Source of the DNA: Pseudobutyrivibrio ruminis AD2017 | GTDB lineage: Bacteria; Bacillota; Clostridia; Lachnospirales; Lachnospiraceae | Length of the DNA stretch: 64,000 nt | Reading direction: 5' to 3' | NCBI RefSeq assembly: GCF_000424305.1 | Contig: NZ_AUJQ01000004.1 | Span: forward strand, 124,001-188,000 | In this document: piece after piece, positions 1 through 64,000 of the stretch | Position numbering within the stretch: the first letter of the stretch is position 1 | How the letters are laid out: the number at the start of each line of letters is the position of its first letter | Translations under genes and position numbers: made by a program | Notes under the pieces: generated by a model | Database searches by the model: none | What the model saw: the letters and a program-made list of their open reading frames with translations, nothing else | What the model was told of the DNA's origin: nothing

Positions 1-378
1 ACCAGCAAGCTTGCTTTTGCCGTAATCGCTACCTGCATATCTGCCTAAAAGTGTAGCCTGGATAGATGATGAAATCATTACAGGACATGTGTTGCCATGC
101 TTTTTAAGTGTGTCTAAAAGTGTGCTGGCAAACCCAAAATTTCCTTCCATGAATTCAGCTGTATCTTTAGGACGATTAACACCTGCAAGATTAAATACGA
201 AATCGCAATCGCTACAGTATTTATCAAGCTCCTCTAAGGTGGAAGCTCTGTCGTATTCGTAGATAACAATCTCTTCGTCAAGGCTATGGAACTTGTCCCT
301 GCCATCGGCGGCACATTTGAGTGTCTCTACTAAATTTTTACCCACAAATCCGGCTGCGCCAGTAACTAGTATCTTCAT
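1..378 (-). CDS. capF: CapF/FnlB-type UDP-sugar reductase, partial (3' end outside window)
   Basis: The gene starts at 378 and runs off the left edge, so only the first 126 codons are visible. The translation opens MKILVTGAAGFVGKNLVE, with the GxxGxxG nucleotide-binding motif of an extended short-chain dehydrogenase/reductase. It continues with a VFNLAGVNRP segment and SSSIQA, features typical of CapF/WbjC/FnlB. That family reduces the 4-keto sugar made by CapE on the way to UDP-N-acetyl-L-fucosamine in the cytoplasm. Its ATG overlaps the TAA of capE by one base (TAATG), so the two are translationally coupled. A third enzyme of the pathway, the CapG epimerase, would be expected beyond the edge. 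The order and N-terminus make the call fairly firm, but the cupin domain typical of CapF lies outside the window. Confidence 0.8.
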   Translation of the reverse strand, partial: MKILVTGAAGFVGKNLVETLKCAADGRDKFHSLDEEIVIYEYDRASTLEELDKYCSDCDFVFNLAGVNRPKDTAEFMEGNFGFASTLLDTLKKHGNTCPVMISSSIQATLLGRYAGSDYGKSKLAG

Positions 379-1421
379 TATTTATTCCAATTCTCTAACA
401 TTTCTCTAACATAGTCAGTAGTCATAATCTTATCAACAGTGCCCTGAACATCAAGACGCTTTGTGTTGTGTGATGTGTAAGCATCTGCTGCCATAGTGTG
501 AACCTGTCCGTCTACGAAGAACTTATCATAGTTAAGGTCACGTCCGTCAGGAAGAACGCGGTAGTAGTTACCCATATCTACGGAACGAACGCACTCTTCG
601 TTAGTCATAAGAGTTTCGAATAATTTCTCGCCGTGGCGTGTACCGATGATTTTTGTACCTGTGTCGCCAAAGAGCTGCTGAACAGCCTTTGCAAGGTCGC
701 CAATTGTGCTGGCATCAGACTTCTGAACGAATAAATCACCTGGCTCGCCGTGCTCAAAAGCAAACATAACAAGAGCAACTGCCTCGTCAAGATTCATAAG
801 GAAACGAGTCATGTTAGGGTCTGTGATTGTGATTGGGTTACCTGCCTTAATCTGGTCGATGAAAAGAGGGATAACTGAACCACGTGAGCACATAACGTTA
901 CCGTAACGTGTAGTACAGATAGTAGTCTTACCGGCTGCAACACGAGCGTTTGCGCCGATAACCTTTTCCATCATGGCCTTTGAAATACCCATAGCATTGA
1001 TAGGGTAAGCTGCCTTATCTGTTGAAAGACAAACAACACGCTGTACGCCAGCTTCTACTGCTGCGTGAAGAACGTTGTCAGTACCTTCTACGTTTGTACG
1101 AACAGCTTCCATTGGGAAGAATTCGCATGAAGGAACCTGCTTAAGTGCTGCTGCGTGGAAGATGAAATCTACTCCTGGCATAGCGTCCTGAACTGAACGC
1201 ATGTTACGAACATCGCCAATGTAGAACTTAACCTTACCTGCAAGGTCTGGGTGCTCAGCCTGAAGCTGATGTCTCATATCATCCTGCTTCTTCTCATCAC
1301 GTGAGAAAATACGGATCTCCTTTAAATCTGAATCTAAGAAATGCTTAAGTACAGTGCTTCCGAATGAGCCTGTACCACCTGTAATCATAAGTGTTTTATC
1401 TTTGAATAATTCGCAATTCAT
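378..1421 (-). CDS. capE: UDP-N-acetylglucosamine 4,6-dehydratase (inverting), CapE/FnlA type
   Basis: This 347-aa protein is a soluble extended short-chain dehydrogenase with no membrane segment. The Rossmann motif is TGGTGSFGS near residue 16, and an FSRDEKKQDDMR stretch follows at about 40-51, which is characteristic of CapE/FnlA. The HGEKLFETLMTNEE segment near 263 and the C-terminal MGNYYRVLPDGRDLNY are also typical. The family catalyses 4,6-dehydration with C5 inversion of UDP-GlcNAc, the first step toward UDP-L-FucNAc. It lies 23 bp downstream of an aminotransferase gene and overlaps capF by one base, so all three are probably one operon read leftward. PseB, from pseudaminic acid synthesis, is related, but the capF partner argues for the FucNAc route. 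Confidence 0.9.
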   Translation of the reverse strand: MNCELFKDKTLMITGGTGSFGSTVLKHFLDSDLKEIRIFSRDEKKQDDMRHQLQAEHPDLAGKVKFYIGDVRNMRSVQDAMPGVDFIFHAAALKQVPSCEFFPMEAVRTNVEGTDNVLHAAVEAGVQRVVCLSTDKAAYPINAMGISKAMMEKVIGANARVAAGKTTICTTRYGNVMCSRGSVIPLFIDQIKAGNPITITDPNMTRFLMNLDEAVALVMFAFEHGEPGDLFVQKSDASTIGDLAKAVQQLFGDTGTKIIGTRHGEKLFETLMTNEECVRSVDMGNYYRVLPDGRDLNYDKFFVDGQVHTMAADAYTSHNTKRLDVQGTVDKIMTTDYVREMLENWNK

Positions 1422-1444
1422 TGCGTTTCTCCTCTATATTTATA

Positions 1445-2620
1445 TTAACCTTTGAATTCATTAACTGCATTAATAACAGCTTCAATTTCTTCTGATGTAA
1501 GTTCTGGGAACATTGGAATTGTTACTCCGTGCTCTGCCAAATCTTCTGCAACAGGGAAATCACCATGCTTGTAGCCAAGTCCCTTGAAGCATTCCTGCTC
1601 ATGCATTGGAACTGGGAAGTAAACTCCTGTAGCAATTCCCTTTTCTTCCATGTATGCTCTGAAAGCGCTGCGATTTTCAACCTTCATTGGATATACATAG
1701 AAGATGTGTTCATTATGCTCACCAACTACTGGCTTTGTGAAAAGTGGATTAGTAATCTTTTCATTATATGTAGCTGCAATCTGTCTGCGGCGCTCGTTCC
1801 AAGCATCCAAATGTGGAAGCTTAACTGAAAGCATTGCTGCCTGAAGAGCATCCAAACGTGAATTGAAGCCTACAAGGTAATTGTAATATTTAGGTAAGTT
1901 ACCGTGGAAATCGATTTTAGATTCATCGAAGTCCTGACCGTTTAATCTGGCATATGTGTATGCACCGTTAAGACCTGAACCGTGAACACGGTAAGCCATG
2001 CAGCCCTTGTAAAGAGCTTCGTCATCTGTAACGATGATACCAGCATCTCCTGCTGCGCCAAGGTTCTTAGTAGGGAAGAAGCTAACGCATGCCATGTCAC
2101 CAAGTGAGCATGTGCGGCGTCCCTTATATTTAGCGCCTGCTGCCTGTGCGCAATCCTCAATAACAAGTGCATTATGTGCGTGAGCGATACGAACGATTTC
2201 GTCCATATCAGCTGCCTGTCCGTAGATATGAACAGGAATAACTGCCTTTGTCTTTGATGTGAATGCTGCCTCAAGCTTGGCAGGATCCATTGTGTATGTA
2301 TCTGCATCAATATCAACAAATACTGGTGTAGCGCCAACCTGGGCAATAGCCTCAGCTGTTGATACGAATGTCATAGCTGTAGTAATGACCTCATCACCTG
2401 CGCCAATGCCTGCTGCAAGAAGTGAAATAACAAGAGCATCTGTTCCGTTACCTACACCTACTGCATATTTAGCACCGCAGTATGTTGCAAACTGCTGCTC
2501 GAAATCTGCAACCTTTGGTCCTAAGATGTAGCCACCTGAGTGTAATACCTCAAGGGCTGCTGTATCTAACTCCTCCTGAAGAGAAGCATATTGTCTTTGT
2601 ACATTCATTACTGGAATCAT
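1445..2620 (-). CDS. DegT/DnrJ/EryC1/StrS-family sugar aminotransferase
   Basis: This PLP-dependent nucleotide-sugar aminotransferase has about 391 residues. The start at 2620 is preferred because GGAGGAAA precedes that ATG by a few bases; an in-frame TTG at 2644 gives eight extra residues but has no ribosome-binding site. The PLP lysine lies in FFPTKNLGAAGD (about residue 185), and the VIEDCAQAAG block near 155 supplies the cofactor-contacting Asp. GNGTDAL near 60 is also typical. It transfers an amino group to a keto-sugar nucleotide in the cytoplasm. It lies upstream of capE/capF, but the L-FucNAc route needs no transaminase, so it probably serves a second sugar, for example a WbpE-like or 3-/4-amino sugar. 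The regiospecificity cannot be read from sequence alone. Confidence 0.87.
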   Translation of the reverse strand: MIPVMNVQRQYASLQEELDTAALEVLHSGGYILGPKVADFEQQFATYCGAKYAVGVGNGTDALVISLLAAGIGAGDEVITTAMTFVSTAEAIAQVGATPVFVDIDADTYTMDPAKLEAAFTSKTKAVIPVHIYGQAADMDEIVRIAHAHNALVIEDCAQAAGAKYKGRRTCSLGDMACVSFFPTKNLGAAGDAGIIVTDDEALYKGCMAYRVHGSGLNGAYTYARLNGQDFDESKIDFHGNLPKYYNYLVGFNSRLDALQAAMLSVKLPHLDAWNERRRQIAATYNEKITNPLFTKPVVGEHNEHIFYVYPMKVENRSAFRAYMEEKGIATGVYFPVPMHEQECFKGLGYKHGDFPVAEDLAEHGVTIPMFPELTSEEIEAVINAVNEFKG

Positions 2621-2652
2621 ATCTGTTTCCTCCATTAAACTCAATCCCTAAC

Positions 2653-2681
2653 AGTATATCACATTATTTTACATTTGTTAA
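2653..2681 (-). promoter_or_regulatory. SigmaA-type promoter for the aminotransferase-capE-capF operon
   Basis: On the minus strand TTAACA (2681-2676) is followed after 17 bp by TATACT (2658-2653). Transcription would begin near 2646, about 25 bases before the preferred ATG at 2620. The -35 box overlaps the spacer of the opposing promoter for the flippase gene, so the two may compete. Confidence 0.55.
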
Positions 2682-2696
2682 AACATAGCTTATAAT
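2668..2696 (+). promoter_or_regulatory. SigmaA-type promoter for the MurJ-like gene
   Basis: TTTACA (2668-2673), a 17-bp spacer and a consensus TATAAT (2691-2696) lie about 45 bp upstream of the ATG at 2741, which has the ribosome-binding site AAAGGAA. The promoter interleaves with the divergent one on the other strand. Confidence 0.65.
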
Positions 2697-2740
2697 CGAT
2701 ATGTTTATTATGAAGTGCCATTTTTGGCTGAAAGGAAATT

Positions 2741-4267
2741 ATGTCTAAACAAACAAAAGGAATCGTGGGGACCACCCTGCTTATAACCATACTTACACTG
2801 TGTTTCAAAGCTTTAGGTTTTGTTAAGCAGGCCGTTGTTGCCTACTATTTTGGAACCACATTTGAAACAGATATATATTATGTAGCTTTTAATTTTGTTG
2901 GCTCCCTTTCATCAGCATTTATCAGAGCCATCACCATATCACTGGTAAGCATTTACACTCATTGCCTTGTGCAAAAAGGACGTGATGAGGCAAGCAAGCT
3001 TTTAAGCGCCTGTTTGGAGCTTTTAGTTCCTATCGTTCTTGTGGTTTTACTTTTAGCTTATATGCTTACACCACAGATTGCTGGAATACTGGCTCCTTCT
3101 TATTCACCAGAACGTTCAATGATTTTGCAATCTTACCTTAGAATATGCTATCCATTCTTTTTATTTGCGGTAGTTACACTGGTATGGACTTCCATGATGG
3201 ATGCCAATAAGGATTTCGTTGTAAGCCGTACAGAATCAGCCATCACAAGTATCACAACAATCCTTTGTTGCGTGCTTTTGTACAACGTACTTGCAGTATC
3301 ATCATTGGTTGTTGCGCAGTATATCAGCTATATCGTTTTTGGTTCTCTTTTGCTGATTAGAGGCCGTCAGTATTTTAAATTCAGTTTTGTAAAATTTAAG
3401 AATGTGCCTGAAATACGAACAGTACTTCTTACAGCCCTTCCACTTTTTATTGGAAATTCCGTATCGCAGGTAAATAAGATTGTAGATAATTCACTATCTA
3501 CAGGGCTTGGCGCCGGTAACGCATCTGCCCTTAATAACGCAGTTGTATTAGAGGATTTTGTTTGCGTTATCTTAGTTAATAACGTTGTAGATGTTTTATA
3601 TGTAAACTTCTCCACATACACCACTGAAGGTAATTTTGAAAAGCTTATTGATACAATGAGAAAAGCAATCAACACAATGATTTGTATCATGCTTCCTATC
3701 ACAATAGTTACCTGCATGTGTTCAAAGGAAATTGTTACTATCGCTTACGCCCGTGGCGAGTTCAATGCTAATTCCGTTGCAATGACAAGCGCTGCCCTTA
3801 TTGGTTACGCTTTGGGCTTCGCAAGTTCAGGTGTCCGTGACATTATTTTAAGAGGTCTGTATTCGTTCAAGAATACAAAGGGCCCTATGATCACTGGTTT
3901 CTTCGCTGTTGGTGCCAACATAATGTTCAGTATCATCCTGTCACATTTTATTGGCATACTTGGCATTTCAATTGCCAGCTCCATCAGCTTGACTGTAAAC
4001 TTTTTGATTAACTCACAGATGCTTAAGAAGCATATACCTGATTATAAATTCAGAGTGCATCTGCCAGTATTACTTAAACAGCTTCCAAGTGCTGCATTTA
4101 CCATCGCAACTGTTTTGGTTGTAAAGCACTTTGTAGCAAGCAGTCTTCTTACATTTATTATCTCAGCCGTTATCGGATTAGGCGGATATGGATTGATTCT
4201 TATGGCAATGAAGATTGAAGAAGTAGATATTATTAAGGAAAAAGTGTTAAGCAAGATTGGTAGATAA
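2741..4267 (+). CDS. MurJ/MviN-like lipid-linked oligosaccharide flippase
   Basis: This 508-aa integral membrane protein has about 14 hydrophobic segments along its whole length. The N-terminus (GIVGTTLLITILTLCFKALGFVKQAVVAYYFG) and the internal ALPLFIGNSVSQVNKIVDNSLSTGLGAG are typical of the MurJ/MviN branch of the MOP superfamily. This branch moves undecaprenyl-linked precursors across the cytoplasmic membrane. It is the only plus-strand gene of the first polysaccharide locus, with its own promoter and a strong terminator. That position suggests a flippase dedicated to the polymer of this locus rather than housekeeping MurJ, but a lipid II role cannot be excluded. A second flippase of a different family lies at 61889-63415. 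Confidence 0.82.
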   Translation: MSKQTKGIVGTTLLITILTLCFKALGFVKQAVVAYYFGTTFETDIYYVAFNFVGSLSSAFIRAITISLVSIYTHCLVQKGRDEASKLLSACLELLVPIVLVVLLLAYMLTPQIAGILAPSYSPERSMILQSYLRICYPFFLFAVVTLVWTSMMDANKDFVVSRTESAITSITTILCCVLLYNVLAVSSLVVAQYISYIVFGSLLLIRGRQYFKFSFVKFKNVPEIRTVLLTALPLFIGNSVSQVNKIVDNSLSTGLGAGNASALNNAVVLEDFVCVILVNNVVDVLYVNFSTYTTEGNFEKLIDTMRKAINTMICIMLPITIVTCMCSKEIVTIAYARGEFNANSVAMTSAALIGYALGFASSGVRDIILRGLYSFKNTKGPMITGFFAVGANIMFSIILSHFIGILGISIASSISLTVNFLINSQMLKKHIPDYKFRVHLPVLLKQLPSAAFTIATVLVVKHFVASSLLTFIISAVIGLGGYGLILMAMKIEEVDIIKEKVLSKIGR

Positions 4268-4280
4268 AAGAAGCTAAACA

Positions 4281-4318
4281 AAAAGGTTGTTCCGATATGA
4301 TTCGGAACAACCTTTTTT
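4281..4318. terminator. Bidirectional intrinsic terminator between convergent genes
   Basis: A perfect 15-bp stem (4281-4295 with 4302-4316, core GGTTGTTCCGA) encloses a 6-base loop and is flanked by A and T runs on its two sides. It lies between the 3' ends of the flippase gene (+) and the GtrII-like gene (-), whose stop codon touches the stem. It can serve both strands. Confidence 0.9.
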
Positions 4319-5903
4319 ATTCTCCTAATTTTACAATTACTCTTCCATCTGAAACAACGATGCTGCCATCATTTGGATATGTTGGCATTTTCTTTACTAC
4401 AGATTCTTTGGCAACTGTTCCATCGTCTTCGATAACATGCTCATTTCCAAAACCAATATGCTCACGGATGAAATATATTGAGCCACCGTAACGAACAATA
4501 TCAGTGTAACGAGGGAACTTTTCAAGCTTAACAGCCTCCAGCTGTTCGTTATTATCAACATCAACAAAGGTTCCATCATCAAGCTTGTCCCAGCCAACCA
4601 ATATGATATCCATATCCTCTGAAAAACCGTCGCAGGTTTTAATAGCTGTAATAAGCTGATTAAAGTATGATGTTGCCTGTTCTTCGGCTATTTCAGCCTT
4701 CATATAAGCTGCATTGTCCATATAGATGTAACCAAATGTCATAACAAACAAGCTTATGATCTGAACCCATGTAACAGCGGATACAACACCACTCATCTTA
4801 GTATTAGATTTGCAGTTAGCCTGCATCTTTTCAATCAATAATAAAGGTAAGATATATACAAATATGTCACCGTAAACCATCAATGTATCTACATGATATT
4901 CACTGCTGGTAGAAAGCAGATACACAAGGTTCATACCAATTGGTAAAAGTATAACTCCAACAATGCTAATAAGCTTTAAGCCAATATTTGATTTCATACA
5001 GCTTATCAGATAAATAATCTGAAGAATTGTAACTACCACGATTATTGCCGTGAAAGCTCTTTGATATAAAACTGCATTAATTCCTGCCTGACCAAATCCA
5101 ACGAAGGCTTTGATAGAGTCTACAATAAGGGCAGGGAATTTAGCTATTGAATAGCCCTCATTCATTCCCTTATACTCAACAACTTCAATGTGCTTTAACG
5201 CCATTGTCAATTTACGAATAACAGCCCATAAAACCATGCCACAACCTAAGTTTACAAGATAAAGGATTCCTGTTTTGACATAAGCAAGAACACTATCAAA
5301 TTCATCATCAATGGAGCTAAGCAACAACGCCACCAAAAACATTACTATGGTTACAGCGAAAAAAGCCTGATATAAGCCAAGGCCTACTGCCGATACTATT
5401 ACTGATAATATAAAAGAACCCACGGTTTTATTTTCGATAAAAATCTTTGCAGCAAGCACTGATAAAAGAAGTGCCAAATGGTATTCCCATGATGTAAACA
5501 TAAAAGAAAATATGCTTGTTACAACAGGATATACCACCATTACTGCACCAATGGCTGCTGCAATGAATTTGCTATTAACCTTGAATAAATCAACCAGCAA
5601 CATTGCTGCAATTCCAACGAATACTATAGATAATATTCCGTTAAAAACAGGTACTGCAAAAAGCTTAGTAGTCATCATTTGTAAATCGTATATGATTCCA
5701 AGCATCCATCGTCCTGATTCGTATGTGCCACCTAAGTTAAACAGACAAGCTGCATTATCATGATATGAAATACGATTAAATATAATGTATCCATGAGCAA
5801 GAAGGCCTGCTATTAATACCGCACACAAACTGTAGATTTGCTGAGTAGAAAGCCTATCCTTGCATCGTGCTATAAATCTTTCAATATCATCTGTAAAATT
5901 CAT
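4317..5903 (-). CDS. GtrII-like membrane glucosyltransferase
   Basis: This 528-aa membrane protein has about ten hydrophobic helices between residues 20 and 400, then a soluble C-terminal tail of about 110 residues. The segment after helix 1 (YHDNAACLFNLGGTYESGRW, about residues 48-67) is the loop typical of glucosyltransferase-domain GtrII proteins. These use polyprenyl-phosphate-linked sugar donors on the outer face of the membrane to decorate a surface polymer. It is the last gene of the operon that starts at 12451 and follows the preceding gene by three bases. The GT2 protein at 11504-12451 could supply the polyprenyl-P-sugar donor. The donor sugar is unknown. Confidence 0.72.
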   Translation of the reverse strand: MNFTDDIERFIARCKDRLSTQQIYSLCAVLIAGLLAHGYIIFNRISYHDNAACLFNLGGTYESGRWMLGIIYDLQMMTTKLFAVPVFNGILSIVFVGIAAMLLVDLFKVNSKFIAAAIGAVMVVYPVVTSIFSFMFTSWEYHLALLLSVLAAKIFIENKTVGSFILSVIVSAVGLGLYQAFFAVTIVMFLVALLLSSIDDEFDSVLAYVKTGILYLVNLGCGMVLWAVIRKLTMALKHIEVVEYKGMNEGYSIAKFPALIVDSIKAFVGFGQAGINAVLYQRAFTAIIVVVTILQIIYLISCMKSNIGLKLISIVGVILLPIGMNLVYLLSTSSEYHVDTLMVYGDIFVYILPLLLIEKMQANCKSNTKMSGVVSAVTWVQIISLFVMTFGYIYMDNAAYMKAEIAEEQATSYFNQLITAIKTCDGFSEDMDIILVGWDKLDDGTFVDVDNNEQLEAVKLEKFPRYTDIVRYGGSIYFIREHIGFGNEHVIEDDGTVAKESVVKKMPTYPNDGSIVVSDGRVIVKLGE

Positions 5904-5906
5904 GTT

Positions 5907-7556
5907 TTATTCCTTCCAATTTGAAACCATGTTCTTAAAATCAACTGGGTTATTATTGCAATAATAAATGCCGTAATCCCCAATGGTATCTATAAGTTCA
6001 TATTGCTCCATAACAGATTCTGGAGCTGCAATATCATCCTGAAGAACTACCATCACTGTGGCACCTTCATACTGAGTGCTATCATCGTAGTATTTATAAT
6101 CGCCAAAGTTTTCAAGAGTATCACCATTTGATACACACTTATAAACCCTGCTATCATCTATAACCCTGATTACTCGTTCTGGCTGAACCAGTGTCTTGCC
6201 ATTATCCCAGAAATAAACCAAACCTGCATCGGTCTTTTCTACCGCAGATAAAAGCTCATCCACACGCCATGCACTGTTATCTGAGATTGCTAAAAAATAA
6301 TCAGAATAAAGATCCATGCACGCTATAGAAACAAATAATGCAACTACTCCAAACTTTCTAAACAAAAGCTTTTCGTCAAGAGACTGAATGAACAATCCAA
6401 TCATGAAAAAGCCTGCCAGTGTAGCAATGATTAAATAACGAACGCTGAATGAATCGCCAATAATGTATGGTGCTAAAAAAGCAAACATAAAAATAGCAGT
6501 GAAGAAAATCACAAGTAAAAATAGGATATTTTCATCCATAGCCTCTGATTCTTTGGCCTTTTTAACTGTCATAACCAGCCAGTAAATAACAGCTAAATAT
6601 AAAACAAATGATATTACAATGCCGAAGCAATAAACAAAGCCAAATAAAGATGCTGGATTTCTGGTGATTCCGGCATCAGGAATTCCACCCAGCATAAGTG
6701 GAAAGCCTAGAAGTAGATTGCCTAAGTTCTTCATGAACTCGCCGGCATTTACCCACATGGAATCTGAATCCAAATATTCAAATCCTAAGATGCCGCCAAT
6801 CATTCTTCCAACAAACATTGCAGCTACAAACAAAATCAGATAAATTGATTTAGTTTGCGTAAATATTTTAATATCGTTTTTCACAAACATCTGAATCAGC
6901 AAGAATAAGATAATAGGCAGTCCAACCCAGATAAAGATTCCCATGCCCTTACACATAGCCACATAAGCGATAACAAAACATGTTAAGATTCCAAGCCATG
7001 ATATTTTTTTATTACATTCATCTCCTGTAAAATAAAGCAATATCAAAAAGAATGCGATTATCAAGACATTGTAATAAGCTGCAAATCCATTAACTGATTC
7101 ATGATACCCCAATTCATTAGCCACCTTATATCCGTTGGCAAGATAAGGGCAAAGAAACATGTTAATCAGCAGCAACTTTACTGACATATTAAATTTAAAA
7201 TTCTCAGAGATTATGAAAATCAATAAAATTGAAATCAGTGTAAATATAAGATTTGATAAACTGTAGGCTACAAAAATGTTTCCGATCAGCTTATAGAAAG
7301 GCAGTACCAAAATCATTCTTTCAAATTCAGGATGAGTGGTACCGTGCATGACAGATGCAGGATATAAGCTACCTTCTTTGGCAGCCACTATCCCTTTAAG
7401 ATATTCCCAGGATGCATCTATACCCATGTGCTCCTGGCCCTGAAATGCTGTGAAATAAAAAGTAAGTATGAGTTGGCAAATAGCACATGCTCCTAGCATG
7501 ATTAAAAATAGTCCGTAAAGTTTATTCTCCTGGAATTCTTTTTTCAAGTTTGACAT
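5907..7556 (-). CDS. Multi-spanning membrane protein, probable GT-C glycosyltransferase
   Basis: This 549-aa protein has one N-terminal transmembrane helix, a loop with MGIDASWEYLKGIVAAKEG and HGTTHPEFERM (about residues 42-80), at least ten more helices, and a soluble C-terminal domain of roughly 120 residues. An acidic residue in the first large extracytoplasmic loop plus the many-helix layout is the general plan of GT-C enzymes. No specific family was recognised. It sits between the initiating sugar transferase and the GtrII-like gene, close to both (18 and 3 bp), so it almost certainly acts on the same polymer. A polymerase-like role is an alternative. Confidence 0.5.
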   Translation of the reverse strand: MSNLKKEFQENKLYGLFLIMLGACAICQLILTFYFTAFQGQEHMGIDASWEYLKGIVAAKEGSLYPASVMHGTTHPEFERMILVLPFYKLIGNIFVAYSLSNLIFTLISILLIFIISENFKFNMSVKLLLINMFLCPYLANGYKVANELGYHESVNGFAAYYNVLIIAFFLILLYFTGDECNKKISWLGILTCFVIAYVAMCKGMGIFIWVGLPIILFLLIQMFVKNDIKIFTQTKSIYLILFVAAMFVGRMIGGILGFEYLDSDSMWVNAGEFMKNLGNLLLGFPLMLGGIPDAGITRNPASLFGFVYCFGIVISFVLYLAVIYWLVMTVKKAKESEAMDENILFLLVIFFTAIFMFAFLAPYIIGDSFSVRYLIIATLAGFFMIGLFIQSLDEKLLFRKFGVVALFVSIACMDLYSDYFLAISDNSAWRVDELLSAVEKTDAGLVYFWDNGKTLVQPERVIRVIDDSRVYKCVSNGDTLENFGDYKYYDDSTQYEGATVMVVLQDDIAAPESVMEQYELIDTIGDYGIYYCNNNPVDFKNMVSNWKE

Positions 7557-7574
7557 GTGCTATTCCTCATTCAA

Positions 7575-8270
7575 TTAATATTCTTTTCCTAGGACTGCCG
7601 CCACTGTTCTGAACATGGTGACAATATCGCCTCCAAAACTAAAATACTTAATACTATCTAAATTGTACTTCATTTTTGCTGGTAGGATATCTTCGATGTA
7701 GACCTTATCTACATCATCTGCCGCATCCAAAAGCTTGGCTTCGTCCTTATAGCGAATGCTTGCTTCAGATGTGATTCCAGCGGGAAGTAGAAGTGTTGCA
7801 TTCATTTCTTTTGTGTATGCATCCACATATTTTACTGCCTCTGGACGTGTTCCAACAAAGCTCATATCACCAATCAAAACATCTATCAGCTGTGGCATTT
7901 CATCTAATCTAAGATTGCGAAGCTTGCTACCAACCTTTGTAATTCTGGCATCCCCACCAACAGTAACTGCTGTTCCGATTTTATCAGCGTCATTTACCAT
8001 GGTACGGAACTTGTGAATCCTGAAATGTCTGCCGTATGTTGTAACTCTTTCCTGTCTGTAAAATACTGGTCCTTTGCTATCAAGCTTAATCATAATAGCA
8101 ATTATAAGCATTGGAATTGCGAGAAGTACTAACAGTATTATCGCAATTACGATATCAAAAAGTCTTTTGCCAAAAAGCTGAATACGTTTATGAGATAAAG
8201 CGTCATAGTATGGCTTTACTTCTTCGCAACGCATAAATTCAGGAATGTCTTCCCATTTTCTAAGTCTCAT
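7575..8270 (-). CDS. Initiating phosphoglycosyl transferase (bacterial sugar transferase, PglC/WcaJ type)
   Basis: The protein has about 231 residues. The ATG at 8270 is preferred because AAGGTG lies six bases upstream; an in-frame GTG at 8279 would add three residues. One membrane helix near residues 38-60 is followed by the family signature: FRIHKFRTMVNDAD, the RLDEMPQL motif, and SFVGTRPEAVKYVDAY. These enzymes move a sugar-1-phosphate from a UDP-sugar to undecaprenyl phosphate, starting the repeat unit on the inner face of the membrane. The direct neighbours are an aminotransferase and a CapD/PglF-like dehydratase, so the first sugar is probably a 2,4-diamino-2,4,6-trideoxy-hexose (bacillosamine type) or its 4-amino precursor. 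That substrate is an inference. Confidence 0.88.
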   Translation of the reverse strand: MRLRKWEDIPEFMRCEEVKPYYDALSHKRIQLFGKRLFDIVIAIILLVLLAIPMLIIAIMIKLDSKGPVFYRQERVTTYGRHFRIHKFRTMVNDADKIGTAVTVGGDARITKVGSKLRNLRLDEMPQLIDVLIGDMSFVGTRPEAVKYVDAYTKEMNATLLLPAGITSEASIRYKDEAKLLDAADDVDKVYIEDILPAKMKYNLDSIKYFSFGGDIVTMFRTVAAVLGKEY

Positions 8271-8283
8271 CAAATGCACCTTT

Positions 8284-9522
8284 CTATTTGATATACTGGC
8301 TTACTGTTTCTTTGAATATCTGGATAATGTAATCCAAATCTTCATCAGAAAGAAGTGTATGAAGTGGCAATGTGATAAGATTCTCATAATATGCATATGC
8401 ATTAGGGAAATCCTTAATATCCCAACCTAATGCCTTATAGGCTGTCATCATTGGAAGTGGCTTGTAATGAACATTAGTGTTAACGCCCTGTTCTGCAAGC
8501 TTAATTATGATTTCACGTCTTGTAGCATCATCAATGCCTGGGATTCTAACTAAATACAAATGACCAGATGATGTGCATTCATCTGTGTAATGATGAAGAT
8601 GCATAACACCTAATTCATCACACATAGCATCATATCTAGCAATCATTTCTTTTCTTCTATCAAGCATTCCCTGATATCTGTCAAGCTGACGCAAACCGAT
8701 GGCAGCCATAATGTCTGTCATGTTGCACTTGTACCAAGGGCCAATAATATCGTATTCCCAAGCACCTACCTGAGTCTTGGCTAAAGCATCCTTACTCTGT
8801 CCATGTAAGCTGTAGAGCTGATACTGATGATAGATTTCATCATTATCTACACCAGGAATATCCTTCCATGTAGAAGCGCCACCTTCTGCTGTAGTAAAGT
8901 TCTTAACTGCATGGAATGAAAAATCTGTAAAGTCTGCAATGGCACCTGCCATAACACCCTTTCTAGATGCGCCAAGGGCGTGTGCATCGTCAGCGAAAAC
9001 TAAAACACGGCCAATGGCCTTCTGGATACGCTGACCTAAATCTGTGTTACCGCCAGGTACAAATAAATCCTTTTTAGATTCTACTGCAGCAAATAGCTTG
9101 TCATAATCTACCATGATTCCGCCTAAATCTACGGCTACAATAGCCTTTGTTTTAGGTGTGATAGCAGCAGCAACCTTATCGTAATCCATTTCTGTTGAAT
9201 CCTTTTGGCTATCAACAAAAATAACCTTGGCACCGCAATGAATAGCTGCTGATGCAGATGCGGTGTATGTGTAAGCTGGCACGATAACTTCGTCACCTTC
9301 GCCGATTCCACAAATTCTGAAGTTAAGCTCTTCTGCAGCGGTGGCTGAATTAAGGCAAACTACCTTTGATGTGCCACAGTACTCGGCCAATCTTTTTTCT
9401 AATTCTTTTGTTCTAGGACCAGTTGTGATCCATCCTGAGCGAAGTGCATCACACACTTCTGAAATTTCTAGCTCACTAATATCTGGTGGGCTAAATGGTA
9501 TGTTTCTCTTAGGTAAAGACAT
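8284..9522 (-). CDS. DegT/DnrJ/EryC1/StrS-family UDP-keto-sugar aminotransferase (PglE-like)
   Basis: This is a 412-aa PLP enzyme. The N-terminal IPFSPPDISELEISEVCDALRSGWITTGPRT is the substrate-side signature of the ArnB/PglE/PseC group. The PLP lysine is in FSFHAVKNFTTAEGGA near residue 210, and VFADDAHALGAS supplies the ring-contacting Asp. An insertion near 140-165 (VESKKDLFVPGGNTDLG) makes it longer than the usual 380 residues. It probably aminates UDP-4-keto-6-deoxy-GlcNAc made by the adjacent dehydratase (gap 15 bp) and feeds the sugar transferase downstream (gap 13 bp). No PglD-like acetyltransferase lies nearby. Confidence 0.88.
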   Translation of the reverse strand: MSLPKRNIPFSPPDISELEISEVCDALRSGWITTGPRTKELEKRLAEYCGTSKVVCLNSATAAEELNFRICGIGEGDEVIVPAYTYTASASAAIHCGAKVIFVDSQKDSTEMDYDKVAAAITPKTKAIVAVDLGGIMVDYDKLFAAVESKKDLFVPGGNTDLGQRIQKAIGRVLVFADDAHALGASRKGVMAGAIADFTDFSFHAVKNFTTAEGGASTWKDIPGVDNDEIYHQYQLYSLHGQSKDALAKTQVGAWEYDIIGPWYKCNMTDIMAAIGLRQLDRYQGMLDRRKEMIARYDAMCDELGVMHLHHYTDECTSSGHLYLVRIPGIDDATRREIIIKLAEQGVNTNVHYKPLPMMTAYKALGWDIKDFPNAYAYYENLITLPLHTLLSDEDLDYIIQIFKETVSQYIK

Positions 9523-9537
9523 TTCCTATACCCCTTT

Positions 9538-11490
9538 CTAACCTTTAAATGTAGGCACTGTTTCGCGGATTTTCTGAACCACTTCTGGTGCCTCATTTGA
9601 ATATGCTAACGACATGAGTTCCTTAAGATTGTTAATAAACTCTGCCGAATCAAACTTAATAGGCTCAGCTACATGAATAAGATGATTTTCTGTCTCCTTC
9701 AAGCCTTCCTCACTCATGAGCTTTTCTTCGTATAGCTTTTCGCCTGGACGAAGACCTATGTATTCGATTTCGATATCAATGTCTGGTCGAAGACCAGCAA
9801 GCTCTATCATGTTACGAGCAAGGTCAAGAATCTTGACAGGCTCACCCATATCTAATACAAATATCTCACCACCGCTGGCATTAGCGCCGGCCTTAAGTAC
9901 AAGGCTGACTGCCTCAGGGATGGTCATGAAATAACGAATGATATCCTTGTGTGTAAGTGTAACTGGGCCACCTTCTGCAATCTGTTTTTTGAACAGAGGC
10001 ACTACCGAACCGTTAGAACCAAGTACATTACCAAAACGTACAGCAACGTATTCTGTGTGGCCACTACCTGCAGAAACCTTATCCACATCTTCCATATCAA
10101 TATCAAGCTGATGTGTGATAAGTACAGGAAGCTTGTCCTCCTGATTGTTGCGAACCATGTTATCAAATGTCTGGATAATCATTTCGCAGATACGCTTTGT
10201 CGCACCCATAACATTTGTAGGGTTAACAGCCTTATCTGTGCTGATAAGAACGAATCGGTCGCAACCGTATTTCATGGCAGCATATGCTGTCTTGTAAGTA
10301 CCTACTGCGTTGTTTTTGATAGCCTCGCAAGGGCTGTCCTCCATAAGAGGTACATGCTTGTGTGCTGCTGCATGATAGCAGATGTTTGGTCTGTATGTTT
10401 CGAATACAGAATTAATTCTTCTGGCATCACGCACTGAACCAATAAGAGTTACCAAATCAAGATTTGGATATCTGCGCTTTAATTCTAACTGAATGTCGTA
10501 TGCGTTGTTTTCATATACATCAAAAATGATAAGCTGCTTTGGACCGTATTTTGCAATCTGTCGGCAAAGCTCCGAACCGATAGATCCACCACCGCCTGTA
10601 ACAAGAACGACCTTATCCTTAAGCTGAGCAGCAACATCTTCCTGATGAAGGCTGATTGGGTCACGTCCAAGAACATCCTCGATAGTGATGTTCTGAAGAT
10701 TACCAGCGCTGATAACACCTGCCTTTTCAGCATACATGTTAGGTAACTGCTTAATCTTGCAATCTGTTTCCTTACAGATGTTGATAAGGTTACGCTTATC
10801 GCTAGGAGTGATATTCGCAATTGCGATATAGATTTCTTTTATTTCGTATTTTTCTACAGCAGCAAGTATCTTGTCTCTGCCGCCAATTACTTCTACGCCA
10901 TCAATATATCGGCCCCATTTATTAGGATTGTCATCAATAATACATACCACCTTGGTGCCAGTATTCCCGCGCCCGTTAACGAAATTAACATCACGAAGGA
11001 TCATACGACCTGCTGCACCAGCGCCAATTAATAGGACATTGTTTTCTATTCCTGAGTTCTCACGATTCTCGCGAAGCAACAAAATGAATCGGTATGAAAA
11101 ACGAATGCTTACTGCAAAGAAAAACTGAAACGCTATACCAAAAACATAGTACGATATAGGCATACGGTAAACCAATGCAGTAACCACAACTCCGTTAGCT
11201 ACAAATGTGATAACAGTTGCTATAACAAGCTTTTTAAGCTCGTAGAAGCTGGCGAAGCGCCATATACTTCTGTACAGTCCCAAGAAATAGTACACAAGCA
11301 AAACAAAGGCTGTGTATGGGATGATGATTAAATAATATTTATCTAAGTATGGTTCCTCGATATGAGAAAACTGGCAGTCAAATCTTAGCCATAAAGCTAA
11401 GAAATATGAAAGGGCTACAGTAATAAAATCGTAGGCTGCAAGAACATAAGCTACCTTCTGCCAATGCTTCATTTTATTTAAAAGTTCCAT
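9538..11490 (-). CDS. Membrane-bound UDP-GlcNAc 4,6-dehydratase, CapD/PglF family
   Basis: This 650-aa protein has the standard CapD/PglF/WbpM layout. Four transmembrane helices lie in residues 1-145. A CoA-binding-like Rossmann fold follows (LLIGAGAAGRMILRD, about 150-165), then a catalytic extended SDR domain (VTGGGGSIGSELCRQI near 295). The retaining-type active-site context STDKAVNPTNVMGATKR is present, and RPGEKLYEEKLMSEE lies near the C-terminus. It dehydrates UDP-GlcNAc to the 4-keto-6-deoxy sugar. The next genes are the matching aminotransferase and a PglC-like enzyme, so the three form a PglF-E-C-like block. Full length for the family and no visible lesion. Confidence 0.92.
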   Translation of the reverse strand: MELLNKMKHWQKVAYVLAAYDFITVALSYFLALWLRFDCQFSHIEEPYLDKYYLIIIPYTAFVLLVYYFLGLYRSIWRFASFYELKKLVIATVITFVANGVVVTALVYRMPISYYVFGIAFQFFFAVSIRFSYRFILLLRENRENSGIENNVLLIGAGAAGRMILRDVNFVNGRGNTGTKVVCIIDDNPNKWGRYIDGVEVIGGRDKILAAVEKYEIKEIYIAIANITPSDKRNLINICKETDCKIKQLPNMYAEKAGVISAGNLQNITIEDVLGRDPISLHQEDVAAQLKDKVVLVTGGGGSIGSELCRQIAKYGPKQLIIFDVYENNAYDIQLELKRRYPNLDLVTLIGSVRDARRINSVFETYRPNICYHAAAHKHVPLMEDSPCEAIKNNAVGTYKTAYAAMKYGCDRFVLISTDKAVNPTNVMGATKRICEMIIQTFDNMVRNNQEDKLPVLITHQLDIDMEDVDKVSAGSGHTEYVAVRFGNVLGSNGSVVPLFKKQIAEGGPVTLTHKDIIRYFMTIPEAVSLVLKAGANASGGEIFVLDMGEPVKILDLARNMIELAGLRPDIDIEIEYIGLRPGEKLYEEKLMSEEGLKETENHLIHVAEPIKFDSAEFINNLKELMSLAYSNEAPEVVQKIRETVPTFKG

Positions 11491-11503
11491 TTAACTAATT
11501 CCT

Positions 11504-12451
11504 TTATTCGTCTTTAGATAGTTTTCTTTTAAAATCGTCTGTTACTCGGTACAAATCCATTTCAAAGTCCTGTCTGTTCTTCTGATAGATTGTCTTAAGT
11601 ACAACACCTGCGAAGAAGGACTGGATGGCCGCAATCATAACAAATCCGCATACTATAAGAGTAGGAAACTGTGGCACCAAGCCAGTTTCAGCATAAGTGA
11701 TTAACACTGGTATAAAGAAAATAACTGAAAGCAATGCAAGAACTACCGCTGTAGTTCCAAAGAATATGTTAGGGCGGTAGAATCTGAACAAGCGTAAGAT
11801 TGTGCATAATACCTTCATACCATCGCCGTAGGTGTTAAGCTTTGATTCGCTGCCTTCTGGTCTGTCCCTGTATTCAATAATAACATTTTCCACAAACATG
11901 TTTTTATCAACAGCGTGGATGCTCATTTCTGTTTCAATTTCAAATCCCTTTGAAAGGATTGGGAATGTCTTAACAAAACGATATGAAAAGGCTCTGTAGC
12001 CTGTCATAATATCTTTGATATCGTTTTTGAAGAGCTTATTGATGCTCCAACGCACAATTGAATTACCAAAATTGTGGAAAGGTCTTTTGTTTTCTTCAAA
12101 GTATGTGGAAGAAAGTCTGTCACCTACAATCATATCTGCATGGTCATCAAAAATCTTATCAACCATTTCCCGTGCCGCTTCGGCTGGATATGTATCATCT
12201 CCATCTACCATCAAATAACACTGGGCATCTATTTCTGAGAACATGCGTCTGATAACATTTCCTTTGCCTTGCTGGCGTTCGTAACGAACAATGGCCCCAG
12301 CCCTCTTGGCGATTTCATCTGTGCCATCTGTGGAATTGTTATCATAAACATAAATGGTGGCTTCTGGCAAAACTGCCTTGAAGTCTTTTACCACCTTTTC
12401 TATTGTTACCGCTTCGTTGAAGCATGGTATTAATACCGCTATTTTATCCAT
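11504..12451 (-). CDS. GT2 glycosyltransferase with two C-terminal membrane helices (DPM1/GtrB-like)
   Basis: This 315-aa protein has a GT-A fold at the N-terminus: VLIPCFNEAVTIEKVV, DNNSTDGTDEIA, and the metal-binding block MVDGDDTYPAEAAREM near residue 80. Two hydrophobic helices at about 228-250 and 262-285 anchor it. Such enzymes load a sugar from a nucleotide donor onto polyprenyl phosphate, or transfer one directly. It is the first gene of the operon ending with the GtrII-like protein, consistent with making that enzyme's donor. A terminator for the upstream gene lies just before it, so it must have its own promoter in 12452-12499, which I could not assign. Confidence 0.82.
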   Translation of the reverse strand: MDKIAVLIPCFNEAVTIEKVVKDFKAVLPEATIYVYDNNSTDGTDEIAKRAGAIVRYERQQGKGNVIRRMFSEIDAQCYLMVDGDDTYPAEAAREMVDKIFDDHADMIVGDRLSSTYFEENKRPFHNFGNSIVRWSINKLFKNDIKDIMTGYRAFSYRFVKTFPILSKGFEIETEMSIHAVDKNMFVENVIIEYRDRPEGSESKLNTYGDGMKVLCTILRLFRFYRPNIFFGTTAVVLALLSVIFFIPVLITYAETGLVPQFPTLIVCGFVMIAAIQSFFAGVVLKTIYQKNRQDFEMDLYRVTDDFKRKLSKDE

Positions 12452-12499
12452 ATATGTTCATCCTAAAAATTTATTTTTTAGATTTGGCGTAAACCAAAA

Positions 12500-12536
12500 A
12501 CAGTATTGAGTAAAAAAGCAAATTACTCAATACTGT
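12500..12536 (-). terminator. Intrinsic terminator downstream of the NTPase-nuclease gene
   Basis: A perfect 14-bp inverted repeat (12500-12513 with 12523-12536, core CAGTATTGAGTAA) has a loop of nine bases. It is followed on the minus strand by a T run. It lies about 50 bp past the stop of the NTPase-nuclease fusion and separates it from the polysaccharide operon. Confidence 0.88.
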
Positions 12537-12587
12537 ATTATAACATAGTATTTGTTTATAGTGGTTATTTTTTATATTTCTTTATCT

Positions 12588-14741
12588 TTATTCCTTTAAG
12601 TAATTCTCTAATTCCTGCATCATTGAGTGAAACATTTTGTAATTTCTTGTGCATACTAGGAATGTTTTTATCATACAGTTTCCAATCTCATCTTCCTCAA
12701 GATTATGGTCTTTTATACGATTATCTATCTTTTCTGGCGATAACACAATGATTGCAATCTTTCTTTTAGAATTTGTAGGTTGCTTTGTCTGTATACCGCC
12801 TAATATTCTTTCTTTTGTTCTTACAAGACTATTGCTAATATATCCAATTGACTTGTAATACTTGATTTCGATTATTATCTGATTGTCCGCATCAAAAATA
12901 TCTGCACGCCAATTACCGACACCACCTATTGGGAAATTACAATAAACTTTGTTATTTAATTTTTGCTCGTACCACAAGAGTACTAATTGCTCAACTAATG
13001 CATAAATTTTTTTATCGTTGAGATAAGTATTGTAAAAATATAAAAATCCCTCATCTTTATCAAATGTGTTTAACTCTTCTGTTTTATAGAATCTCTGCAT
13101 TAATTGTGTTTTCAATTCATCCACACTTAGACCAAGTTCCATTGCAAAAGATGCCACAAGCCAGTATGTATCCTCAAAATCTTTAAAATCATCCGCTGTT
13201 TTATCCAATGACAATGAAGAAGATTTACCTAACTGATTAAACTCTTCAGTAATTTTTTCATCTTCTTCGCTATCATAATTTGATAATTTTCTGTTTTGGT
13301 ATTCTATCTTTTTCTGCACTATACGTTTTATTATTTTAAGCCTTTTATCAGTATCTAATAATTTTTCTACAAGGTCCTTATCTGATTCAGGTATTAAAGT
13401 AACTATGGCGTTTTCATCATATTCTACATTGCTTGCTCCATTTTGCTCATAGTATCTAAATACCCAAAAACAATATTGGAAAAGAACATCCATAATAATA
13501 TCATTAATATTACGAAATTCTTTATAAAAGTAATCTGACATCTGAGAATCGTATATTTCAAATTGTTCGATATTCTCCTTACTAATATCATCTACTTGAA
13601 TGGTTAACTCACCATCAATAAAAGATGCATCCGCAAGTATATTATTTATTAGTGCTCTCTTAACTCCTCTAGCCTCTATAACCTGAGACTTCATATATTC
13701 TAATGCCGTCTTATTCTCTTTGTTACAGACCATAGCCTTTGTTATTTCAAGCATTTCATGGGGCTGTGCAAAACGTATATATACTCTGTAATTAAAAAGC
13801 GAAGAACCATATTCATCCATATGAGAGTCTTCAAGTAAGATTTGCTTTTCAAAATTCACCCCAGCCACAAGGATACTATTACTATTTTCATTAAGGATTA
13901 ATGGTTTTATATCCTTAACAATCTTTGCTGATGTTTCTTCATCCAATTTATCCAACTCATCAATTACAAAAACTACTTTTACCTCTTGTTTTTTTAATTT
14001 TTCAAGCTCATCAAACAAAAGGTACTCTGCTATTTCATCATCATATAAAGTTTCTTTTTTTAGTGATAAACTATTTTGTTTTTTCGATTCAAGTGATTGC
14101 CTAAGATTTCTACCTGCCTGAACCTTTAACGTAAATTTAGAAATGATTATAAGGAATAATGCCACAAGTCTAAGGTGAAAATCTCTAACAAATCCTATTA
14201 TAAAAGCAATATCAACAAAATCCTCAAGTTTGAACTGTCCTTCATTAGATTTTTCTAAATATTTCTCCAAGGCATCTGTTCGTGTGTTTGATAGAATTTC
14301 TTCTGATACTTCTTTTACATCATAAAATGTTGATAAATATAATCTTTCAAGTGATGCATTGTTATTTTCTAAATACCCCGCATCTTTTGTAGCTAGATAA
14401 AGTTCTCGAATAATCTTTCTTAAAAAGTATTTATATTCCGTATATTTTGCAGTATTAAATCTAACCACTACTAATTTTCCAATAGAGTCTTCTTCGGCTT
14501 TACGCTTTTCCCGGTTTTTACTTAATTCTTTGTCAAAAACATAATTTACAAAACACGATTTGCCAGTCCCCCTAAAACCAGATACTAATACTCTAAGAGG
14601 TATCTCATTTGCAATCATATTTCGAATAAATACCTTAGCTGACTGTTGCTGTAATCCAAACATTTTATTTTGTGCCATAACTTCAACATCATTATTGCAA
14701 AGCGCTTTCACTATGTCTTTATCAAGTATTATTTTCTCCAT
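12588..14741 (-). CDS. KAP-like P-loop NTPase fused to a C-terminal PD-(D/E)XK nuclease, putative defence protein
   Basis: This 717-aa single-gene unit begins with a P-loop: Walker A GFRGTGKS at 55-62 and Walker B VVFVIDELD around 256-264. A strongly hydrophobic stretch at about 177-205 lies between Walker A and B, the arrangement known from KAP-family NTPases. The C-terminal 100 residues contain WRADIF followed by IIIEIKYY, giving D614, E625 and K627, the core of a PD-(D/E)XK nuclease fold. Known NTPase-nuclease fusions usually act in phage or plasmid defence; that role is inferred here. It stands alone between a polysaccharide operon and the bile salt hydrolase operon, with its own terminator. 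The coding strand is A-rich compared with its neighbours, consistent with transfer. Confidence 0.7.
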   Translation of the reverse strand: MEKIILDKDIVKALCNNDVEVMAQNKMFGLQQQSAKVFIRNMIANEIPLRVLVSGFRGTGKSCFVNYVFDKELSKNREKRKAEEDSIGKLVVVRFNTAKYTEYKYFLRKIIRELYLATKDAGYLENNNASLERLYLSTFYDVKEVSEEILSNTRTDALEKYLEKSNEGQFKLEDFVDIAFIIGFVRDFHLRLVALFLIIISKFTLKVQAGRNLRQSLESKKQNSLSLKKETLYDDEIAEYLLFDELEKLKKQEVKVVFVIDELDKLDEETSAKIVKDIKPLILNENSNSILVAGVNFEKQILLEDSHMDEYGSSLFNYRVYIRFAQPHEMLEITKAMVCNKENKTALEYMKSQVIEARGVKRALINNILADASFIDGELTIQVDDISKENIEQFEIYDSQMSDYFYKEFRNINDIIMDVLFQYCFWVFRYYEQNGASNVEYDENAIVTLIPESDKDLVEKLLDTDKRLKIIKRIVQKKIEYQNRKLSNYDSEEDEKITEEFNQLGKSSSLSLDKTADDFKDFEDTYWLVASFAMELGLSVDELKTQLMQRFYKTEELNTFDKDEGFLYFYNTYLNDKKIYALVEQLVLLWYEQKLNNKVYCNFPIGGVGNWRADIFDADNQIIIEIKYYKSIGYISNSLVRTKERILGGIQTKQPTNSKRKIAIIVLSPEKIDNRIKDHNLEEDEIGNCMIKTFLVCTRNYKMFHSMMQELENYLKE

Positions 14742-14823
14742 AACATTAATACTTTTCCTTCCCTAAATTCATTTAATCGAAAATAATAACCACATTACCT
14801 ATTTGTATTCTCCCCCTTGTATA

Positions 14824-15318
14824 TTAACCTTCGCTTCCTGGCAAAGGTCTTCTCTTAGCAGTAAGCTCGTTAACATCTATTCTCATGACCGTAACAATAG
14901 ACACCATTCGCTCATCAAACTCAAAATCATCACGACCTGTTTGAGTCTTCATAAGAATCTTCAGTGAATTAATTTTTTCATCCACATCATCTACTATAGT
15001 GACTGTTCCAAAGCCCATTACACATTCGTAAACCATTCCGTATTGGCAGGCCATGCGGCCTTCGAATAATTCCACATTACGTTCCATTGTGAAGCAGCAA
15101 TTAGGATTCTTTCTGATGATGTCCAGCTTACGGCCTTCGTGAGCTCCGTGAAGGTATAATACATAATGTCCATCGGATTCATCCTTAGTAACCCCATAGT
15201 TAAGTGGAACCACATAAGGCATGCCATCATCCACCAAGCCTAAATGCAGATAACTACAGGTGTCTAAAATTTCTTGTATTTGATTTGGATCTGTGATTTC
15301 TCGTTCTCTGCGTCTCAT
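14824..15318 (-). CDS. Pyridoxamine 5'-phosphate oxidase-like flavoprotein (NimA-related)
   Basis: This 164-aa protein opens MRRREREITDPNQIQEILDTCSYLHLGLVDDGMPYVVPLNYGV, the FMN-binding split-barrel signature of the PNPOx-like family that includes the nitroimidazole reductase NimA. YLHGAHEGRKLDIIRKNP and the closing AKRRPLPG are also diagnostic. It has the usual length and a good ribosome-binding site (GGGAGGA). It is a cytoplasmic flavin-dependent reductase of unknown substrate. It is the last gene of an apparent three-gene operon with the bile salt hydrolase, 30 bp upstream, and a membrane protein. Nothing shows that it acts on bile acids. Confidence 0.85.
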   Translation of the reverse strand: MRRREREITDPNQIQEILDTCSYLHLGLVDDGMPYVVPLNYGVTKDESDGHYVLYLHGAHEGRKLDIIRKNPNCCFTMERNVELFEGRMACQYGMVYECVMGFGTVTIVDDVDEKINSLKILMKTQTGRDDFEFDERMVSIVTVMRIDVNELTAKRRPLPGSEG

Positions 15319-15348
15319 AAAAAATCCTCCCTTGTTAAAACTTCTATA

Positions 15349-16323
15349 CTAATTCTCATAATATATATTCTCACCATGTCTCAGCGGATATGTTGATAAC
15401 TCTGTTCCGTCCAGATTGGTCTTGTGCATATCTACAGCTGTAATCTGATGATTCTCGTATGTGTTGTAATAATAGATTCCCTTATCCAAATTACAGCATG
15501 AAGTATAGATAGTTATTTCATATGCTTCACCGCCTAAATGAACGCAACCGCGCTGTTGGTCCACAGAACCTAGGACATGGAAGAATTGGCTTACGCTTTC
15601 TAGTTCTGATTCTCCTGAGATTGAATTCATCCTGGTGAAAGCAGCTTTTACGAAACGGGATGTGGATGATAAATCTCCCGGCAAACCTATTGCTCCCATT
15701 CCACGGCTGTACTGGTTCAATAATATTCCTTCTGCAAATGTGTTCTGGGCAGGTTCAGCCGTAACTGCCATATATTTATTCAATTCGAAAAGCTGTATGT
15801 CAAAGGTAGGGTTGTTGGTCATTACACCTACAGGATTATCGTAAATGCGAAGTCCAGTTTTTGTCTGCTCCACAACTATGGATTCTGTTTTATCTGAAAT
15901 CATCCAGTGAAGTGGTGACAAAGGCAATTGGTCGCTGAAGTTTTCGTTAATCAGATTGATTTTATCCAATAACAATCTGGCCTCTGTCACAGAAGCACAC
16001 TGTCCTAATATCCAAGGAATAAATTCAAAAGGAGTGATATTGTCCTTCCCCTCTGCAATATCTTTGTAATCGGCATTATCAGGAAAGTTCAGGCCAGCCA
16101 TGCCAAGGCCCTTTTCATTTATAGCATCATAAAACAGTGGATAATTATCAACCACATACGCCATTCCGAGCAATGCGTAATGGCTATCTAAATCGGCCGC
16201 ATGTCGTATATGTAGCTGATAATTTCTGGGCATGATTGTCACTGTTTCGTTATATGAAAACTCTAAATCTAAGTTTCGTCCAAAGTAATGGTCCTTACTG
16301 TAGTATGTTGCTGCTGTACACAT
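15349..16323 (-). CDS. bsh: Choloylglycine (bile salt) hydrolase family, Ntn hydrolase
   Basis: This 324-aa protein has every visible active-site residue of the choloylglycine hydrolase family. Cys2 becomes the N-terminal nucleophile after Met removal. Arg16 and Asp19 lie in FGRNLD, Asn79 in GLNFPDN, Asn170 or Asn171 in MTNNPTFD, and Arg223 in TSRFVKAAF. The family removes glycine or taurine from conjugated bile acids in the cytoplasm; penicillin V acylase is the close alternative. No signal peptide is present. The gene follows a YjdF-like membrane protein gene by 15 bp and precedes the PNPOx gene by 30 bp. The gene is intact and points to an animal-gut habitat. Confidence 0.9.
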   Translation of the reverse strand: MCTAATYYSKDHYFGRNLDLEFSYNETVTIMPRNYQLHIRHAADLDSHYALLGMAYVVDNYPLFYDAINEKGLGMAGLNFPDNADYKDIAEGKDNITPFEFIPWILGQCASVTEARLLLDKINLINENFSDQLPLSPLHWMISDKTESIVVEQTKTGLRIYDNPVGVMTNNPTFDIQLFELNKYMAVTAEPAQNTFAEGILLNQYSRGMGAIGLPGDLSSTSRFVKAAFTRMNSISGESELESVSQFFHVLGSVDQQRGCVHLGGEAYEITIYTSCCNLDKGIYYYNTYENHQITAVDMHKTNLDGTELSTYPLRHGENIYYEN

Positions 16324-16338
16324 AAACTCTCCCCCTTT

Positions 16339-17145
16339 TTATTCCTCGTCAGTTTCCTTTGGCTTAATCATAAGGTTATCTGCAATCACGGATTTCTTTG
16401 AAAATCTCAAGGTGGTGTAACCGATGATGCTGAATGCAACTGCTCCCACCAAATTCACTAGCAAATCCTTCATGGTATCAATGATGCCAATATCAAGGTA
16501 GCCACCTGGCACTACGTATGATTTTCCATCTACTGTTTTTATAATTGTCTCTGAAATGTTGTTGATAACGAATGGCATTCCGCTATTTGCTGGGTCCAGT
16601 GTAACTGAACCGATTTCTTTTACTATGAAATCCTTTTGCATGTCCAGATAGAATAGCTGGTCCATGGTAAATTCAAAGAACTCCCAAATAACCCCAACTG
16701 TCATAGAAAAGCAAAAAGCCACTAGGGTCAAATAGAATGGAGATAAATTAATGTGTTTGCTACTTCTGTTTAACAGATAGATGAGCGAAAACCCGATGGC
16801 TGCGCACAGGAAGCCGTTCATGGTATGCAGCATCGTGTCCCATCCAGGAATCATTACATAATAATGATTTACCTCACCTAATATTTCTGCAGCGTATATA
16901 AATCCGAATATTATGGCCTGGAATACAGCTGGAAATTCTATCTTCATTTTATCCTGCAAGAATGCCGGCATTAAGAATAGCAATAATGATAGGATGCAGA
17001 TTGCTGCACTCTCATAATTTCTGGTAATTATGCATCTGATAAGAGTGAGTATTACCAAGCCTCTAAGTATAAGATAAAAGGTAAAGGTTCTCTTATTTTT
17101 CTTATAGCTGTCCACTAGTGAGTTTTTGTAGTCTATTAATTTCAT
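16339..17145 (-). CDS. YjdF/DUF2238-like membrane protein
   Basis: This 268-aa protein has about six or seven transmembrane helices. Conserved-looking polar motifs are WDTMLHTMNGF near residue 103, VIWEFFEFTMDQLF near 153, and DTMKDLLVNLVGA near 228, the pattern I associate with YjdF/DUF2238 membrane proteins of unknown function. It is the first gene of the operon containing the bile salt hydrolase (15-bp gap). Transcription probably starts in 17146-17319, the region shared with the divergent TspO gene. No biochemical role is known to me, and transport or sensing would be speculation. Confidence 0.6.
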   Translation of the reverse strand: MKLIDYKNSLVDSYKKNKRTFTFYLILRGLVILTLIRCIITRNYESAAICILSLLLFLMPAFLQDKMKIEFPAVFQAIIFGFIYAAEILGEVNHYYVMIPGWDTMLHTMNGFLCAAIGFSLIYLLNRSSKHINLSPFYLTLVAFCFSMTVGVIWEFFEFTMDQLFYLDMQKDFIVKEIGSVTLDPANSGMPFVINNISETIIKTVDGKSYVVPGGYLDIGIIDTMKDLLVNLVGAVAFSIIGYTTLRFSKKSVIADNLMIKPKETDEE

Positions 17146-17319
17146 TTGTTTGTCCTTTCGATAATATCGGTCCCTCCATCAATAGTTACTATGTTATATA
17201 GTATATTCTATTTCAAATCATTAATAAAACTACTTAATGCATTTTTTCTTTACATAATCTATACCTGACTGGTTCATAGTTAATTTGTATCTATTAATGT
17301 TTTTATTAAGGAGGTTTTT

Positions 17320-17820
17320 ATGAACGAGGAATTAACATGCCCACAAAAACTATTACGATTTATACCTATGGTTGCTTTGCCGCTGATAGTTGGGGCAATC
17401 AGCGCGTTACTTACAGGAAATGCTATGAATTCATACCAAGTGATGAATCAACCGCCGCTGGCACCCCCAGCTTGGCTGTTTCCTGTAGCCTGGACAATTC
17501 TATATATTCTGATGGGTTTAGGTAGTTATTTTTTACTACTGGCACCTGCTGAATCAATAGAAAAGAAAAGAGCCAAATGCATTGCAATGATAGTATATTT
17601 CATTCAGCTTTGTTTTAACTTTGTATGGTCGCTAATATTCTTCGATGCAAAACAATATACTTTTGCATTCGTTTGGCTGATGATTCTTTGGGTAATGATA
17701 ATCGTGATGATATGGAAAACTTCTAAGGTGTGCTGGAAAGCCATGTTAATGTTTATTCCTTATCTGTTGTGGTGTACCTTTGCTGCTTATTTGAATTTGA
17801 TGATTGCAATATTGAACTAG
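17320..17820 (+). CDS. TspO/MBR-family membrane protein
   Basis: This 166-aa protein has five predicted transmembrane helices and the family landmarks NQPPLAPPAWLFPVAWTILYILMGLGSYF (about residues 43-71) and the Trp/Asn-rich helix FNFVWSLIFF (about 96-105). TspO proteins bind porphyrins and other hydrophobic ligands in the cytoplasmic membrane. The ATG is preceded by a perfect AAGGAGG. The gene is monocistronic, with a strong hairpin 17 bp after its stop, and is read divergently from the bile salt hydrolase operon. No functional link to that operon can be shown from sequence. Confidence 0.88.
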   Translation: MNEELTCPQKLLRFIPMVALPLIVGAISALLTGNAMNSYQVMNQPPLAPPAWLFPVAWTILYILMGLGSYFLLLAPAESIEKKRAKCIAMIVYFIQLCFNFVWSLIFFDAKQYTFAFVWLMILWVMIIVMIWKTSKVCWKAMLMFIPYLLWCTFAAYLNLMIAILN

Positions 17821-17836
17821 GCTAGTTACAAATGAC

Positions 17837-17886
17837 AAAGTTCCGGAACTTTATCAATATTTCTTGATATTGTTCCGGAACTTTTT
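17837..17886. terminator. Bidirectional intrinsic terminator
   Basis: A 13-bp perfect stem (17837-17849 with 17872-17884, core GTTCCGGAAC) has further pairing inside its loop (TATCAA with TTGATA). An A run lies on one side and a T run on the other. It sits between the convergent tspO and psiE-like genes and touches the psiE-like stop codon. Confidence 0.88.
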
Positions 17887-18283
17887 ATAATTCTTCTTCA
17901 AAGTCTTTTTCGTAAAAGAGGTATTTGCGACATGCCAACAATATTGCAATACAAGCAATTCTAACTAATGTCTCAATAGGGGCTTCATGCCCTACAACCA
18001 ATCCCCTTGCAATAGCAAATATCAGAACCTCGACAATTGTATTCATGGAATGTTTGATAAGCATCCTAATAAACTCTATTACAAGCACTGCATTAAAAGC
18101 TGTCAATAATATGTCTTCGATATACGCTTCAAAGGTAAGCTCCGTCAACGAACCAACATGCAAGCCTAACTGAATGCAGCTGTACACTACCCCGATAAGC
18201 AGAATGGCTGCTACTACTTTTTCTAAGAGGCTAGGCATTCTCAGTATTAATTGATGTGCTCGTTCTAATATGTTTTTGTTCAT
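17885..18283 (-). CDS. PsiE-family membrane protein
   Basis: This 132-aa protein has four transmembrane helices and resembles the phosphate-starvation-inducible PsiE family. The matching features are LEKVVAAILLIGVVYSCIQLG, the central AFNAVLVIEFIRMLIKH, and VLIFAIARGLVVGHEAPIETLVRIACIAILLACRKYLF. The function of PsiE is not established. The gene ends at the bidirectional terminator shared with tspO. Upstream is a 168-bp spacer containing a small gene relic. I see no pho-box-like element, so phosphate regulation is not claimed. Confidence 0.75.
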   Translation of the reverse strand: MNKNILERAHQLILRMPSLLEKVVAAILLIGVVYSCIQLGLHVGSLTELTFEAYIEDILLTAFNAVLVIEFIRMLIKHSMNTIVEVLIFAIARGLVVGHEAPIETLVRIACIAILLACRKYLFYEKDFEEEL

Positions 18284-18409
18284 GGCGTTTCCTTTCTTTG
18301 GTATTTGCTGTTGTATTATGGGGATGGGATGTAAAAAGTGGGTAAAACGGGAGTCGAAACGATTGAGTAAACCCTAAACGATTTTCCCATCATATCAACT
18401 CACTTACTG

Positions 18410-18452
18410 CTGCACCAGCAAAATATCCACGATAGAACAGCATATTGGCAAT
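18410..18452 (-). pseudogene. 43-bp relic resembling the GT4 glycosyltransferase gene at 31856-31898
   Basis: 40 of 43 bases match positions 31856-31898 in the same orientation. Read on the minus strand it encodes IANMLFYRGYFAGA, the same peptide as in the intact glycosyltransferase. Similarity stops abruptly at both ends. The right boundary coincides with the stop codon of the PIN-like gene at 18452, so it looks like a breakpoint left when the three-gene module arrived. It cannot be expressed as a useful protein. Confidence 0.65.
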
Positions 18453-19381
18453 CAACATGCTACCACACCTTCATCCCTCACAACAAACTCTGCAAATTCA
18501 GACACAGTAAAATTTCTTTCTCTTGGCGCAACATCGAATTTATCCATAACAAAAGCTTTTATTCTAGCAGCTTCTCCCAACGGCATGTAGAAGGTTTCGA
18601 TGTCTTCCTTAGAGGTTAATATCTTTTGCTTATACATCTCTTCAACTAGTTTTGGTGATGTGGCAACTCCGATTAATTCTTTATTTGATGAAGTGCCTTT
18701 GTCTCTTTGATTCTTTATGACCCTCGCCAAAATACTAATTGCCGGCCTGTCCTCTGTGGTAAATATATATTTATATTTATTTATATCATCCATGTTAGCC
18801 AGCATGTGGATACAAATAGCGCAGGCTACTTCTCCCAAATTATCTTTATGCTGCTTATATTGTCTTAGTTCACTCCAAAAATTAACTATAAACGCTTCAT
18901 CAATTGTTGCACTGCTAGATACGATTGGACGAAGTAGCTGCGCATTTTCGGTCAGAAAATTGTTTAATAAACCCGCTGGTCCCTTTACGCATTTAATAGC
19001 ATTTTTAAAAAATCCCCCAATCTGCTGCTTGTTTGTATAAGCTGCAAGTATACGATATACATCTTCCTCATATAGAATATATACTTTTATATTAGCATCA
19101 GATAATCTCTTGAAAAACTCTATTTGTAACTCATCAAATAGACCTCTATCACCGCACATTTCCATAAGAATCGTGCGAAATACGATCAGGCTACCTGTTG
19201 TATTTTTTATTAATTCAACAAAAGCATTTATTCTATTTTCTTTTTTATAAAATTCAATTGAGCATGTATCTATAATATAACAACGCTTTGCTACAAGGAT
19301 ATTTCTAAGTGATTCCTCGCTATATTCATAAATATAACCAGCTATCTCATTATAGTTGGAAGGGCTAGTAGTATATGACAT
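18452..19381 (-). CDS. PIN-like nuclease-fold protein of a XRE/ImmA-IrrE/PIN module
   Basis: This 309-aa protein resembles PIN-domain ribonucleases at key points. Strand 1 ends in Asp38 within CYIIDTCSIEFY, followed by Glu74 in LIVFRTILMEMCGD, and a late acidic pair in KYIFTTEDRPAISIL near residue 212. This is the acidic geometry of PIN and PIN-like (DUF4411-type) folds, though the protein is longer than a classical VapC toxin. The gene starts one base after the stop of the ImmA/IrrE gene, so the two are tightly coupled. I infer an effector nuclease controlled by the upstream pair. Direct proof of nuclease activity is absent. Confidence 0.6.
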   Translation of the reverse strand: MSYTTSPSNYNEIAGYIYEYSEESLRNILVAKRCYIIDTCSIEFYKKENRINAFVELIKNTTGSLIVFRTILMEMCGDRGLFDELQIEFFKRLSDANIKVYILYEEDVYRILAAYTNKQQIGGFFKNAIKCVKGPAGLLNNFLTENAQLLRPIVSSSATIDEAFIVNFWSELRQYKQHKDNLGEVACAICIHMLANMDDINKYKYIFTTEDRPAISILARVIKNQRDKGTSSNKELIGVATSPKLVEEMYKQKILTSKEDIETFYMPLGEAARIKAFVMDKFDVAPRERNFTVSEFAEFVVRDEGVVAC

Positions 19382-19382
19382 T

Positions 19383-20216
19383 TTACTGTCCCTCCCTTAT
19401 TTGCTGGTATATTTTAGAAATGTTATCTAATGTTTCATCTACTTCGGACTTATACATAATATCCGCTGCGAGATTATCTTTGGCTATTCTTGTCAGAAGG
19501 GTCTCCAATCTTGGATAATCATCTCTATAGGTAGGCCTTAATGCAGTTAAATCAAGCCAATATTTATTATATATTCGCTCTATATCCTCACTTGTATATT
19601 CAAGGCATTTAATCAAATTTTCATCATGCTTTATTAAGCCCGTTTCCCTTAATCTAATCAAAACAGCCATGTATGGTGCTTCAAAATAGCTCATCAATTT
19701 ACAGACTACTACTGGCAATTGGGGCTCTTGTTTTTCAATATCTCGAATAGTTTCAGCCATAAATTTTTCATACATTCTTCTCAAGTGTTTTTCTGGCATC
19801 AAAACCATTCCTGCGAACTGGTTTGCAATACGTTCCTCTTCATGTTCTAGATAAGTGTCCTCTAAAAACATTTCTACATTGTTTGAAGCGATATCATTAT
19901 TTATACATATATGACATGTCTCATGCATAAGTGCAAAAAGCACATTATATGATGGCAATGAGGAGTTCAATATTACATATCCATTATCATTGCTCCCCCT
20001 GTAACAAAATGCACCTATTTCTTTATCCTTCAATGGTAATCGTATTATTATAAAATTCTTTTCAAAAAAAAGAGGCTCCACTACTTGTGCTATATTCTTT
20101 ATTTCACTACCATTTTCCATTCCTAGTAGCTCATAGAATTTTTCCACACAAGCTGATGCCTCTTTAATATTTTCAGTATTATGTTTTACAATGTCCTCAA
20201 ATTTAGTTGCTCTCAT
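19383..20216 (-). CDS. ImmA/IrrE-family zinc metallopeptidase
   Basis: This 277-aa protein carries the gluzincin motif HETCH at residues 98-102 in LFALMHETCHICINND. A downstream EHEEERIANQFAGMVLMP segment supplies the third metal ligand typical of ImmA/IrrE (COG2856). Members cleave XRE-type repressors or antitoxins, often on sensing phage or DNA damage. Here the peptidase is separate from its HTH partner, whose 3' end overlaps it by 14 bp, and it precedes the PIN-like gene by one base. The arrangement suggests that it relieves repression or inactivates an inhibitor of the PIN-like protein. Confidence 0.85.
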   Translation of the reverse strand: MRATKFEDIVKHNTENIKEASACVEKFYELLGMENGSEIKNIAQVVEPLFFEKNFIIIRLPLKDKEIGAFCYRGSNDNGYVILNSSLPSYNVLFALMHETCHICINNDIASNNVEMFLEDTYLEHEEERIANQFAGMVLMPEKHLRRMYEKFMAETIRDIEKQEPQLPVVVCKLMSYFEAPYMAVLIRLRETGLIKHDENLIKCLEYTSEDIERIYNKYWLDLTALRPTYRDDYPRLETLLTRIAKDNLAADIMYKSEVDETLDNISKIYQQIREGQ

Positions 20217-20586
20217 AATGGGTGACTCCTATAGCCTCATAGAAGTTAGCCTTAGCACTAACGATATTCTCCATATTTTCAGCCAACTCTACCAGCTTAT
20301 TAAATGTAGCCTTTTGCGATTCTGTTGGATTACCAATGTAACACAATGCAACTTTACCACTTTTAAGTTGGTCAGTAGGCGCACTAAAATCATCTTGCAA
20401 AAAATATGCACAGTCATGCCCTAAAGCATTTGATATTAATGTCATTTCATCTTCTGTAGCTGGCTGTTTATCATTTAAAACACGGGATAATTTGCTAGTG
20501 TCAAAACCTGTCTTCAATGATATGTAATTTTTCTTGATTTTTTTTGCGGACATGTAAGCACTAACATTTTCTGTAAATTTGCTCAT
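20203..20586 (-). CDS. XRE-family helix-turn-helix regulator
   Basis: This protein has about 127 residues. The ATG at 20586 is preferred because GGGTGG precedes it by five bases; an in-frame ATG at 20595 has no spacing. The N-terminal 65 residues form a Cro/CI-type HTH: KKIKKNYISLKTGFDTSKLSRVLNDKQPATEDEMTLISNALG. A 60-residue C-terminal part follows that is rich in charged residues. It is the first gene of a three-gene operon with ImmA/IrrE and PIN-like genes and overlaps the next by 14 bp. It probably autoregulates the operon through the AT-rich palindromes at about 20672-20710, near the promoter -10. Confidence 0.85.
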   Translation of the reverse strand: MSKFTENVSAYMSAKKIKKNYISLKTGFDTSKLSRVLNDKQPATEDEMTLISNALGHDCAYFLQDDFSAPTDQLKSGKVALCYIGNPTESQKATFNKLVELAENMENIVSAKANFYEAIGVTHYESN

Positions 20587-20703
20587 TACATCCACCCTTT
20601 TCTTTTAATAATGTACACGATTTTTCTATTCTCTTTTAGTCGTAGCTTTTCTTGATAGCTCTTGTTTTTCTTATAATATTCTGTTCTAATATATTATAGT
20701 ATA

Positions 20704-20732
20704 ATATTATCATTCAGTGATATTTTCGTCAA
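20704..20732 (-). promoter_or_regulatory. Promoter of the XRE/ImmA-IrrE/PIN operon with palindromic leader
   Basis: TTGACG (20732-20727), a 17-bp spacer and TAATAT (20709-20704) on the minus strand form a good sigmaA promoter about 120 bp before the ATG. Downstream, TATAATAT at 20672-20679 and ATATTATA at 20691-20698 make an inverted repeat, a plausible operator for the XRE protein. The rest of the 417-bp gap (20596-21012) holds the IS66-like relic and the hicAB terminator. Confidence 0.55.
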
Positions 20733-20885
20733 TATTCACATCCAATTATTAAGTATATTTGCATATATGAAGTATTTTTTTGCAGATTTTAAAATCGCAA
20801 ATTATTCTTGTATAGCTCATACCTATATTATATAAGCCTAACAAACTCCTTTGGGACTACAATTGTATATTCCAAAACATTAGGC

Positions 20886-20926
20886 GTAAGCGGTAAACTA
20901 TGGGTACCGCTTACTTTACCGTTTAC
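20886..20926. mobile_element. Relic of IS66-type terminal inverted repeats (41 bp)
   Basis: The stretch begins GTAAGCGGTAAAC and ends TTACCGTTTAC, so its ends are near-perfect inverted copies of each other starting with GTAA, as in IS66-family ends. The outer bases and the internal TGGGTACC match the presumed left end of the IS66 relic near 29917 (GTAAACGTTAAA and TGGGTACC). No transposase remains between the ends. It could be two ends joined by internal deletion. Confidence 0.5.
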
Positions 20927-20962
20927 AAATTAATTAGTACATTATAGTATTCCCTTCTATAC

Positions 20963-20999
20963 AAAAGGGCCAGCTGCATAAATAACAGCTAGCCCCTTT
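20963..20999 (-). terminator. Intrinsic terminator after hicAB
   Basis: AAAGGG and CAGCTG arms (20964-20976) pair with CAGCT and CCCC/TTT (20986-20999), with one mismatch and one bulge, and a T-rich tail follows on the minus strand. It lies 14 bp past the hicB stop codon. Confidence 0.75.
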
Positions 21000-21012
21000 A
21001 AAAAGACAAATT

Positions 21013-21438
21013 TTAATTTCCTAAATTATAGTTTAAATTCAATATGTTTGCAATAGCGTCCTGAAGAACTCTGGAGTAATTTAGCCCCGCTTCATCAGCC
21101 TTTACTGTCATCCAATATGGAACAGTGCAATTCTTTCTAACTGCACGATTATCATATTGTCTACGGTATTCAGCCAAATCGACATCTACCATTGTTTGCA
21201 AACCATCGGAATAGTCAAAAATATCATTATTTTTTTTAGCCTTTTTTACAGCCTCTTTATATGTAGAAGCTTCAGGTAAATCATTTTCCTGCCCCATGCA
21301 AGCTAAGCCAATATAATCTCTAGCCATTTCTATAGCATCTGCTAAATCTGTCCCCTCAGTGTAGCCATCTAAATCAGGAATATAAACCAAAAAATCATCG
21401 CCAGATTGTTTAATTAATACCGGATATGCAACCTTCAT
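21013..21438 (-). CDS. hicB: HicB-family antitoxin
   Basis: This 141-aa protein has the HicB partial RNase-H-like fold at the N-terminus (MKVAYPVLIKQSGDDFLVYIPDLDGYTEGTDLADAIEMARDYIG). The C-terminal DNA-binding segment contains NCTVPYWMTVKADEAGLNYSRVLQDAI, as in HicB antitoxins. It is the second gene of a toxin-first hicAB operon, 50 bp downstream of the 56-aa HicA gene, with a terminator 14 bp after its stop. HicB binds and neutralises HicA and represses the operon. The promoter contains two 9-bp direct repeats that may be its operator. Confidence 0.9.
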   Translation of the reverse strand: MKVAYPVLIKQSGDDFLVYIPDLDGYTEGTDLADAIEMARDYIGLACMGQENDLPEASTYKEAVKKAKKNNDIFDYSDGLQTMVDVDLAEYRRQYDNRAVRKNCTVPYWMTVKADEAGLNYSRVLQDAIANILNLNYNLGN

Positions 21439-21488
21439 AATAGCACCTTTCCACTCTTCCCCTACAGAAAAATCAAGCCAGGTAGGGA

Positions 21489-21659
21489 TTAAATCCCCGC
21501 CTTCTTGATAATCTGCTTGGCTGTTATCTCGTTAAGTTCTCTGTGTCGCGGTATCACGACCTGTGTTGTACCGTTGGTATAAATATCATGACTTCCGCCA
21601 TTTCTCAACAGATAATAGCCAGCATTTTCAAGGTTTTTAATTAAAATTTGTCTTTTCAT
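21489..21659 (-). CDS. hicA: HicA-family mRNA interferase toxin (56 aa)
   Basis: This short gene encodes 56 residues beginning MKRQILIKNLENAGYYLLRN. The diagnostic GGSHDIY motif contains the catalytic His24, and the second half has TTQVVIPRHRELNEITAKQIIKKAGI, a complete double-stranded-RNA-binding-like HicA fold. The ribosome-binding site is GAGGTAA with suitable spacing. It precedes hicB by 50 bp. HicA cleaves mRNA in a ribosome-independent way when unbound by HicB. The gene appears intact and the pair is likely functional. Confidence 0.92.
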   Translation of the reverse strand: MKRQILIKNLENAGYYLLRNGGSHDIYTNGTTQVVIPRHRELNEITAKQIIKKAGI

Positions 21660-21692
21660 TTCAGTTACCTCGAAAATGTATTTTCATCTATT

Positions 21693-21720
21693 ATTATACG
21701 CATTCAATACGCATTGTCAA
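21693..21720 (-). promoter_or_regulatory. hicAB promoter with direct-repeat operator
   Basis: A perfect TTGACA (21720-21715), a 16-bp spacer and a perfect TATAAT (21698-21693) occur on the minus strand. Two identical 9-bp repeats, ATACGCATT at 21696-21704 and 21707-21715, fill the spacer with an 11-bp period, about one helical turn. A dimeric repressor such as HicB bound there would block RNA polymerase. Confidence 0.8.
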
Positions 21721-21879
21721 TCCTGATTCTTTTTATTATTCCGTATCTTTTTTATATTGATGTAATAGGCTCCCGTCCATCAGCCTGTATCTTCTCAAAA
21801 AAATTTCATCTATCTCATTTACCTTATCTTCCATGAAATGGATATTATTGAAATGCTTAATTTACCCCTCATCATTTTC

Positions 21880-22959
21880 TTATTTCTTACTAATGACCTT
21901 ATATTTATGTCTTAATGATTTCATACTCCAGTCATCATATCCAACGAACCCATCATTTTGCAATCTTCCTAGAACAATACCAGGATCCCTATTAATTTCT
22001 TTTGCAAACGACTTTATGGCATATGAACTGAAGTCTCGCTTATTTTTAAAACTTTCGTACTTTTCAGGCGAAATCAAGCTATCTGCTGCAAATCTATCCG
22101 CAATCTCCTCCGATTTACCTGTTTCTTTTTCAAACGAAATACCAAAATCCCCATTCATAATATGTCCAATTTCATGAAACAGTGTAAACCAAAACGTATC
22201 TGAATTAAGGTTTCTATCGCTTACCATTAACATGACATTGTCACCTATTTTCTTTGTTGCACCATTAATCTTTGAACCTGTCATATTTGGCATTATTACG
22301 AATGAAACACCTGCTTCCTGAAATTTTTCTTTCACATTAAGATAGAAGCCTCTATGATTTTCGGTTTGAGTCAGCGCATAATCTACTGCAGACTTAAACT
22401 TCTTCTTGTCGTATCTTATATTTTCATTTTCTCTTGCCTTCTTAATAGCAATTTGAACCATTGCGTTCGCCTTAACAATATTAGACTCACTAAGATTTGC
22501 TTCTGCACTTCTAAAGCTCACAGCCATATCTTTTCTTGCCAATACATTAAGAGACGACACCCCCAAATACTCTCTTGTCACTTTTATTTGCTCATCAATT
22601 TTTCTAGGCAAATCTGGTAATCCGCAGTATTCTCTAAAATATTTATAATCTAGTAATGCAAATATTTTTTTCTCTTCTTCATAATCTGCTTCTAAATCGA
22701 GCTGAACAGCAACAGCATCATATGAATCCTGTAGATTCTGCCAATAACTGATACTTGTGCCCAACATTCTAGATAGTTTTATAGCCATATCAGTAGATAA
22801 ACTCTGTTCACCACGAATGAGAAGACTTAAATTCTTAGGTGTAGTGTCTAGTCTTTTTGCAAAATCTTCTTGTGTTAATCCGCTTTCATCTATTAATTCT
22901 TTTATATAATATCCAGGGTGAAATGCGATTGAATCTTTATATTCTATATAATTACTCAT
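21880..22959 (-). CDS. higA: HigA-like XRE antitoxin fused to an ImmA/IrrE metallopeptidase domain
   Basis: This 359-aa protein has an N-terminal HTH of HigA type (HPGYYIKELIDESGLTQEDFAKRLDTTPKNLSLLIRGEQSLSTDMAIKLSRMLGTSISYWQNLQ). A helical linker follows, then a C-terminal ImmA/IrrE peptidase domain with the motif HEIGH in FWFTLFHEIGHIMNGDFG, near residue 265, and a downstream EEIADRFAADSLISPE. Such HigA-peptidase fusions pair with RelE-type toxins. Its start overlaps the toxin gene by 8 bp. It probably represses the pair at the palindrome 23345-23363, and the peptidase domain may regulate antitoxin stability. It is unrelated in detail to the split XRE/ImmA pair at 19.4-20.6 kb. Confidence 0.83.
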   Translation of the reverse strand: MSNYIEYKDSIAFHPGYYIKELIDESGLTQEDFAKRLDTTPKNLSLLIRGEQSLSTDMAIKLSRMLGTSISYWQNLQDSYDAVAVQLDLEADYEEEKKIFALLDYKYFREYCGLPDLPRKIDEQIKVTREYLGVSSLNVLARKDMAVSFRSAEANLSESNIVKANAMVQIAIKKARENENIRYDKKKFKSAVDYALTQTENHRGFYLNVKEKFQEAGVSFVIMPNMTGSKINGATKKIGDNVMLMVSDRNLNSDTFWFTLFHEIGHIMNGDFGISFEKETGKSEEIADRFAADSLISPEKYESFKNKRDFSSYAIKSFAKEINRDPGIVLGRLQNDGFVGYDDWSMKSLRHKYKVISKK

Positions 22960-23323
22960 AATGTTTACTTACCTCCAATATCTCAACAATCTTAACGCTC
23001 GAAGCAATTTCATCAATATTACATGGCGCAAATGGTTCTCCATTATCATCTAAAGGCTGTAATATTATTCTCCAGGGTTCTCTACGAGATTTCACATCAA
23101 TCGCAAAATATCCATCCAAATTTTTACCGTCCTTATTCTTCAAAGCATGAAAATGTAAAGGAGGTAGTAGCACTATATCTTTTATTGTCTCAGCAGAATT
23201 AATTGAATTGATTCTAGACATTAAACTAACCGCCAATCCATTATCTCCACCAAAAAGCTTTCTTGCCTCTTTCAATGAAGTACACTGTGCTTCGACTTTT
23301 GTTGAAGCATATTCAATTTTCAA
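22952..23323 (-). CDS. higB: RelE/HigB-like toxin
   Basis: This 123-aa protein has the compact RelE/HigB-like order: a helix (LKEARKLFGGDNGLAVSLMSRINSINSAETIKDI), a loop with PPLHFHALK, and a beta-rich core, GYFAIDVKSRREPWRIILQPLD, with the conserved Arg residues in the SRREPWRIIL strand. It ends with VKIVEILEVSKHYE, also typical. The start is TTG with GGAGGATAAGCT upstream. The gene precedes and overlaps the antitoxin (higBA order). It probably cleaves ribosome-bound mRNA when free. Assignment to HigB rather than another RelE subgroup rests mainly on gene order. Confidence 0.78.
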   Translation of the reverse strand: MKIEYASTKVEAQCTSLKEARKLFGGDNGLAVSLMSRINSINSAETIKDIVLLPPLHFHALKNKDGKNLDGYFAIDVKSRREPWRIILQPLDDNGEPFAPCNIDEIASSVKIVEILEVSKHYE

Positions 23324-23344
23324 AGCTTATCCTCCGCTATTATT

Positions 23345-23394
23345 AATTACCTGATAGGTAATTTTATTATATTGCCGTACACTATAAAAGTCAA
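23345..23394 (-). promoter_or_regulatory. higBA promoter and palindromic operator
   Basis: TTGACT (23394-23389), a 17-bp spacer and a perfect TATAAT (23371-23366) occur on the minus strand. Two bases past the -10 box is a perfect palindrome, AATTACCT-GAT-AGGTAATT (23345-23363), over the expected start of transcription. The HigA-like HTH protein is the obvious candidate to bind it. Confidence 0.82.
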
Positions 23395-23416
23395 CTTACA
23401 AACAACTTGTTCTGCC

Positions 23417-26350
23417 TCACATCAACTCCAGCACCTCTGCCGCTATCTCAGCATCACACACTCTCATGATATTATCCTCAGCATCTTCCTTTGATAACAG
23501 ATTAATGCTTCCGTACCAGACAATATCATTATCAATCACAGCAAAACGTTCGCAATCCTCTGTCCTAAGTCTCACTTCGAATCCTGCACGTCTCAACCTC
23601 TCCAACAGTTCCATTCTTACATAGTCCTTGCCATATACATAAGCGTCTGGATGCCAGGTTACTATCGTTACATTCACCCCAAGCTCATACTTAGGTGACA
23701 GCATCTCTACAAGCTTTTCAACCTTCTTCGTGTTAATACGTGGGCTTGAGATTACAACTGATTCCTTTGCCTCAATCAAGTCTCGATTGTAAACTTCTGC
23801 ATAACTTTCAATATCATAGATTGCATTTGCCTCCTGCTTCTCACCCTCTATTCCAGCACATATATCATATCCAATCTTCTTATAAGCTTTTAATCGAGAC
23901 ATATACATCTTATCAAACTTCGGAACATGAATATCTACATAATCATATACAATGACATTCTCCTTGCTTGGATAGTCCCGGTTCAGTCTTCCCACATACT
24001 GTTCCACTACATTTTCACCCCTAATTGGCGTAGCCATAAATAATGTATCCAATCTAGGATAATCGAATCCTTCACCAAGCAAAGAGCCCGTACCAACTAG
24101 TATTAAACTCTCGCATTCACTAACTGAATTTAGCTCGGCCACCTGGGCACGTCTTGCCTTAGTGCCATCTTTACCAGTCAGAAGAATTACTCTATCTGCC
24201 TTATCCCGCAACAATTCAAATAATCGCTCTGCATGATCCACAAATTTTGTGAGTATAACAGGAGTTCTCCCTGCTTCTACACATAACACTACATCATTAA
24301 CAATCTGCGCATCCCTAACATCATTATTTCTAATCAGCTCATATGCCGCATTGCCATAAGGAGTTTTGCTCAAATGATGTGTGGCAACAGTTCGTGTAAA
24401 TCTTGGATACACTAAGTGGGGAATCCCTTGCTCCTTTGCTCTGTCCTTCGCAGTAAATCTATACCTTATTGGACCGATTAAGAATTCATTAGTCTTCTCT
24501 TTTCCATCTCCTCTTTTTGGCGTTGCAGTCACACCATATAAATATTTTGCAGGTACTTTTTTCAGAACCTCTATAGCAGAATCCGAAGCACCATGATGAC
24601 ATTCATCCAATATTACTTGACCATACTTTTTCAAAAGTGGATGCAGTCCATCTTTCTTATTCAAAGATCTAATCATAGCTACATCAACAATTCCAGTCAT
24701 GGAGTCATGTGCACCTTGTAGGTTTCCTATTAATTCTTTTCGCTTCTTTATGCGTCCAGATTTAGTCTTATATTCTGGTAGCTCCTCATCGATTACTAAA
24801 AATTCTTTTAATCGTTCTATCCACTGATTCATCAACTCTGCTTTATCTACCAGTATCAACGTGTTAACCTGATGTTTCGCAATCAAATCACAACATACTA
24901 CTGTCTTTCCAAATGCTGTGGCCGCATGAAGAATTCCATCATCATACTTCATAATTTCTTCCAGCGCTTCTTGCTGAGATTCTTTTAATTTACCTTTAAA
25001 AGACACATTAATTCTTCTACCATTTTCACGTTCGTCTCTAATCTCATATTTAATATCTGCAGCCTTCAGTAGTTCCTCTACCTTTTCTTGTAGCCCCCTT
25101 GGCAGTGCTATATAATTCCCGACATCCTCGCCAAGATATATAAACCTTGGCGTATCATAATTAGGCATACTCATAGCTTGATTTCTAAAATAATCTCTAT
25201 TTGTATATGCAGCGAGTTGTCGTAGTTTTCGCTTTAACCCATTAGAAAGATTATTCTTTTTAATATAAAGATTGTCAGATAATGTGATATCAATAGAACC
25301 ATCCACATCTGCCCCGGAAATGTTGTCCGAATCTTTCCATGGAATGTAGTTCTCATTATCTTCTTCATTTATAGTTACCTTGCTCCACTGTAACAGACAA
25401 TCTTCAACCTCTGACTTAGTTAATCTTCTAACTGTACCTAACGCCTGCAACTGCTTAGGATATGCATTCCAATTCTCATCAACAAAGGCACTATTCCCTT
25501 CTAGCAATGCGCGTCCCTGTAACGGGAGCGCAATTACGTTGCCTAACCCACCTGCTGGTAATGTATCTTGTGTAGGTATCATTCTGTCGTAATATCTAAA
25601 TGATTTTAAATCTACAGACTGTGCGCCTTTTTCAAGCAATGCAAATCCAAATCTTCTTGCCAGTTTTGCAGGAATCTGTTCTTTGAAGAAAATCCACACA
25701 TGAGCACCATTTCCTGAACGTGAACGCTCCACTATAGCAGGAACCCCCAATTCCTTACAAATAGCCATTAGCACATCAACTTCTTCCATCCACTCCTGGT
25801 TTTCATTTGCAAAATCTCCCTGCTGCGCTCCCTGAGCATGATTGTCAAAATCAAACACCAGCAACTGACACATATTATCCTCAAGCATGGGATAGATTGC
25901 CACTACATCATTACCATTTGGGTCTGCTCCTCTTAAATGTGCTTTTATCAAATCCAGAGTGACCGGCTTATATGCCTTAATCTCGCAATCTTTGCATCTA
26001 ACTCCGTCGTGCTTATTTATATGGCAATCTCTCTCCCATCTATTGAAGCATTGAGTGTAGTAGCCAGTTTTTCCAGTTTTAGGATTACAATAACGAAGAT
26101 CATAAACATACTGTCTACCTCTGCAGAAGAGCATGAAGAAATTGTTAGCATTCTTATCATTTATCTCAATTGGCTCAATTCTATCTCCTTGGTTTGGGGC
26201 ATATTTTTCTTGTTTTGACTCATCCTGGCTATCCGCATTTATCTTCACATTATAAGAAATCCCTGCCTCATACAATAATTGTCTGAGGCAGAGATTCTCT
26301 TGCTCTAGCTGTTCTATTTTCTGTTTTAGTTCTTTTATAGATTCCCCCAT
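23417..26350 (-). CDS. TOTE-type primase-helicase with PLD-like C-terminal domain
   Basis: This is a 977-aa multidomain protein. Residues 1-30 are a coiled coil, and four cysteines between 101 and 122 form a likely zinc site. An archaeo-eukaryotic primase-like domain follows, with the metal-binding FDFD (Asp167, Asp169) and the SGNGAHVWIFF motif (His217). This domain is known from TOTE conflict systems. Residues of about 475-840 form a superfamily 2 helicase: ATAFGKT (Walker A), DECHHG (motif II), GVTATPKR (motif III) and RGENVVEQYVGRLNR (motif VI). The final 100 residues resemble phospholipase D-type nucleases (RFAVIDNDIVWYGSINLL), but the usual His of HKD appears replaced. TOTE proteins are linked to invader conflict; defence here is inferred. 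It has no overlap with neighbours. Confidence 0.85.
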   Translation of the reverse strand: MGESIKELKQKIEQLEQENLCLRQLLYEAGISYNVKINADSQDESKQEKYAPNQGDRIEPIEINDKNANNFFMLFCRGRQYVYDLRYCNPKTGKTGYYTQCFNRWERDCHINKHDGVRCKDCEIKAYKPVTLDLIKAHLRGADPNGNDVVAIYPMLEDNMCQLLVFDFDNHAQGAQQGDFANENQEWMEEVDVLMAICKELGVPAIVERSRSGNGAHVWIFFKEQIPAKLARRFGFALLEKGAQSVDLKSFRYYDRMIPTQDTLPAGGLGNVIALPLQGRALLEGNSAFVDENWNAYPKQLQALGTVRRLTKSEVEDCLLQWSKVTINEEDNENYIPWKDSDNISGADVDGSIDITLSDNLYIKKNNLSNGLKRKLRQLAAYTNRDYFRNQAMSMPNYDTPRFIYLGEDVGNYIALPRGLQEKVEELLKAADIKYEIRDERENGRRINVSFKGKLKESQQEALEEIMKYDDGILHAATAFGKTVVCCDLIAKHQVNTLILVDKAELMNQWIERLKEFLVIDEELPEYKTKSGRIKKRKELIGNLQGAHDSMTGIVDVAMIRSLNKKDGLHPLLKKYGQVILDECHHGASDSAIEVLKKVPAKYLYGVTATPKRGDGKEKTNEFLIGPIRYRFTAKDRAKEQGIPHLVYPRFTRTVATHHLSKTPYGNAAYELIRNNDVRDAQIVNDVVLCVEAGRTPVILTKFVDHAERLFELLRDKADRVILLTGKDGTKARRAQVAELNSVSECESLILVGTGSLLGEGFDYPRLDTLFMATPIRGENVVEQYVGRLNRDYPSKENVIVYDYVDIHVPKFDKMYMSRLKAYKKIGYDICAGIEGEKQEANAIYDIESYAEVYNRDLIEAKESVVISSPRINTKKVEKLVEMLSPKYELGVNVTIVTWHPDAYVYGKDYVRMELLERLRRAGFEVRLRTEDCERFAVIDNDIVWYGSINLLSKEDAEDNIMRVCDAEIAAEVLELM

Positions 26351-26394
26351 ACTTATGTCCTTCTCAATTTTACACTTTCCACAATAACTTTATA

Positions 26395-27428
26395 CTACCT
26401 CTGCTTCTCCACAAAGTTCGAAAACCTTGGCAGTAGCAATCCAATGAATCCATACTTGGATGTATCAATTAATCCCTTTTTATCTAGACGATCCCTATAT
26501 GTTGAAAATAAGCTGGAAGACATATTTATTTTATCTCTCAAACGCTTTATTTTCATTTTCTCTTTACCTTCGAGAGCAAATAATACATTGTAATCAGTAT
26601 CTAAGAGTTCCGACCATATCTTTTGGTATATGTACTCTTCCAAGTATTGTTCATATTCCAGCAGAATCTGTTTTAAAGATTTTTCTGGATTTCTCCACTT
26701 AACATATCCCAAAACCTGATAAGCAAACGCATACCCCTTGGTTTCATCAGCCATTTCCTTAGCTGATTTTTGATCAATATCAAAAATTGATTTGTAACTA
26801 TCTATAATAGCTCCACTGTTTAATGGAAGCATATGAATTTTAGGAGCGCGATACAAAAAAGTTAATGATTTTTCATTTTGTAACTGGTATATATTTTCAT
26901 AAAGACCTGTCATAAGAATGAATATATCTAATTCTTTCCTAATATATATCTGGAAAGAATGTGCAAGGATTCTCATAGATTTATTATTTGTCACCCCGTC
27001 AAGCAAAACCAACACTTTTTTCCCTCCTTTTTTAGAAGAGATAGCATAGTCTCAATTGCAGTATCAATACTTGTAAACTGCTGTCCACCTTCTACACTCA
27101 AACCAATTCCAAAGAACGATAAATCTATTTTAGCTTTTGCAAATAAAACGTGTGTTTCTGGTAAATTATATAATTTTGCTGCAAGCTGCTCTAATAAATC
27201 CAGTTCAGGATTCAATTCCACAACAACCCATTTTTTATCTTCTGTCAATTCCTTTGCAATACTAGTCATCAAAACTGTTTTTCCTGCTCCTCTGACGCCT
27301 GTAATCATGTACATCATGCAGTTTGCTGGCTCTGATGAAAAATTATCAACAACCTCATTGGTCTGCTCCAATCTTGAAATATATGTTAATGGTTACTTTC
27401 CAAATGATAATGTAAATGGGTTAGTCAT
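26395..27428 (-). pseudogene. Broken AAA-type ATP-binding protein
   Basis: The ancestral gene can be traced from an ATG at 27428 (preceded by AAGGAG) encoding MTNPFTLSFGK, where an in-frame TAA replaces codon 12. The reading continues as PLTYISRLEQTNEVV with Walker A TGVRGAGKT, then shifts frame near 27000-27015, between two A6 tracts. The other frame resumes with VLVLLDGVTNNKSM (Walker B-like) and runs to 26395. The two pieces together make one archaeal-type ATPase/winged-helix protein of about 345 residues (COG1672-like). Two independent lesions argue for true decay rather than a sequencing error. An expressed C-terminal piece cannot be ruled out. Confidence 0.8.
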
Positions 27429-27450
27429 TTTGAACTCCTTCTCATATTTC

Positions 27451-27480
27451 TTCTATAACTTTCTATAACTTTCTATAACT
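27451..27480. repeat. Three tandem copies of a 10-bp unit
   Basis: TTCTATAACT occurs three times without a gap, followed by a related TTTGACAACT. The array lies just upstream of the dead ATPase start codon. On the minus strand, TTGTCA sits 17 bp before a TAGAAA-like box inside the repeats, so they may have been part of that gene's promoter. Confidence 0.85.
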
Positions 27481-27584
27481 TTTGACAACTATAAGAATAA
27501 AAGTAAGCGCTTAGTGTTCACCCGTAAGGGGAAACAAATGGCATCCTTTCGGATGCCAGACTTATTAAATATATGGAGCATTTT

Positions 27585-27617
27585 AAAAAAGACAACACTG
27601 ATAAATGTTGTCTTTTA
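27585..27617. terminator. Intrinsic terminator after the flavin reductase gene
   Basis: An 11-bp stem AAAAGACAACA / TGTTGTCTTTT (27587-27597 with 27606-27616) has an 8-base loop and T/A runs on both sides, 8 bp past the flavin reductase stop. A second small hairpin (GGCATCC / GGATGCC, 27540-27557) lies farther down and may act as a backup. Confidence 0.85.
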
Positions 27618-27624
27618 TTATTTC

Positions 27625-28263
27625 TCATCTCTCCACTTTCTCAAAATCCGCCTTCGGATGCTTACAAATCGGACATACAAAATCATCGGACAACTCCTCA
27701 CCCACATACTCATATCCGCATATGCGGCACCTCCATGCTGTCTCACCCTTAGGTGTTGTTCCAACAGCCTCAGGCTTTGGCTTGATATTATTCTGATAAT
27801 ACTCGTATGTCATTGATGGCACTTCTGAAAGAACAGTCATAGCTGTAGGCTCACAAATAAATAGTGTATGGGAACCCAAATCAACCGTTTCAACAACCTT
27901 CAGCGAGAAGTATGCATTTGTCCCAGCCACAATATAAGTAATTCCATTATCCGCCTGCTTATAATTCTCCTTTGAATAATCAGCAAACTTGTCTACATCT
28001 CGACCTGACTGAAATCCGAAATGCTTAAACAAATCAAATGACGCATCCTGGCTGATGACAGAAATATTGCACTCACCAGTCTCCTTTACCATATCATGAG
28101 TGAAGTTAGCCTTGTTAATCGCTACGGAAATACGGTTTGGTTCAGATGCCACCTGTATGGCTGTGTTAATGATACAACCATTAGCTCTACCATCACGCAC
28201 TGCAGTGCATACAAATAAACCATAAGATAATTTGTACATAGCTTTTGTGTTCATTTCTGACAT
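27625..28263 (-). CDS. Flavin reductase-rubredoxin fusion (high-molecular-weight rubredoxin type)
   Basis: This 212-aa protein has a flavin reductase-like FMN-binding domain (residues 1-150, with the start MYKLSYGLFVCTAVRDGRANGCIINTAIQVASEP) and a C-terminal rubredoxin domain. Its two CxxC pairs are CRICGYEY and CPICKHP (about residues 179-205), which bind one iron. Such proteins pass electrons from NAD(P)H or flavodoxin partners to oxygen- or NO-detoxifying enzymes in anaerobes. The gene is monocistronic with its own terminator. It agrees with an anaerobic Firmicute host and is probably a native gene between two accessory blocks. Confidence 0.9.
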   Translation of the reverse strand: MSEMNTKAMYKLSYGLFVCTAVRDGRANGCIINTAIQVASEPNRISVAINKANFTHDMVKETGECNISVISQDASFDLFKHFGFQSGRDVDKFADYSKENYKQADNGITYIVAGTNAYFSLKVVETVDLGSHTLFICEPTAMTVLSEVPSMTYEYYQNNIKPKPEAVGTTPKGETAWRCRICGYEYVGEELSDDFVCPICKHPKADFEKVER

Positions 28264-28347
28264 AATAATCCCCCAATTTTACATGTCTAAAAATCTAACA
28301 CCGTAAACATCAAATCATACACTGTAATTAGTCACTCCCCATAATAA

Positions 28348-28668
28348 TTATACTTTATTATATCTTTCATAGTTCGTTTTTCCTGAATCCTTAATAGCTT
28401 TTCTCCAATACGTTGTATATTCTTTATTATCCACAAATTGACTTACTTCTTTTATCCCCCTTTTGTATATCCATGCACACAACATATAGTCATCATTTAG
28501 AACATCGTCTAAAATCAAATACAAATATGCAATATTTATATTGTTTAATGATAAATACCTGTCAAATAATCCATGAGATGCTTTTATATCACCTCTATTA
28601 ATACTATTTTTTAATTTTACAAATACTCGTTTTTCTTTATTCAAAAAGAAATATCGCCTCCACGGCAC
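28348..28668 (-). CDS. Small uncharacterised protein
   Basis: I do not recognise this protein of up to 106 residues. It is rich in Tyr, Asn, Lys and Asp, with no signal peptide or membrane helix. The first codon is GTG at 28668; an in-frame TTG eight codons later, with GGAGG 12 bases upstream, is an alternative start. It follows the gene at 28679-29344 by 10 bp, so the two are probably co-transcribed. Both lie between an IS66 relic and the flavin reductase and are strongly AT-rich, consistent with recent acquisition. Whether this is a real gene depends on finding homologues. Confidence 0.45.
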   Translation of the reverse strand: MPWRRYFFLNKEKRVFVKLKNSINRGDIKASHGLFDRYLSLNNINIAYLYLILDDVLNDDYMLCAWIYKRGIKEVSQFVDNKEYTTYWRKAIKDSGKTNYERYNKV

Positions 28669-28678
28669 TCTAGAAGTC

Positions 28679-29344
28679 CTATAACGTCTTAATAATTCCC
28701 AAAAAATATCTTTCTTTATTATCTTTATAAGTAAAAATATTATTAGTAATTTTTGACAATTTTACATAATATCCATTTAATTGCTTAAATGTATCCGCCA
28801 TATATCCTATGCTTGGATTGACCGGTATAGCAATCTTTCCAGGTAATATTTCATCAACTGAAAGCTTATAATCATATTTTTTCAAAGACTCTTCTATTTC
28901 ACTTAGAAACTTATATTCCTTATAAAACATACCATCAGAATATCTATAGGCATCAGATATCCGACTAATTATTTCATCCTTGTGCTTAATTAAGTTATCT
29001 CCTATAGGCATCAAAACATTTTTTGTATCAGGTATCTCATTAACTTCATTCATACATTTTGTGGATAAAGCCATTCTGTAATCATAACTCGAAAGACTAT
29101 TATCATATATTAATTCCTGATATGAAGAACTACAAAACTTATTGTGCAGAAATGGGCACTCTAAATAAAATAACAATTCCTGTGATATCTTATTCATATT
29201 CTCTAATGCATTTTTTCTTGTTAATAAAAATTTTATTAGCCACGTCGTATAAGTAAAAATAATTGACGCAACAACAGATGTAATAATTGATTCAGCTATC
29301 ATTTTTTTCTTATCCCTTTTTAACAATCCATTTTTGAACGCCAT
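28679..29344 (-). CDS. Membrane-anchored uncharacterised protein
   Basis: This 221-aa protein has one membrane helix near residues 14-38 (MIAESIITSVVASIIFTYTTWLIKFLLT) after a Lys-rich start. A cytoplasmic-looking region follows, rich in Tyr, Ser, Asn and acidic residues, with several helices. No domain was recognised. It starts eight bases after the stop of the IS66 tnpA-like gene and precedes the small gene at 28348 by 10 bp. The pair may be cargo carried next to the insertion sequence. One membrane anchor with a soluble tail also fits small defence effectors, but nothing in the sequence proves it. Confidence 0.5.
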   Translation of the reverse strand: MAFKNGLLKRDKKKMIAESIITSVVASIIFTYTTWLIKFLLTRKNALENMNKISQELLFYLECPFLHNKFCSSSYQELIYDNSLSSYDYRMALSTKCMNEVNEIPDTKNVLMPIGDNLIKHKDEIISRISDAYRYSDGMFYKEYKFLSEIEESLKKYDYKLSVDEILPGKIAIPVNPSIGYMADTFKQLNGYYVKLSKITNNIFTYKDNKERYFLGIIKTL

Positions 29345-29351
29345 TTACCAT

Positions 29352-29792
29352 TTAAAGCATTGATATTTTCTTGTTCTTCGTAATTACCTTACAATAGGTA
29401 CCGTTTACGCTTATTGCTCCTATCAGTTTTAATAAAAAGGTTTCTGAAATATCTTCGGATATTTCAATTCTGGCATTACCACAGACGATTGAGGCTACGC
29501 CATGAGTTGCCGGCTTAAGCGCCTCTGCAGGTGATGGTAATTCAACAAATGTTTGAACTGGTAACTGAGGTTGCTGCTGTTTTATTAATTCTTGACTATT
29601 TGTTTGTTGAAGTTCATCCATGTAATACTCTTGTACCTTATGGAGATGATCATAAAATGTAGGTGCCTTTATACCTTTCAGGGAGCACCATTCCCTAACG
29701 GTCATTCCCTCTGGTCTTGAATTGTATTCTTGAACCTCAGCAAACCATTGTTGATAACGAAGCTCTTTCTTCAGTTGAGCTGACTTATTCAT
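29352..29792 (-). CDS. tnpA: IS66-type TnpA (accessory Orf1)
   Basis: This protein of about 146 residues starts at the ATG at 29792, preceded by GGAGG; the longer in-frame opening to 29825 lacks a site. It has the pattern of IS66 Orf1/TnpA: an N-terminal helix-turn-helix region with QQWFAEVQEYNSRPEGMTVREWCSLKGIKAPTFYDHLHKVQ, and a short conserved C-terminal strand block (ASIVCGNARIEISEDISETFLLKLIGAI). In a full IS66 it would be followed by tnpB and the large tnpC transposase. These are missing, because the sequence diverges at the tnpA stop codon into two unrelated genes. It is thus an orphan of a truncated element. Confidence 0.75.
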   Translation of the reverse strand: MNKSAQLKKELRYQQWFAEVQEYNSRPEGMTVREWCSLKGIKAPTFYDHLHKVQEYYMDELQQTNSQELIKQQQPQLPVQTFVELPSPAEALKPATHGVASIVCGNARIEISEDISETFLLKLIGAISVNGTYCKVITKNKKISML

Positions 29793-29917
29793 AAAGATAC
29801 CTCCTATATGTCGGGCACTATACATAGTCTACATACTATGTAAATAACCCATAGTTTATATATAGGATTATCTCAACTATATAAACTGGTACGAGGTACC
29901 CACTATTTAACGTTTAC
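29352..29917 (-). mobile_element. Left part of a truncated IS66 element
   Basis: The segment spans the tnpA gene and about 125 bp upstream to a probable terminal repeat starting GTAAACGTTAAA at 29917 on the minus strand, followed by TGGGTACC. That end resembles the 41-bp relic at 20886-20926. The right half (tnpB, tnpC, right repeat) is absent. The rest of the spacer to 30006 has no gene; it contains an echo of the 3' end of the acyltransferase gene (GAGCATnTAAAnATnGAA) as a weak direct repeat. Confidence 0.6.
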
Positions 29918-30006
29918 GTTCTAGTGTATACATTGTGCGAACTCCTTCTTTTAAGTCCTGGAAACGTCCGCACCCTCTTTGGAGCATTTAAATATTGAAA
30001 TTTACA

Positions 30007-31062
30007 TTATTCACTTTTTTGAGCATCTAAACATCGAATTTTACTACATATATATAATCTAGATTGATCTATCAATAATGCTCCGCAAAAAACTAATATC
30101 ACCTTACATAACAAGTGAACAGTAAACATAGTTTTAGAATAATAGTTAATATTTGGCGAAAATCTCTTCCATATTATTTCTCGGACTATTGGATTATCAT
30201 GGATAATATATATTGCCAAGACGGATTGTGAAATCTTATTAACTGTTCTACTATAAAATTCGAATTTATTGGCATATAAAAATATTAATAAAGGATAAAA
30301 AAAGCCAACCAAAGGAAATAAAAAATTCATTATAGTACTATTTGTATCTGATGAATGTATCATGCTTATCTGATTTCCCAAAACCAAGAACCCCATAACT
30401 AGAATAGAAAGTATAACTACAATGGTAAAAATATTTTTCTTACTCCACCAGTTGTTAGTTCCATATTTTTTTAAGTACCCTCCCCACAGATACATTATAA
30501 ATAAGCCTTCCACTGAACATTGTATATTCATACCTGTATAAAATCTAAATCCCGGTAATATAAATCCAAAGGTAGAAAGGATTATTAATAGATTTCGATA
30601 CTCTTTTTCGCTTATAATACTTATCCCTTTATTAACATTAGGTATAATAAGTAAAAGTATAATATAGCAGGTTATAAACCAATTACCACTAGTCCATATA
30701 TCAGTAATTCTCTTTCCAATTTCTATATCCCAGCCATTTCTTGCCATGAAAAGCAATGCCAAAATTATAAAAACCAAAATATACCCTATATACTCTATGA
30801 GTATTCTTTTTATCTTTTTTACATTACTAGCTGTCTTATTTATCAAAAAGTATCCCGAAATAACTGCAAATGTTCCATTTCCAATTATACCTACAAAATG
30901 CAATATCTGTATTAAATATACATTTATCCACATATCTACCGCTAGCATCTGTTGTTTTTCTGAAAAGCACGCTTCTACCCCATGGTAACAATAATGATGC
31001 GCTATAATCAAAAACATCATCACTATTCTTAATAATTCTATTGAAGAATTTCTCTTCTCCAT
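30007..31062 (-). CDS. Acyltransferase-3 family membrane O-acyltransferase
   Basis: This 351-aa protein has about ten transmembrane helices and the family start, RNSSIELLRIVMMFLIIAHHYCYHG, with the His pair in helix 1 expected for acyl transfer. It would add acetyl or another acyl group to a sugar of the polymer. The start at 31062 is the first codon after a run of nine G (minus strand), preceded by an out-of-frame ATG at 31075. This makes the gene a candidate for slipped-strand control. It is the last gene of the glycosyltransferase / epimerase / Ugd group. The acyl group and target sugar are unknown. Confidence 0.83.
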   Translation of the reverse strand: MEKRNSSIELLRIVMMFLIIAHHYCYHGVEACFSEKQQMLAVDMWINVYLIQILHFVGIIGNGTFAVISGYFLINKTASNVKKIKRILIEYIGYILVFIILALLFMARNGWDIEIGKRITDIWTSGNWFITCYIILLLIIPNVNKGISIISEKEYRNLLIILSTFGFILPGFRFYTGMNIQCSVEGLFIMYLWGGYLKKYGTNNWWSKKNIFTIVVILSILVMGFLVLGNQISMIHSSDTNSTIMNFLFPLVGFFYPLLIFLYANKFEFYSRTVNKISQSVLAIYIIHDNPIVREIIWKRFSPNINYYSKTMFTVHLLCKVILVFCGALLIDQSRLYICSKIRCLDAQKSE

Positions 31063-31064
31063 AA

Positions 31065-31073
31065 CCCCCCCCC
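31065..31073. repeat. Nine-C (minus strand G9) homopolymer at the acyltransferase start
   Basis: Nine C on the plus strand read as G9 on the coding strand, three bases before the acyltransferase ATG. An upstream ATG at 31075-31073 reads through the tract. With G9 it is out of frame with the acyltransferase; with one G fewer (or two more) it would be in frame (M-G-G-V-M-E-K). It also replaces a normal ribosome-binding site, so its length should affect translation. Confidence 0.85.
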
Positions 31074-31166
31074 ATTTTTTTACGTATAATTATTGTCTTC
31101 TCCGTAACATTATAGTATTTTTTGCATTCAAAAAGCTATTTAATAAAACAGCTTTTTTATCTAAAT

Positions 31167-32252
31167 CTAATTTGTCCCATACACAATCCCTTCATACTCT
31201 TCCACAGTCCTCTTAGCCACAACACCCCAATCATATTTCTTGCTGAGCTGATAGGCATTATCTGATAACAAGCCCAAGTTATTCCTATTGCAGTATGCTT
31301 CCTTCAAGCAATTTAGAATAGATTCTGCATTTAGCTCTGGGACATAGCCACAATCAGCTGCCAGCACATCCTCGGCTAGGCCGGTTTCTTTAGATACAAT
31401 GACAGGGAGGCCTAGTGAGAAGGCTTCGAGAATACCGGATGGCATGCCTTCCCAACGAGAGACCTGAATAAACATATCGGAAGCTAGCAGTGCTTCAGTC
31501 TTGTCATGTCCATAGATTCCTTCAGCATTAAGAGAAATAATGTCTTCCACCCCACTAGTAGAAATAAGCTCACTCACAGCAGCGGCGCCGCCTTTGTAAT
31601 CTGCGCCGTACAAATCAATCCTGATATTATTCGACGCAAAGAATTCCTTATCAAGAGCAACTGCCTCAATCAACAAATCCAATCCCTTTTGCATTGGTGT
31701 GATTCGTCCGATGTAAATGATTGAAAAATCCTCACCACTATTTACCGTGTAAGGCTTTGTGTCAGGCACTGAAATACCATTTGGTATAATTAAATGCTTT
31801 TTATTGTAATGAATCGAACCATTGTATTCAGCTGCAGACAGATACTGAACAGCTTCTGCACCAGCAAAATACCCACGATAAAACAGCATGTTGGCAATAG
31901 TTTTTTTGATATGCGACTTCTTTTGACTAACCCTCATGAGGCCACCGTGAGGAATTGTCACATATTTATACTTTCCCTTTACATGCTTCAAATAATATCT
32001 TAGTAATCGTACTGAATAAACATCATGAATGACAATGATATCTGGCTTATCAAATCCACCCTCTAAATCGCTGATAGCTTCATCCAATCCTATATTCCTG
32101 TAGCTTCCTGCCGTTGGCACTACCACTTCACTATTCACATTCAGCAAAAGAACATCCGCCCATTTGGACTGATGTTCCACATACTTAGGTACTATTACAG
32201 ATACCCCACTATTCTTTCTGTTTGTGATATCGCATAAATGTATTATCTTCAT
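31167..32252 (-). CDS. GT4-family (GT-B fold) glycosyltransferase
   Basis: This protein of 361 residues starts at 32252 (MKIIHLCDITNRKNSGVSVIVPKYVEHQ). The in-frame extension to 32333 overlaps the upstream gene and lacks family character. The C-terminal donor domain has IIYIGRITPMQKGLDLLIEAV and the E-x7-E motif in RWEGMPSGILEAFSLGLPVIVSKETG, as in GT4 retaining glycosyltransferases. It acts on lipid-linked repeat units at the inner membrane face using a nucleotide sugar. It lies 10 bp after the GT2 gene in the same operon. A 43-bp piece of this gene recurs as a relic at 18410-18452. Confidence 0.88.
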   Translation of the reverse strand: MKIIHLCDITNRKNSGVSVIVPKYVEHQSKWADVLLLNVNSEVVVPTAGSYRNIGLDEAISDLEGGFDKPDIIVIHDVYSVRLLRYYLKHVKGKYKYVTIPHGGLMRVSQKKSHIKKTIANMLFYRGYFAGAEAVQYLSAAEYNGSIHYNKKHLIIPNGISVPDTKPYTVNSGEDFSIIYIGRITPMQKGLDLLIEAVALDKEFFASNNIRIDLYGADYKGGAAAVSELISTSGVEDIISLNAEGIYGHDKTEALLASDMFIQVSRWEGMPSGILEAFSLGLPVIVSKETGLAEDVLAADCGYVPELNAESILNCLKEAYCNRNNLGLLSDNAYQLSKKYDWGVVAKRTVEEYEGIVYGTN

Positions 32253-32262
32253 AACATACCCT

Positions 32263-33069
32263 TTATCGCAAAATCTTTTTATAAACAAACTTCTGCACTG
32301 ATTCTGGCATGATATACATACCCATCTGTGCAATAAAAACCATCAAAAAATCGCCAAACGAATTAAAGCCTGACTTCCAAGCCTTATATCTGATTTCGAT
32401 TAAAATCTTTGTGTTAATCCAAGATTTTCTCTTGCGATATGTACCTTCGTCAAATCTGAATCTAAACACATGCTCCTTTAGGTTAGCACATACTGCACCT
32501 GCGCTAAGCAGCTTAATCCACAGATCCGTATCCTGATTCTTTCGATAATCGGAATAGCAACCAACAGATTCTACTTTAGATTTGCGATACATAACTGTCG
32601 GATGATTAAATGGATCACGCCTTCTTGCAAAAGTGTAGATGTCTTCATTAGTGTATGGCACATCCCTAACACCTACAATATTATCAATATCACCCACGAA
32701 TTCATCAACTGGGCAGCCAATGATATCCAATGATGGATTAGCCTCAAATTCCTTCAGTTCAAGTTCACAACGATTTGGCATAGAGAAATCATCAGAATCC
32801 ATTCTAGCAATCAGCTCGTTGCTGCAGTATTTAATGCCCTCATTAAGAGCCTTGCCCAACCCCTGATTCACTTCAAGCTGAACTTGAACGATGTTTGCCT
32901 TGGCAGCATACTTGTTGATAACCTGCTCCAAAGCATCTGGCACTGGTCCATCTTTAACGATAACTATCTCATTTGGCTTAACAGTTTGATTGACCATACT
33001 GCCTAAGCTCAAATCAAAATAATCTGGATTATCATTTTTATAAACTGTCATTAAAACTGAATATTGCAA
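32263..33069 (-). CDS. GT2-family glycosyltransferase (AmsE/WcaA-like)
   Basis: This 268-aa protein has a GT-A fold with MQYSVLMTVYKNDNPDYFDLSLGSMVNQT at the N-terminus and the metal-binding IARMDSDDFSMPNRCELE block near residue 90. Also present are the RRDPFNHPTVMYRKS acceptor-side motif and QDTDLWIKLLSAG. These are typical of AmsE/WcaA-type exopolysaccharide glycosyltransferases. The start is TTG, placed directly after the TAA of the epimerase gene, with GAGGAA eight bases upstream, so translation is coupled. It adds one sugar of the repeat unit, of unknown identity. Confidence 0.88.
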   Translation of the reverse strand: MQYSVLMTVYKNDNPDYFDLSLGSMVNQTVKPNEIVIVKDGPVPDALEQVINKYAAKANIVQVQLEVNQGLGKALNEGIKYCSNELIARMDSDDFSMPNRCELELKEFEANPSLDIIGCPVDEFVGDIDNIVGVRDVPYTNEDIYTFARRRDPFNHPTVMYRKSKVESVGCYSDYRKNQDTDLWIKLLSAGAVCANLKEHVFRFRFDEGTYRKRKSWINTKILIEIRYKAWKSGFNSFGDFLMVFIAQMGMYIMPESVQKFVYKKILR

Positions 33070-34164
33070 TTATTTTTCCTCGATATTATAAAAATCTTTG
33101 TACCACTGAGCGAACTTACGTAATCCATCGCGAAGTGGTGTATCAGGCTTGAAACCAAAATCTCTTTCAAGTGCTGATGTATCAGCATAAGTGATAGGAA
33201 CATCACCAGGTTGCATCGGAACTAATTCCTTGTGACTTTCAAAATCATAGTCTTCTGGAAGTACATGCGCTCTTACCAGCTCTTCTTGAAGAATTGTAAC
33301 AAAATCCAAAAGATTTTCTGGATTGTTATTTCCAATATTGTAGATTGCATAAGGTGGTACTGGAAGGCCATCTTCACCAGTAACACGCTCTGGCGCCTTT
33401 TTCATCACGCGTTCAATACCATCTACAATATCATCAATATAGGTAAAATCACGCTTGCAATTACCATAATTGAAAATCTTGATAGTCTCACCATTCAGAA
33501 GCTTGTTGGTAAAACCAAAATATGCCATATCTGGTCTGCCTGCTGGACCATAAACCGTGAAAAATCTTAATCCTGTACATGGGATATTATAAAGCTTAGC
33601 ATAGGCATGAGCCATAAGCTCATCGCTCTTTTTGGTAGCAGCATACAATGAAACAGGATTGTCTACCTTGTCATCAGTGCTATATGGGACCTTTTTATTG
33701 GTGCCATATACAGATGAAGATGATGCATATACCAAATGTTCTACGCCCTTTGCGCCATCATCGTATGAATGTCTACAAGCCTCTATGATGTTATAAAAAC
33801 CAATAAGATTGCTCTTAATATAAGCATCTGGATTGATGATAGAATACCTAACACCTGCCTGGGCTGCAAGATTCACAACAATATCAGGCTTGTATTCAGC
33901 GAAAAGACCGGTGATTGTATCCTTATCTGATATATCACCCTTAACAAACGTCCACGAAGAATCGTTATGCTTTGCAATAGTCTTTTCTATTTCCTGCAAA
34001 CGCCATTCCTTGATGGATACGTCATAGTAGTCATTAAGATTATCAATACCTATTATTTTTATTTGTTCATTGTTACCTAATAACTGCATAACAAGATTGC
34101 TGCCGATAAAACCAGCAGCACCTGTTACTAGGATTGTTTTATTGTTAAGATTTGTTAATTCCAT
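33070..34164 (-). CDS. NAD-dependent UDP-sugar epimerase, UDP-glucuronate 4-epimerase type
   Basis: This is an extended SDR of about 364 residues. The ATG at 34164, eight bases from AAGG, is preferred over the one at 34170. It has TGAAGFIGSNLVMQLL near residue 15, DNLNDYYDVSIKEWRLQEIEK, catalytic SSSSVYG and YAATKKSDEL (Tyr-x-x-x-Lys), and RFFTVYGPAGRPDMAYFGF. These match UDP-glucuronate 4-epimerases (LpsL/Cap1J) more than GalE. It would convert UDP-GlcA from the adjacent Ugd into UDP-GalA. The gene follows ugd by 68 bp and abuts the GT2 gene. A UDP-xylose or UDP-Glc epimerase is a less likely alternative. Confidence 0.87.
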   Translation of the reverse strand: MELTNLNNKTILVTGAAGFIGSNLVMQLLGNNEQIKIIGIDNLNDYYDVSIKEWRLQEIEKTIAKHNDSSWTFVKGDISDKDTITGLFAEYKPDIVVNLAAQAGVRYSIINPDAYIKSNLIGFYNIIEACRHSYDDGAKGVEHLVYASSSSVYGTNKKVPYSTDDKVDNPVSLYAATKKSDELMAHAYAKLYNIPCTGLRFFTVYGPAGRPDMAYFGFTNKLLNGETIKIFNYGNCKRDFTYIDDIVDGIERVMKKAPERVTGEDGLPVPPYAIYNIGNNNPENLLDFVTILQEELVRAHVLPEDYDFESHKELVPMQPGDVPITYADTSALERDFGFKPDTPLRDGLRKFAQWYKDFYNIEEK

Positions 34165-34231
34165 AATCATTACCTTATATTTCTACTGTATTTAACGAAT
34201 ACGATTATATCAAACTAAGCATAAAAAAGCA

Positions 34232-35488
34232 CTAATCCCTACAATAAATATCCCTCGTATATACCTTATCCTTTACATCCTCAAGACAATCATCGTATCT
34301 ATTAGCAACGATACACTTACTCAACTTCTTGAACTCATCTAAATCATTAACTATCTTGCTACCAAAGAAAGTATCTCCATCATTAAGAGTTGGCTCATAA
34401 ACTATTACAGTTGCTCCTTTGGCTTTGATGCGTTTCATTATTCCCTGAATAGAACTTTGGCGGAAGTTGTCAGAATTACTCTTCATTGTAAGACGATATA
34501 CTCCAATGACTACTTCTTTTTCTTTGGTTTCGTCCCAAGATGAATTTGGACCGTAGGCCCCAGCCATTTCCAACACTCTATCTGCGATGAAATCCTTACG
34601 TGTCCTATTGGATTGCACTATAGCAGACATCATTTCCTGTGGTACATCGTTATAATTAGCCAACAGCTGCTTAGTATCCTTTGGCAAACAATATCCTCCG
34701 TAGCCAAACGATGGGTTATTATAATGACTTCCTATTCTAGGATCTAGACAAACGCCACTGATTATATCCTGAGTACTCAATCCCTTCATTTCAGCATACG
34801 TATCTAATTCATTAAAGTAAGAAACTCTAAGTGCAAGATATGTATTAGCAAAAAGCTTTACAGCTTCGGCTTCAGTAAATCCCATAAACAATACGTCAAT
34901 ATCTTCTTTAATAGCGCCTTCCTCTAGTAGACTTGCAAATGTATGAGCTGCAGCAACCAGTTTTTTATTGCGCTTATCCGTACCTACAATAATACGTGAA
35001 GGATAAAGATTGTCATATAGGGCCTTAGATTCTCTTAAGAATTCCGGACTAAAGATGATATTCTCAGTATTATATTTCTCACGAACATATTTGGTATAAC
35101 CAACAGGAATAGTGCTCTTAATAATCATGATAGCATCGGCATTGTTTCTTAAGACCTGTTCTATTACACTTTCTACTGCAGATGTATCGAAATGATTCAA
35201 CTTGCTGTCGTAATTTGTTGGAGCAGCAATGATAACAAAATCTGCATTTTTATATGCACTGTCGCCATCACATGTAGCCACCAAATCCAATTCTTTCTCC
35301 GCTAAATATTTTTCAATATAATCGTCCTGAATAGGTGATTTCTTTTTATTTATAAGATCTACTTTCTCTGGTATGATATCCACAGCTGTGACGCAGTTGT
35401 TTTGTGCAAGCAGAACAGCAAGGCTCAATCCAACATAGCCCGTTCCTGCAACTGCAATATTATATTTATTTTCATTACCTTTTAACAT
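34232..35488 (-). CDS. ugd: UDP-glucose 6-dehydrogenase
   Basis: This 418-aa enzyme has an N-terminal Rossmann domain ([20 protein letters not shown]) and the substrate/oxidation block [11 protein letters not shown] with [23 protein letters not shown]. The catalytic cysteine is in [15 protein letters not shown] (about residue 260), and the UDP-binding domain is at the C-terminus. It oxidises UDP-glucose to UDP-glucuronate with two NAD+. It probably supplies the epimerase directly downstream. It is the first gene of the group, with 164 bp of upstream non-coding DNA that contains copy A of the direct repeat flanking the defence-like cassette. Confidence 0.93.
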
Positions 35489-35580
35489 TTCTTAATCTCC
35501 CTCAAATTGATTTATTTCACGTTTTTCCACTTCAATCCAACCTAAATTTATTTATTTTCTTTTTTTGACAATCCTGTGTG

Positions 35581-35658
35581 TTTTCTCCAATGACATTTCC
35601 AATTATACCTGAAGAAAAATATCGAAAAGATTGTCATGATTACTTCATATATTTATAT
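35581..35658. repeat. Imperfect direct repeat, copy A, right after the DUF262/ATPase/HNH cassette
   Basis: About 75 bp starting TTTTCTCCAATGACATTTCC match copy B at 38637-38715 with roughly four substitutions or indels in the first 70 bases. Copy B is the 3' end of a membrane-protein gene, while copy A codes for nothing. The HNH stop codon (35653-35655) lies in the outer part of the match. The pair brackets the three-gene cassette. Confidence 0.85.
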
Positions 35659-36480
35659 TCTACCTGTAATCAATCCACATTTATAAATAAATTCACATAA
35701 CATTACTAATTTGTCATCTGTCAGTTCCTTAGTTTTTTCTATAAATAATGGCACTATATAATTATCATACTTATCTTTCATATTTCGACTCGAATAATCA
35801 TTTATCATATCCTTACAAAAGCGGTAAATTTCATTAGTGCGCTCTCCAACGTCATTAAGATGAAAATAATTAATATGATCAACAATAAATTTTCTTTCTT
35901 CATTTGTATATTGTATAGAGGAATCAGGATAAAACAAACCATCAATCAGATCATATTCAATATTTAATGGGTTACCTCCTATAGAGTCAACCTTACATTC
36001 TTTGACAACAGAATCGTAAGGTTGAAGTATAATGTGCCCATATTCACCTCTGTAATATCTGTCCCTCAATCTCATATATGCAGGACACATACTTGTGCAA
36101 CTATCATAATTGCAGTTTGCAGCCAAATAATCTTTATACTCGATAGTATTAACAATACTTTTTATTCTTAAAGACTCATATTTCTTTTTATATTTTGTAT
36201 TACATACTGGACAGGTTATTGATATGTTCATACGACACATTGCAAGTTTAGTGCCATTTTTAGATTTTTCAATGCTATGCTCCAAATTAGAAAAAGTTTT
36301 TGTATCTACTTTTATTCTAATAAAGCAATACATGCAATACCCTCTACTTGCTTCTAATAATTTTTGTCTCATTAACATCTTTGATTTAGGTGTCGTATAT
36401 CCAGCTCCATCCATTGATTTGTAATTTACAAGATAGTTATCTATTTTTAGATGGAGATAATCCTTTTTCAATTTCCCCAT
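35653..36480 (-). CDS. HNH endonuclease, PtuB/TIGR02646-like
   Basis: This 275-aa protein contains a zinc-stabilised HNH fold. It has CMYC at residues 49-52, LEH with His68, Asn85 in MNISITCPVCN, the second CxxC at 90-93, Asn94 and a Lys-rich helix. This C-C/EH/N/CxxCN-K spacing resembles PtuB of Septu and the TIGR02646 nucleases. A second Cys group (NYDSCTSMC) and a GHIILQPYD segment follow. Its start overlaps the ATPase gene by 44 bp with a good ribosome-binding site (GGAGG). I infer it to be the effector nuclease of the cassette. Confidence 0.72.
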   Translation of the reverse strand: MGKLKKDYLHLKIDNYLVNYKSMDGAGYTTPKSKMLMRQKLLEASRGYCMYCFIRIKVDTKTFSNLEHSIEKSKNGTKLAMCRMNISITCPVCNTKYKKKYESLRIKSIVNTIEYKDYLAANCNYDSCTSMCPAYMRLRDRYYRGEYGHIILQPYDSVVKECKVDSIGGNPLNIEYDLIDGLFYPDSSIQYTNEERKFIVDHINYFHLNDVGERTNEIYRFCKDMINDYSSRNMKDKYDNYIVPLFIEKTKELTDDKLVMLCEFIYKCGLITGRI

Positions 36481-37405
36481 ATATAAACACCTCCAACCTT
36501 GTCATTTTTGCTATATCAAGATTACAAAATGCTTCAATGTCATCATCGCTAAAGCAATTCGACATCATGTGGTTATATAATAATTTTAGTAAATTTAAAT
36601 CTCCTTCAGTATCATCTTCATTACCTTGCATCGCAACTTTTTTCCAAATATTTTCTGCTTTACCTAAATTGTCAATATCATCAGCATCATATGTATAATA
36701 ATTGTCTTCTGAAATAGCAACAATCATCGCATTATTTGTGCCAACAACAATATCTTTGGAATGAGTAGTTATGATAAATTTAAAACTATCAAATTTCTCC
36801 ACAAGATAATTCAAAAAGTTAATACATATTTCAGCAGAAAGATGCAAGTCTATTTCATCAATTAAAACAATTATCTCTTCGTTAGTATTATTCTTCAATA
36901 TTAATAATTCCAACAATATTCGCATTATAGCTTGTAGTCCATTAGATAATCGAACAATGTCATTTATTTCTAGCCCATCTATTACTAAGACTATCTCTTC
37001 ATTGATATTATCAATATTACGTTGTTGAATTGATAGCGTTTTTCCAGTCACATCTTTAAATAACAATTCTAAATCTTGTCTATAATTCAAAAATTGCCGT
37101 CCTATATTTCCAGTATAACTACCAAACGTGTCTATTGCATTTATATTTTTTGTATGTTTTCTATTCTGAAGTATATCTATAATGTCCACCTGAATATTAT
37201 CTGGCTCTAAAGATATTTCTTTCACCTCTATATACCTATTAGGTGTATCGATGAAATACACATTTGAAGAAAAGTTATTTATTAAATGAATAAATAAATC
37301 TGTTTTACCACTAAAATTTTCACCAATAATTATTATATTTTTATTCTTTGGTAAAGTATCTGTAATAAATTCAATTATCTTATCTATTTTCTTTTCGTAT
37401 TGCAT
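36437..37405 (-). CDS. ABC/SMC-type AAA ATPase (PtuA-like)
   Basis: This 322-aa ATPase has Walker A GENFSGKT at 28-35 and an ABC signature LSNGLQ at 153-158. Walker B IIVLIDEIDLHL has Asp183 and Glu184, and the switch His215 lies in ITTHSKDI. No long coiled coil is present, so it is shorter than most OLD or Rad50-like ATPases; PtuA of Septu is the closest functional analogy. It overlaps the DUF262 gene by 26 bp and the HNH gene by 44 bp, which implies one translation unit. Its likely role is sensing and ATP-dependent control of the HNH nuclease. Confidence 0.78.
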   Translation of the reverse strand: MQYEKKIDKIIEFITDTLPKNKNIIIIGENFSGKTDLFIHLINNFSSNVYFIDTPNRYIEVKEISLEPDNIQVDIIDILQNRKHTKNINAIDTFGSYTGNIGRQFLNYRQDLELLFKDVTGKTLSIQQRNIDNINEEIVLVIDGLEINDIVRLSNGLQAIMRILLELLILKNNTNEEIIVLIDEIDLHLSAEICINFLNYLVEKFDSFKFIITTHSKDIVVGTNNAMIVAISEDNYYTYDADDIDNLGKAENIWKKVAMQGNEDDTEGDLNLLKLLYNHMMSNCFSDDDIEAFCNLDIAKMTRLEVFIYGEIEKGLSPSKNR

Positions 37406-38528
37406 CTGTTATTATTTCTATCCTTTGTTCAATTGCTTTAGTCTTTGAAACTGCTCTATCAAGACTTTTTATATAATTATCCTTAGATATAGCCTCATTA
37501 ATATTATTAACATTGACATTACAATCAAAGTTTAAAAGCACCTCTGCCAGATACAACGCTTCCCATAGAACAAAACTTTTTTCGATTCTATCTGGCATAT
37601 AATCTATAAACTTTATCAGCTGACTTTTATATCTTTCAACTGTTTGCTCATTAAAATTTATTGATTCCTTTGAAAACTCGTTTAATAGGCGCGTATAGTT
37701 TTTAAAAGGTCTTATTTCAACTTTACCATCAGCATGATTCATTTGATGTTCCATAGCACATAGACGCAACAAAAATTCAATATCTTTAGCCTCTTTATTT
37801 TCTGCTCCAAACATCCGTCTCCACTTTGAATTTTTATTCATTTGATCAAGCATCTCATAAAATGGTGAAACAAATATTCCATTTCTTAATTCCTGTGGTG
37901 ATAGAGGTGCACCTCCCGAATTTAAATTAGCAAAAATCTTATATATATTCTGTAGCTTATTATCCAAATCTCCAAATACAATTTCAACTACTGTGATAGT
38001 TGTAAAATCAACTTTTGTCTTTAATGACTCTTCCAATGTTGAATAAGTAATATCTTTTACTTCCTCCCTTAGTTTTCCTTCTACATTTCTCATGTATTTC
38101 ATCTTATACTTATGCTCAACTGTTATTTTAGGGTCATTCAATACATCCATAATGCTTTGATTTTTTAGATTAAGATGCGCATTATATGTATTTCTTAGCT
38201 TTTTATCATGATAATATAATAGCAAACTTATTATTCTTTGCTGTCCATCAAGTATCTGAAATTTTCCATCTTCATTTTTATAAGTATAAATTGGTGGGAT
38301 GGGCATACCACGAACCAATGAAGCTGCTAATTCTTCCACCTGATTGGTTTTCCACCTATAAGCTCTCTGAAATTTAGGTACCAAAAAAATACCTTGCTCC
38401 ACTCCTTGCATAAGCGTCTTAAATCCCATATCTGTTTTATAGCTTTGTATGGTTATATTTGAAAAGACTTCTTCATTTTCTTCACTTAAATATTCTTCAT
38501 CTATAAACTCCATATTATTTTCGACCAT
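37380..38528 (-). CDS. DUF262 (ParB/Srx-like, GmrS-like) domain protein
   Basis: This 382-aa protein has the DUF262 core at residues 48-105: VPKFQRAYRWKTNQVEELAASLVRGMPIPPIYTY and the catalytic-type DGQQR at 94-98. The C-terminal part is helical with no DUF1524 HNH domain, so it is not a complete GmrSD-type protein. DUF262 domains hydrolyse NTPs or sense modified DNA in type IV-like systems. Here the nuclease function seems moved to a separate HNH gene with an ATPase between them. It is the first gene of the cassette, and copy B of the direct repeat lies about 110 bp upstream. Confidence 0.83.
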   Translation of the reverse strand: MVENNMEFIDEEYLSEENEEVFSNITIQSYKTDMGFKTLMQGVEQGIFLVPKFQRAYRWKTNQVEELAASLVRGMPIPPIYTYKNEDGKFQILDGQQRIISLLLYYHDKKLRNTYNAHLNLKNQSIMDVLNDPKITVEHKYKMKYMRNVEGKLREEVKDITYSTLEESLKTKVDFTTITVVEIVFGDLDNKLQNIYKIFANLNSGGAPLSPQELRNGIFVSPFYEMLDQMNKNSKWRRMFGAENKEAKDIEFLLRLCAMEHQMNHADGKVEIRPFKNYTRLLNEFSKESINFNEQTVERYKSQLIKFIDYMPDRIEKSFVLWEALYLAEVLLNFDCNVNVNNINEAISKDNYIKSLDRAVSKTKAIEQRIEIITDAIRKENR

Positions 38529-38623
38529 ATTTACAAATCCACCTTCCTAATGTTTTATACCTCATATAATAATTGAATTTTCCAATTTAAACTTTCATGC
38601 TTATTTTGATTAATTCTCTGTCC

Positions 38624-39682
38624 TCATTCGCGTCTTTTTTCTCCAATGACCTTTCCAATTATACCTGAAAAAAATATCGAAAAGATTGTCATGATTACTC
38701 CATCTATATTTGTAAATAGAAATGACGCCAACCCATTAGAAACATTAATATTGTCTATTTTAACCGTTGGGTATTTGCCTGCTACATTTAGTGGTATAGA
38801 TGCTTCAGAATCATATTTAAAAATCAAATCATTATTGTGGTCATCTATTACAACAGTTTGAGCACCAACAACATAATCCATTTGCTTTGAAGACCTAGTA
38901 AGAACTAGTCGATCTTTGCCTGGTATCATTTCAACACTTAACTCTGATATATTGCCATCCAATGTAAGGCTTGCCGAATTTTGCAATGGTATCATTGCGT
39001 AATTCATCGAGTTTATATAAAATGATGCAGACATGCTCGGATTAACAATCTCGATTTCAGAATTATTTGACTGTATCACATCATCTCCAATAATAATTAA
39101 AAAATTCCCTGTTAATTTAAACTTTTCATTTTTTTGCACTTGAAATATACTATTAAAAATTGGATTATATAGCTTAATCCAAACAATATCCTCATTTTTT
39201 CCAGACGTCATTTTATGAAGGAATGACTCGCTATCACCATGATTGGTAATCTCAATAGTGTCTGCAGCAAAAGAATACTCTGATGAAATATTCATGTCAT
39301 AATATAGCCCTTTTCCTTTACATAAAATACTATTATTTAATAAACCGCTTCCATTACCGCTATTAAATACAATACGCATTTTTCCTGGATTAGCACAATA
39401 TTCTTTCGAATCAATCAAGACTTTTATTTTTTCTCTATTTACTATTGTTCCCTGATTGATAAATAAGCCATTACAGCTGAATGCTGCATCACCCCGGTAA
39501 TTTGTAATCGTTAATATATTTGGTTCTCCTTGCAAAACAACCGATGAATGTTTTACATCATAAACGTATGTAGCTATTATAAATATAACAACTACTATCA
39601 CCATAATACTTAACGTTTTCTGCATTGTTAAATTTTTTAATAATTTTATGCCAGAAGTAAAGCTACTATTTATTTTTTTCAT
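38624..39682 (-). CDS. Membrane protein with extracytoplasmic domain, function unknown
   Basis: This 352-aa protein has a transmembrane helix at residues 22-42 and another near 325-345 (VIMTIFSIFFSGIIGKVIGEK). The large beta-rich domain between them probably lies outside the cell. No family was recognised. It is separated from the rest of the second locus by the DUF262 cassette on one side and an IS66 fragment on the other. Its last 25 codons overlap copy B of the direct repeat, so the inserted cassette seems to have recreated or kept this 3' end. Link to polysaccharide synthesis is by position only. Confidence 0.55.
   Translation of the reverse strand: MKKINSSFTSGIKLLKNLTMQKTLSIMVIVVVIFIIATYVYDVKHSSVVLQGEPNILTITNYRGDAAFSCNGLFINQGTIVNREKIKVLIDSKEYCANPGKMRIVFNSGNGSGLLNNSILCKGKGLYYDMNISSEYSFAADTIEITNHGDSESFLHKMTSGKNEDIVWIKLYNPIFNSIFQVQKNEKFKLTGNFLIIIGDDVIQSNNSEIEIVNPSMSASFYINSMNYAMIPLQNSASLTLDGNISELSVEMIPGKDRLVLTRSSKQMDYVVGAQTVVIDDHNNDLIFKYDSEASIPLNVAGKYPTVKIDNINVSNGLASFLFTNIDGVIMTIFSIFFSGIIGKVIGEKRRE
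38637..38715. repeat. Imperfect direct repeat, copy B, within the 3' end of the membrane-protein gene
   Basis: Starting TTTTCTCCAATGACCTTTCC, this is the partner of copy A (35581-35658) in the same orientation. The distance between the copies is about 3.06 kb and the unique DNA between them is the three-gene cassette. Copy B is coding (end of the gene 38624-39682). Confidence 0.85.
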
Positions 39683-39774
39683 TTAACTCCCCATTTTATA
39701 TTTATCAACTATCGTCTTCTGCACAAACAACTATAATCTTACAATTTCCTTGTTGTAATTGTATCTAATACAAA

Positions 39775-39894
39775 TCAGTTCACTTTGTCCTCTATCACAA
39801 CAGCAACAAATACCCCAAAAACTATAAGAATAAATGAAAATACAACAAAACTTTGTAAACTAGATTTTATTGCTGCATCAACTGGTACCAAAGT
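39775..39894 (-). pseudogene. C-terminal remnant of a membrane-protein gene
   Basis: Read on the minus strand, the fragment encodes LVPVDAAIKSSLQSFVVFSF followed by a hydrophobic run ILIVFGVFVAVV and VIEDKVN, then a TGA. It is a final transmembrane helix and tail without the rest of its gene. The upstream boundary coincides with the start of the IS66-like fragment (GTAAG at 39895), so the insertion cut the gene. The DNA from 39683 to 39774 shows nothing identifiable. Confidence 0.55.
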
Positions 39895-40080
39895 AAGCCC
39901 TCAATCACTCGTAACTTACAATTCTACCACACTCATGAGATGATTACCCCAAATACATTTTAGGGAGGACTTCTCATGAACACATCTAAAGTTATTCATC
40001 AAGCAAAACTCAACGACTGGGCTAACACCATTCGTGAGCAACAAGCTAGTTCACTCAATGTTACTGAGTGGTGTCAGTCA
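39895..40080 (+). mobile_element. IS66 fragment with truncated tnpA
   Basis: GTAAG at 39895 may be the terminal repeat. An ATG at 39976 with AGGGAGG upstream encodes MNTSKVIHQAKLNDWANTIR, EQQASSLNVTEWC and then QS, an IS66 TnpA N-terminus comparable with the one at 29792 (W..., EWC). Homology ends at about 40077, where the GtrA gene begins on the other strand. The element is a short, inactive relic. Confidence 0.6.
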
Positions 40081-40490
40081 ATCTTCTCTATTACTCCCTT
40101 CATTACAAAGAAATTCAACACCATAGTAAATGGTGTAATAAATATTTTTGCAATTATACCTGAAAACTTTACAACAAGCGGCCATGTGATATTAGCAACT
40201 ATAATGCCATCAACAAAGCCTAAAACCTTAGATGCTAATGATATTAGTAAAAACTGATAAACTATGTATATTACATATTTGGCCCATAGTGGTATATTGC
40301 TATTACTTTTAAATACCTTCCTGGTAGCAAAGATGAAAACAAATGTTACGCCAACCCATGAGCTGATAAAATTATTAATGCTGTGATTCGCAGAGACAAA
40401 TCCCAGTAAAATGAATATACAAAAATCTAATACCCAGCCTATGCCACTCAGACCCACAAATTTAATGGCCTGAATTAATAATTTCCTCAT
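40074..40490 (-). CDS. GtrA-family membrane protein
   Basis: This 138-aa protein with four transmembrane helices has the GtrA pattern KFVGLSGIGWVLDFCIFILL and WPLVVKFSGIIAKIFITPFTMVLNFFVMKGVI. GtrA-like proteins help to flip polyprenyl-phosphate-linked sugars. Its last codons and the stop lie in the IS66 fragment, so the original C-terminus has probably been replaced by a few unrelated residues. The fold is still complete. It is the last gene of a minus-strand run beginning near 48.9 kb. It likely serves the GT-C type enzymes of the same run. Confidence 0.83.
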   Translation of the reverse strand: MRKLLIQAIKFVGLSGIGWVLDFCIFILLGFVSANHSINNFISSWVGVTFVFIFATRKVFKSNSNIPLWAKYVIYIVYQFLLISLASKVLGFVDGIIVANITWPLVVKFSGIIAKIFITPFTMVLNFFVMKGVIEKID

Positions 40491-40508
40491 TTATAAACAA
40501 ATTCTCCT

Positions 40509-41237
40509 TTATTCATTAAGAAAAGCCTGAAGCTCCTCAGGTGTTCCTAACACATGCACTCTCTCAGGTGCTATATCCGAAATGTATATCTCGCCTCCCT
40601 TTGATAACAAATAATCATAGAGAGGAGCAACATATTTCTCACCATTAACAAGCTCTATATCCTTGCTGTAATATTCGTTATACAAATCCTCGTATAAACC
40701 ACAGGTTTTAAAATAATAAGCGCCAAGTGTGCAATAATTAGATATACGCTTCTTTTCCTTTATTTCTACAACCTTGCCTGTTTCATCCAAACGAACGAAG
40801 CTCCAGTGGTCTCCTTCAGCTTGGAAGCAAGGAATGAAACCATCTCCCTTAAGCTCTGCAGAATTCATCTCTCCTGCTTCAACGTATGTATCAATATTGT
40901 AGATAAGCAATGCGTTGTTTCTATCCCAGAACTGAGCAGCCTTCATGGCTGTAGTGGCCTGTCCATCTGTAAGATAATCCAAAACGATTACATGATAATT
41001 ATTAATGCCAAGCTCTTCGCACTTTTTACTAATGAAAGCTTCCACATCAGCATTATCATCCTTCATAGCTATGAACACATACTGATTTACATCAGCCTTA
41101 TAGCCCTCAAGGCTGATTAAAGACCATTCAAATAAGGTCTTTCCTTTGGCCTCTATCATGTATTTAGGCAAGTTGTAACCCATTTTTCTAAAACGAGAGC
41201 CAAGTCCCCCCATTGTGATAACTACATCTATCTTCCC
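40509..41237 (-). CDS. Sugar nucleotidyltransferase-like enzyme
   Basis: This protein of about 242 residues starts at 41237, where GGGAGGAA lies eight bases before MGKIDVVITMGGLGSRFRKMGYNLPKYMIEAKGK. The in-frame extension to 41279 is less likely because it overlaps the upstream gene. GGLGSRF and LPKYM are the nucleotide and Lys-containing motifs of NTP-transferase (GlmU/RmlA-like) enzymes. It would activate a phosphorylated small molecule as its NDP or CDP form. With a HAD phosphatase and a kinase-like protein directly upstream, it forms a three-gene set, suggesting a dedicated activated substituent. The substrate is unknown. Confidence 0.8.
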   Translation of the reverse strand, partial: GKIDVVITMGGLGSRFRKMGYNLPKYMIEAKGKTLFEWSLISLEGYKADVNQYVFIAMKDDNADVEAFISKKCEELGINNYHVIVLDYLTDGQATTAMKAAQFWDRNNALLIYNIDTYVEAGEMNSAELKGDGFIPCFQAEGDHWSFVRLDETGKVVEIKEKKRISNYCTLGAYYFKTCGLYEDLYNEYYSKDIELVNGEKYVAPLYDYLLSKGGEIYISDIAPERVHVLGTPEELQAFLNE

Positions 41238-41244
41238 CATAGCT

Positions 41245-41649
41245 TTATTCCTCCCCATTGTGTAAGCGTGACTTTTCACATATCTCAGCTAATTCTTCTG
41301 GTGTGTGATTTAAGAATTCATCTGGTCTAACTGACCTATCATCTACATAAAATCCCTTTGGTCCTGGCCAAACCTTTCCAAATACTATTTCATCGTAAGG
41401 AATGTCCCATTTAGCAAGCCATTCATTCAATACAGCCGCTGTGTATTTGTTTATAAGGCCAAGATTTCCATTGTAGGTTTTCATGTTACGTGATGTATAA
41501 AGAACGATTTTAGCGCCATTATCCTTATAATACTTAAGCTTTTCTACCATATCTGGATATGGAACCAAATCCTCATAACGCTCATCCTTTTTCTTTATAG
41601 GACACAGTGTTCCATCAATATCAAAAACAAAAGAGTAATCCTTAAACAT
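41245..41649 (-). CDS. HAD-family phosphatase (capsule-type, 134 aa)
   Basis: This is a short HAD-like protein with motif I VFDIDGTLCPIKK (Asp10 and Asp12) and motif II LYTSRNM, then a YVDDRSVRP block that places the acidic metal ligands near residue 106. It has no large cap domain. Small HAD enzymes of this type occur in capsule loci. It overlaps the kinase-like gene upstream by 8 bp and lies 7 bp before the nucleotidyltransferase, consistent with a joint pathway of phosphorylation, dephosphorylation and activation. Confidence 0.8.
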   Translation of the reverse strand: MFKDYSFVFDIDGTLCPIKKKDERYEDLVPYPDMVEKLKYYKDNGAKIVLYTSRNMKTYNGNLGLINKYTAAVLNEWLAKWDIPYDEIVFGKVWPGPKGFYVDDRSVRPDEFLNHTPEELAEICEKSRLHNGEE

Positions 41650-43096
41650 CTAACTCTATCTCCTTTAAAATCCTATCTGCATTCAATATAAATCCTAGCA
41701 CTTTGTGAGGATTATCTATGTGTAATGGCAACATTGATATAAACAATGAAGCCTCGTAGATTCTAACTGTCAGATAATCAAATCCATTTTCCTCTACCTT
41801 AGATTTGAATATCTGCATATATTCGGAATTATCAAATGGTATTTCCAAATCATAAGTGAAATCTTCAGCGATTCTTATATCAAACAATCCGTTGTTGAAG
41901 AAATCGTATTTGCCACAAACCGAATGGCTAAGCTTTGCTACATCATAATATGGGTTAGTCCATAAGTCTGATTCTACACTAGCTCCCTTAGGATCGATGA
42001 ACTTTAACATCTGTGTAGATTTATTATATAAAGCATTGGCAAAGCATGGGTCACCGTGACCTATTACCATTTCTGGCCTGTAATTGTTTTTAGCTTCTAT
42101 CTTATCTTTTAATGATAAATATCTTGAAACTATGCTATCAATATTTACATCTCCAATAGATGATAACAATGCTTCGATATTTTTGTACTGTGGAAGCTGC
42201 TTTAAATCATTGATACGGCTTTGAACCTTATCCACATACAATGTATCTGCAGTTTTTTGATATTCTTCCTTAGTGCATTCCTTTGTATGTCTGCATTTAA
42301 AGAAGAAGAAATATTTGTCCATCAATGCTTCAAATTCTGATTTGTCCATGGAACCATGAACCCATTTGATAGCCAAATCGGTCATGTGCAATCTTTCCAT
42401 GGTGTAGCTAGCTTTGTCATCGTCCTCTTTGTAATCAAATGGCATTACAAACCAGTATTTCATATCATCTGGAAGAAGATGATAGAAATCGTATTCAGCC
42501 TTTATCTTCTTTTTGTTAGTAGAAGATTTAACCAAGGTGTATTCATTTCCTTTTAGGCTGTTAAAATATCTGGAATCAAAATTGCCTGTTACACACTGGA
42601 TGAAATTGGAAATAAGACCAATATCTACCATGCCAACGATTTGGAAGTTGGCATCTATTTCTTTAACTAAATCCCAAGCCTTGCGACCAGAGATAATATT
42701 CTTGCAGAATGATACATAGCTGTCTAAATTTGGGAACATAGCAGCAACAGCTCTGTTTCCATCAAAGGCAGCATAAGGTTCATCTATATATGATAATTTT
42801 TCAAATGATAATCTGGCTGCTTCTGCATCAGAAACGATATAGTTTGAAAAGCAATGAAGTACCCATACATCTTGAGAATTGTATACGTCCAGCTGCTTTA
42901 ACAAATCAGCGTATTCGAAAACAGAATGAACCTTTTTCCAAACTACATCTGAAAAAATATTGTTCATTTCATCATGATAGTATTCTTCTAAGCAACGCTT
43001 TTTAACCACTACATCTGCGAAGCCTTTGTCACCGATAATATCTGCAATTACTTCACTTTTGCGTCCTGTATCATCATATACTATTAATGTCTTCAT
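41642..43096 (-). CDS. APH/choline-kinase-like phosphotransferase with N-terminal extra domain
   Basis: This protein of about 484 residues starts at 43096 with GAGGAAATAAT upstream. The C-terminal half carries an aminoglycoside-phosphotransferase-like motif: MVIGHGDPCFANALYNKSTQMLKFIDPKGA (HGD-x-x-x-x-N catalytic loop, then the DPKG metal-binding segment). The N-terminal 250 residues are unassigned and may bind a substrate (MKTLIVYDDTGRKSEVIADIIGDKGF resembles a nucleotide-binding start). It overlaps the HAD gene by 8 bp. It probably phosphorylates a sugar alcohol, choline-like or similar small molecule for the polymer; this is an inference. Confidence 0.62.
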   Translation of the reverse strand: MKTLIVYDDTGRKSEVIADIIGDKGFADVVVKKRCLEEYYHDEMNNIFSDVVWKKVHSVFEYADLLKQLDVYNSQDVWVLHCFSNYIVSDAEAARLSFEKLSYIDEPYAAFDGNRAVAAMFPNLDSYVSFCKNIISGRKAWDLVKEIDANFQIVGMVDIGLISNFIQCVTGNFDSRYFNSLKGNEYTLVKSSTNKKKIKAEYDFYHLLPDDMKYWFVMPFDYKEDDDKASYTMERLHMTDLAIKWVHGSMDKSEFEALMDKYFFFFKCRHTKECTKEEYQKTADTLYVDKVQSRINDLKQLPQYKNIEALLSSIGDVNIDSIVSRYLSLKDKIEAKNNYRPEMVIGHGDPCFANALYNKSTQMLKFIDPKGASVESDLWTNPYYDVAKLSHSVCGKYDFFNNGLFDIRIAEDFTYDLEIPFDNSEYMQIFKSKVEENGFDYLTVRIYEASLFISMLPLHIDNPHKVLGFILNADRILKEIELDV

Positions 43097-43097
43097 A

Positions 43098-43952
43098 TTA
43101 TTTCCTCTCAATTATGGAATCACGAATCTTTACAACCAAATACAATATAATCATAAGTACTACGCTTATAAATATAAAATGCTTTAGCTCTACTGACTGA
43201 GCTTTGCTTAGTGCTGATAGTAAGTATTCTGAGATTGTTGCGTTAATATATCTGTCTTTAGTAAGACTGGCAATAGCTGCAACACTGCCTATTTCGATAG
43301 CCCATGCTAGTAATGATAGTACGTACAAAATAATGCCACGGCCTCTAGATACATTTACTATTTCTACATATACTTTGTTAAGGTTATCTAGGAATTTAAG
43401 AGCCTTCAGCTTTCTAGGTGATGCATCTGCCTGTAGTAAATATTTTTTCCAATATTTATATATACCTGGCAACGCCATAAATAATACACCTGCGGCTACT
43501 ATAAAGATTAGTAGGAAGTAAACTATAGGCATTATGACCCCACCGTTAACTACCCATACCAGGAAAATCATAGTGACAAGTGCTACCGTATCCATAAATC
43601 TATCAAGGATAACTGTGACTACGCCCTTCAGCATATTGTTAATGGTGGCACCGTAACAGTACATTCTGAATAGTTCGCCTAATTTGAAAGGGAACAGAAT
43701 GCTGATTGGTGTAACCTTACAATAGGTTTTAATATAATCAGGGCCTGTAATATCAGCGCCATACAAGGCTATATATAAACGAATGGCCTTTAGAGAATGG
43801 ACTAGCACAACTGCCAAAATAGTAATAATTATTGGCAGCATTCCCATTCCATCAAAGACCTGATTATTAATATAATTAAAAACAAAAATTAGTGCTGCCG
43901 CTAGCAACACTAATATGTTTATCAAATTATATATAAATGATTTTTGTTTCAT
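43098..43952 (-). CDS. Lysylphosphatidylglycerol-synthase-type transmembrane protein (UPF0104-like)
   Basis: This 284-aa protein has seven or eight helices. The core motif YCKVTPISILFPFKLGELFRMYCYG followed by ILDRFMDTVALVTMIFLVW is that of the LPG_synthase_TM / UPF0104 family, usually described as flippase-like or AglD-like membrane domains. Here the family member lacks a soluble transferase domain. Its stop codon is one base before the ATG of the kinase-like gene, so expression is coupled. It may move a lipid-linked intermediate. No direct evidence shows the substrate. Confidence 0.78.
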   Translation of the reverse strand: MKQKSFIYNLINILVLLAAALIFVFNYINNQVFDGMGMLPIIITILAVVLVHSLKAIRLYIALYGADITGPDYIKTYCKVTPISILFPFKLGELFRMYCYGATINNMLKGVVTVILDRFMDTVALVTMIFLVWVVNGGVIMPIVYFLLIFIVAAGVLFMALPGIYKYWKKYLLQADASPRKLKALKFLDNLNKVYVEIVNVSRGRGIILYVLSLLAWAIEIGSVAAIASLTKDRYINATISEYLLSALSKAQSVELKHFIFISVVLMIILYLVVKIRDSIIERK

Positions 43953-43962
43953 GACTGCTCCA

Positions 43963-44763
43963 CTACTGCTGATTTGTATATACTACCTGTGCAGTATAGT
44001 TATCAATTATTCTATCTCTATGTTCGCCTTCGATAAACTTCTTTTTATTTACAATAAACGAACCTAATAATTTTAACACAACCATGGCCTGATTTACCAT
44101 CTTTACGTTGGAAACCTGATCATCCTCACGCCAGATAATAGGGAAAAACTTTACCTTGTGTTTGTAATAAGCCTGTCCCATAACCATGCAGTAATTGAAT
44201 ACAAGATTATCTTTGTATTTATAATAGAATTGATTCTTAAGAATGTTAGTATTGTACATGTTCAGACCTGAGCCAAGGTCGTATACTTTGTAACCACATC
44301 CAATAGAAAACAGTGTGTTGTATACAACGTTTCCAAATGTTCTAAACTTAGAGTAGCCCTGAAGTTTAGACCCTTTGATGAATCTGGCACCTAGGAAGCA
44401 ATCATAGTTTTCGTATTCGCCAGTCTTAAGGTAAGGCAGAATATTAGATATATCACCCTGGTCATCACCGTGAAGAAGGATTACGTAATCAAATCCATTA
44501 TCCATGGCGTATTTGAATGCCACCTTATGCGAACCACCAAGGCCATAGTTATCATCATTTCTAAAGAGTGTAGCCTTGATAGGAAGGTTTCTTTCTTTTA
44601 AATAATCCTGTACTGCCTGCTCGCCGTTATCTGTGCTTCTGTTATTAATTATGATAACCTCAGATAGATATTCACATACCTCATCTGTAAGCTGTCCCAA
44701 TACTCTAACAATCTGCTTTTCACAGTTGTACATTGGTATAAATAGTAAGATTTTGTTTTTCAT
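43963..44763 (-). CDS. GT2 glycosyltransferase (polyprenyl-phosphate-glycosyl type)
   Basis: This 266-aa protein has ILLFIPMYNCEKQIVRVLGQL, an acidic IINNRSTDNGEQAVQ, and the GT2 metal block ILLHGDDQGDISNIL near residue 97, followed by DCFLGARFIKGSKLQGYS. The sequence resembles DPM1/polyprenyl-P-glycosyl transferases without C-terminal helices. It probably loads a polyprenyl phosphate or extends a lipid-linked chain at the inner membrane face. It overlaps the HAD gene upstream by 4 bp (ATGA type). The donor sugar cannot be told. Confidence 0.85.
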   Translation of the reverse strand: MKNKILLFIPMYNCEKQIVRVLGQLTDEVCEYLSEVIIINNRSTDNGEQAVQDYLKERNLPIKATLFRNDDNYGLGGSHKVAFKYAMDNGFDYVILLHGDDQGDISNILPYLKTGEYENYDCFLGARFIKGSKLQGYSKFRTFGNVVYNTLFSIGCGYKVYDLGSGLNMYNTNILKNQFYYKYKDNLVFNYCMVMGQAYYKHKVKFFPIIWREDDQVSNVKMVNQAMVVLKLLGSFIVNKKKFIEGEHRDRIIDNYTAQVVYTNQQ

Positions 44764-45356
44764 ATCAGTAATCCTTTAAATTTTTTATTAAATGTGTTTT
44801 TATCCCACCTTACAATTGTATTTTTCTCGACAAAAAAAGCTTGTTTTGCAAGGACAGCAAGTGGATAATCACTATCCGAATCACTATAAAATGACTCAAT
44901 CGAATCACCTTTATGTAATTCCATAAATCTATTCACTTTTTCTTTGCCATAACAATTCTTTCCAACATATTTACCTGTACTTGGATTTACTTTAGAAGCA
45001 ATCACCTCTATCCCTAAATATGAATTACAAACAGGTTTTAGTAAAAATTCTGGAGAAGCAGAAATAATGATATCGTCATTTCGTTTTTCATCATAATACC
45101 ATAATTTAATCTTTTTCTTATTTTCTTCCCAAAACAAATCTACTTCATGTCCAACATCTTCAACATTTCTAAGAAAGCTGTAGAATTCCTGCTTAAAAGT
45201 TGTTTTATCTATTTTTCCCCATTTATACTTAAGAAAAGCAATTGCTTGCCTTGGCAGACACAGTAGTACGTTAGGATATTTTCTACACATAGTAAAATAA
45301 AAATCTAAAGTACTGTCACCATCATATATAGTTCCATCAAAATCATAAACGTTCAT
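44760..45356 (-). CDS. HAD-IB-like phosphatase
   Basis: This protein of about 198 residues starts at 45356 (MNVYDFDGTIYDGDSTLDFYF), with DFDG-T as motif I. The in-frame GTG at 45368 is less likely. Ser in DIIISASPEFLLKPVCN (motif II), Lys in GKNCYGKEKVNRF, and SFYSDSDSDYPLAVLA (acidic motif) complete a SerB-like HAD fold. A HAD of this kind, beside a UbiA-type phosphoribosyltransferase in the same run, may be the phosphatase that converts polyprenyl-phosphoryl-5-phosphoribose to polyprenyl-phosphoryl-ribose. That pairing is an inference. It overlaps the GT2 gene downstream by 4 bp. Confidence 0.78.
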   Translation of the reverse strand: MNVYDFDGTIYDGDSTLDFYFTMCRKYPNVLLCLPRQAIAFLKYKWGKIDKTTFKQEFYSFLRNVEDVGHEVDLFWEENKKKIKLWYYDEKRNDDIIISASPEFLLKPVCNSYLGIEVIASKVNPSTGKYVGKNCYGKEKVNRFMELHKGDSIESFYSDSDSDYPLAVLAKQAFFVEKNTIVRWDKNTFNKKFKGLLI

Positions 45357-45371
45357 AACACACCCCACTTT

Positions 45372-46367
45372 TTATCGCTTATCATTAAAATAATACTTTA
45401 TCATTGACAGTACCCATAATATTGCAACTAACTTATGTTTCAATGCCCATATATATATTCTGTATATAACTCCTACATCTGGCAAATCACTAATAGCAAT
45501 ATTTAGATTTTCATTTTCGCACACTTGTTTTATAAATTTAATTTCATTAACAAAGCTATCACAACCAATATTCTGAGACATAAATGAAACGCAAAACGAA
45601 AACAGCTTATAATTTATATTCTTAAAGTCTACGCTATCTAAATCAGATATCGATATTAGATAGTTTATTGTATCAACATAAATAACACATATTGCTTCAT
45701 AATTACCTTTTATATATCTATGAGTTAAAGAATTACCGTAATCATAATACAAGTAAAGAGGGGATTCTATTACCGTTACAGTATTACACTTCTGAAAATA
45801 TCTAATATTAAAGTGTAAATCCTCACCTAATTTCATTGATTCATCATATCTTAATTTATCAATCAAAGATCTTTTATATAGCCTTCCACAAGGAGATGAA
45901 ATCAACCATTTGAGATAATTATTCTGTATAAACATGCCAATTTCTTTACTACCATGTAATATACTTTCTGGATAAATTTGATTTTCGATTCGTTCATCAT
46001 AAATGCGCTTAAATCCACACATTACAAAATCACATGAATCATGAACGATTGCGTTTTTTAATTTCTCAAACATTTCAGTTTCAATAGAGTCATCTGAATC
46101 AATAAAACAAATATACTCCCCTCTCGCTAAATCTATTCCGCGATTTCTAGCAACAGATACGCCTTGATTCTTTTGGTGATATACCTTTATTCGATAATCT
46201 ATCTGCTCATATTGGTCGCATAACTCACCAGAACCATCAGTTGCTCCGTCATCTATTAACAACAACTCCCAATTTTGGTATGTTTGACTTATTACGCTCT
46301 CAATACATCTTCCAAGGCAATCTTTGACATTATATACAGGTACTATAACACTAATTTTATCATTCAT
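45372..46367 (-). CDS. GT2 glycosyltransferase
   Basis: This protein of about 331 residues begins MNDKISVIVPVYNVKDCLGRCIESVISQTYQNWELLLIDDGATDGSGE, with the metal-binding CFIDSDDSIETEMFEKL near residue 90 and GEDLHFNIRYFQKC acceptor features. It is a standard inverting GT2 enzyme of a repeat-unit pathway. The in-frame ATG at 46373 is an alternative start closer to GGAG. The start region overlaps the end of the preceding membrane protein gene by about 8 bp, so translation is coupled. The sugar is unknown. Confidence 0.86.
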   Translation of the reverse strand: MNDKISVIVPVYNVKDCLGRCIESVISQTYQNWELLLIDDGATDGSGELCDQYEQIDYRIKVYHQKNQGVSVARNRGIDLARGEYICFIDSDDSIETEMFEKLKNAIVHDSCDFVMCGFKRIYDERIENQIYPESILHGSKEIGMFIQNNYLKWLISSPCGRLYKRSLIDKLRYDESMKLGEDLHFNIRYFQKCNTVTVIESPLYLYYDYGNSLTHRYIKGNYEAICVIYVDTINYLISISDLDSVDFKNINYKLFSFCVSFMSQNIGCDSFVNEIKFIKQVCENENLNIAISDLPDVGVIYRIYIWALKHKLVAILWVLSMIKYYFNDKR

Positions 46368-48048
46368 TAACATTTGTTCTCCATAATGTTTCACAATAGT
46401 TCATTTGTTTATTTTCTTCTTCAGCTAATTTCTCATTAATTACATACTTTATATTTGAATCTTTAAAATTATAGTAAACACCTGGAAAATCATCATTATA
46501 AACTTCAATTGGCATTTCAGCTTTTATTTCAACTAACTCACTTCTAATTGTCATACTTTTTTTTATATCTATAGGAAGTGATATTAGGGGCAACAAATTA
46601 TTTAAAAGCAATATTAACATTATTATAAAACCTATTTTATTAATAAACTTATAATTACTTCCAACTAGAACTAGTACCCCTACTACAGATATTATATAAA
46701 TATATGGAGCATACCTAGCCCACCAACTTTCTTTTATTCCAAATGTCAACAAAATACAGCAACTAAATACCGTTAATATTAACCAAAAGTCTTTATCTTT
46801 TTTTAATTTTAGTATATATATAAACAATCCTATTATTGCAAAGCAAAAAATACCACTAAAAAAAATACCAAATCCTCCAATTCTCGTATCAGGCAAAATG
46901 ATTGAATACAACTCACGCTTAATACTAAAAGTAAACGGAATCTTTAAATCAATAGTTCCATCTGCCTCTCTTTGCATGTTGTCTGTGTACGAAAACAATG
47001 ATACCAATAAATTTTTAATATGATTTTCTTCTAGAAATGGTGAGTTTCCAGACATGATGTCCTTACTATCACTACCAAGTAATGGATAAAGTAATGTCTT
47101 ATGACGAATCACATTTGTCAAGTATGTTAGATTCCCGGCCCATAAAACTGTAGTTACTGCCAAAATCAAATAAAATATAGTTCTCTCAATGATTGCACTA
47201 TCTATCTTTCCAATTAATCTAAAATTATTTACACAAGCATAAATATAAAAAGCTATACAAAATATTCCACCGTATAGCAATCCTGTAAATTTTATATTTC
47301 CACAAACTATCATTGTCGAAAACACTAAGCTTTTTGATATTTTTTTATCAAACAAATCATTGTCTTGCATCATCATGAGAGAAATAACCAAACATATTAT
47401 CATGCAATGTAAAAACCCATCCAAATAAAACGAATCCATTTGTTGCATTGCTATAGGATTTATGGCTAACAATAGCGTACCTCCTATAATCACTTTATTT
47501 GCATATTTCTTTTTGTTTAGATAATAGTAAGCCAATGAACCTACAGTAATCATACCAATCAATGTATAGGACTTTCCTGCTTCAATATTATGCACTAAAG
47601 CATATATAGAAGCTGCATATATCCAAGTTCCTTTGCAGTATCCTTCACACCAAATAACATTACCATCAGTATGTCCTATTCCTTCAGATATTTCCAAACT
47701 AGGTTTTTCCCAAAGAGGATTCCAACCATTTTTAAGCAGTCCCACAGCCAACTTATGATATGCATTTCCATCCCATGATCTATCATAATAAGTATTTGAT
47801 ATCGCTGAAGCTAAAATTATTATTATTATACTAAAAGTAATAACGTATACCGTTCTTTTAAAACTATTTTCTCTTAACGCAAAAAACACTATGCCTGCGC
47901 CAATACACGCCAAAGGCATAGTTCCCCAGAATATATTAATCTTAAAACAAAACAAAACCGACGTTTCCAATAACAACATCATAAATATATATATTAATAC
48001 ACTTGCAACATCAAACATTAGCAAACTAGCAGTATCTTTTTTTTTCAT
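46360..48048 (-). CDS. GT-C-like multi-spanning membrane glycosyltransferase
   Basis: This 562-aa protein has about 12 helices, followed by a C-terminal soluble tail of about 65 residues. The first extracytoplasmic loop contains YDRSWDGNAYHKLAVGLLKNGWNPLWEKP (Asp-containing, near residue 92), the typical place of the catalytic acid in GT-C enzymes using polyprenyl-phosphate donors. The gene starts 15 bp after the UbiA-like gene, the presumed producer of a polyprenyl-phosphopentose donor. I suggest that it transfers such a sugar to a lipid-linked chain outside the membrane. Confidence 0.6.
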   Translation of the reverse strand: MKKKDTASLLMFDVASVLIYIFMMLLLETSVLFCFKINIFWGTMPLACIGAGIVFFALRENSFKRTVYVITFSIIIIILASAISNTYYDRSWDGNAYHKLAVGLLKNGWNPLWEKPSLEISEGIGHTDGNVIWCEGYCKGTWIYAASIYALVHNIEAGKSYTLIGMITVGSLAYYYLNKKKYANKVIIGGTLLLAINPIAMQQMDSFYLDGFLHCMIICLVISLMMMQDNDLFDKKISKSLVFSTMIVCGNIKFTGLLYGGIFCIAFYIYACVNNFRLIGKIDSAIIERTIFYLILAVTTVLWAGNLTYLTNVIRHKTLLYPLLGSDSKDIMSGNSPFLEENHIKNLLVSLFSYTDNMQREADGTIDLKIPFTFSIKRELYSIILPDTRIGGFGIFFSGIFCFAIIGLFIYILKLKKDKDFWLILTVFSCCILLTFGIKESWWARYAPYIYIISVVGVLVLVGSNYKFINKIGFIIMLILLLNNLLPLISLPIDIKKSMTIRSELVEIKAEMPIEVYNDDFPGVYYNFKDSNIKYVINEKLAEEENKQMNYCETLWRTNVNE

Positions 48049-48063
48049 TTTAAATTCTCCATC

Positions 48064-48918
48064 TTATAACAAATAAACACATATAAAAACAAATACTATA
48101 TACCCTATTAATAAAACAACTAATAATTTATCATTTAAAATAACTTCAACTGGATCTCCATCAGATTCCCCTTCTATATTTCGACTATATGTCATAAGTA
48201 TAATTATAAAATATGGTATACTCCAAAGAAGTCCCCTATAATCCATTTCAATTGCCCACATAGCATAAAAAACATCGGCAAGTGACATGCAAACATACAT
48301 ATTCTTATCTAGAAATGATTCGCTATAATATTTCAAAACATCTCTTGTATCTGTTTGTTTACGATATTCGTTTCTACGTTTACCAAGCCCCATAAATAAA
48401 CTACCTACAACAATTACTAAAAACAAAAAAGAAGATATTTTTATATCATTTATCAAACCACCGAATACTACTCTTATGACAAAGCCTGATGCTAGTATTA
48501 CAACATCTACTATTGGCTTCTTTTTTAAACCAAAACTATATAAAATATTTAAAAGGAAATATACGATAATCGCTATTAAACTCTTTTCATTAATACATCC
48601 TCCAACGATAGTTATTGACATTATTCCACATAAAGACATAACTATTAATGCCTGCGTCTTATCTATAGAACCACTTGCTAAAGGTCTATTCTTCTTTACT
48701 GGATGTAGCCTATCTTTTTCAATATCCCTATAATCATTAATTATATATATAGCAGACGACATTAATGAAAATGCAACAAATCCAAGTAAAGCAATGTATA
48801 ACTTTTCCTTGTTAAATATATCTCTTGAAAAGAACAAGGGAATGAAGACCAAGAGATTTTTTATATAATGTTTTACTCTTAATAGCTTTAGATAATTATT
48901 TATTTTTTTACCAATCAT
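48064..48918 (-). CDS. UbiA-family prenyltransferase, decaprenyl-phosphate phosphoribosyltransferase type
   Basis: This protein of about 284 residues starts at the ATG at 48918 with AAGGA upstream; the extension to 48948 lacks one. It has about eight helices and the DPPR-synthase-like pattern LLRVKHYIKNLLVFIPLFFSRD, YIINDYRDIEKDRLHPVKKNRPLASG (NDxxDxxxD motif). The family puts 5-phosphoribose from PRPP on polyprenyl phosphate. It is the first gene of a run including a GT-C protein, GT2, a HAD phosphatase and GtrA. A furanose-containing polymer would fit. The IS110 relic lies directly upstream. Confidence 0.85.
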   Translation of the reverse strand: MIGKKINNYLKLLRVKHYIKNLLVFIPLFFSRDIFNKEKLYIALLGFVAFSLMSSAIYIINDYRDIEKDRLHPVKKNRPLASGSIDKTQALIVMSLCGIMSITIVGGCINEKSLIAIIVYFLLNILYSFGLKKKPIVDVVILASGFVIRVVFGGLINDIKISSFLFLVIVVGSLFMGLGKRRNEYRKQTDTRDVLKYYSESFLDKNMYVCMSLADVFYAMWAIEMDYRGLLWSIPYFIIILMTYSRNIEGESDGDPVEVILNDKLLVVLLIGYIVFVFICVYLL

Positions 48919-49180
48919 TTTTTCCTTGTATGAACAGTTCAGAAGCAAATTAATCTACTTTCCTTTCTTTTTAATAACTATGTCATAAAACATTCAGATA
49001 CAGTGGACTTTTAATTTTTCCTGAAGCTTTGACTACTCGATAAAGTGTATTGCCATTACCCTTATCTGAATCGTTAATAAGCTAGATGTGCTATTTATAT
49101 CTGAGCACTTATTTCAATCAAGTGTACAAGGATAATCGTTGGTGGATATCACAGTATCAATACTTAATTGAAAGGAGAAC

Positions 49181-49663
49181 GTTATTATTTTCGTCGGTAT
49201 TGATAGTACAAAACTTAATCACTTTGCAACAGCCATATCTTCTGATGGCTAAGTGCTACTAGAGCCTTTTAAATTTACCAATGACACTGTCGACGGCTTC
49301 TGTCTACTGGCTTCCAAACTCAATTCTTTTGAGTAGGACCAGCTCATCATTGGTCTTGAATCTACGGCTCACTATGACAATAACCTTTTGATGTTCCTAA
49401 CACCAAAAGGCTATAATGTTTGCCTCATCAATCCTATTCAGACTGCGCAAATGAGAAAAACAACATTCGCAAAACTAAGACTTATAAGGTTGATACTATT
49501 ATCCTTTGTAAAGTATTAATGATGCATCCGCATAGGTTCGTTACGCTCTATGACATAAGTCTTATTCAGCTCAAGAACCTCGGAAGGTTCAGACAAAAGA
49601 TGGCGAAGCAGCGTACAAGATTAAAAATCCAGCTGACTTTAACTTTTATTTATGCTGTCAGCC
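49181..49663 (+). pseudogene. Degenerate IS110-family transposase
   Basis: After AAAGGAG the frame starts IIFVGIDSTKLNHFATAISSDG, the DEDD-type N-terminus of IS110 transposases, but an in-frame TAA (49250) and TAG (49334) interrupt it. Similar sequence goes on (GLESTAHYDNNLLMFLTPKGYNVCLINPIQT). A frameshift near 49450 moves it to the frame NNIRKTKTYKVDT...KNLGRFRQKMAKQRTRLKIQLT, after which it is cut. The right end is replaced by the gene at 49664. The 260 bp from 48919 to 49180 holds the left flank of this element and no gene. Confidence 0.88.
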
Positions 49664-51367
49664 CTATGCTTTTTGATAATTTTCAATATAATAAAGAAAT
49701 AATACAAAATAACTTGCATACAACATCGGATACAAATATGCAGCTCTCCCTTCTGGCATAAACAACATTACCGCTAAAAATTCAACAAAAATAACTATAA
49801 ATGATATGATGAACGGTATTCCTTTTTTCCATTTTCTTTTTTTATCTATACAATATAACAATTCTTTCAGAAAAAAAACTATGACTGAAAGGATTGCAAC
49901 TACATGAATAATAATATTAAGCCCAGATTTTATTATAAGTTCTTGCCAAACACTTATGACCTCATTTATAATCACACTTAATGCTATCCTTGTTTGATTT
50001 TTCTCCCAAGCTTCTGTATTCCATGTTTTGTTAATTTCATTTTGTCCTATTTGCCATTTATCATATACGAACGACTCTAATTCTACTGTATTATCGCCAT
50101 CGTATACATATGTTGTCCGATTAGCAGGCAGCTGCAATGCTTTATAAAAATTATTTATCTGAACATCCAAATATGTTGCAAGATTATGGATTATAATATT
50201 ATAATAGGCAGACATATACGAAGACGCCTGCTCATCAGTCGCCATGGTCTGATTAAAATCCTGTCTTCCTTGATTCCAGTTAAAACTCCTATAGCCACCC
50301 ATACCATATTCCTTTAGTACTTCTATAGGGATTATATTTTCTATCGATTTAATATCACCTTCTGCGTCTTCATAGGATAAGTTTGCATTAGGATTATTAA
50401 ACACGCTATATAATACGTTAGTTGTATTTAACATCATATAATCTTGACCATAATATTTTTTTGAACCAAGCTCTTGTATTTGACTTAATACAACAAAAGA
50501 AATACAAATGGGCACAAGCAAATACAGTTTTACCTGTGATTTTGTCTTATTACTTAATGCGGCAAAAAAATATACCACTATACCTGCCAAGCCAACTAAT
50601 ATACCTTCACTTCTCCAAACCATCACGAATGTTGCCATTAGTGAAAATAGGATTGTCTGTTTTATTCCTCGTAACCATTCTCCTTTTTTTACAGAAAAAT
50701 ATATAAAAGATATATATAATAAAATTAATACCGTATAAAAATTATTTCTATATGCATTAAATGTTAAATGGTATGACTCTGGTAATAAAAAAAATAGCAA
50801 CGATATATACTTAAAATCTTCATTATTACATGTTTTTTCAATTCCTAAATATATATAGCTAACTACAGACCAAAAAAAGAACCATTGAACAATAAATACA
50901 GCAATCGGGTGTGGCACTACCATTAGACAACCACCATATAATGCACCAGTATAGACACTTTGCCAATACGTTGGTTGAAATCTTATAGCCATCAAATAAT
51001 TCGTATAATTATCTATCTCAATTCCCCAAAATTGAGGATATAGAATAACCCCACACACTATACCTAATAAAAGTATGCTTCCAAGAATAAACATGTCCGA
51101 TTTATTTACATTTCCATGCAATATAAAAAAAATGATTTTCCACCATCCCAATATAATAAAGAAGCAAAATAATCTTGACAACAAATACACCAAATGAAGT
51201 TCACCTGATGCTGATATAACATTTTGATTTCTTACAGCCGTAGCATACATATCCCAATTTCCGAACCCAATAAATATCTTTCCCTGCCATGCAAACGAAA
51301 GCAAAAAATGTATAATAGGCACTATAATTTCATATTTACTTTTAATAAACTTATTGATTATTTTCAA
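49664..51367 (-). CDS. Multi-spanning membrane protein, possible polymerase or GT-C enzyme
   Basis: This 567-aa protein has about 11 helices. The first loop has GNWDMYATAVRNQN and a later loop has IEIDNYTNYLMAIRFQPTYWQSVYTG. The SYHLTFNAYRNNFYTVLILL and WRSEGILVGLAGI segments recall DUF6020-like or Wzy-like membrane proteins. The start is TTG at 51367, read from AGGAGGGG eight bases upstream that lies in the terminal repeat of the IS3 element, so the original 5' end may be altered. It is in the second locus, between an IS110 relic and an IS3 copy. Function is inferred from type and place. Confidence 0.55.
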   Translation of the reverse strand: MKIINKFIKSKYEIIVPIIHFLLSFAWQGKIFIGFGNWDMYATAVRNQNVISASGELHLVYLLSRLFCFFIILGWWKIIFFILHGNVNKSDMFILGSILLLGIVCGVILYPQFWGIEIDNYTNYLMAIRFQPTYWQSVYTGALYGGCLMVVPHPIAVFIVQWFFFWSVVSYIYLGIEKTCNNEDFKYISLLFFLLPESYHLTFNAYRNNFYTVLILLYISFIYFSVKKGEWLRGIKQTILFSLMATFVMVWRSEGILVGLAGIVVYFFAALSNKTKSQVKLYLLVPICISFVVLSQIQELGSKKYYGQDYMMLNTTNVLYSVFNNPNANLSYEDAEGDIKSIENIIPIEVLKEYGMGGYRSFNWNQGRQDFNQTMATDEQASSYMSAYYNIIIHNLATYLDVQINNFYKALQLPANRTTYVYDGDNTVELESFVYDKWQIGQNEINKTWNTEAWEKNQTRIALSVIINEVISVWQELIIKSGLNIIIHVVAILSVIVFFLKELLYCIDKKRKWKKGIPFIISFIVIFVEFLAVMLFMPEGRAAYLYPMLYASYFVLFLYYIENYQKA

Positions 51368-51403
51368 AATCTGTTCCCCTCCTCTTTTTCCCTTCGTTTA
51401 TTC

Positions 51404-52480
51404 TTAGGAGACTTTCGCCTCCTGCTTATCTCCAGTTACTTGTCTTGGATTCAACCACTCAATCTCTGAATATTTCCAGTTTCTGATATCTCCACTCCAT
51501 CTTTCTGGATGTGCTTGCCTTTCCGCTTCATAGACTTTAGTTCTTTTCCTAAGAATCTCTTTATCTAATCCACGTTCTGCTGGTGTCACAAATTGTATAC
51601 CACTGTGACGGTGTTCCGTATTGTACCACTTCACATAATTCTTTACCCGGAGACGTGCTTCTATGATGTCATTGAATCCTATTGGCTGATAATTAGGCAT
51701 ATATTTTAATGTCTTGAAAAGGCTTTCTGCGTATGAATTGTCATTACTTACTCTAGTTCTACTTCTTGAAGGAGTAACTCCAAGTGCATAAAGTGTTTCC
51801 AACATAGTTGCCCCCTTCATTTGACTACCATTATCTGAATGTAGCACCAAAGGGCGCTTATTCAAAAATACCTTTTCATTTCTGTATATACGCGATATTA
51901 GCTTTCCAGCCAAATCTGCAGATTCACAATCGTAAACTTCCCAACCAACAATCTTTCTACTAAATAAATCTGAAAACAAATATAAATAGTAATATTTTCC
52001 TTTGATTGGTCCATTTAGATATGTGATATCCCACATCCAAACCCGATTCGGTCCAGTTGCTTTATGTGTTGATACTACACGTTTTGTCTTAGCATGATCA
52101 CGCCCTCTGTGTGACAACTCATTTACTTCTTTTAGCATCTTAAAAAAGCTACTTTTGCTAGCGATATAGATTCCTCTATCCGCTAGTATTGAATCAACCT
52201 CACATGGTGTCTCAGAAACGAATTCTTCTGAATTCACCGTGTTCAGTATCAACTGTCTTTCTTCCGGTTTCAGCTTATTTGATGGTTCCGGACGCACACA
52301 TGTGGTGCGTTTATCTATATATTCGTTGTTAGTATTCTTCCAACGATTATAAGTTCTTTTACTGATTCCAAGTTCAGCACAAGCTTTGTGTAGTGCTGCT
52401 CCTGAATCAACAGCCTCACTGATTAGCAGTACTGCTGTTTTGCAATCTGAAGCGCTAATCATTCGACCTCGAAATCGCAT
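51404..52480 (-). CDS. IS3-family transposase OrfB (DDE integrase)
   Basis: This 358-aa protein has a helix-turn-helix start (AACAELGISKRTYNRWKNT) and an rve integrase core. The catalytic acids are in VWMWDITYLNGPI, LVLHSDNGSQMKG and NDNSYAESLFKTLKYMP (D, D and E), with the C-terminal AEHRHSG-like segment YNTEHRHSGIQFVTPAERG. It is complete. It overlaps orfA by 26 bp and is normally made as an OrfAB fusion by -1 frameshifting at the A7G stretch 52484-52491. Confidence 0.92.
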   Translation of the reverse strand: MRFRGRMISASDCKTAVLLISEAVDSGAALHKACAELGISKRTYNRWKNTNNEYIDKRTTCVRPEPSNKLKPEERQLILNTVNSEEFVSETPCEVDSILADRGIYIASKSSFFKMLKEVNELSHRGRDHAKTKRVVSTHKATGPNRVWMWDITYLNGPIKGKYYYLYLFSDLFSRKIVGWEVYDCESADLAGKLISRIYRNEKVFLNKRPLVLHSDNGSQMKGATMLETLYALGVTPSRSRTRVSNDNSYAESLFKTLKYMPNYQPIGFNDIIEARLRVKNYVKWYNTEHRHSGIQFVTPAERGLDKEILRKRTKVYEAERQAHPERWSGDIRNWKYSEIEWLNPRQVTGDKQEAKVS

Positions 52481-52952
52481 TTGCTTTTTTTCTTAGCACT
52501 AAAAGTGCTGCTGTTTCTTCTAAAGCTTTTTCTTTTCTGGCAAGTTCTTTTTCTAAACGTTCATTTTTCTTACGTTTTTCTCGAAGTTCCTTGCTTGATT
52601 TTAAATTAAATTCTTTTGTAGAATCATTTGCATCTATACAGGCATCTCGCCATTCTTTGACTTGCTCTGGATAGATACCCTTTTCTCTGCAATACTCAGA
52701 AAATTCTATTTCTGATAAGTTTGCTGTTTCTAAAACAACTGTAAACTTATCCTGGCTACTCCATTTATCAGCATTCTTATACTTTGATGTAGCTGATAAA
52801 CCTCGCTTGTTCATGGCTTCATCTCACCATCTGTATAAGGTATTAATTCCTACCCCAGTCTCTTTTTGAATATCCATAACGACCACATCTTCTTCGAGAA
52901 GTCTAGTCACTATAGCTTCTTTCATCTCCTTTGGATATCTGTTATAGCTCAT
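52455..52952 (-). pseudogene. IS3-family OrfA interrupted by a TGA codon
   Basis: Translation starts MSYNRYPKEMKEAIVTRLLEEDVVVMDIQKETGVGINTLYRW and reaches an in-frame TGA at 52826-52824 where related OrfA proteins continue (W-R-D). The frame goes on DEAMNKRGLSATSKYKNADKW through a leucine-zipper-like region to 52455. An internal ATG at 52814 would restart without the first helix-turn-helix and lacks a clear ribosome-binding site. The lesion probably disables transposition. Confidence 0.8.
52484..52491 (-). promoter_or_regulatory. Programmed -1 frameshift site of the IS3 element
   Basis: A run of seven A followed by G (minus strand) lies at the orfA/orfB overlap, the classic A-AAA-AAG slippery heptamer of IS3-family elements. 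Slippage would fuse OrfA to OrfB. Confidence 0.65.
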
Positions 52953-53007
52953 ACTCGTCACCTGTCCCTTTGGTAACTCCCATACCAAAATGGGAGATGG
53001 GTGACAA

Positions 53008-53964
53008 CTACCCTACATCAGAGGGTGTATAATAGCTCTCCTTTGCATTAACCATCTCTTTTATAACATACTGTGGTGACTGATTAATTGTTATATAGAT
53101 TCTTCCAACATATTCACCTATCATTCCAAGTACCAAAAGAATTAATCCCCCTAGTATTAATAGAACAGAAATGGTAGAACTCCATCCAATCATTTTAACT
53201 GGATTAACTAGCTTACTAATAATTACATAAATCGCATAAATAAAGCCTAATCCTGCTATAATGCAGCCACTATAAGAAGCTATTCTTAAAGGTATAATTG
53301 AAAAGGATGTAAAACCATTCATCCACAACCCAAACAACGACCTCAAAGTATACCCACTTTCTCCTTCCATTCTATCTCTATGATGGACTGAAACATTACA
53401 TATATTTTTAGTAGTTCTTAACACCAAACCTACAACATATGGATAAGCACCTTTATATTTTACTACTTCATCGATAACAAAACGCTTAGCGGCAAAATAA
53501 CTAGATATGTATAGCTCTTTTGGTTTGCCTAACATCACTTCTGTCATGATTTTGTTAACATGACTTCCCCAATTTCTAAATCTAGAATGCCTCTTATGTG
53601 AATACTCTGCATATACAACATCATATCCTTCATAAATTTTATTTAAAAGCTTGTCAACTTCATTTCCAGGAGTTTGCCCATCATCATCCAAACAAACAAC
53701 AACATCACCTGACACCACAGAAAAACCTGCCATTAATGCTGCATGTTGACCGAAATTTTTTGCATGATTAATTCCAATAATTCTATCGTTATCTTTACAT
53801 AATTTTCTTATTACAGCAAAAGTATCATCCGGACTACAATCATTTACCAAGATTATTTCATAATCGTCTTGAGCCATATCAACCATTTTCAGAGTTATCT
53901 CTTCAACTACTTTTTCTATTGTTTTTTCCGATCTATAGCATGGGATAACAAATGATATTTTCAT
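53008..53964 (-). CDS. GT2 glycosyltransferase with two membrane helices (GtrB/ArnC-like)
   Basis: This 318-aa protein has KISFVIPCYRSEKTIEKVVEEI, LVNDCSPDDTF, NFGQHAALMAGF and the metal block VVVCLDDDGQTPGNEVDKL (about residue 93), then two helices near 235-258 and 268-292. These are features of polyprenyl-phosphate glycosyl transferases such as GtrB and ArnC. It would make undecaprenyl-phosphate-linked sugar for an external glycosyltransferase. It lies 18 bp after the WecE-like gene. The stop codon is beside the IS3 end, so the insertion has not removed the gene. Confidence 0.88.
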   Translation of the reverse strand: MKISFVIPCYRSEKTIEKVVEEITLKMVDMAQDDYEIILVNDCSPDDTFAVIRKLCKDNDRIIGINHAKNFGQHAALMAGFSVVSGDVVVCLDDDGQTPGNEVDKLLNKIYEGYDVVYAEYSHKRHSRFRNWGSHVNKIMTEVMLGKPKELYISSYFAAKRFVIDEVVKYKGAYPYVVGLVLRTTKNICNVSVHHRDRMEGESGYTLRSLFGLWMNGFTSFSIIPLRIASYSGCIIAGLGFIYAIYVIISKLVNPVKMIGWSSTISVLLILGGLILLVLGMIGEYVGRIYITINQSPQYVIKEMVNAKESYYTPSDVG

Positions 53965-53981
53965 TTCCGCACACTCCTATA

Positions 53982-55118
53982 CTAATTATTGTGTTGATAA
54001 AAGTCTTTTACTACCTTAATTACTTTCTCTTGGTCTACTTCTTTAAGGCCATAGTATAGAGGTAGTCTAACAAGCCTCTCGCTTTCCTTTGTAGTATATA
54101 CATCGTCCCCGTTAAATCTACCATACTTTTTTCCTGCTGGCGCAGAATGTAACGGAATATAATGAAATACCATTAGTACATCATTTTCTTTTGCATAACT
54201 TATCAATTCTGTTCTTTCAGTTAAATCTTTGCATTTCAGATAAAACATATGAGCATTATGTGTACATCCATCTGGTATAGTAGGACGTTCCACATAGCCA
54301 GCTTTTTCAAGCTCTTCAAACGACTCAAAATATTTGTTCCAAGATTTCATTCTATCATCAAAAATCTTTTTATACTGTTCTAGTTGAGCATATAAATAGG
54401 CTGCATTTAATTCTGATGGCAGATAAGACGAACCTGCCTCGACCCAGGTGTATTTATCAATCTGTCCTCTAAAAAATTTTGATCGATTAGTTCCTTTTTC
54501 TCTAATTATCTCAGCCTTTTCTATATCATCTGCATTCTTTATAAGCAAAGCTCCACCTTCGCCCATCGAATAATTCTTAGTTTCATGGAATGAATATGCA
54601 CCAAAATCACCAATAGTTCCAAGCATTTGCCCATGATATGTACTAAAAATAGCTTGAGCAGCGTCTTCTACAACCTTTAAATTATATTTATTAGCCAAAT
54701 GCATAATAACATCCATCTCGCATGAAACACCTGCATAATGTACAGGAACTATCGCTTTAGTCCGTTCTGTAATAGCTGCCTCAATTTTTGTTTCATCAAT
54801 ATTCATTGTGTCTGGTCGTATATCAACAAATACTACTTTGGCACCTCTGAGCACAAATGCGTCAGCCGTAGAAACAAACGTGTAAGAAGGCATTATAACT
54901 TCATCTCCAGGTTGTATTTCGCACAATAATGCTGCCATCTCTGTTGCATGAGTACATGAAGTTGTTAACAATACTTTTTCTGCACCAGTTTTTTCTTCTA
55001 ACCAATTATTACATTTTTTAGTAAATTCTCCATCTCCACAAATTTTATGTTTCGATATTGCTTCAAAAATAAATTTTTCCTCCACCCCTATATAAGGCGG
55101 AATATTAAAAGGTATCAT
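53982..55118 (-). CDS. wecE: dTDP-4-amino-4,6-dideoxygalactose transaminase
   Basis: This 378-aa PLP enzyme starts MIPFNIPPYIGVEEKFIFEAISKHKICGDGEFTKKC, typical of WecE/RffA. PLP-binding features are SCTHATEMAALL, VVEDAAQAIFSTYHG, and Lys in GAYSFHETKNYSMGEGGA near residue 180. WecE makes dTDP-4-amino-4,6-dideoxy-D-galactose from the 4-keto-6-deoxyglucose nucleotide. It overlaps the GNAT gene upstream by 4 bp, an arrangement like wecD-wecE, and so probably leads to dTDP-Fuc4NAc. No dTDP-glucose synthase (rmlA/B) is present in the window and must lie elsewhere. Confidence 0.9.
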   Translation of the reverse strand: MIPFNIPPYIGVEEKFIFEAISKHKICGDGEFTKKCNNWLEEKTGAEKVLLTTSCTHATEMAALLCEIQPGDEVIMPSYTFVSTADAFVLRGAKVVFVDIRPDTMNIDETKIEAAITERTKAIVPVHYAGVSCEMDVIMHLANKYNLKVVEDAAQAIFSTYHGQMLGTIGDFGAYSFHETKNYSMGEGGALLIKNADDIEKAEIIREKGTNRSKFFRGQIDKYTWVEAGSSYLPSELNAAYLYAQLEQYKKIFDDRMKSWNKYFESFEELEKAGYVERPTIPDGCTHNAHMFYLKCKDLTERTELISYAKENDVLMVFHYIPLHSAPAGKKYGRFNGDDVYTTKESERLVRLPLYYGLKEVDQEKVIKVVKDFYQHNN

Positions 55119-55855
55119 AGAACATTTTCCTCGTGTTTAATATATATATAATTTATATTTTTTATCTTATATCCTAGTTCCAAATGAGTCTTTAATGAAT
55201 CGATATTATTCGATGAAACTCTAGCTTGTATTTTCTTTTTATTAGAATTTTTGGCTACTGCCATAGGGAAATATATAGTAGCCACTCCAAAGCCTTTATT
55301 GTTTGCATCAAATAACCCTGCTAGAAATGAATCCGCGTCACGTCCATTATTGGTGTCAAAAGAAATAGCAAAAAAACCTATTTTTTCACCATCCAAAGAA
55401 ACAATATAAGGTGATGCATTTTTTGTATTCACCTCTTGCAAAAACCAATTTGCATATCTGTTTGCAGATTTTTCTACTGAGAAAAACGGATCTAAGGCTA
55501 TTTTATCAGTTATAAAAATCCCTTTACGTATCATTTGTTCTATCTCATGTATTTCTTTATCACTAGCAGGATGACAATCCATGCTAGTAATAAATCTTTC
55601 AAGTATTGGGTCAAGCGACAATTGTTTCAAATTAGCCTCTAGCTCAAATTGACTTTCAGCATATAAAAAGCCTTCATTCTGAAGAGCATAACACATCTTC
55701 ATCGAATTTACTGGGACTCTACAAACTTTATACTGAAAAATATCATTTCTAATATTTTCTAGTACAGTTTCAGCTCTATCACATGAATCTAAGCGATATT
55801 CAACCGCTGTCACACCAATATTCTGTCGTTCCCAAGGCATCTCTACTCTAATCAT
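55115..55855 (-). CDS. GNAT N-acyltransferase, WecD-like
   Basis: This 246-aa protein has an N-terminal alpha/beta domain and a GNAT fold at residues of about 110-240. It includes VSLDGEKIGFFAIS, an acyl-CoA-binding loop region NNKGFGVATIYFPMAVA, and SSNNIDSLKTHLELGYKIKNINYIYIK, typical of N-acetyltransferases acting on amino sugars. It starts MIRVEMPWERQNIGV. Its 4-bp overlap with wecE argues that it acylates the 4-amino group of the WecE product. Acetyl-CoA as donor is assumed. The 144-bp space upstream shows no gene. Confidence 0.75.
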   Translation of the reverse strand: MIRVEMPWERQNIGVTAVEYRLDSCDRAETVLENIRNDIFQYKVCRVPVNSMKMCYALQNEGFLYAESQFELEANLKQLSLDPILERFITSMDCHPASDKEIHEIEQMIRKGIFITDKIALDPFFSVEKSANRYANWFLQEVNTKNASPYIVSLDGEKIGFFAISFDTNNGRDADSFLAGLFDANNKGFGVATIYFPMAVAKNSNKKKIQARVSSNNIDSLKTHLELGYKIKNINYIYIKHEENVL

Positions 55856-55999
55856 TTTCTATCCTCCAGCGACTATATTCAATTTATATTATAGCTATCC
55901 CCTAATACAATACTTTAAATCACACTATTTTCTAAAGAAATAATAATTTCACCTTATTAATGTATGCAAACATATAATCCCATATAAAATTTTCCACTA

Positions 56000-56239
56000 T
56001 CAAGATTTACTTAATATTAAATCAATCATCGCACCTACATTTTTCATATTCATAATATCTCTCATTGCAAATTTCACATTAAATTCATCTTCAATAGCTG
56101 ATATTATAGTTATATGCATCAAGCTATCCCAACCATCTATATCGCTAGCCATTGTCTTCTCCGATAATTCTATTTCTTCATCATCTAATATTTCTCTTAC
56201 AAGTTCCTGTATTTTGTTTAAAACTTCATTTCTATTCAC
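56000..56239 (-). CDS. Acyl carrier protein
   Basis: This 79-aa acidic protein has the phosphopantetheine attachment site at Ser39 in SDIDGWDSLMHITIISAIEDEF, with flanking helices typical of an ACP. The start is GTG at 56239 with AGAGG upstream. It lies 12 bp after the FkbH-like gene. The pair FkbH plus ACP recalls glyceryl-ACP systems, in which a phosphoglyceryl unit is loaded on the ACP and passed on. It is unlikely to be the housekeeping fatty-acid ACP. Confidence 0.88.
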   Translation of the reverse strand: MNRNEVLNKIQELVREILDDEEIELSEKTMASDIDGWDSLMHITIISAIEDEFNVKFAMRDIMNMKNVGAMIDLILSKS

Positions 56240-56251
56240 ACCCTATACCTC

Positions 56252-58039
56252 TTATTTTCTTATAATTTTAATATACTTTGTTTTTCTATTATCATCGGAT
56301 ACTCTTTTTTCCCAAACAGTGTTTCCACTATCATCTTCAGATTTTTTTTCAAATCCTTGCTGCAAATAAAAGTCACGCACCATACCATTTTTCGATGTAG
56401 GATAATAATATCCATAAATATATTCTATCCCTTTATCCATACATGTAGCAATTAATTCGTCCATCATGGCTATTTCCATATCACGCTTTAATACTCTACA
56501 GCTCATTAACCACAATTCTATATGGAGTACTTTATCATCAATATGTCCAGCAACCACACTTACAACGCCATTATCACCGAATTTGTCACTCAATTTGCCA
56601 TATAAAGTGATGTAATTTTCATTTTCTGCCATTTTTTGAATTTCAATCTGTGAACAACGTTTTGTCGTTAAATTAAATTGATTACTTTTATTTGTTAACT
56701 GTGCTATTCTTGAATAGTAAATATCTACAAAATGACCTATCTCTGCGACCATATCTAATGACTTCAAATAATCACCATAATCTGCAAAACACTCCCTTTG
56801 TTTGTTTCGCTTAATATTGGCAATATACATGTCATTTCTTTTAAAATCATCATCAGATAGTTTTGTTGTTTCAAAATATCCAGCTTCATCTAAAGTTTTT
56901 ATGTATGATTCAATTTCACCAATTTCAGGGACTGAAACTCCCACCAAACTTTGTCGAATAATCTCACGCTCTGCCGGATTATCATCTACAAAAACAAATG
57001 ACTCTGTTAACAAATTCAATTCATTAGCTTCTTCTACCAAATTTCTGTCTTTAGTATCCCAATTTGCCCTAAAAGATGCAAAATCATCATATTTCAGCAC
57101 AGAATCTGGTCTTTCAAATCCTCCTCTTGCAACAGATTCATCATTCTTTGATATAACCGTCAAAAGTATCCCCTTATCTCTCTGTTCCTTCACATATTTT
57201 TGAAATTCTGCATAAGCTTGACCGAGCGAAGTCTCTTGACCTATTTCTATATTTTCTGCGCCATCATCACCAATAACCCCGCCCCATAATGTATTGTCTA
57301 AATCTAGTGCTAAAACTTTTTTATTCTTTCCTAATAAGGATTTTACGATTAAAGCTACGCCATACGATGTATACGGTATTGCATTAATGCACAAAGCATA
57401 CTTATACATATCCCAATAAAATGGATTTGACCATTCCTTTAATCCATAATTTGATGATTCATAATTTATATCATGAATATAAAAATTTTCATGCTCACGA
57501 CTATATTGATAAAAATGCTCATTTAATCGATTAACAAAATTTATTCTCCCCTGGAAATGACATGCGTCTTGATTTCCAAAATTTCTGTAAAATGGCAGTT
57601 CATTATTATTTTGAATAATAATACACCCATATTTATCTATTAAATGATCCCATAGCATTTTCATTCTATTATATTCAGCTTCAAGTTTGTCTTCTACTTG
57701 TTTATCTGAATCAATAACTTGAGGCCATTTACTGATATTCCTTGATGAAGTATGTATATATATTATCTCTGGCTCAAACTGAACAAGTTGAGGATTATCA
57801 AATAATCCATCTTCAAAATATTTATTATATTCAGATTCATAAAAAACTGGTTTTATTCCGAAATTTAACAGAAATATTTCCAATATGTTTTTTATTTCAT
57901 CAGTTGTAGAGCCACCTAAAATTGCTATTCTTTTCTCAATAAAAACCCTAGATGAATCACTTAACAATTCCTTCTTAATTTTTACCTTTTTTCTTAATAT
58001 CAATTCTGAATCGAATGGATAGTCCAATATATTCAACAT
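56252..58039 (-). CDS. FkbH-like HAD-IIIC protein with a GNAT-like C-terminus
   Basis: In this 595-aa protein the HAD motif LALDLDNTLWGGVIGDDG (Asp246, Asp248) at the centre is the FkbH signature. ENFYIHDINYESSN and FVFVDDNPAEREII follow family practice. The N-terminal 230 residues resemble an SGNH-like or FkbH N-domain, and the C-terminal part (about 440-580) has GNAT-like MSCRVLKRDMEIAMMDELI. FkbH enzymes transfer a glyceryl unit from 1,3-bisphosphoglycerate to an ACP. With the ACP 12 bp downstream, it may make an acyl-type building block, for example glycerate, for the polymer. Confidence 0.86.
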   Translation of the reverse strand: MLNILDYPFDSELILRKKVKIKKELLSDSSRVFIEKRIAILGGSTTDEIKNILEIFLLNFGIKPVFYESEYNKYFEDGLFDNPQLVQFEPEIIYIHTSSRNISKWPQVIDSDKQVEDKLEAEYNRMKMLWDHLIDKYGCIIIQNNNELPFYRNFGNQDACHFQGRINFVNRLNEHFYQYSREHENFYIHDINYESSNYGLKEWSNPFYWDMYKYALCINAIPYTSYGVALIVKSLLGKNKKVLALDLDNTLWGGVIGDDGAENIEIGQETSLGQAYAEFQKYVKEQRDKGILLTVISKNDESVARGGFERPDSVLKYDDFASFRANWDTKDRNLVEEANELNLLTESFVFVDDNPAEREIIRQSLVGVSVPEIGEIESYIKTLDEAGYFETTKLSDDDFKRNDMYIANIKRNKQRECFADYGDYLKSLDMVAEIGHFVDIYYSRIAQLTNKSNQFNLTTKRCSQIEIQKMAENENYITLYGKLSDKFGDNGVVSVVAGHIDDKVLHIELWLMSCRVLKRDMEIAMMDELIATCMDKGIEYIYGYYYPTSKNGMVRDFYLQQGFEKKSEDDSGNTVWEKRVSDDNRKTKYIKIIRK

Positions 58040-58047
58040 ATTGTATT

Positions 58048-59481
58048 TTACTCCGTCTGTTCCACTACTCTAATACTATTTTTACCAAAAAACTTTGCAA
58101 CGCTTTCATTGACCCAGTATGTTTCATCATCTCTAATATCCGGATTTTGAAGAATCCAACTTCTCTCATAATCATTCGAGTTTACGCTAACCACTACATT
58201 TTCCTCAGCGGAAGTTTCTATCGCTTTAAATATATTTTTATAAAACTCAGATTCTTCTCTTACCATCTCTGCACTTTTTATTAAATATATATATGGCATT
58301 TTCACATCTAAATCATTGTCGTTAATGTAAAATTTTATATTTGTTACGCAAAAAACCAATGTAACAATTACTACGCTCAATATATTTCTTTTTACAATTT
58401 CTTTGCTTAATAATTCTATTTCTGATACATATGCCCCTAAATACAAGCCTCCAACTAGCACATAAGTCAAAATAGTAAAGTCTATAAAAAAATGAACCCT
58501 ATTAGGCGTATAATCCGACATATAACCAAAGGTCACAGGAAAAACAACACCTACCAGCGATATCACACCAAATACCACAACCCAAAGGGGATTATATTTT
58601 CTTTTCAACTTTGAATTCATAACGCCAACACAAAACGTTACTATTAATAATATTATTGTAAATGGATTAGCTAATACCTCCATTAATCCTTCAATTATAT
58701 TTTTTTCTGTGTAGTATATAACTTTGAATAAAGAAATTTCTCTATCCAACGATTCTTTTCGTGCAAAATTTCCTGGAGCGAAGACTGACACGCATCCTCC
58801 TATTATCATAGATACGAAGGGTACATATCTTTTATATATTTTTTTTTCGTCTGAAATAACGAGTATTATTAAAAAAAACAGCCCTAAAAAAATATCAAAT
58901 TCATATACAGAGCATGCAATAAAGCCAACCAATGATGTGGTTATTATACTTAGCTTTGTAGATTCTCTTGAAAAAAAATTAATAATAACAATCTGATCGA
59001 GCATTAATAACATCACTGCCCATAAATAAGAATTACCGATAAACCAATAGAAAATCTCACTATATAATCTTTGGTTAAACAAGCTTAAACAAAATACAAG
59101 AAATATAAATACATATTCATTTTTTTCATCCCCTAATATATAAACACATATTTTATCTACATATCTTTTTAACAGCCATATAAATCCCCCAAAAGATACT
59201 ATTAAAAAAATACCTATAGCATAGCTATATGCTTTTGCATACATAAGAGGGTTTAGTAAATACTCGATGAAAATTAATGGCCATTGCCCTCCCCATGTAT
59301 TATAAAAATCTATAGTAGCTTTAATTACCTTAATAAAATAATTACCATTGATAGACAAATCTGATGCCATCGAAAAATCATCCGCTGATGGAACACTAAA
59401 AATAATCGTATTCAGCAATGGTAATATTATAATTAAAGTAATAACCAATGTACTTATATTCTTTTTTATTTGCTTTATCAA
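58048..59481 (-). CDS. DUF6056-like membrane protein, possible GT-C enzyme
   Basis: This 477-aa protein has about 11 helices. The first extracytoplasmic loop has NTIIFSVPSADDFSMASDLS, an Asp pair typical of this family's putative active site, followed by FYNTWGGQWPLIFIEYLLNPL and EIFYWFIGNSYLWAVM. These are DUF6056 landmarks. Such proteins occur in polysaccharide loci and may transfer sugars from lipid donors. The gene lies 8 bp upstream of the FkbH-like gene. The 209 bp between it and the Wzy-like gene is AT-rich, with no gene. Confidence 0.72.
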   Translation of the reverse strand: MIKQIKKNISTLVITLIIILPLLNTIIFSVPSADDFSMASDLSINGNYFIKVIKATIDFYNTWGGQWPLIFIEYLLNPLMYAKAYSYAIGIFLIVSFGGFIWLLKRYVDKICVYILGDEKNEYVFIFLVFCLSLFNQRLYSEIFYWFIGNSYLWAVMLLMLDQIVIINFFSRESTKLSIITTSLVGFIACSVYEFDIFLGLFFLIILVISDEKKIYKRYVPFVSMIIGGCVSVFAPGNFARKESLDREISLFKVIYYTEKNIIEGLMEVLANPFTIILLIVTFCVGVMNSKLKRKYNPLWVVVFGVISLVGVVFPVTFGYMSDYTPNRVHFFIDFTILTYVLVGGLYLGAYVSEIELLSKEIVKRNILSVVIVTLVFCVTNIKFYINDNDLDVKMPYIYLIKSAEMVREESEFYKNIFKAIETSAEENVVVSVNSNDYERSWILQNPDIRDDETYWVNESVAKFFGKNSIRVVEQTE

Positions 59482-59690
59482 ATAATCCCCTCCTTATCTA
59501 TAAATAAATGTAAATATCCGTAAAATCAAGATTCCTAAGCTAATTGATTAAATATATAATTATAAAAATATAGTGTTAGCAATTTTATTATGCACTATAA
59601 GATATTATATAACTTTCTAAATAATACAACACTGGACATGTGCATATTATAGTCAATAATTATTGTCAAAATCAATAAATCAAATTACAA

Positions 59691-60899
59691 TCACTCTTTC
59701 ACTTTCTTTTGTAAGCAACATGTTCTAATCATACCACTAATGATAAGTCCCCATATCCATGTGTATATTTGTACTTTCGATATAGCCTCTGTTGAATAAA
59801 AAATATTAAATGCTAAAAAAGCAGGTACCAACAAATACTTAATTTCACTACTTACATTTTTATTAATAATCATTCTGAATGTATAGATTACCGTAAGGAT
59901 TTTAAAAATATATATAAGACCAAATGAATACATTCCATAATCTCTTGCATAATCCAACCAAAGATTATAGCTAGTATTTATGCCATTTGCATTAATATAA
60001 AACCCTTTTCGATTGTTTTCTGTAAATAAATTTCTTACAGCTTCACCAATATTTTGGTATTTGTAACTATGTAAGATTCCACCATCTGCACCCCAGAAAG
60101 AATTATAATAAATGTTTCTGAGACCTCCTAAATTTACACGATACACCATAGTCAAAATCAGTATAAGCATTACAGACAATACTATGGTTACGATAGTGCT
60201 AATTATTGTATTACATTTTGTTTTAATAACCGTGTATGTCCATATAATTAATAATGCGAAAATTTCCAATACAAAAAAATAAGTATTGTAACGAGTATGT
60301 ATTCTAATACTTGCTATTTGCACCAAAACATTTGCTATTATTATTAGGCAAGATACAAACTTGTTATTCTTAAAAGTCATCACTGCCCATATTAACGAAG
60401 CCGTTATCATAAAAAACATAACTTCTACTAAACGTCTATTCATCAAATCGGGATTATCTATAATATTCCCTAAAATAGTACCTTCTCTAGTATTCATAAC
60501 ACAGTAAATAGCACTAGATAGCGCATACACTGCCATGGGGATACTCATAGAGGCATATACAAGCTTTACCGACTTTTCATAGGTTTCAAAAGTATTTACC
60601 AATAGCACTCCTAGCAAATAGGCTACAACAGGTGACAAAATCTTACTAACATCAACAGTATCAGAATTACCTATGAAGTAAAATCCATAGTAAATTCCAA
60701 CAACAAGTCCCAATGCTAAAAAAAACACTGCAAAATCAAATTGTACTTTACCGCATTTATAGGCTAAATAAATAACAATAACCGCTCCTACCAAACAGAA
60801 CATGCTAATTGGTATAATCTCGGCTATTAGGCAATAAATCCCTAACAATGTGATTACTATATAACTGATATTATTTAAAAAACTATGTTCAGTGTGCAT
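59691..60899 (-). CDS. wzy: O-antigen polymerase-like protein (Wzy type)
   Basis: This 402-aa protein has about 12 helices and a large central extracytoplasmic loop (residues of about 255-320) containing NGINTSYNLWLDYARDYGMYSFGLIYIF. The N-x-x-L-D-x-x-x-x-x-G pattern before a helix is characteristic of O-antigen ligase or polymerase proteins. It would join repeat units at the outer face of the membrane. It is flanked by a GT2 and the Wzx-like flippase, giving a Wzx/Wzy-dependent pathway. Sequence divergence in this family keeps the assignment tentative. Confidence 0.75.
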   Translation of the reverse strand: MHTEHSFLNNISYIVITLLGIYCLIAEIIPISMFCLVGAVIVIYLAYKCGKVQFDFAVFFLALGLVVGIYYGFYFIGNSDTVDVSKILSPVVAYLLGVLLVNTFETYEKSVKLVYASMSIPMAVYALSSAIYCVMNTREGTILGNIIDNPDLMNRRLVEVMFFMITASLIWAVMTFKNNKFVSCLIIIANVLVQIASIRIHTRYNTYFFVLEIFALLIIWTYTVIKTKCNTIISTIVTIVLSVMLILILTMVYRVNLGGLRNIYYNSFWGADGGILHSYKYQNIGEAVRNLFTENNRKGFYINANGINTSYNLWLDYARDYGMYSFGLIYIFKILTVIYTFRMIINKNVSSEIKYLLVPAFLAFNIFYSTEAISKVQIYTWIWGLIISGMIRTCCLQKKVKE

Positions 60900-60918
60900 A
60901 TATAAATCTGCGACCTTT

Positions 60919-61896
60919 CTATTGCTTGAGTATACTTTTTATTAGTCTTAGTTTATTAATAAAGCTTTGGGCTTTATCATTGGTAAAATCTAAATCAGCA
61001 GTTGATATTTCATTAAGATAACTTGTAAATAGATAATTATCTTTAGCAGTCATGCTATATGATGACATTATACCCTTTTTCAAAAACAAGTATCTCATTA
61101 GTGCTTGGTAGCTATGTATTGTTTGTTCTGTAAAAAAATATGTATCCTTATCCTTAAAATACTTACGATAAAAATTATATCCTATTGCATTTTCAATAAG
61201 GTGTCTTATTTCAGAGCCGCCCTGCCACATACCTTTTTCATGTATTCTATAAACAGATACAACATCATCAAAGGCATATAAAGGCCCCTTTTCCAAATGA
61301 AGAATTCGTCTGAAATCTTCTCCACGGAGTGCACATTCTTCAAATGTACCTACAGCATTTTTATAGCAATCCGGCAAGCCATTAATAAAAATGGTATTTC
61401 TAACCATTATTGCTGATGTATGTATGAATGGCATTGTTGCATTAACATAACTATCAAAATCGTAGCTATTATTCATGTACTTCTTTTCTACAACATAATC
61501 TGCCAGCTCTCCATTGCGAAGAAATCTTGTATTTCCTGCACAAAGCATGTATTCACGATGTGAATCCAAAAAATCTACTTGTTTTTGAATTCTATTATCA
61601 TCACACCAATAATCATCTCCATCTAGAAATGTAAAATATTCGCACTGCAGGCCATCAAATATTCTATTTGAATTGCTAAGAGAACCACTATTCTTCTCAG
61701 CTAGCGCAAGCTCAAATTTTTCTGGATACTTTTCTTTATATTCCTTTAAAATATCTATAGTTCCATCAGTCGAACAATCATCTGCAACAATAATCTTATA
61801 TTCATATTCCGTTTTTTGCGCTAGCACACTATCCAATGCCTGTCTTATATAATCCTTTAAATTATATGTTGTGATGCATACACAAACCTTAATCAT
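60919..61896 (-). CDS. GT2 glycosyltransferase
   Basis: This 325-aa protein begins MIKVCVCITTYNLKDYIRQALDSVLAQKTEYEYKIIVADDCSTDGTID, and has the metal-binding block YFTFLDGDDYWCDDNRIQKQ near residue 90. HTSAIMVRNTIFINGLPDCY also fits GT2 enzymes of repeat-unit synthesis. Its ATG overlaps the 3' end of the Wzx gene by 8 bp, so translation is coupled. It probably adds one sugar at the inner face of the membrane. No membrane helices. Confidence 0.88.
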   Translation of the reverse strand: MIKVCVCITTYNLKDYIRQALDSVLAQKTEYEYKIIVADDCSTDGTIDILKEYKEKYPEKFELALAEKNSGSLSNSNRIFDGLQCEYFTFLDGDDYWCDDNRIQKQVDFLDSHREYMLCAGNTRFLRNGELADYVVEKKYMNNSYDFDSYVNATMPFIHTSAIMVRNTIFINGLPDCYKNAVGTFEECALRGEDFRRILHLEKGPLYAFDDVVSVYRIHEKGMWQGGSEIRHLIENAIGYNFYRKYFKDKDTYFFTEQTIHSYQALMRYLFLKKGIMSSYSMTAKDNYLFTSYLNEISTADLDFTNDKAQSFINKLRLIKSILKQ

Positions 61897-63415
61897 GATT
61901 TCTCCTCAATATCCTGTTTATTATCCCAATTGAATATTTAAATTCATCCGTCATACCAAACATAATCAATATTATAACTATAGAGAATAAAACAGCACAC
62001 ATTCCTTTTATTATAAATGTGATAAAAATATTCACAAAAAATATTTTATTTATAAGTACAACACTAAGCAATACAGCAATCAAAAAACTTAGTAACATTT
62101 TCACCCAAAGAATGAAATATCCTTTTTTGCTTACCATGAGTTTTTTATCGTATAATAAAATAGATTTTAATGTTATCTGAATTAGTTGTGTCGAAATTGT
62201 TCCCAAAAAAATTCCAGCCATTCCGACAATTCTACCAAGCACAATTGAAATTATCAAATTTACTATACTTCCAATTATCCCTATATACTTATCAAAACTA
62301 AATAGCCCTGACACCTCCATATATTGCCACAATGGATCACAACAAATCTCTAAATATATATTAGCTATTGCTATTATGATGACATAATATTCTAAGATAT
62401 ATTTTTCGCCAAAAACGATTGCAACAAAGTCACTCGAAATTGCAAGTAAACCAGCTGAAACCACAATAGCATACATATAATAAATAAAAGTTGTTTTCTT
62501 CAAAACATCTGAACAGTGTTCTCCATCTTCTGTCACCATTAAATTTCCAACACTACCTCTAATTCCATTGGAAATTTGTCCAGTAAACATTCTTACACCC
62601 GTAAATAACATGGTGTAATTACTATATAGACCAACTTTAATTGTACTAACTAATTTAGAAATAAGAATGTTATCTGTTGAGCTTGTTACAACACCAGATA
62701 GTTTCTTTAAAAAAATATCCTTGATATCTTTAAATATTACACTCATTTCTTCCTTAGACATTGTATCTCTATAATCTAAAAAAGGATATGCGCGACTCAC
62801 ATATATACTAGCAACAATATTGATAAGCATTGACTGTGCAATTAATAAGCACAGGTACAATATATAATTATGAGTCAATAACAAGGCTATAATAATTGTG
62901 ACTGTGCAAATAACTTTTACAACTAATGTTATTATTGATAATATATACTGCTTTTGATCAGCTGTTAGTAAAGATGTTCTGTATGAAAAAAAATAAGAAA
63001 CTGCTGAATTAAAAACAAACAGTAAAAAAATCTTTCGTATATACGATACAGGAAAATCTACATCTGTAACCAATAACTCTACAAAAGGGGTAATACAAAT
63101 TCCGACTACTAGTACAACCATTCCAATTGTATTATATGTTTTTTTGTACAATGTCATCAGCTGATTAATACGTTTTTTATCGTTCTGCTCAATAGGCAAA
63201 TACAAATGATATATTATAGCCATACCTACGCCTAACTCAGCTAACGATAATACTGTTATTATTTCGGTGAATAAACCATTTAAACCTAAATAATCTTCAC
63301 CTAAAGTCCTAAGGAAAAATACTCTTGTCACAAATGACAACAATACTGTTCCCACTGTGACAGCTATTCCCACCGAGGTATTTCTAATACTGTTAATTGT
63401 TCGACTATTCTTCAT
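61889..63415 (-). CDS. wzx: Wzx-type polysaccharide flippase (MOP superfamily)
   Basis: This 508-aa protein has 12-14 helices. The N-terminus (RTINSIRNTSVGIAVTVGTVLLSFVTRVFFLRTLGEDYLGLNGLFTEIITVLSLAELGVGMAI) is typical of Gram-positive O-unit translocases, and the mid-protein SGVVTSSTDNILISKLVSTIKVGLYSNYTMLF fits too. It moves undecaprenyl-PP-linked repeat units to the outside. It overlaps the acyltransferase gene upstream by 11 bp and the GT2 downstream by 8 bp. It belongs to a different branch than the MurJ-like protein at 2741-4267, so this region probably makes a separate polymer. Confidence 0.88.
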   Translation of the reverse strand: MKNSRTINSIRNTSVGIAVTVGTVLLSFVTRVFFLRTLGEDYLGLNGLFTEIITVLSLAELGVGMAIIYHLYLPIEQNDKKRINQLMTLYKKTYNTIGMVVLVVGICITPFVELLVTDVDFPVSYIRKIFLLFVFNSAVSYFFSYRTSLLTADQKQYILSIITLVVKVICTVTIIIALLLTHNYILYLCLLIAQSMLINIVASIYVSRAYPFLDYRDTMSKEEMSVIFKDIKDIFLKKLSGVVTSSTDNILISKLVSTIKVGLYSNYTMLFTGVRMFTGQISNGIRGSVGNLMVTEDGEHCSDVLKKTTFIYYMYAIVVSAGLLAISSDFVAIVFGEKYILEYYVIIIAIANIYLEICCDPLWQYMEVSGLFSFDKYIGIIGSIVNLIISIVLGRIVGMAGIFLGTISTQLIQITLKSILLYDKKLMVSKKGYFILWVKMLLSFLIAVLLSVVLINKIFFVNIFITFIIKGMCAVLFSIVIILIMFGMTDEFKYSIGIINRILRRNHD

Positions 63416-64000
63416 TATTTATTTCCCATGTGGTATATATATTTGTTCGTCCACCAAACCCTTCTTTCTGTGATATTAATCCATAGTTCAATATCCTACC
63501 ATTATCTTCTGTGGATATACCAAAATCAAGCCACTCTTTATTTCCAGAGTATTTATCAATTACTGTTTTAATTACTAGGTCTAATGCGCCAATTTGTCTT
63601 GCTTCTTCATTGGCAGCCATATACTGTGTATGGACAACATTCTCATACTCAAAAATAATAGTACCCGCTATCATTTCTCCATCTTTTAATGCTGCAAACA
63701 AATGTATATTATTTGGAAATAAATCATGCAAATAGTTAATCTCATTAGCCGAATGAACCGCATTAGTATTGTGATGTTCTTGTAACACAGCATTTTCTAA
63801 ATCAATAAATTTTGCATATGCATCAACATCTGTTAATATCTCGACATCTACTCCTTCACGTTTTGCTCTAGAAATTTGAGCTTTTCTACCTTTTGGCATC
63901 TTCAAAGGAGCTTTTAAATTCACGACAGTAGAGGCTTCTATTTTAAATATAGTGGCATTATTTATATAAAGCGCATATTTATCTTCTTCTGCAGGCTGAC
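63405..64000 (-). CDS. FemAB/GNAT-like acyltransferase, partial (5' end outside window)
   Basis: The frame stays open to the right edge (visible start QPAEEDKYALYINNATIFKIEASTV), so the gene begins outside; 197 codons plus the stop are visible. The internal GTG at 63923 is not a convincing start. MPKGRKAQISRAKREGVDVEI, followed by EHHNTNAVHSANEINYLHDLFPNNIHLFAALKDGEMIAGTIIF and WLDFGISTEDNGRILNYGLISQKEGFGGR, is the FemAB-type Acetyltransf_6 pattern used by FemX and related peptide or sugar acyltransferases. In this locus it may attach an amino acid or acyl group to the polymer. It overlaps wzx by 11 bp. Confidence 0.8.
   Translation of the reverse strand, partial: QPAEEDKYALYINNATIFKIEASTVVNLKAPLKMPKGRKAQISRAKREGVDVEILTDVDAYAKFIDLENAVLQEHHNTNAVHSANEINYLHDLFPNNIHLFAALKDGEMIAGTIIFEYENVVHTQYMAANEEARQIGALDLVIKTVIDKYSGNKEWLDFGISTEDNGRILNYGLISQKEGFGGRTNIYTTWEINNEE

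Follow-up and report, generated by a model that had tools for sequence, protein, structure and literature searches.

Three overlapping minus-strand genes in the window, the 64,000-nucleotide stretch of the Pseudobutyrivibrio ruminis AD2017 genome analysed here, very likely constitute Menshen (NsnA-NsnB-NsnC), an anti-phage system that was probably gained by horizontal transfer and lies where a membrane-protein gene of a polysaccharide-type gene cluster has its 3′ end. The trio is already named and hence is not new as a system. The preliminary description of this DNA had regarded it as a possible undescribed Septu-like defence system; the conserved anti-phage-type combination of a DUF262 protein, a PtuA-like ATPase and an HNH protein stands, whereas the filing as undescribed and Septu-like does not, given that PADLOC holds profiles for NsnA, NsnB and NsnC, symbols that we take to denote Menshen.

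In the literature, Menshen is attributed, in the portion of the source available, to Millman et al. 2022 (PMC10952713). According to the same portion, the system contains DUF262 and no DUF1524, phage resistance is lost upon mutation or deletion of the DUF262 gene, and one component is called a predicted OLD/TOPRIM nuclease (PMC10952713). The accessible text of a 2026 review places Menshen among the largely uncharacterised systems (PMC12926258). Our literature search found no paper that pairs any two of the terms NsnA, NsnB, NsnC and Menshen, and a phage assay on the relatives considered here was not encountered.

The nsn cassette and its protein families

The cassette and its immediate surroundings comprise the following features:

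38624..39682, minus strand: membrane-protein-like ORF of 352 aa, an orphan, with its 3′ end duplicated
38637..38714, minus strand: upstream repeat copy, the in-frame 3′ end of this neighbouring membrane-protein gene
38529..38623, minus strand: short spacer ahead of nsnA; promoter site presumed from position alone
38528-35653, minus strand: span of the three-gene cassette, from the ORF list
37380..38528, minus strand: nsnA, DUF262/GmrSD_N protein of 382 aa, with DGQQR at residues 94-98
36437..37405, minus strand: nsnB, small ABC-type ATPase of 322 aa
35653..36480, minus strand: nsnC, HNH nuclease of 275 aa
35581..35657, minus strand: downstream repeat copy, a displaced copy of the gene end with a 1-nt indel frameshift, beginning at the nsnC stop codon

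The ORF coordinates bear out the overlaps of 26 bp (nsnA/nsnB) and 44 bp (nsnB/nsnC) in the preliminary description, and the motifs it had claimed (DGQQR, GENFSGKT, LSNGLQ, Glu184, His215, CxxC, His68 and CxxCN) all lie at the residues it had given. A promoter scan of positions 35400-38800 returned 17 matches, fewer than the shuffle mean of 24.4, and a terminator scan was likewise uninformative.

At the level of sequence profiles, NsnA and NsnC can be identified with their PADLOC namesakes over nearly their full lengths. NsnA matches the PADLOC NsnA profile at 5.3e-45 (residues 15-379 on profile positions 32-381 of 385) and Pfam GmrSD_N at 1.7e-32, and D94-G-Q-Q-R98 is invariant in 6/6 NsnA sequences. 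For NsnC, the match to the PADLOC NsnC profile reaches 1.3e-91 (residues 6-270 on positions 2-250 of 255), with that to Pfam HNH, at 18.9 bits, falling under the cutoff of 21.4. The protein displays the pattern C49xxC52...E67-H68...N85...C90xxC93-N94, in which C49, C52, H68, N85, C90, C93 and N94 are invariant across 17/17 sequences; its structural model has moderate confidence (pLDDT 71), and a search with it against PDB structures gave no match reaching E<=0.001.

NsnB carries GENFSGKT at residues 28-35 (Walker A K34), LSNGLQ at 153-158 (signature S154), the Walker B pair D183-E184 and H215, and G33, K34, S154, D183, E184 and H215 are invariant in all 16 sequences compared. Its match to the PADLOC NsnB profile (4.9e-11) covers only residues 124-233 (~110 residues), and among the matches listed several PADLOC PtuA profiles outscore it, the best being a partial match at 4.2e-17; against NCBIfam PtuA, NsnB attains 36.9 bits compared to a cutoff of 500. 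The NsnB proteins of four relatives match the PADLOC NsnB profile at 2.8e-10 to 4.1e-18, and their best PADLOC profile is NsnB in one, PtuA in two and mad8 in one. Searched with Foldseek, the AlphaFold model of NsnB (mean pLDDT 80) finds chains of Septu or retron PtuA/PtuB complexes as its best 39 PDB matches, with low TM-scores (0.29-0.47) and high rmsd; the predicted fold of NsnB is PtuA-like. A TOPRIM domain was detected neither by Pfam nor in the AlphaFold model, and OLD/TOPRIM is doubtful as a Menshen-defining feature since the profile that PADLOC uses for NsnB is just 345 positions long. Sequence searches for a solved structure of the trio recovered none, just weak PtuA and DUF262 relatives, the latter being 7p9k, matched by NsnA at 0.00066.

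Conservation of the trio and competing interpretations

A profile scan of genome contigs with an NsnC alignment yielded 21 loci; an earlier scan with the single NsnB protein had confirmed no relative. The preliminary description had made its reading depend on co-occurrence of the three genes in other genomes, and they do occur together, in A-B-C order, in 18 of these 21 named-genome loci; of the other three, two break off within nsnB where the contig ends and one is a remnant of nsnC. Throughout these 18 complete loci, the DUF262 gene comes first and the ATPase gene lies between the other two; moreover, the DUF262 gene is present in the window and in 18/18 other loci that reach that far, the L039 remnant aside. 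The distances among the NsnA, NsnB and NsnC proteins correlate at r 0.98-0.99, a level attained in 0 of 2000 permutations (n=15, close relatives included); this co-divergence shows shared inheritance of the trio, not shared function. When the PADLOC NsnC profile was run against 398 genomes sampled from the phylum, the own genome was the sole match, which suggests that the trio is rare outside this bacterial family. Plasmid records, phage records and viral contigs contained no NsnC homologues at the sensitivity of the searches used.

Conceivably, the cassette could instead be Septu (PtuAB) accompanied by an accessory DUF262 gene, either a passenger or an added sensor, as the higher score of NsnB against PtuA than against the NsnB profile, the resemblance of its model to PtuA and the weak PtuB matches of NsnC would allow. 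However, the best PADLOC PtuB match of NsnC (1.4e-07, over a partial stretch) trails the NsnC profile by 84 orders of magnitude, NCBIfam PtuB yields 18.7 bits where its cutoff is 150, and the DUF262 gene is a constant component, whose first position in the complete loci and divergence in step with nsnB and nsnC argue against a passenger. We reject the Septu filing and consider this interpretation very unlikely. Less credible still is a split GmrSD/BrxU-type type IV restriction system that cuts modified DNA, an extremely improbable reading with which the GmrSD_N domain of NsnA and its weak similarity to the DUF262 protein 7p9k would agree. A Pfam search of the three proteins found no DUF1524 match at E<=0.1, in agreement with the preliminary description, the nuclease is an HNH protein of the NsnC type, and an ATPase gene separates the DUF262 and nuclease genes in the 18 complete loci; with DUF262 present but its DUF1524 nuclease domain absent, this filing was likewise rejected. 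So was PD-T4-2, whose PD-T4-2_A profile matches NsnA at 3.1e-27, more weakly than does the NsnA profile.

It is also highly improbable that the cassette is a decaying, functionless remnant. The duplicated gene end is frameshifted, and broken relatives exist: L030 and L031 have a split nsnB and L037 a split nsnC, L017 has all three genes truncated, and L039 is just a remnant; in the window, however, all three ORFs are full length and retain the conserved residues.

Probable gene-end insertion and spmA-like islands

The direct repeats that had been described as bounding the cassette are real: the two copies of ~79 bp (35581-35657 and 38637-38714) are 92% identical (E=2.6e-25, own genome), and the cassette sits between the intact membrane-protein gene and the frameshifted copy of that gene's end. 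The repeats in the window would mark an insertion at the end of the neighbouring gene. Searches of Pfam, PADLOC and NCBIfam with the 352-aa ORF gave nothing at E<=0.1; among 61 relatives and among 299 family genomes this ORF was found in the own genome only, and viral contigs gave none. Since the neighbouring gene has no relative, an empty-site comparison for the insertion failed. Low GC was rejected as proof of import, being weak evidence, since 28-34% GC is also seen in many of the window's genes at 44.8-63.4 kb.

Flanking repeats were found in three of the 17 other Menshen loci tested, where the repeated sequence is that of an spmA-like gene. As none was detected in the remaining 14 at E<=1e-4 (with short upstream flanks in L034 and L020), such repeats were dismissed as a general Menshen trait. 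The three repeat-flanked loci lie in islands that share a conserved right end, carry other defence genes as cargo and in some cases include triplets of serine recombinases; the single island serine recombinase tested hit CcrB at 1.7e-26, well short of the CcrB cutoff. The right-end motif of these islands was not found in the window at <=4 substitutions, nor in its genome at <=3 mismatches (the reversed control gave 1 match), and no Rfam family reached the gathering threshold in L025, L028, L029 or L031. Serine-integrase triplets that insert within genes are known from streptococcal ICEs, according to the part of the source available (PMC4701971). Among the titles and abstract starts listed, a literature search showed no paper on this island as an spmA- or recombinase-linked defence island; given that scope, the novelty of the islands is not established.

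Proposed mode of action and comparison with known systems

We propose that NsnA would act as a DUF262 nucleotide-binding sensor or switch responding to infection, and that NsnB, as a PtuA-like ATPase, may oligomerise, keep the nuclease inactive and couple its nucleotide state to nuclease release. Once released, NsnC would be the HNH effector that cleaves nucleic acid, either phage or host DNA or, on the model of the tRNA cleavage described for Septu and retron-Eco7 PtuAB, tRNA, and this cleavage would probably stop the infected cell. For Septu, the accessible part of one study reports that immunity is abolished by mutations in the PtuA Walker motifs or in PtuB H75/N91 and that the complex cleaves tRNA-Tyr (PMC13096335). 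By our own mapping, the corresponding residues would be K34 and D183/E184 of NsnB and H68 and N85 of NsnC.

A more far-reaching proposal, which we advance tentatively and consider unlikely as a whole, is that Lachnospiraceae Menshen is a distinct subtype, in which a DUF262 sensor controls a PtuA-like (not OLD/TOPRIM) ATPase and an HNH effector, with tRNA as a possible target, as in Septu, and which moves as a recombinase-less cassette into the 3′ ends of membrane-protein genes, supplying each gene it enters with a substitute end: at the spmA-like gene via serine-recombinase-triplet islands, and in the window by some route.

Naming the trio removes one candidate "new" system, adds a conserved-residue map for the largely uncharacterised Menshen and points to a PtuAB-like mode of action. 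Furthermore, the window and three relatives, each with a duplicated gene end, suggest a way in which such small cassettes might move, and further defence genes of Lachnospiraceae could be sought in the spmA-like islands.

With Septu and retron PtuAB, the cassette shares a PtuA-like ATPase fold and an HNH partner of similar catalytic pattern (H75/N91, by our own mapping), whereas Septu, in the available part of PMC13096335, consists of two genes without a DUF262 subunit, and NsnC stands well apart from the PtuB profiles. GmrSD, BrxU and SspE have in common with it a DUF262 domain with the DGQQR nucleotide-binding motif but, in the parts of the sources accessible, employ a fused or partnered DUF1524 nuclease, with no PtuA-like ATPase given. 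PD-T4-2 has a DUF262 protein similar to NsnA; however, no other PD-T4-2 model appears for NsnB or NsnC among the matches listed (for NsnB, the best 25 of 54). SCC cassettes and ICEs with serine-integrase triplets resemble the relatives' islands, not the window, in their serine recombinases; these islands differ in targeting the spmA-like gene and in including defence genes in their cargo, and the window cassette differs in having neither recombinase nor island right end. From Menshen the window trio departs in the divergence of its NsnB from the PADLOC profile and in the lack of a detected TOPRIM in NsnB, as against the OLD/TOPRIM component named in the available portion of PMC10952713, but it shares with Menshen a DUF262 protein, an ATPase and NsnC within a single cassette, DUF1524 being absent from both.

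Assignment of the trio to Menshen

38528-35653 (minus strand): nsnABC block, three ORFs of 382, 322 and 275 aa

The block encodes a DUF262 protein (NsnA), an ABC-type ATPase (NsnB) and an HNH nuclease (NsnC). The ORF coordinates bear out the overlaps of 26 bp and 44 bp between adjacent genes reported in the preliminary description, and the motifs named there are found at the residues given in all three proteins. Pfam detects GmrSD_N (DUF262) in the first protein, and ATPase and HNH domains below threshold in the second and third, respectively. In PADLOC, the proteins match NsnA (5.3e-45), NsnB (4.9e-11) and NsnC (1.3e-91), symbols that we take to denote the Menshen proteins; the output gives symbols only, and our literature search found no paper joining them with one another or with Menshen. 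Passages of a review (PMC10952713) describe DUF262 without DUF1524 in PD-T4-2, Menshen and Dazbog, and report that Menshen and Dazbog no longer confer resistance once their DUF262 gene has been mutated or deleted. Given these profiles and this description, the combination of DUF262, ATPase and HNH, at first considered possibly undescribed, proves to be already named. We are highly confident that the trio belongs to the Menshen family; nsnABC is a genuine system, complete and conserved, but of an ordinary kind.

The assignment is weakest for NsnB. The profile match is confined to residues 124-233, and several PtuA profiles outscore it (best 4.2e-17). Four NsnB relatives match the NsnB profile at 2.8e-10 to 4.1e-18, the top-scoring PADLOC profile being NsnB for one (L014), PtuA for two (L012, L013) and mad8 for the fourth (L016). 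Parts of the same review (PMC10952713) ascribe an OLD/TOPRIM component to Menshen; NsnB of the window has no TOPRIM match in Pfam and no TOPRIM in its AlphaFold model (pLDDT 80, 16 sequences), which is helical from residue 247 onward. Because the PADLOC NsnB profile comprises just 345 positions, we suspect that the OLD/TOPRIM label derives from similarity of the ATPase.

Conservation and co-inheritance

NsnC matches were found in 7 of 299 same-family genomes, including its own, one by fragments only. A search with an alignment, covering a single genome of each species, yielded 21 loci, of which at least five had already been found. Co-occurrence of the trio in other genomes, whose lack had been named in advance as an argument against the system, is present: by one profile per protein, refined on the very loci that it then scored, the order A-B-C holds in 18 of the 21 (L024 with nsnA cut by the contig end), the exceptions being L027 and L033, both cut off within nsnB by the edge of their contig, and L039, a C remnant. 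Moreover, in 15 sets that have the full trio with no gene split (the window and some close relatives among them), A, B and C show pairwise-distance correlations of 0.98-0.99, a value matched in none of 2000 permutations. Thus, together with the conserved order, these correlations indicate that the trio is passed on as a single unit. Broken copies suggest frequent loss: of the 18 ordered loci, L030 and L031 have a split nsnB and L037 a split nsnC; L039 retains part of nsnC only, and L017 (outside the 21) has truncated pieces of all three genes.

DGQQR is unchanged in all six NsnA sequences; the Walker A lysine, signature serine, Walker B Asp-Glu and switch His are invariant in NsnB (16/16), as are both CxxC pairs, E67-H68, N85 and N94 in NsnC (17/17). 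This residue map is a gain for Menshen, which the consulted part of a 2026 review (PMC12926258) lists as largely uncharacterised.

A 977-aa TOTE conflict-system protein is encoded elsewhere in the window (23417-26350, minus strand; AEP-TOTE 5.7e-74, helicase, PLD-like), and a relative (48-51% identity) lies directly 3' of nsnC in two distinct Menshen loci (L013/L022 and L016/L038).

Predicted mode of action

For the NsnB model, Foldseek places chains of Septu or retron PtuA/PtuB complexes in the top 39 positions (best 2.4e-09), with high rmsd and query TM-scores of only 0.32-0.47; PDB sequence searches are consistent with this result. The NsnC model has no significant Foldseek match (best 0.14); the 20 matches listed comprise five PtuA/PtuB-complex chains, two of endonuclease VII, one of a Cas5-HNH complex and 12 that appear unrelated. 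According to portions of PMC13096335, Septu immunity requires the Walker residues of PtuA and H75/N91 of PtuB, and the Septu complex cleaves tRNA-Tyr. By analogy, NsnB and NsnC probably act in the manner of PtuA and PtuB, the HNH protein NsnC very likely being the effector, with DNA and tRNA as candidate targets. NsnA would serve as a switch, infection being sensed via its nucleotide-binding DUF262 domain; this sensor role we favor only slightly.

Direct repeats and probable insertion

38637-38714: upstream repeat copy, in-frame 3' end of a 352-aa membrane-protein-like gene (38624-39682)
35581-35657: downstream repeat copy, beginning at the nsnC stop codon, with a 1-nt indel

Besides the residue map, the main value of the locus lies in its insertion pattern. 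The cassette is indeed bounded by direct repeats, as originally proposed (92% identity, E=2.6e-25, own-genome search). A whole-window scan (seed 13) found two direct-repeat families of at least 40 nt, this one and a 46-nt repeat (18407-18452 and 31853-31898; 91% identity, 13.4 kb between). Owing to its indel, the downstream copy is out of frame as a gene end. The resulting order, intact gene, nsnABC, displaced gene end and next gene, is what insertion at a gene 3' end with a replacement end supplied would leave. The 352-aa gene, whose relatives might have revealed a cassette-free site, has none beyond its own genome in the 61 and 299 genomes searched.

The GC content of the block is 26-30%, versus 36-40% in 31000-34999 and 34-38% in 39800-43799; since adjoining 39000-39799 (29%) and many window genes at 44.8-63.4 kb (28-34%) are equally AT-rich, composition alone is no proof of import. 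A 717-aa KAP-family NTPase gene (12588-14741, minus strand; 30% GC, flanking genes 39-41%) is possibly imported. Short ORFs at 39976-40257 (plus strand) and 29352-29825 (minus strand; no Pfam match) resemble accessory genes of IS66-type insertion sequences.

Flank-to-flank repeats occur in three of 17 Menshen loci tested (L025, L028, L029), the other 14 having no repeat between upstream and downstream flanks. In these three, the gene for a Gate-domain (nucleoside-recognition) membrane protein, which we take to be spmA, or its 3'-end copy precedes the cassette, and an additional partial copy follows nsnC; the Pfam Gate match is below cutoff (1.3e-05 in L028, 0.00012 in L029), and NCBIfam gives none. 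The downstream copy alone is visible in L027, because its contig begins inside nsnB, and the upstream gene alone in L031. In L025, L027, L028 and L029, the displaced copy is immediately preceded by a conserved sequence around GTGTCATTAACTTGACACAA. With up to 3 mismatches allowed, the 23-nt form of this motif is present in 9 of 348 family genomes, against 3 for the reversed control, the window's genome among the 3; a 20-nt form is present in four of the five genomes carrying these Menshen loci. Eleven of 21 loci fetched by the motif run on into the same spmA-like gene, five of them in or beside Menshen loci themselves, with entry near codon 115-117 in nine and at codon 169 in L068; in L059 the match to the gene begins after 85 bases, at codon 122. 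Motif variants lie outside this gene in some of the regions that supplied the cargo proteins described below (L074, L078).

Furthermore, a serine-recombinase triplet adjoins the motif in three of ten wider regions, including one that shares its contig with Menshen locus L025 (Pfam was applied to all three proteins of L075 and one of L073; L070 was judged from sequence starts). Among ten cargo proteins, seven have PADLOC matches at 1e-5 or better and three have none; the matches are to AbiL-like, PDC-S05, RdrA, RdrB and PDC-M28, with two further proteins matching restriction-/helicase-type models only and, weakly, PDC-S31 only. L025, L027-L029 and L048-L078 form a Lachnospiraceae island family with this conserved right end and varied cargo that includes Menshen itself; the L073 island has eno as its insertion target, not the spmA-like gene.

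In the window this right end is absent, and the cassette carries no recombinase. The islands in relatives resemble SCC cassettes, as well as ICEs that carry serine-integrase triplets, the latter as described in part of PMC4701971.
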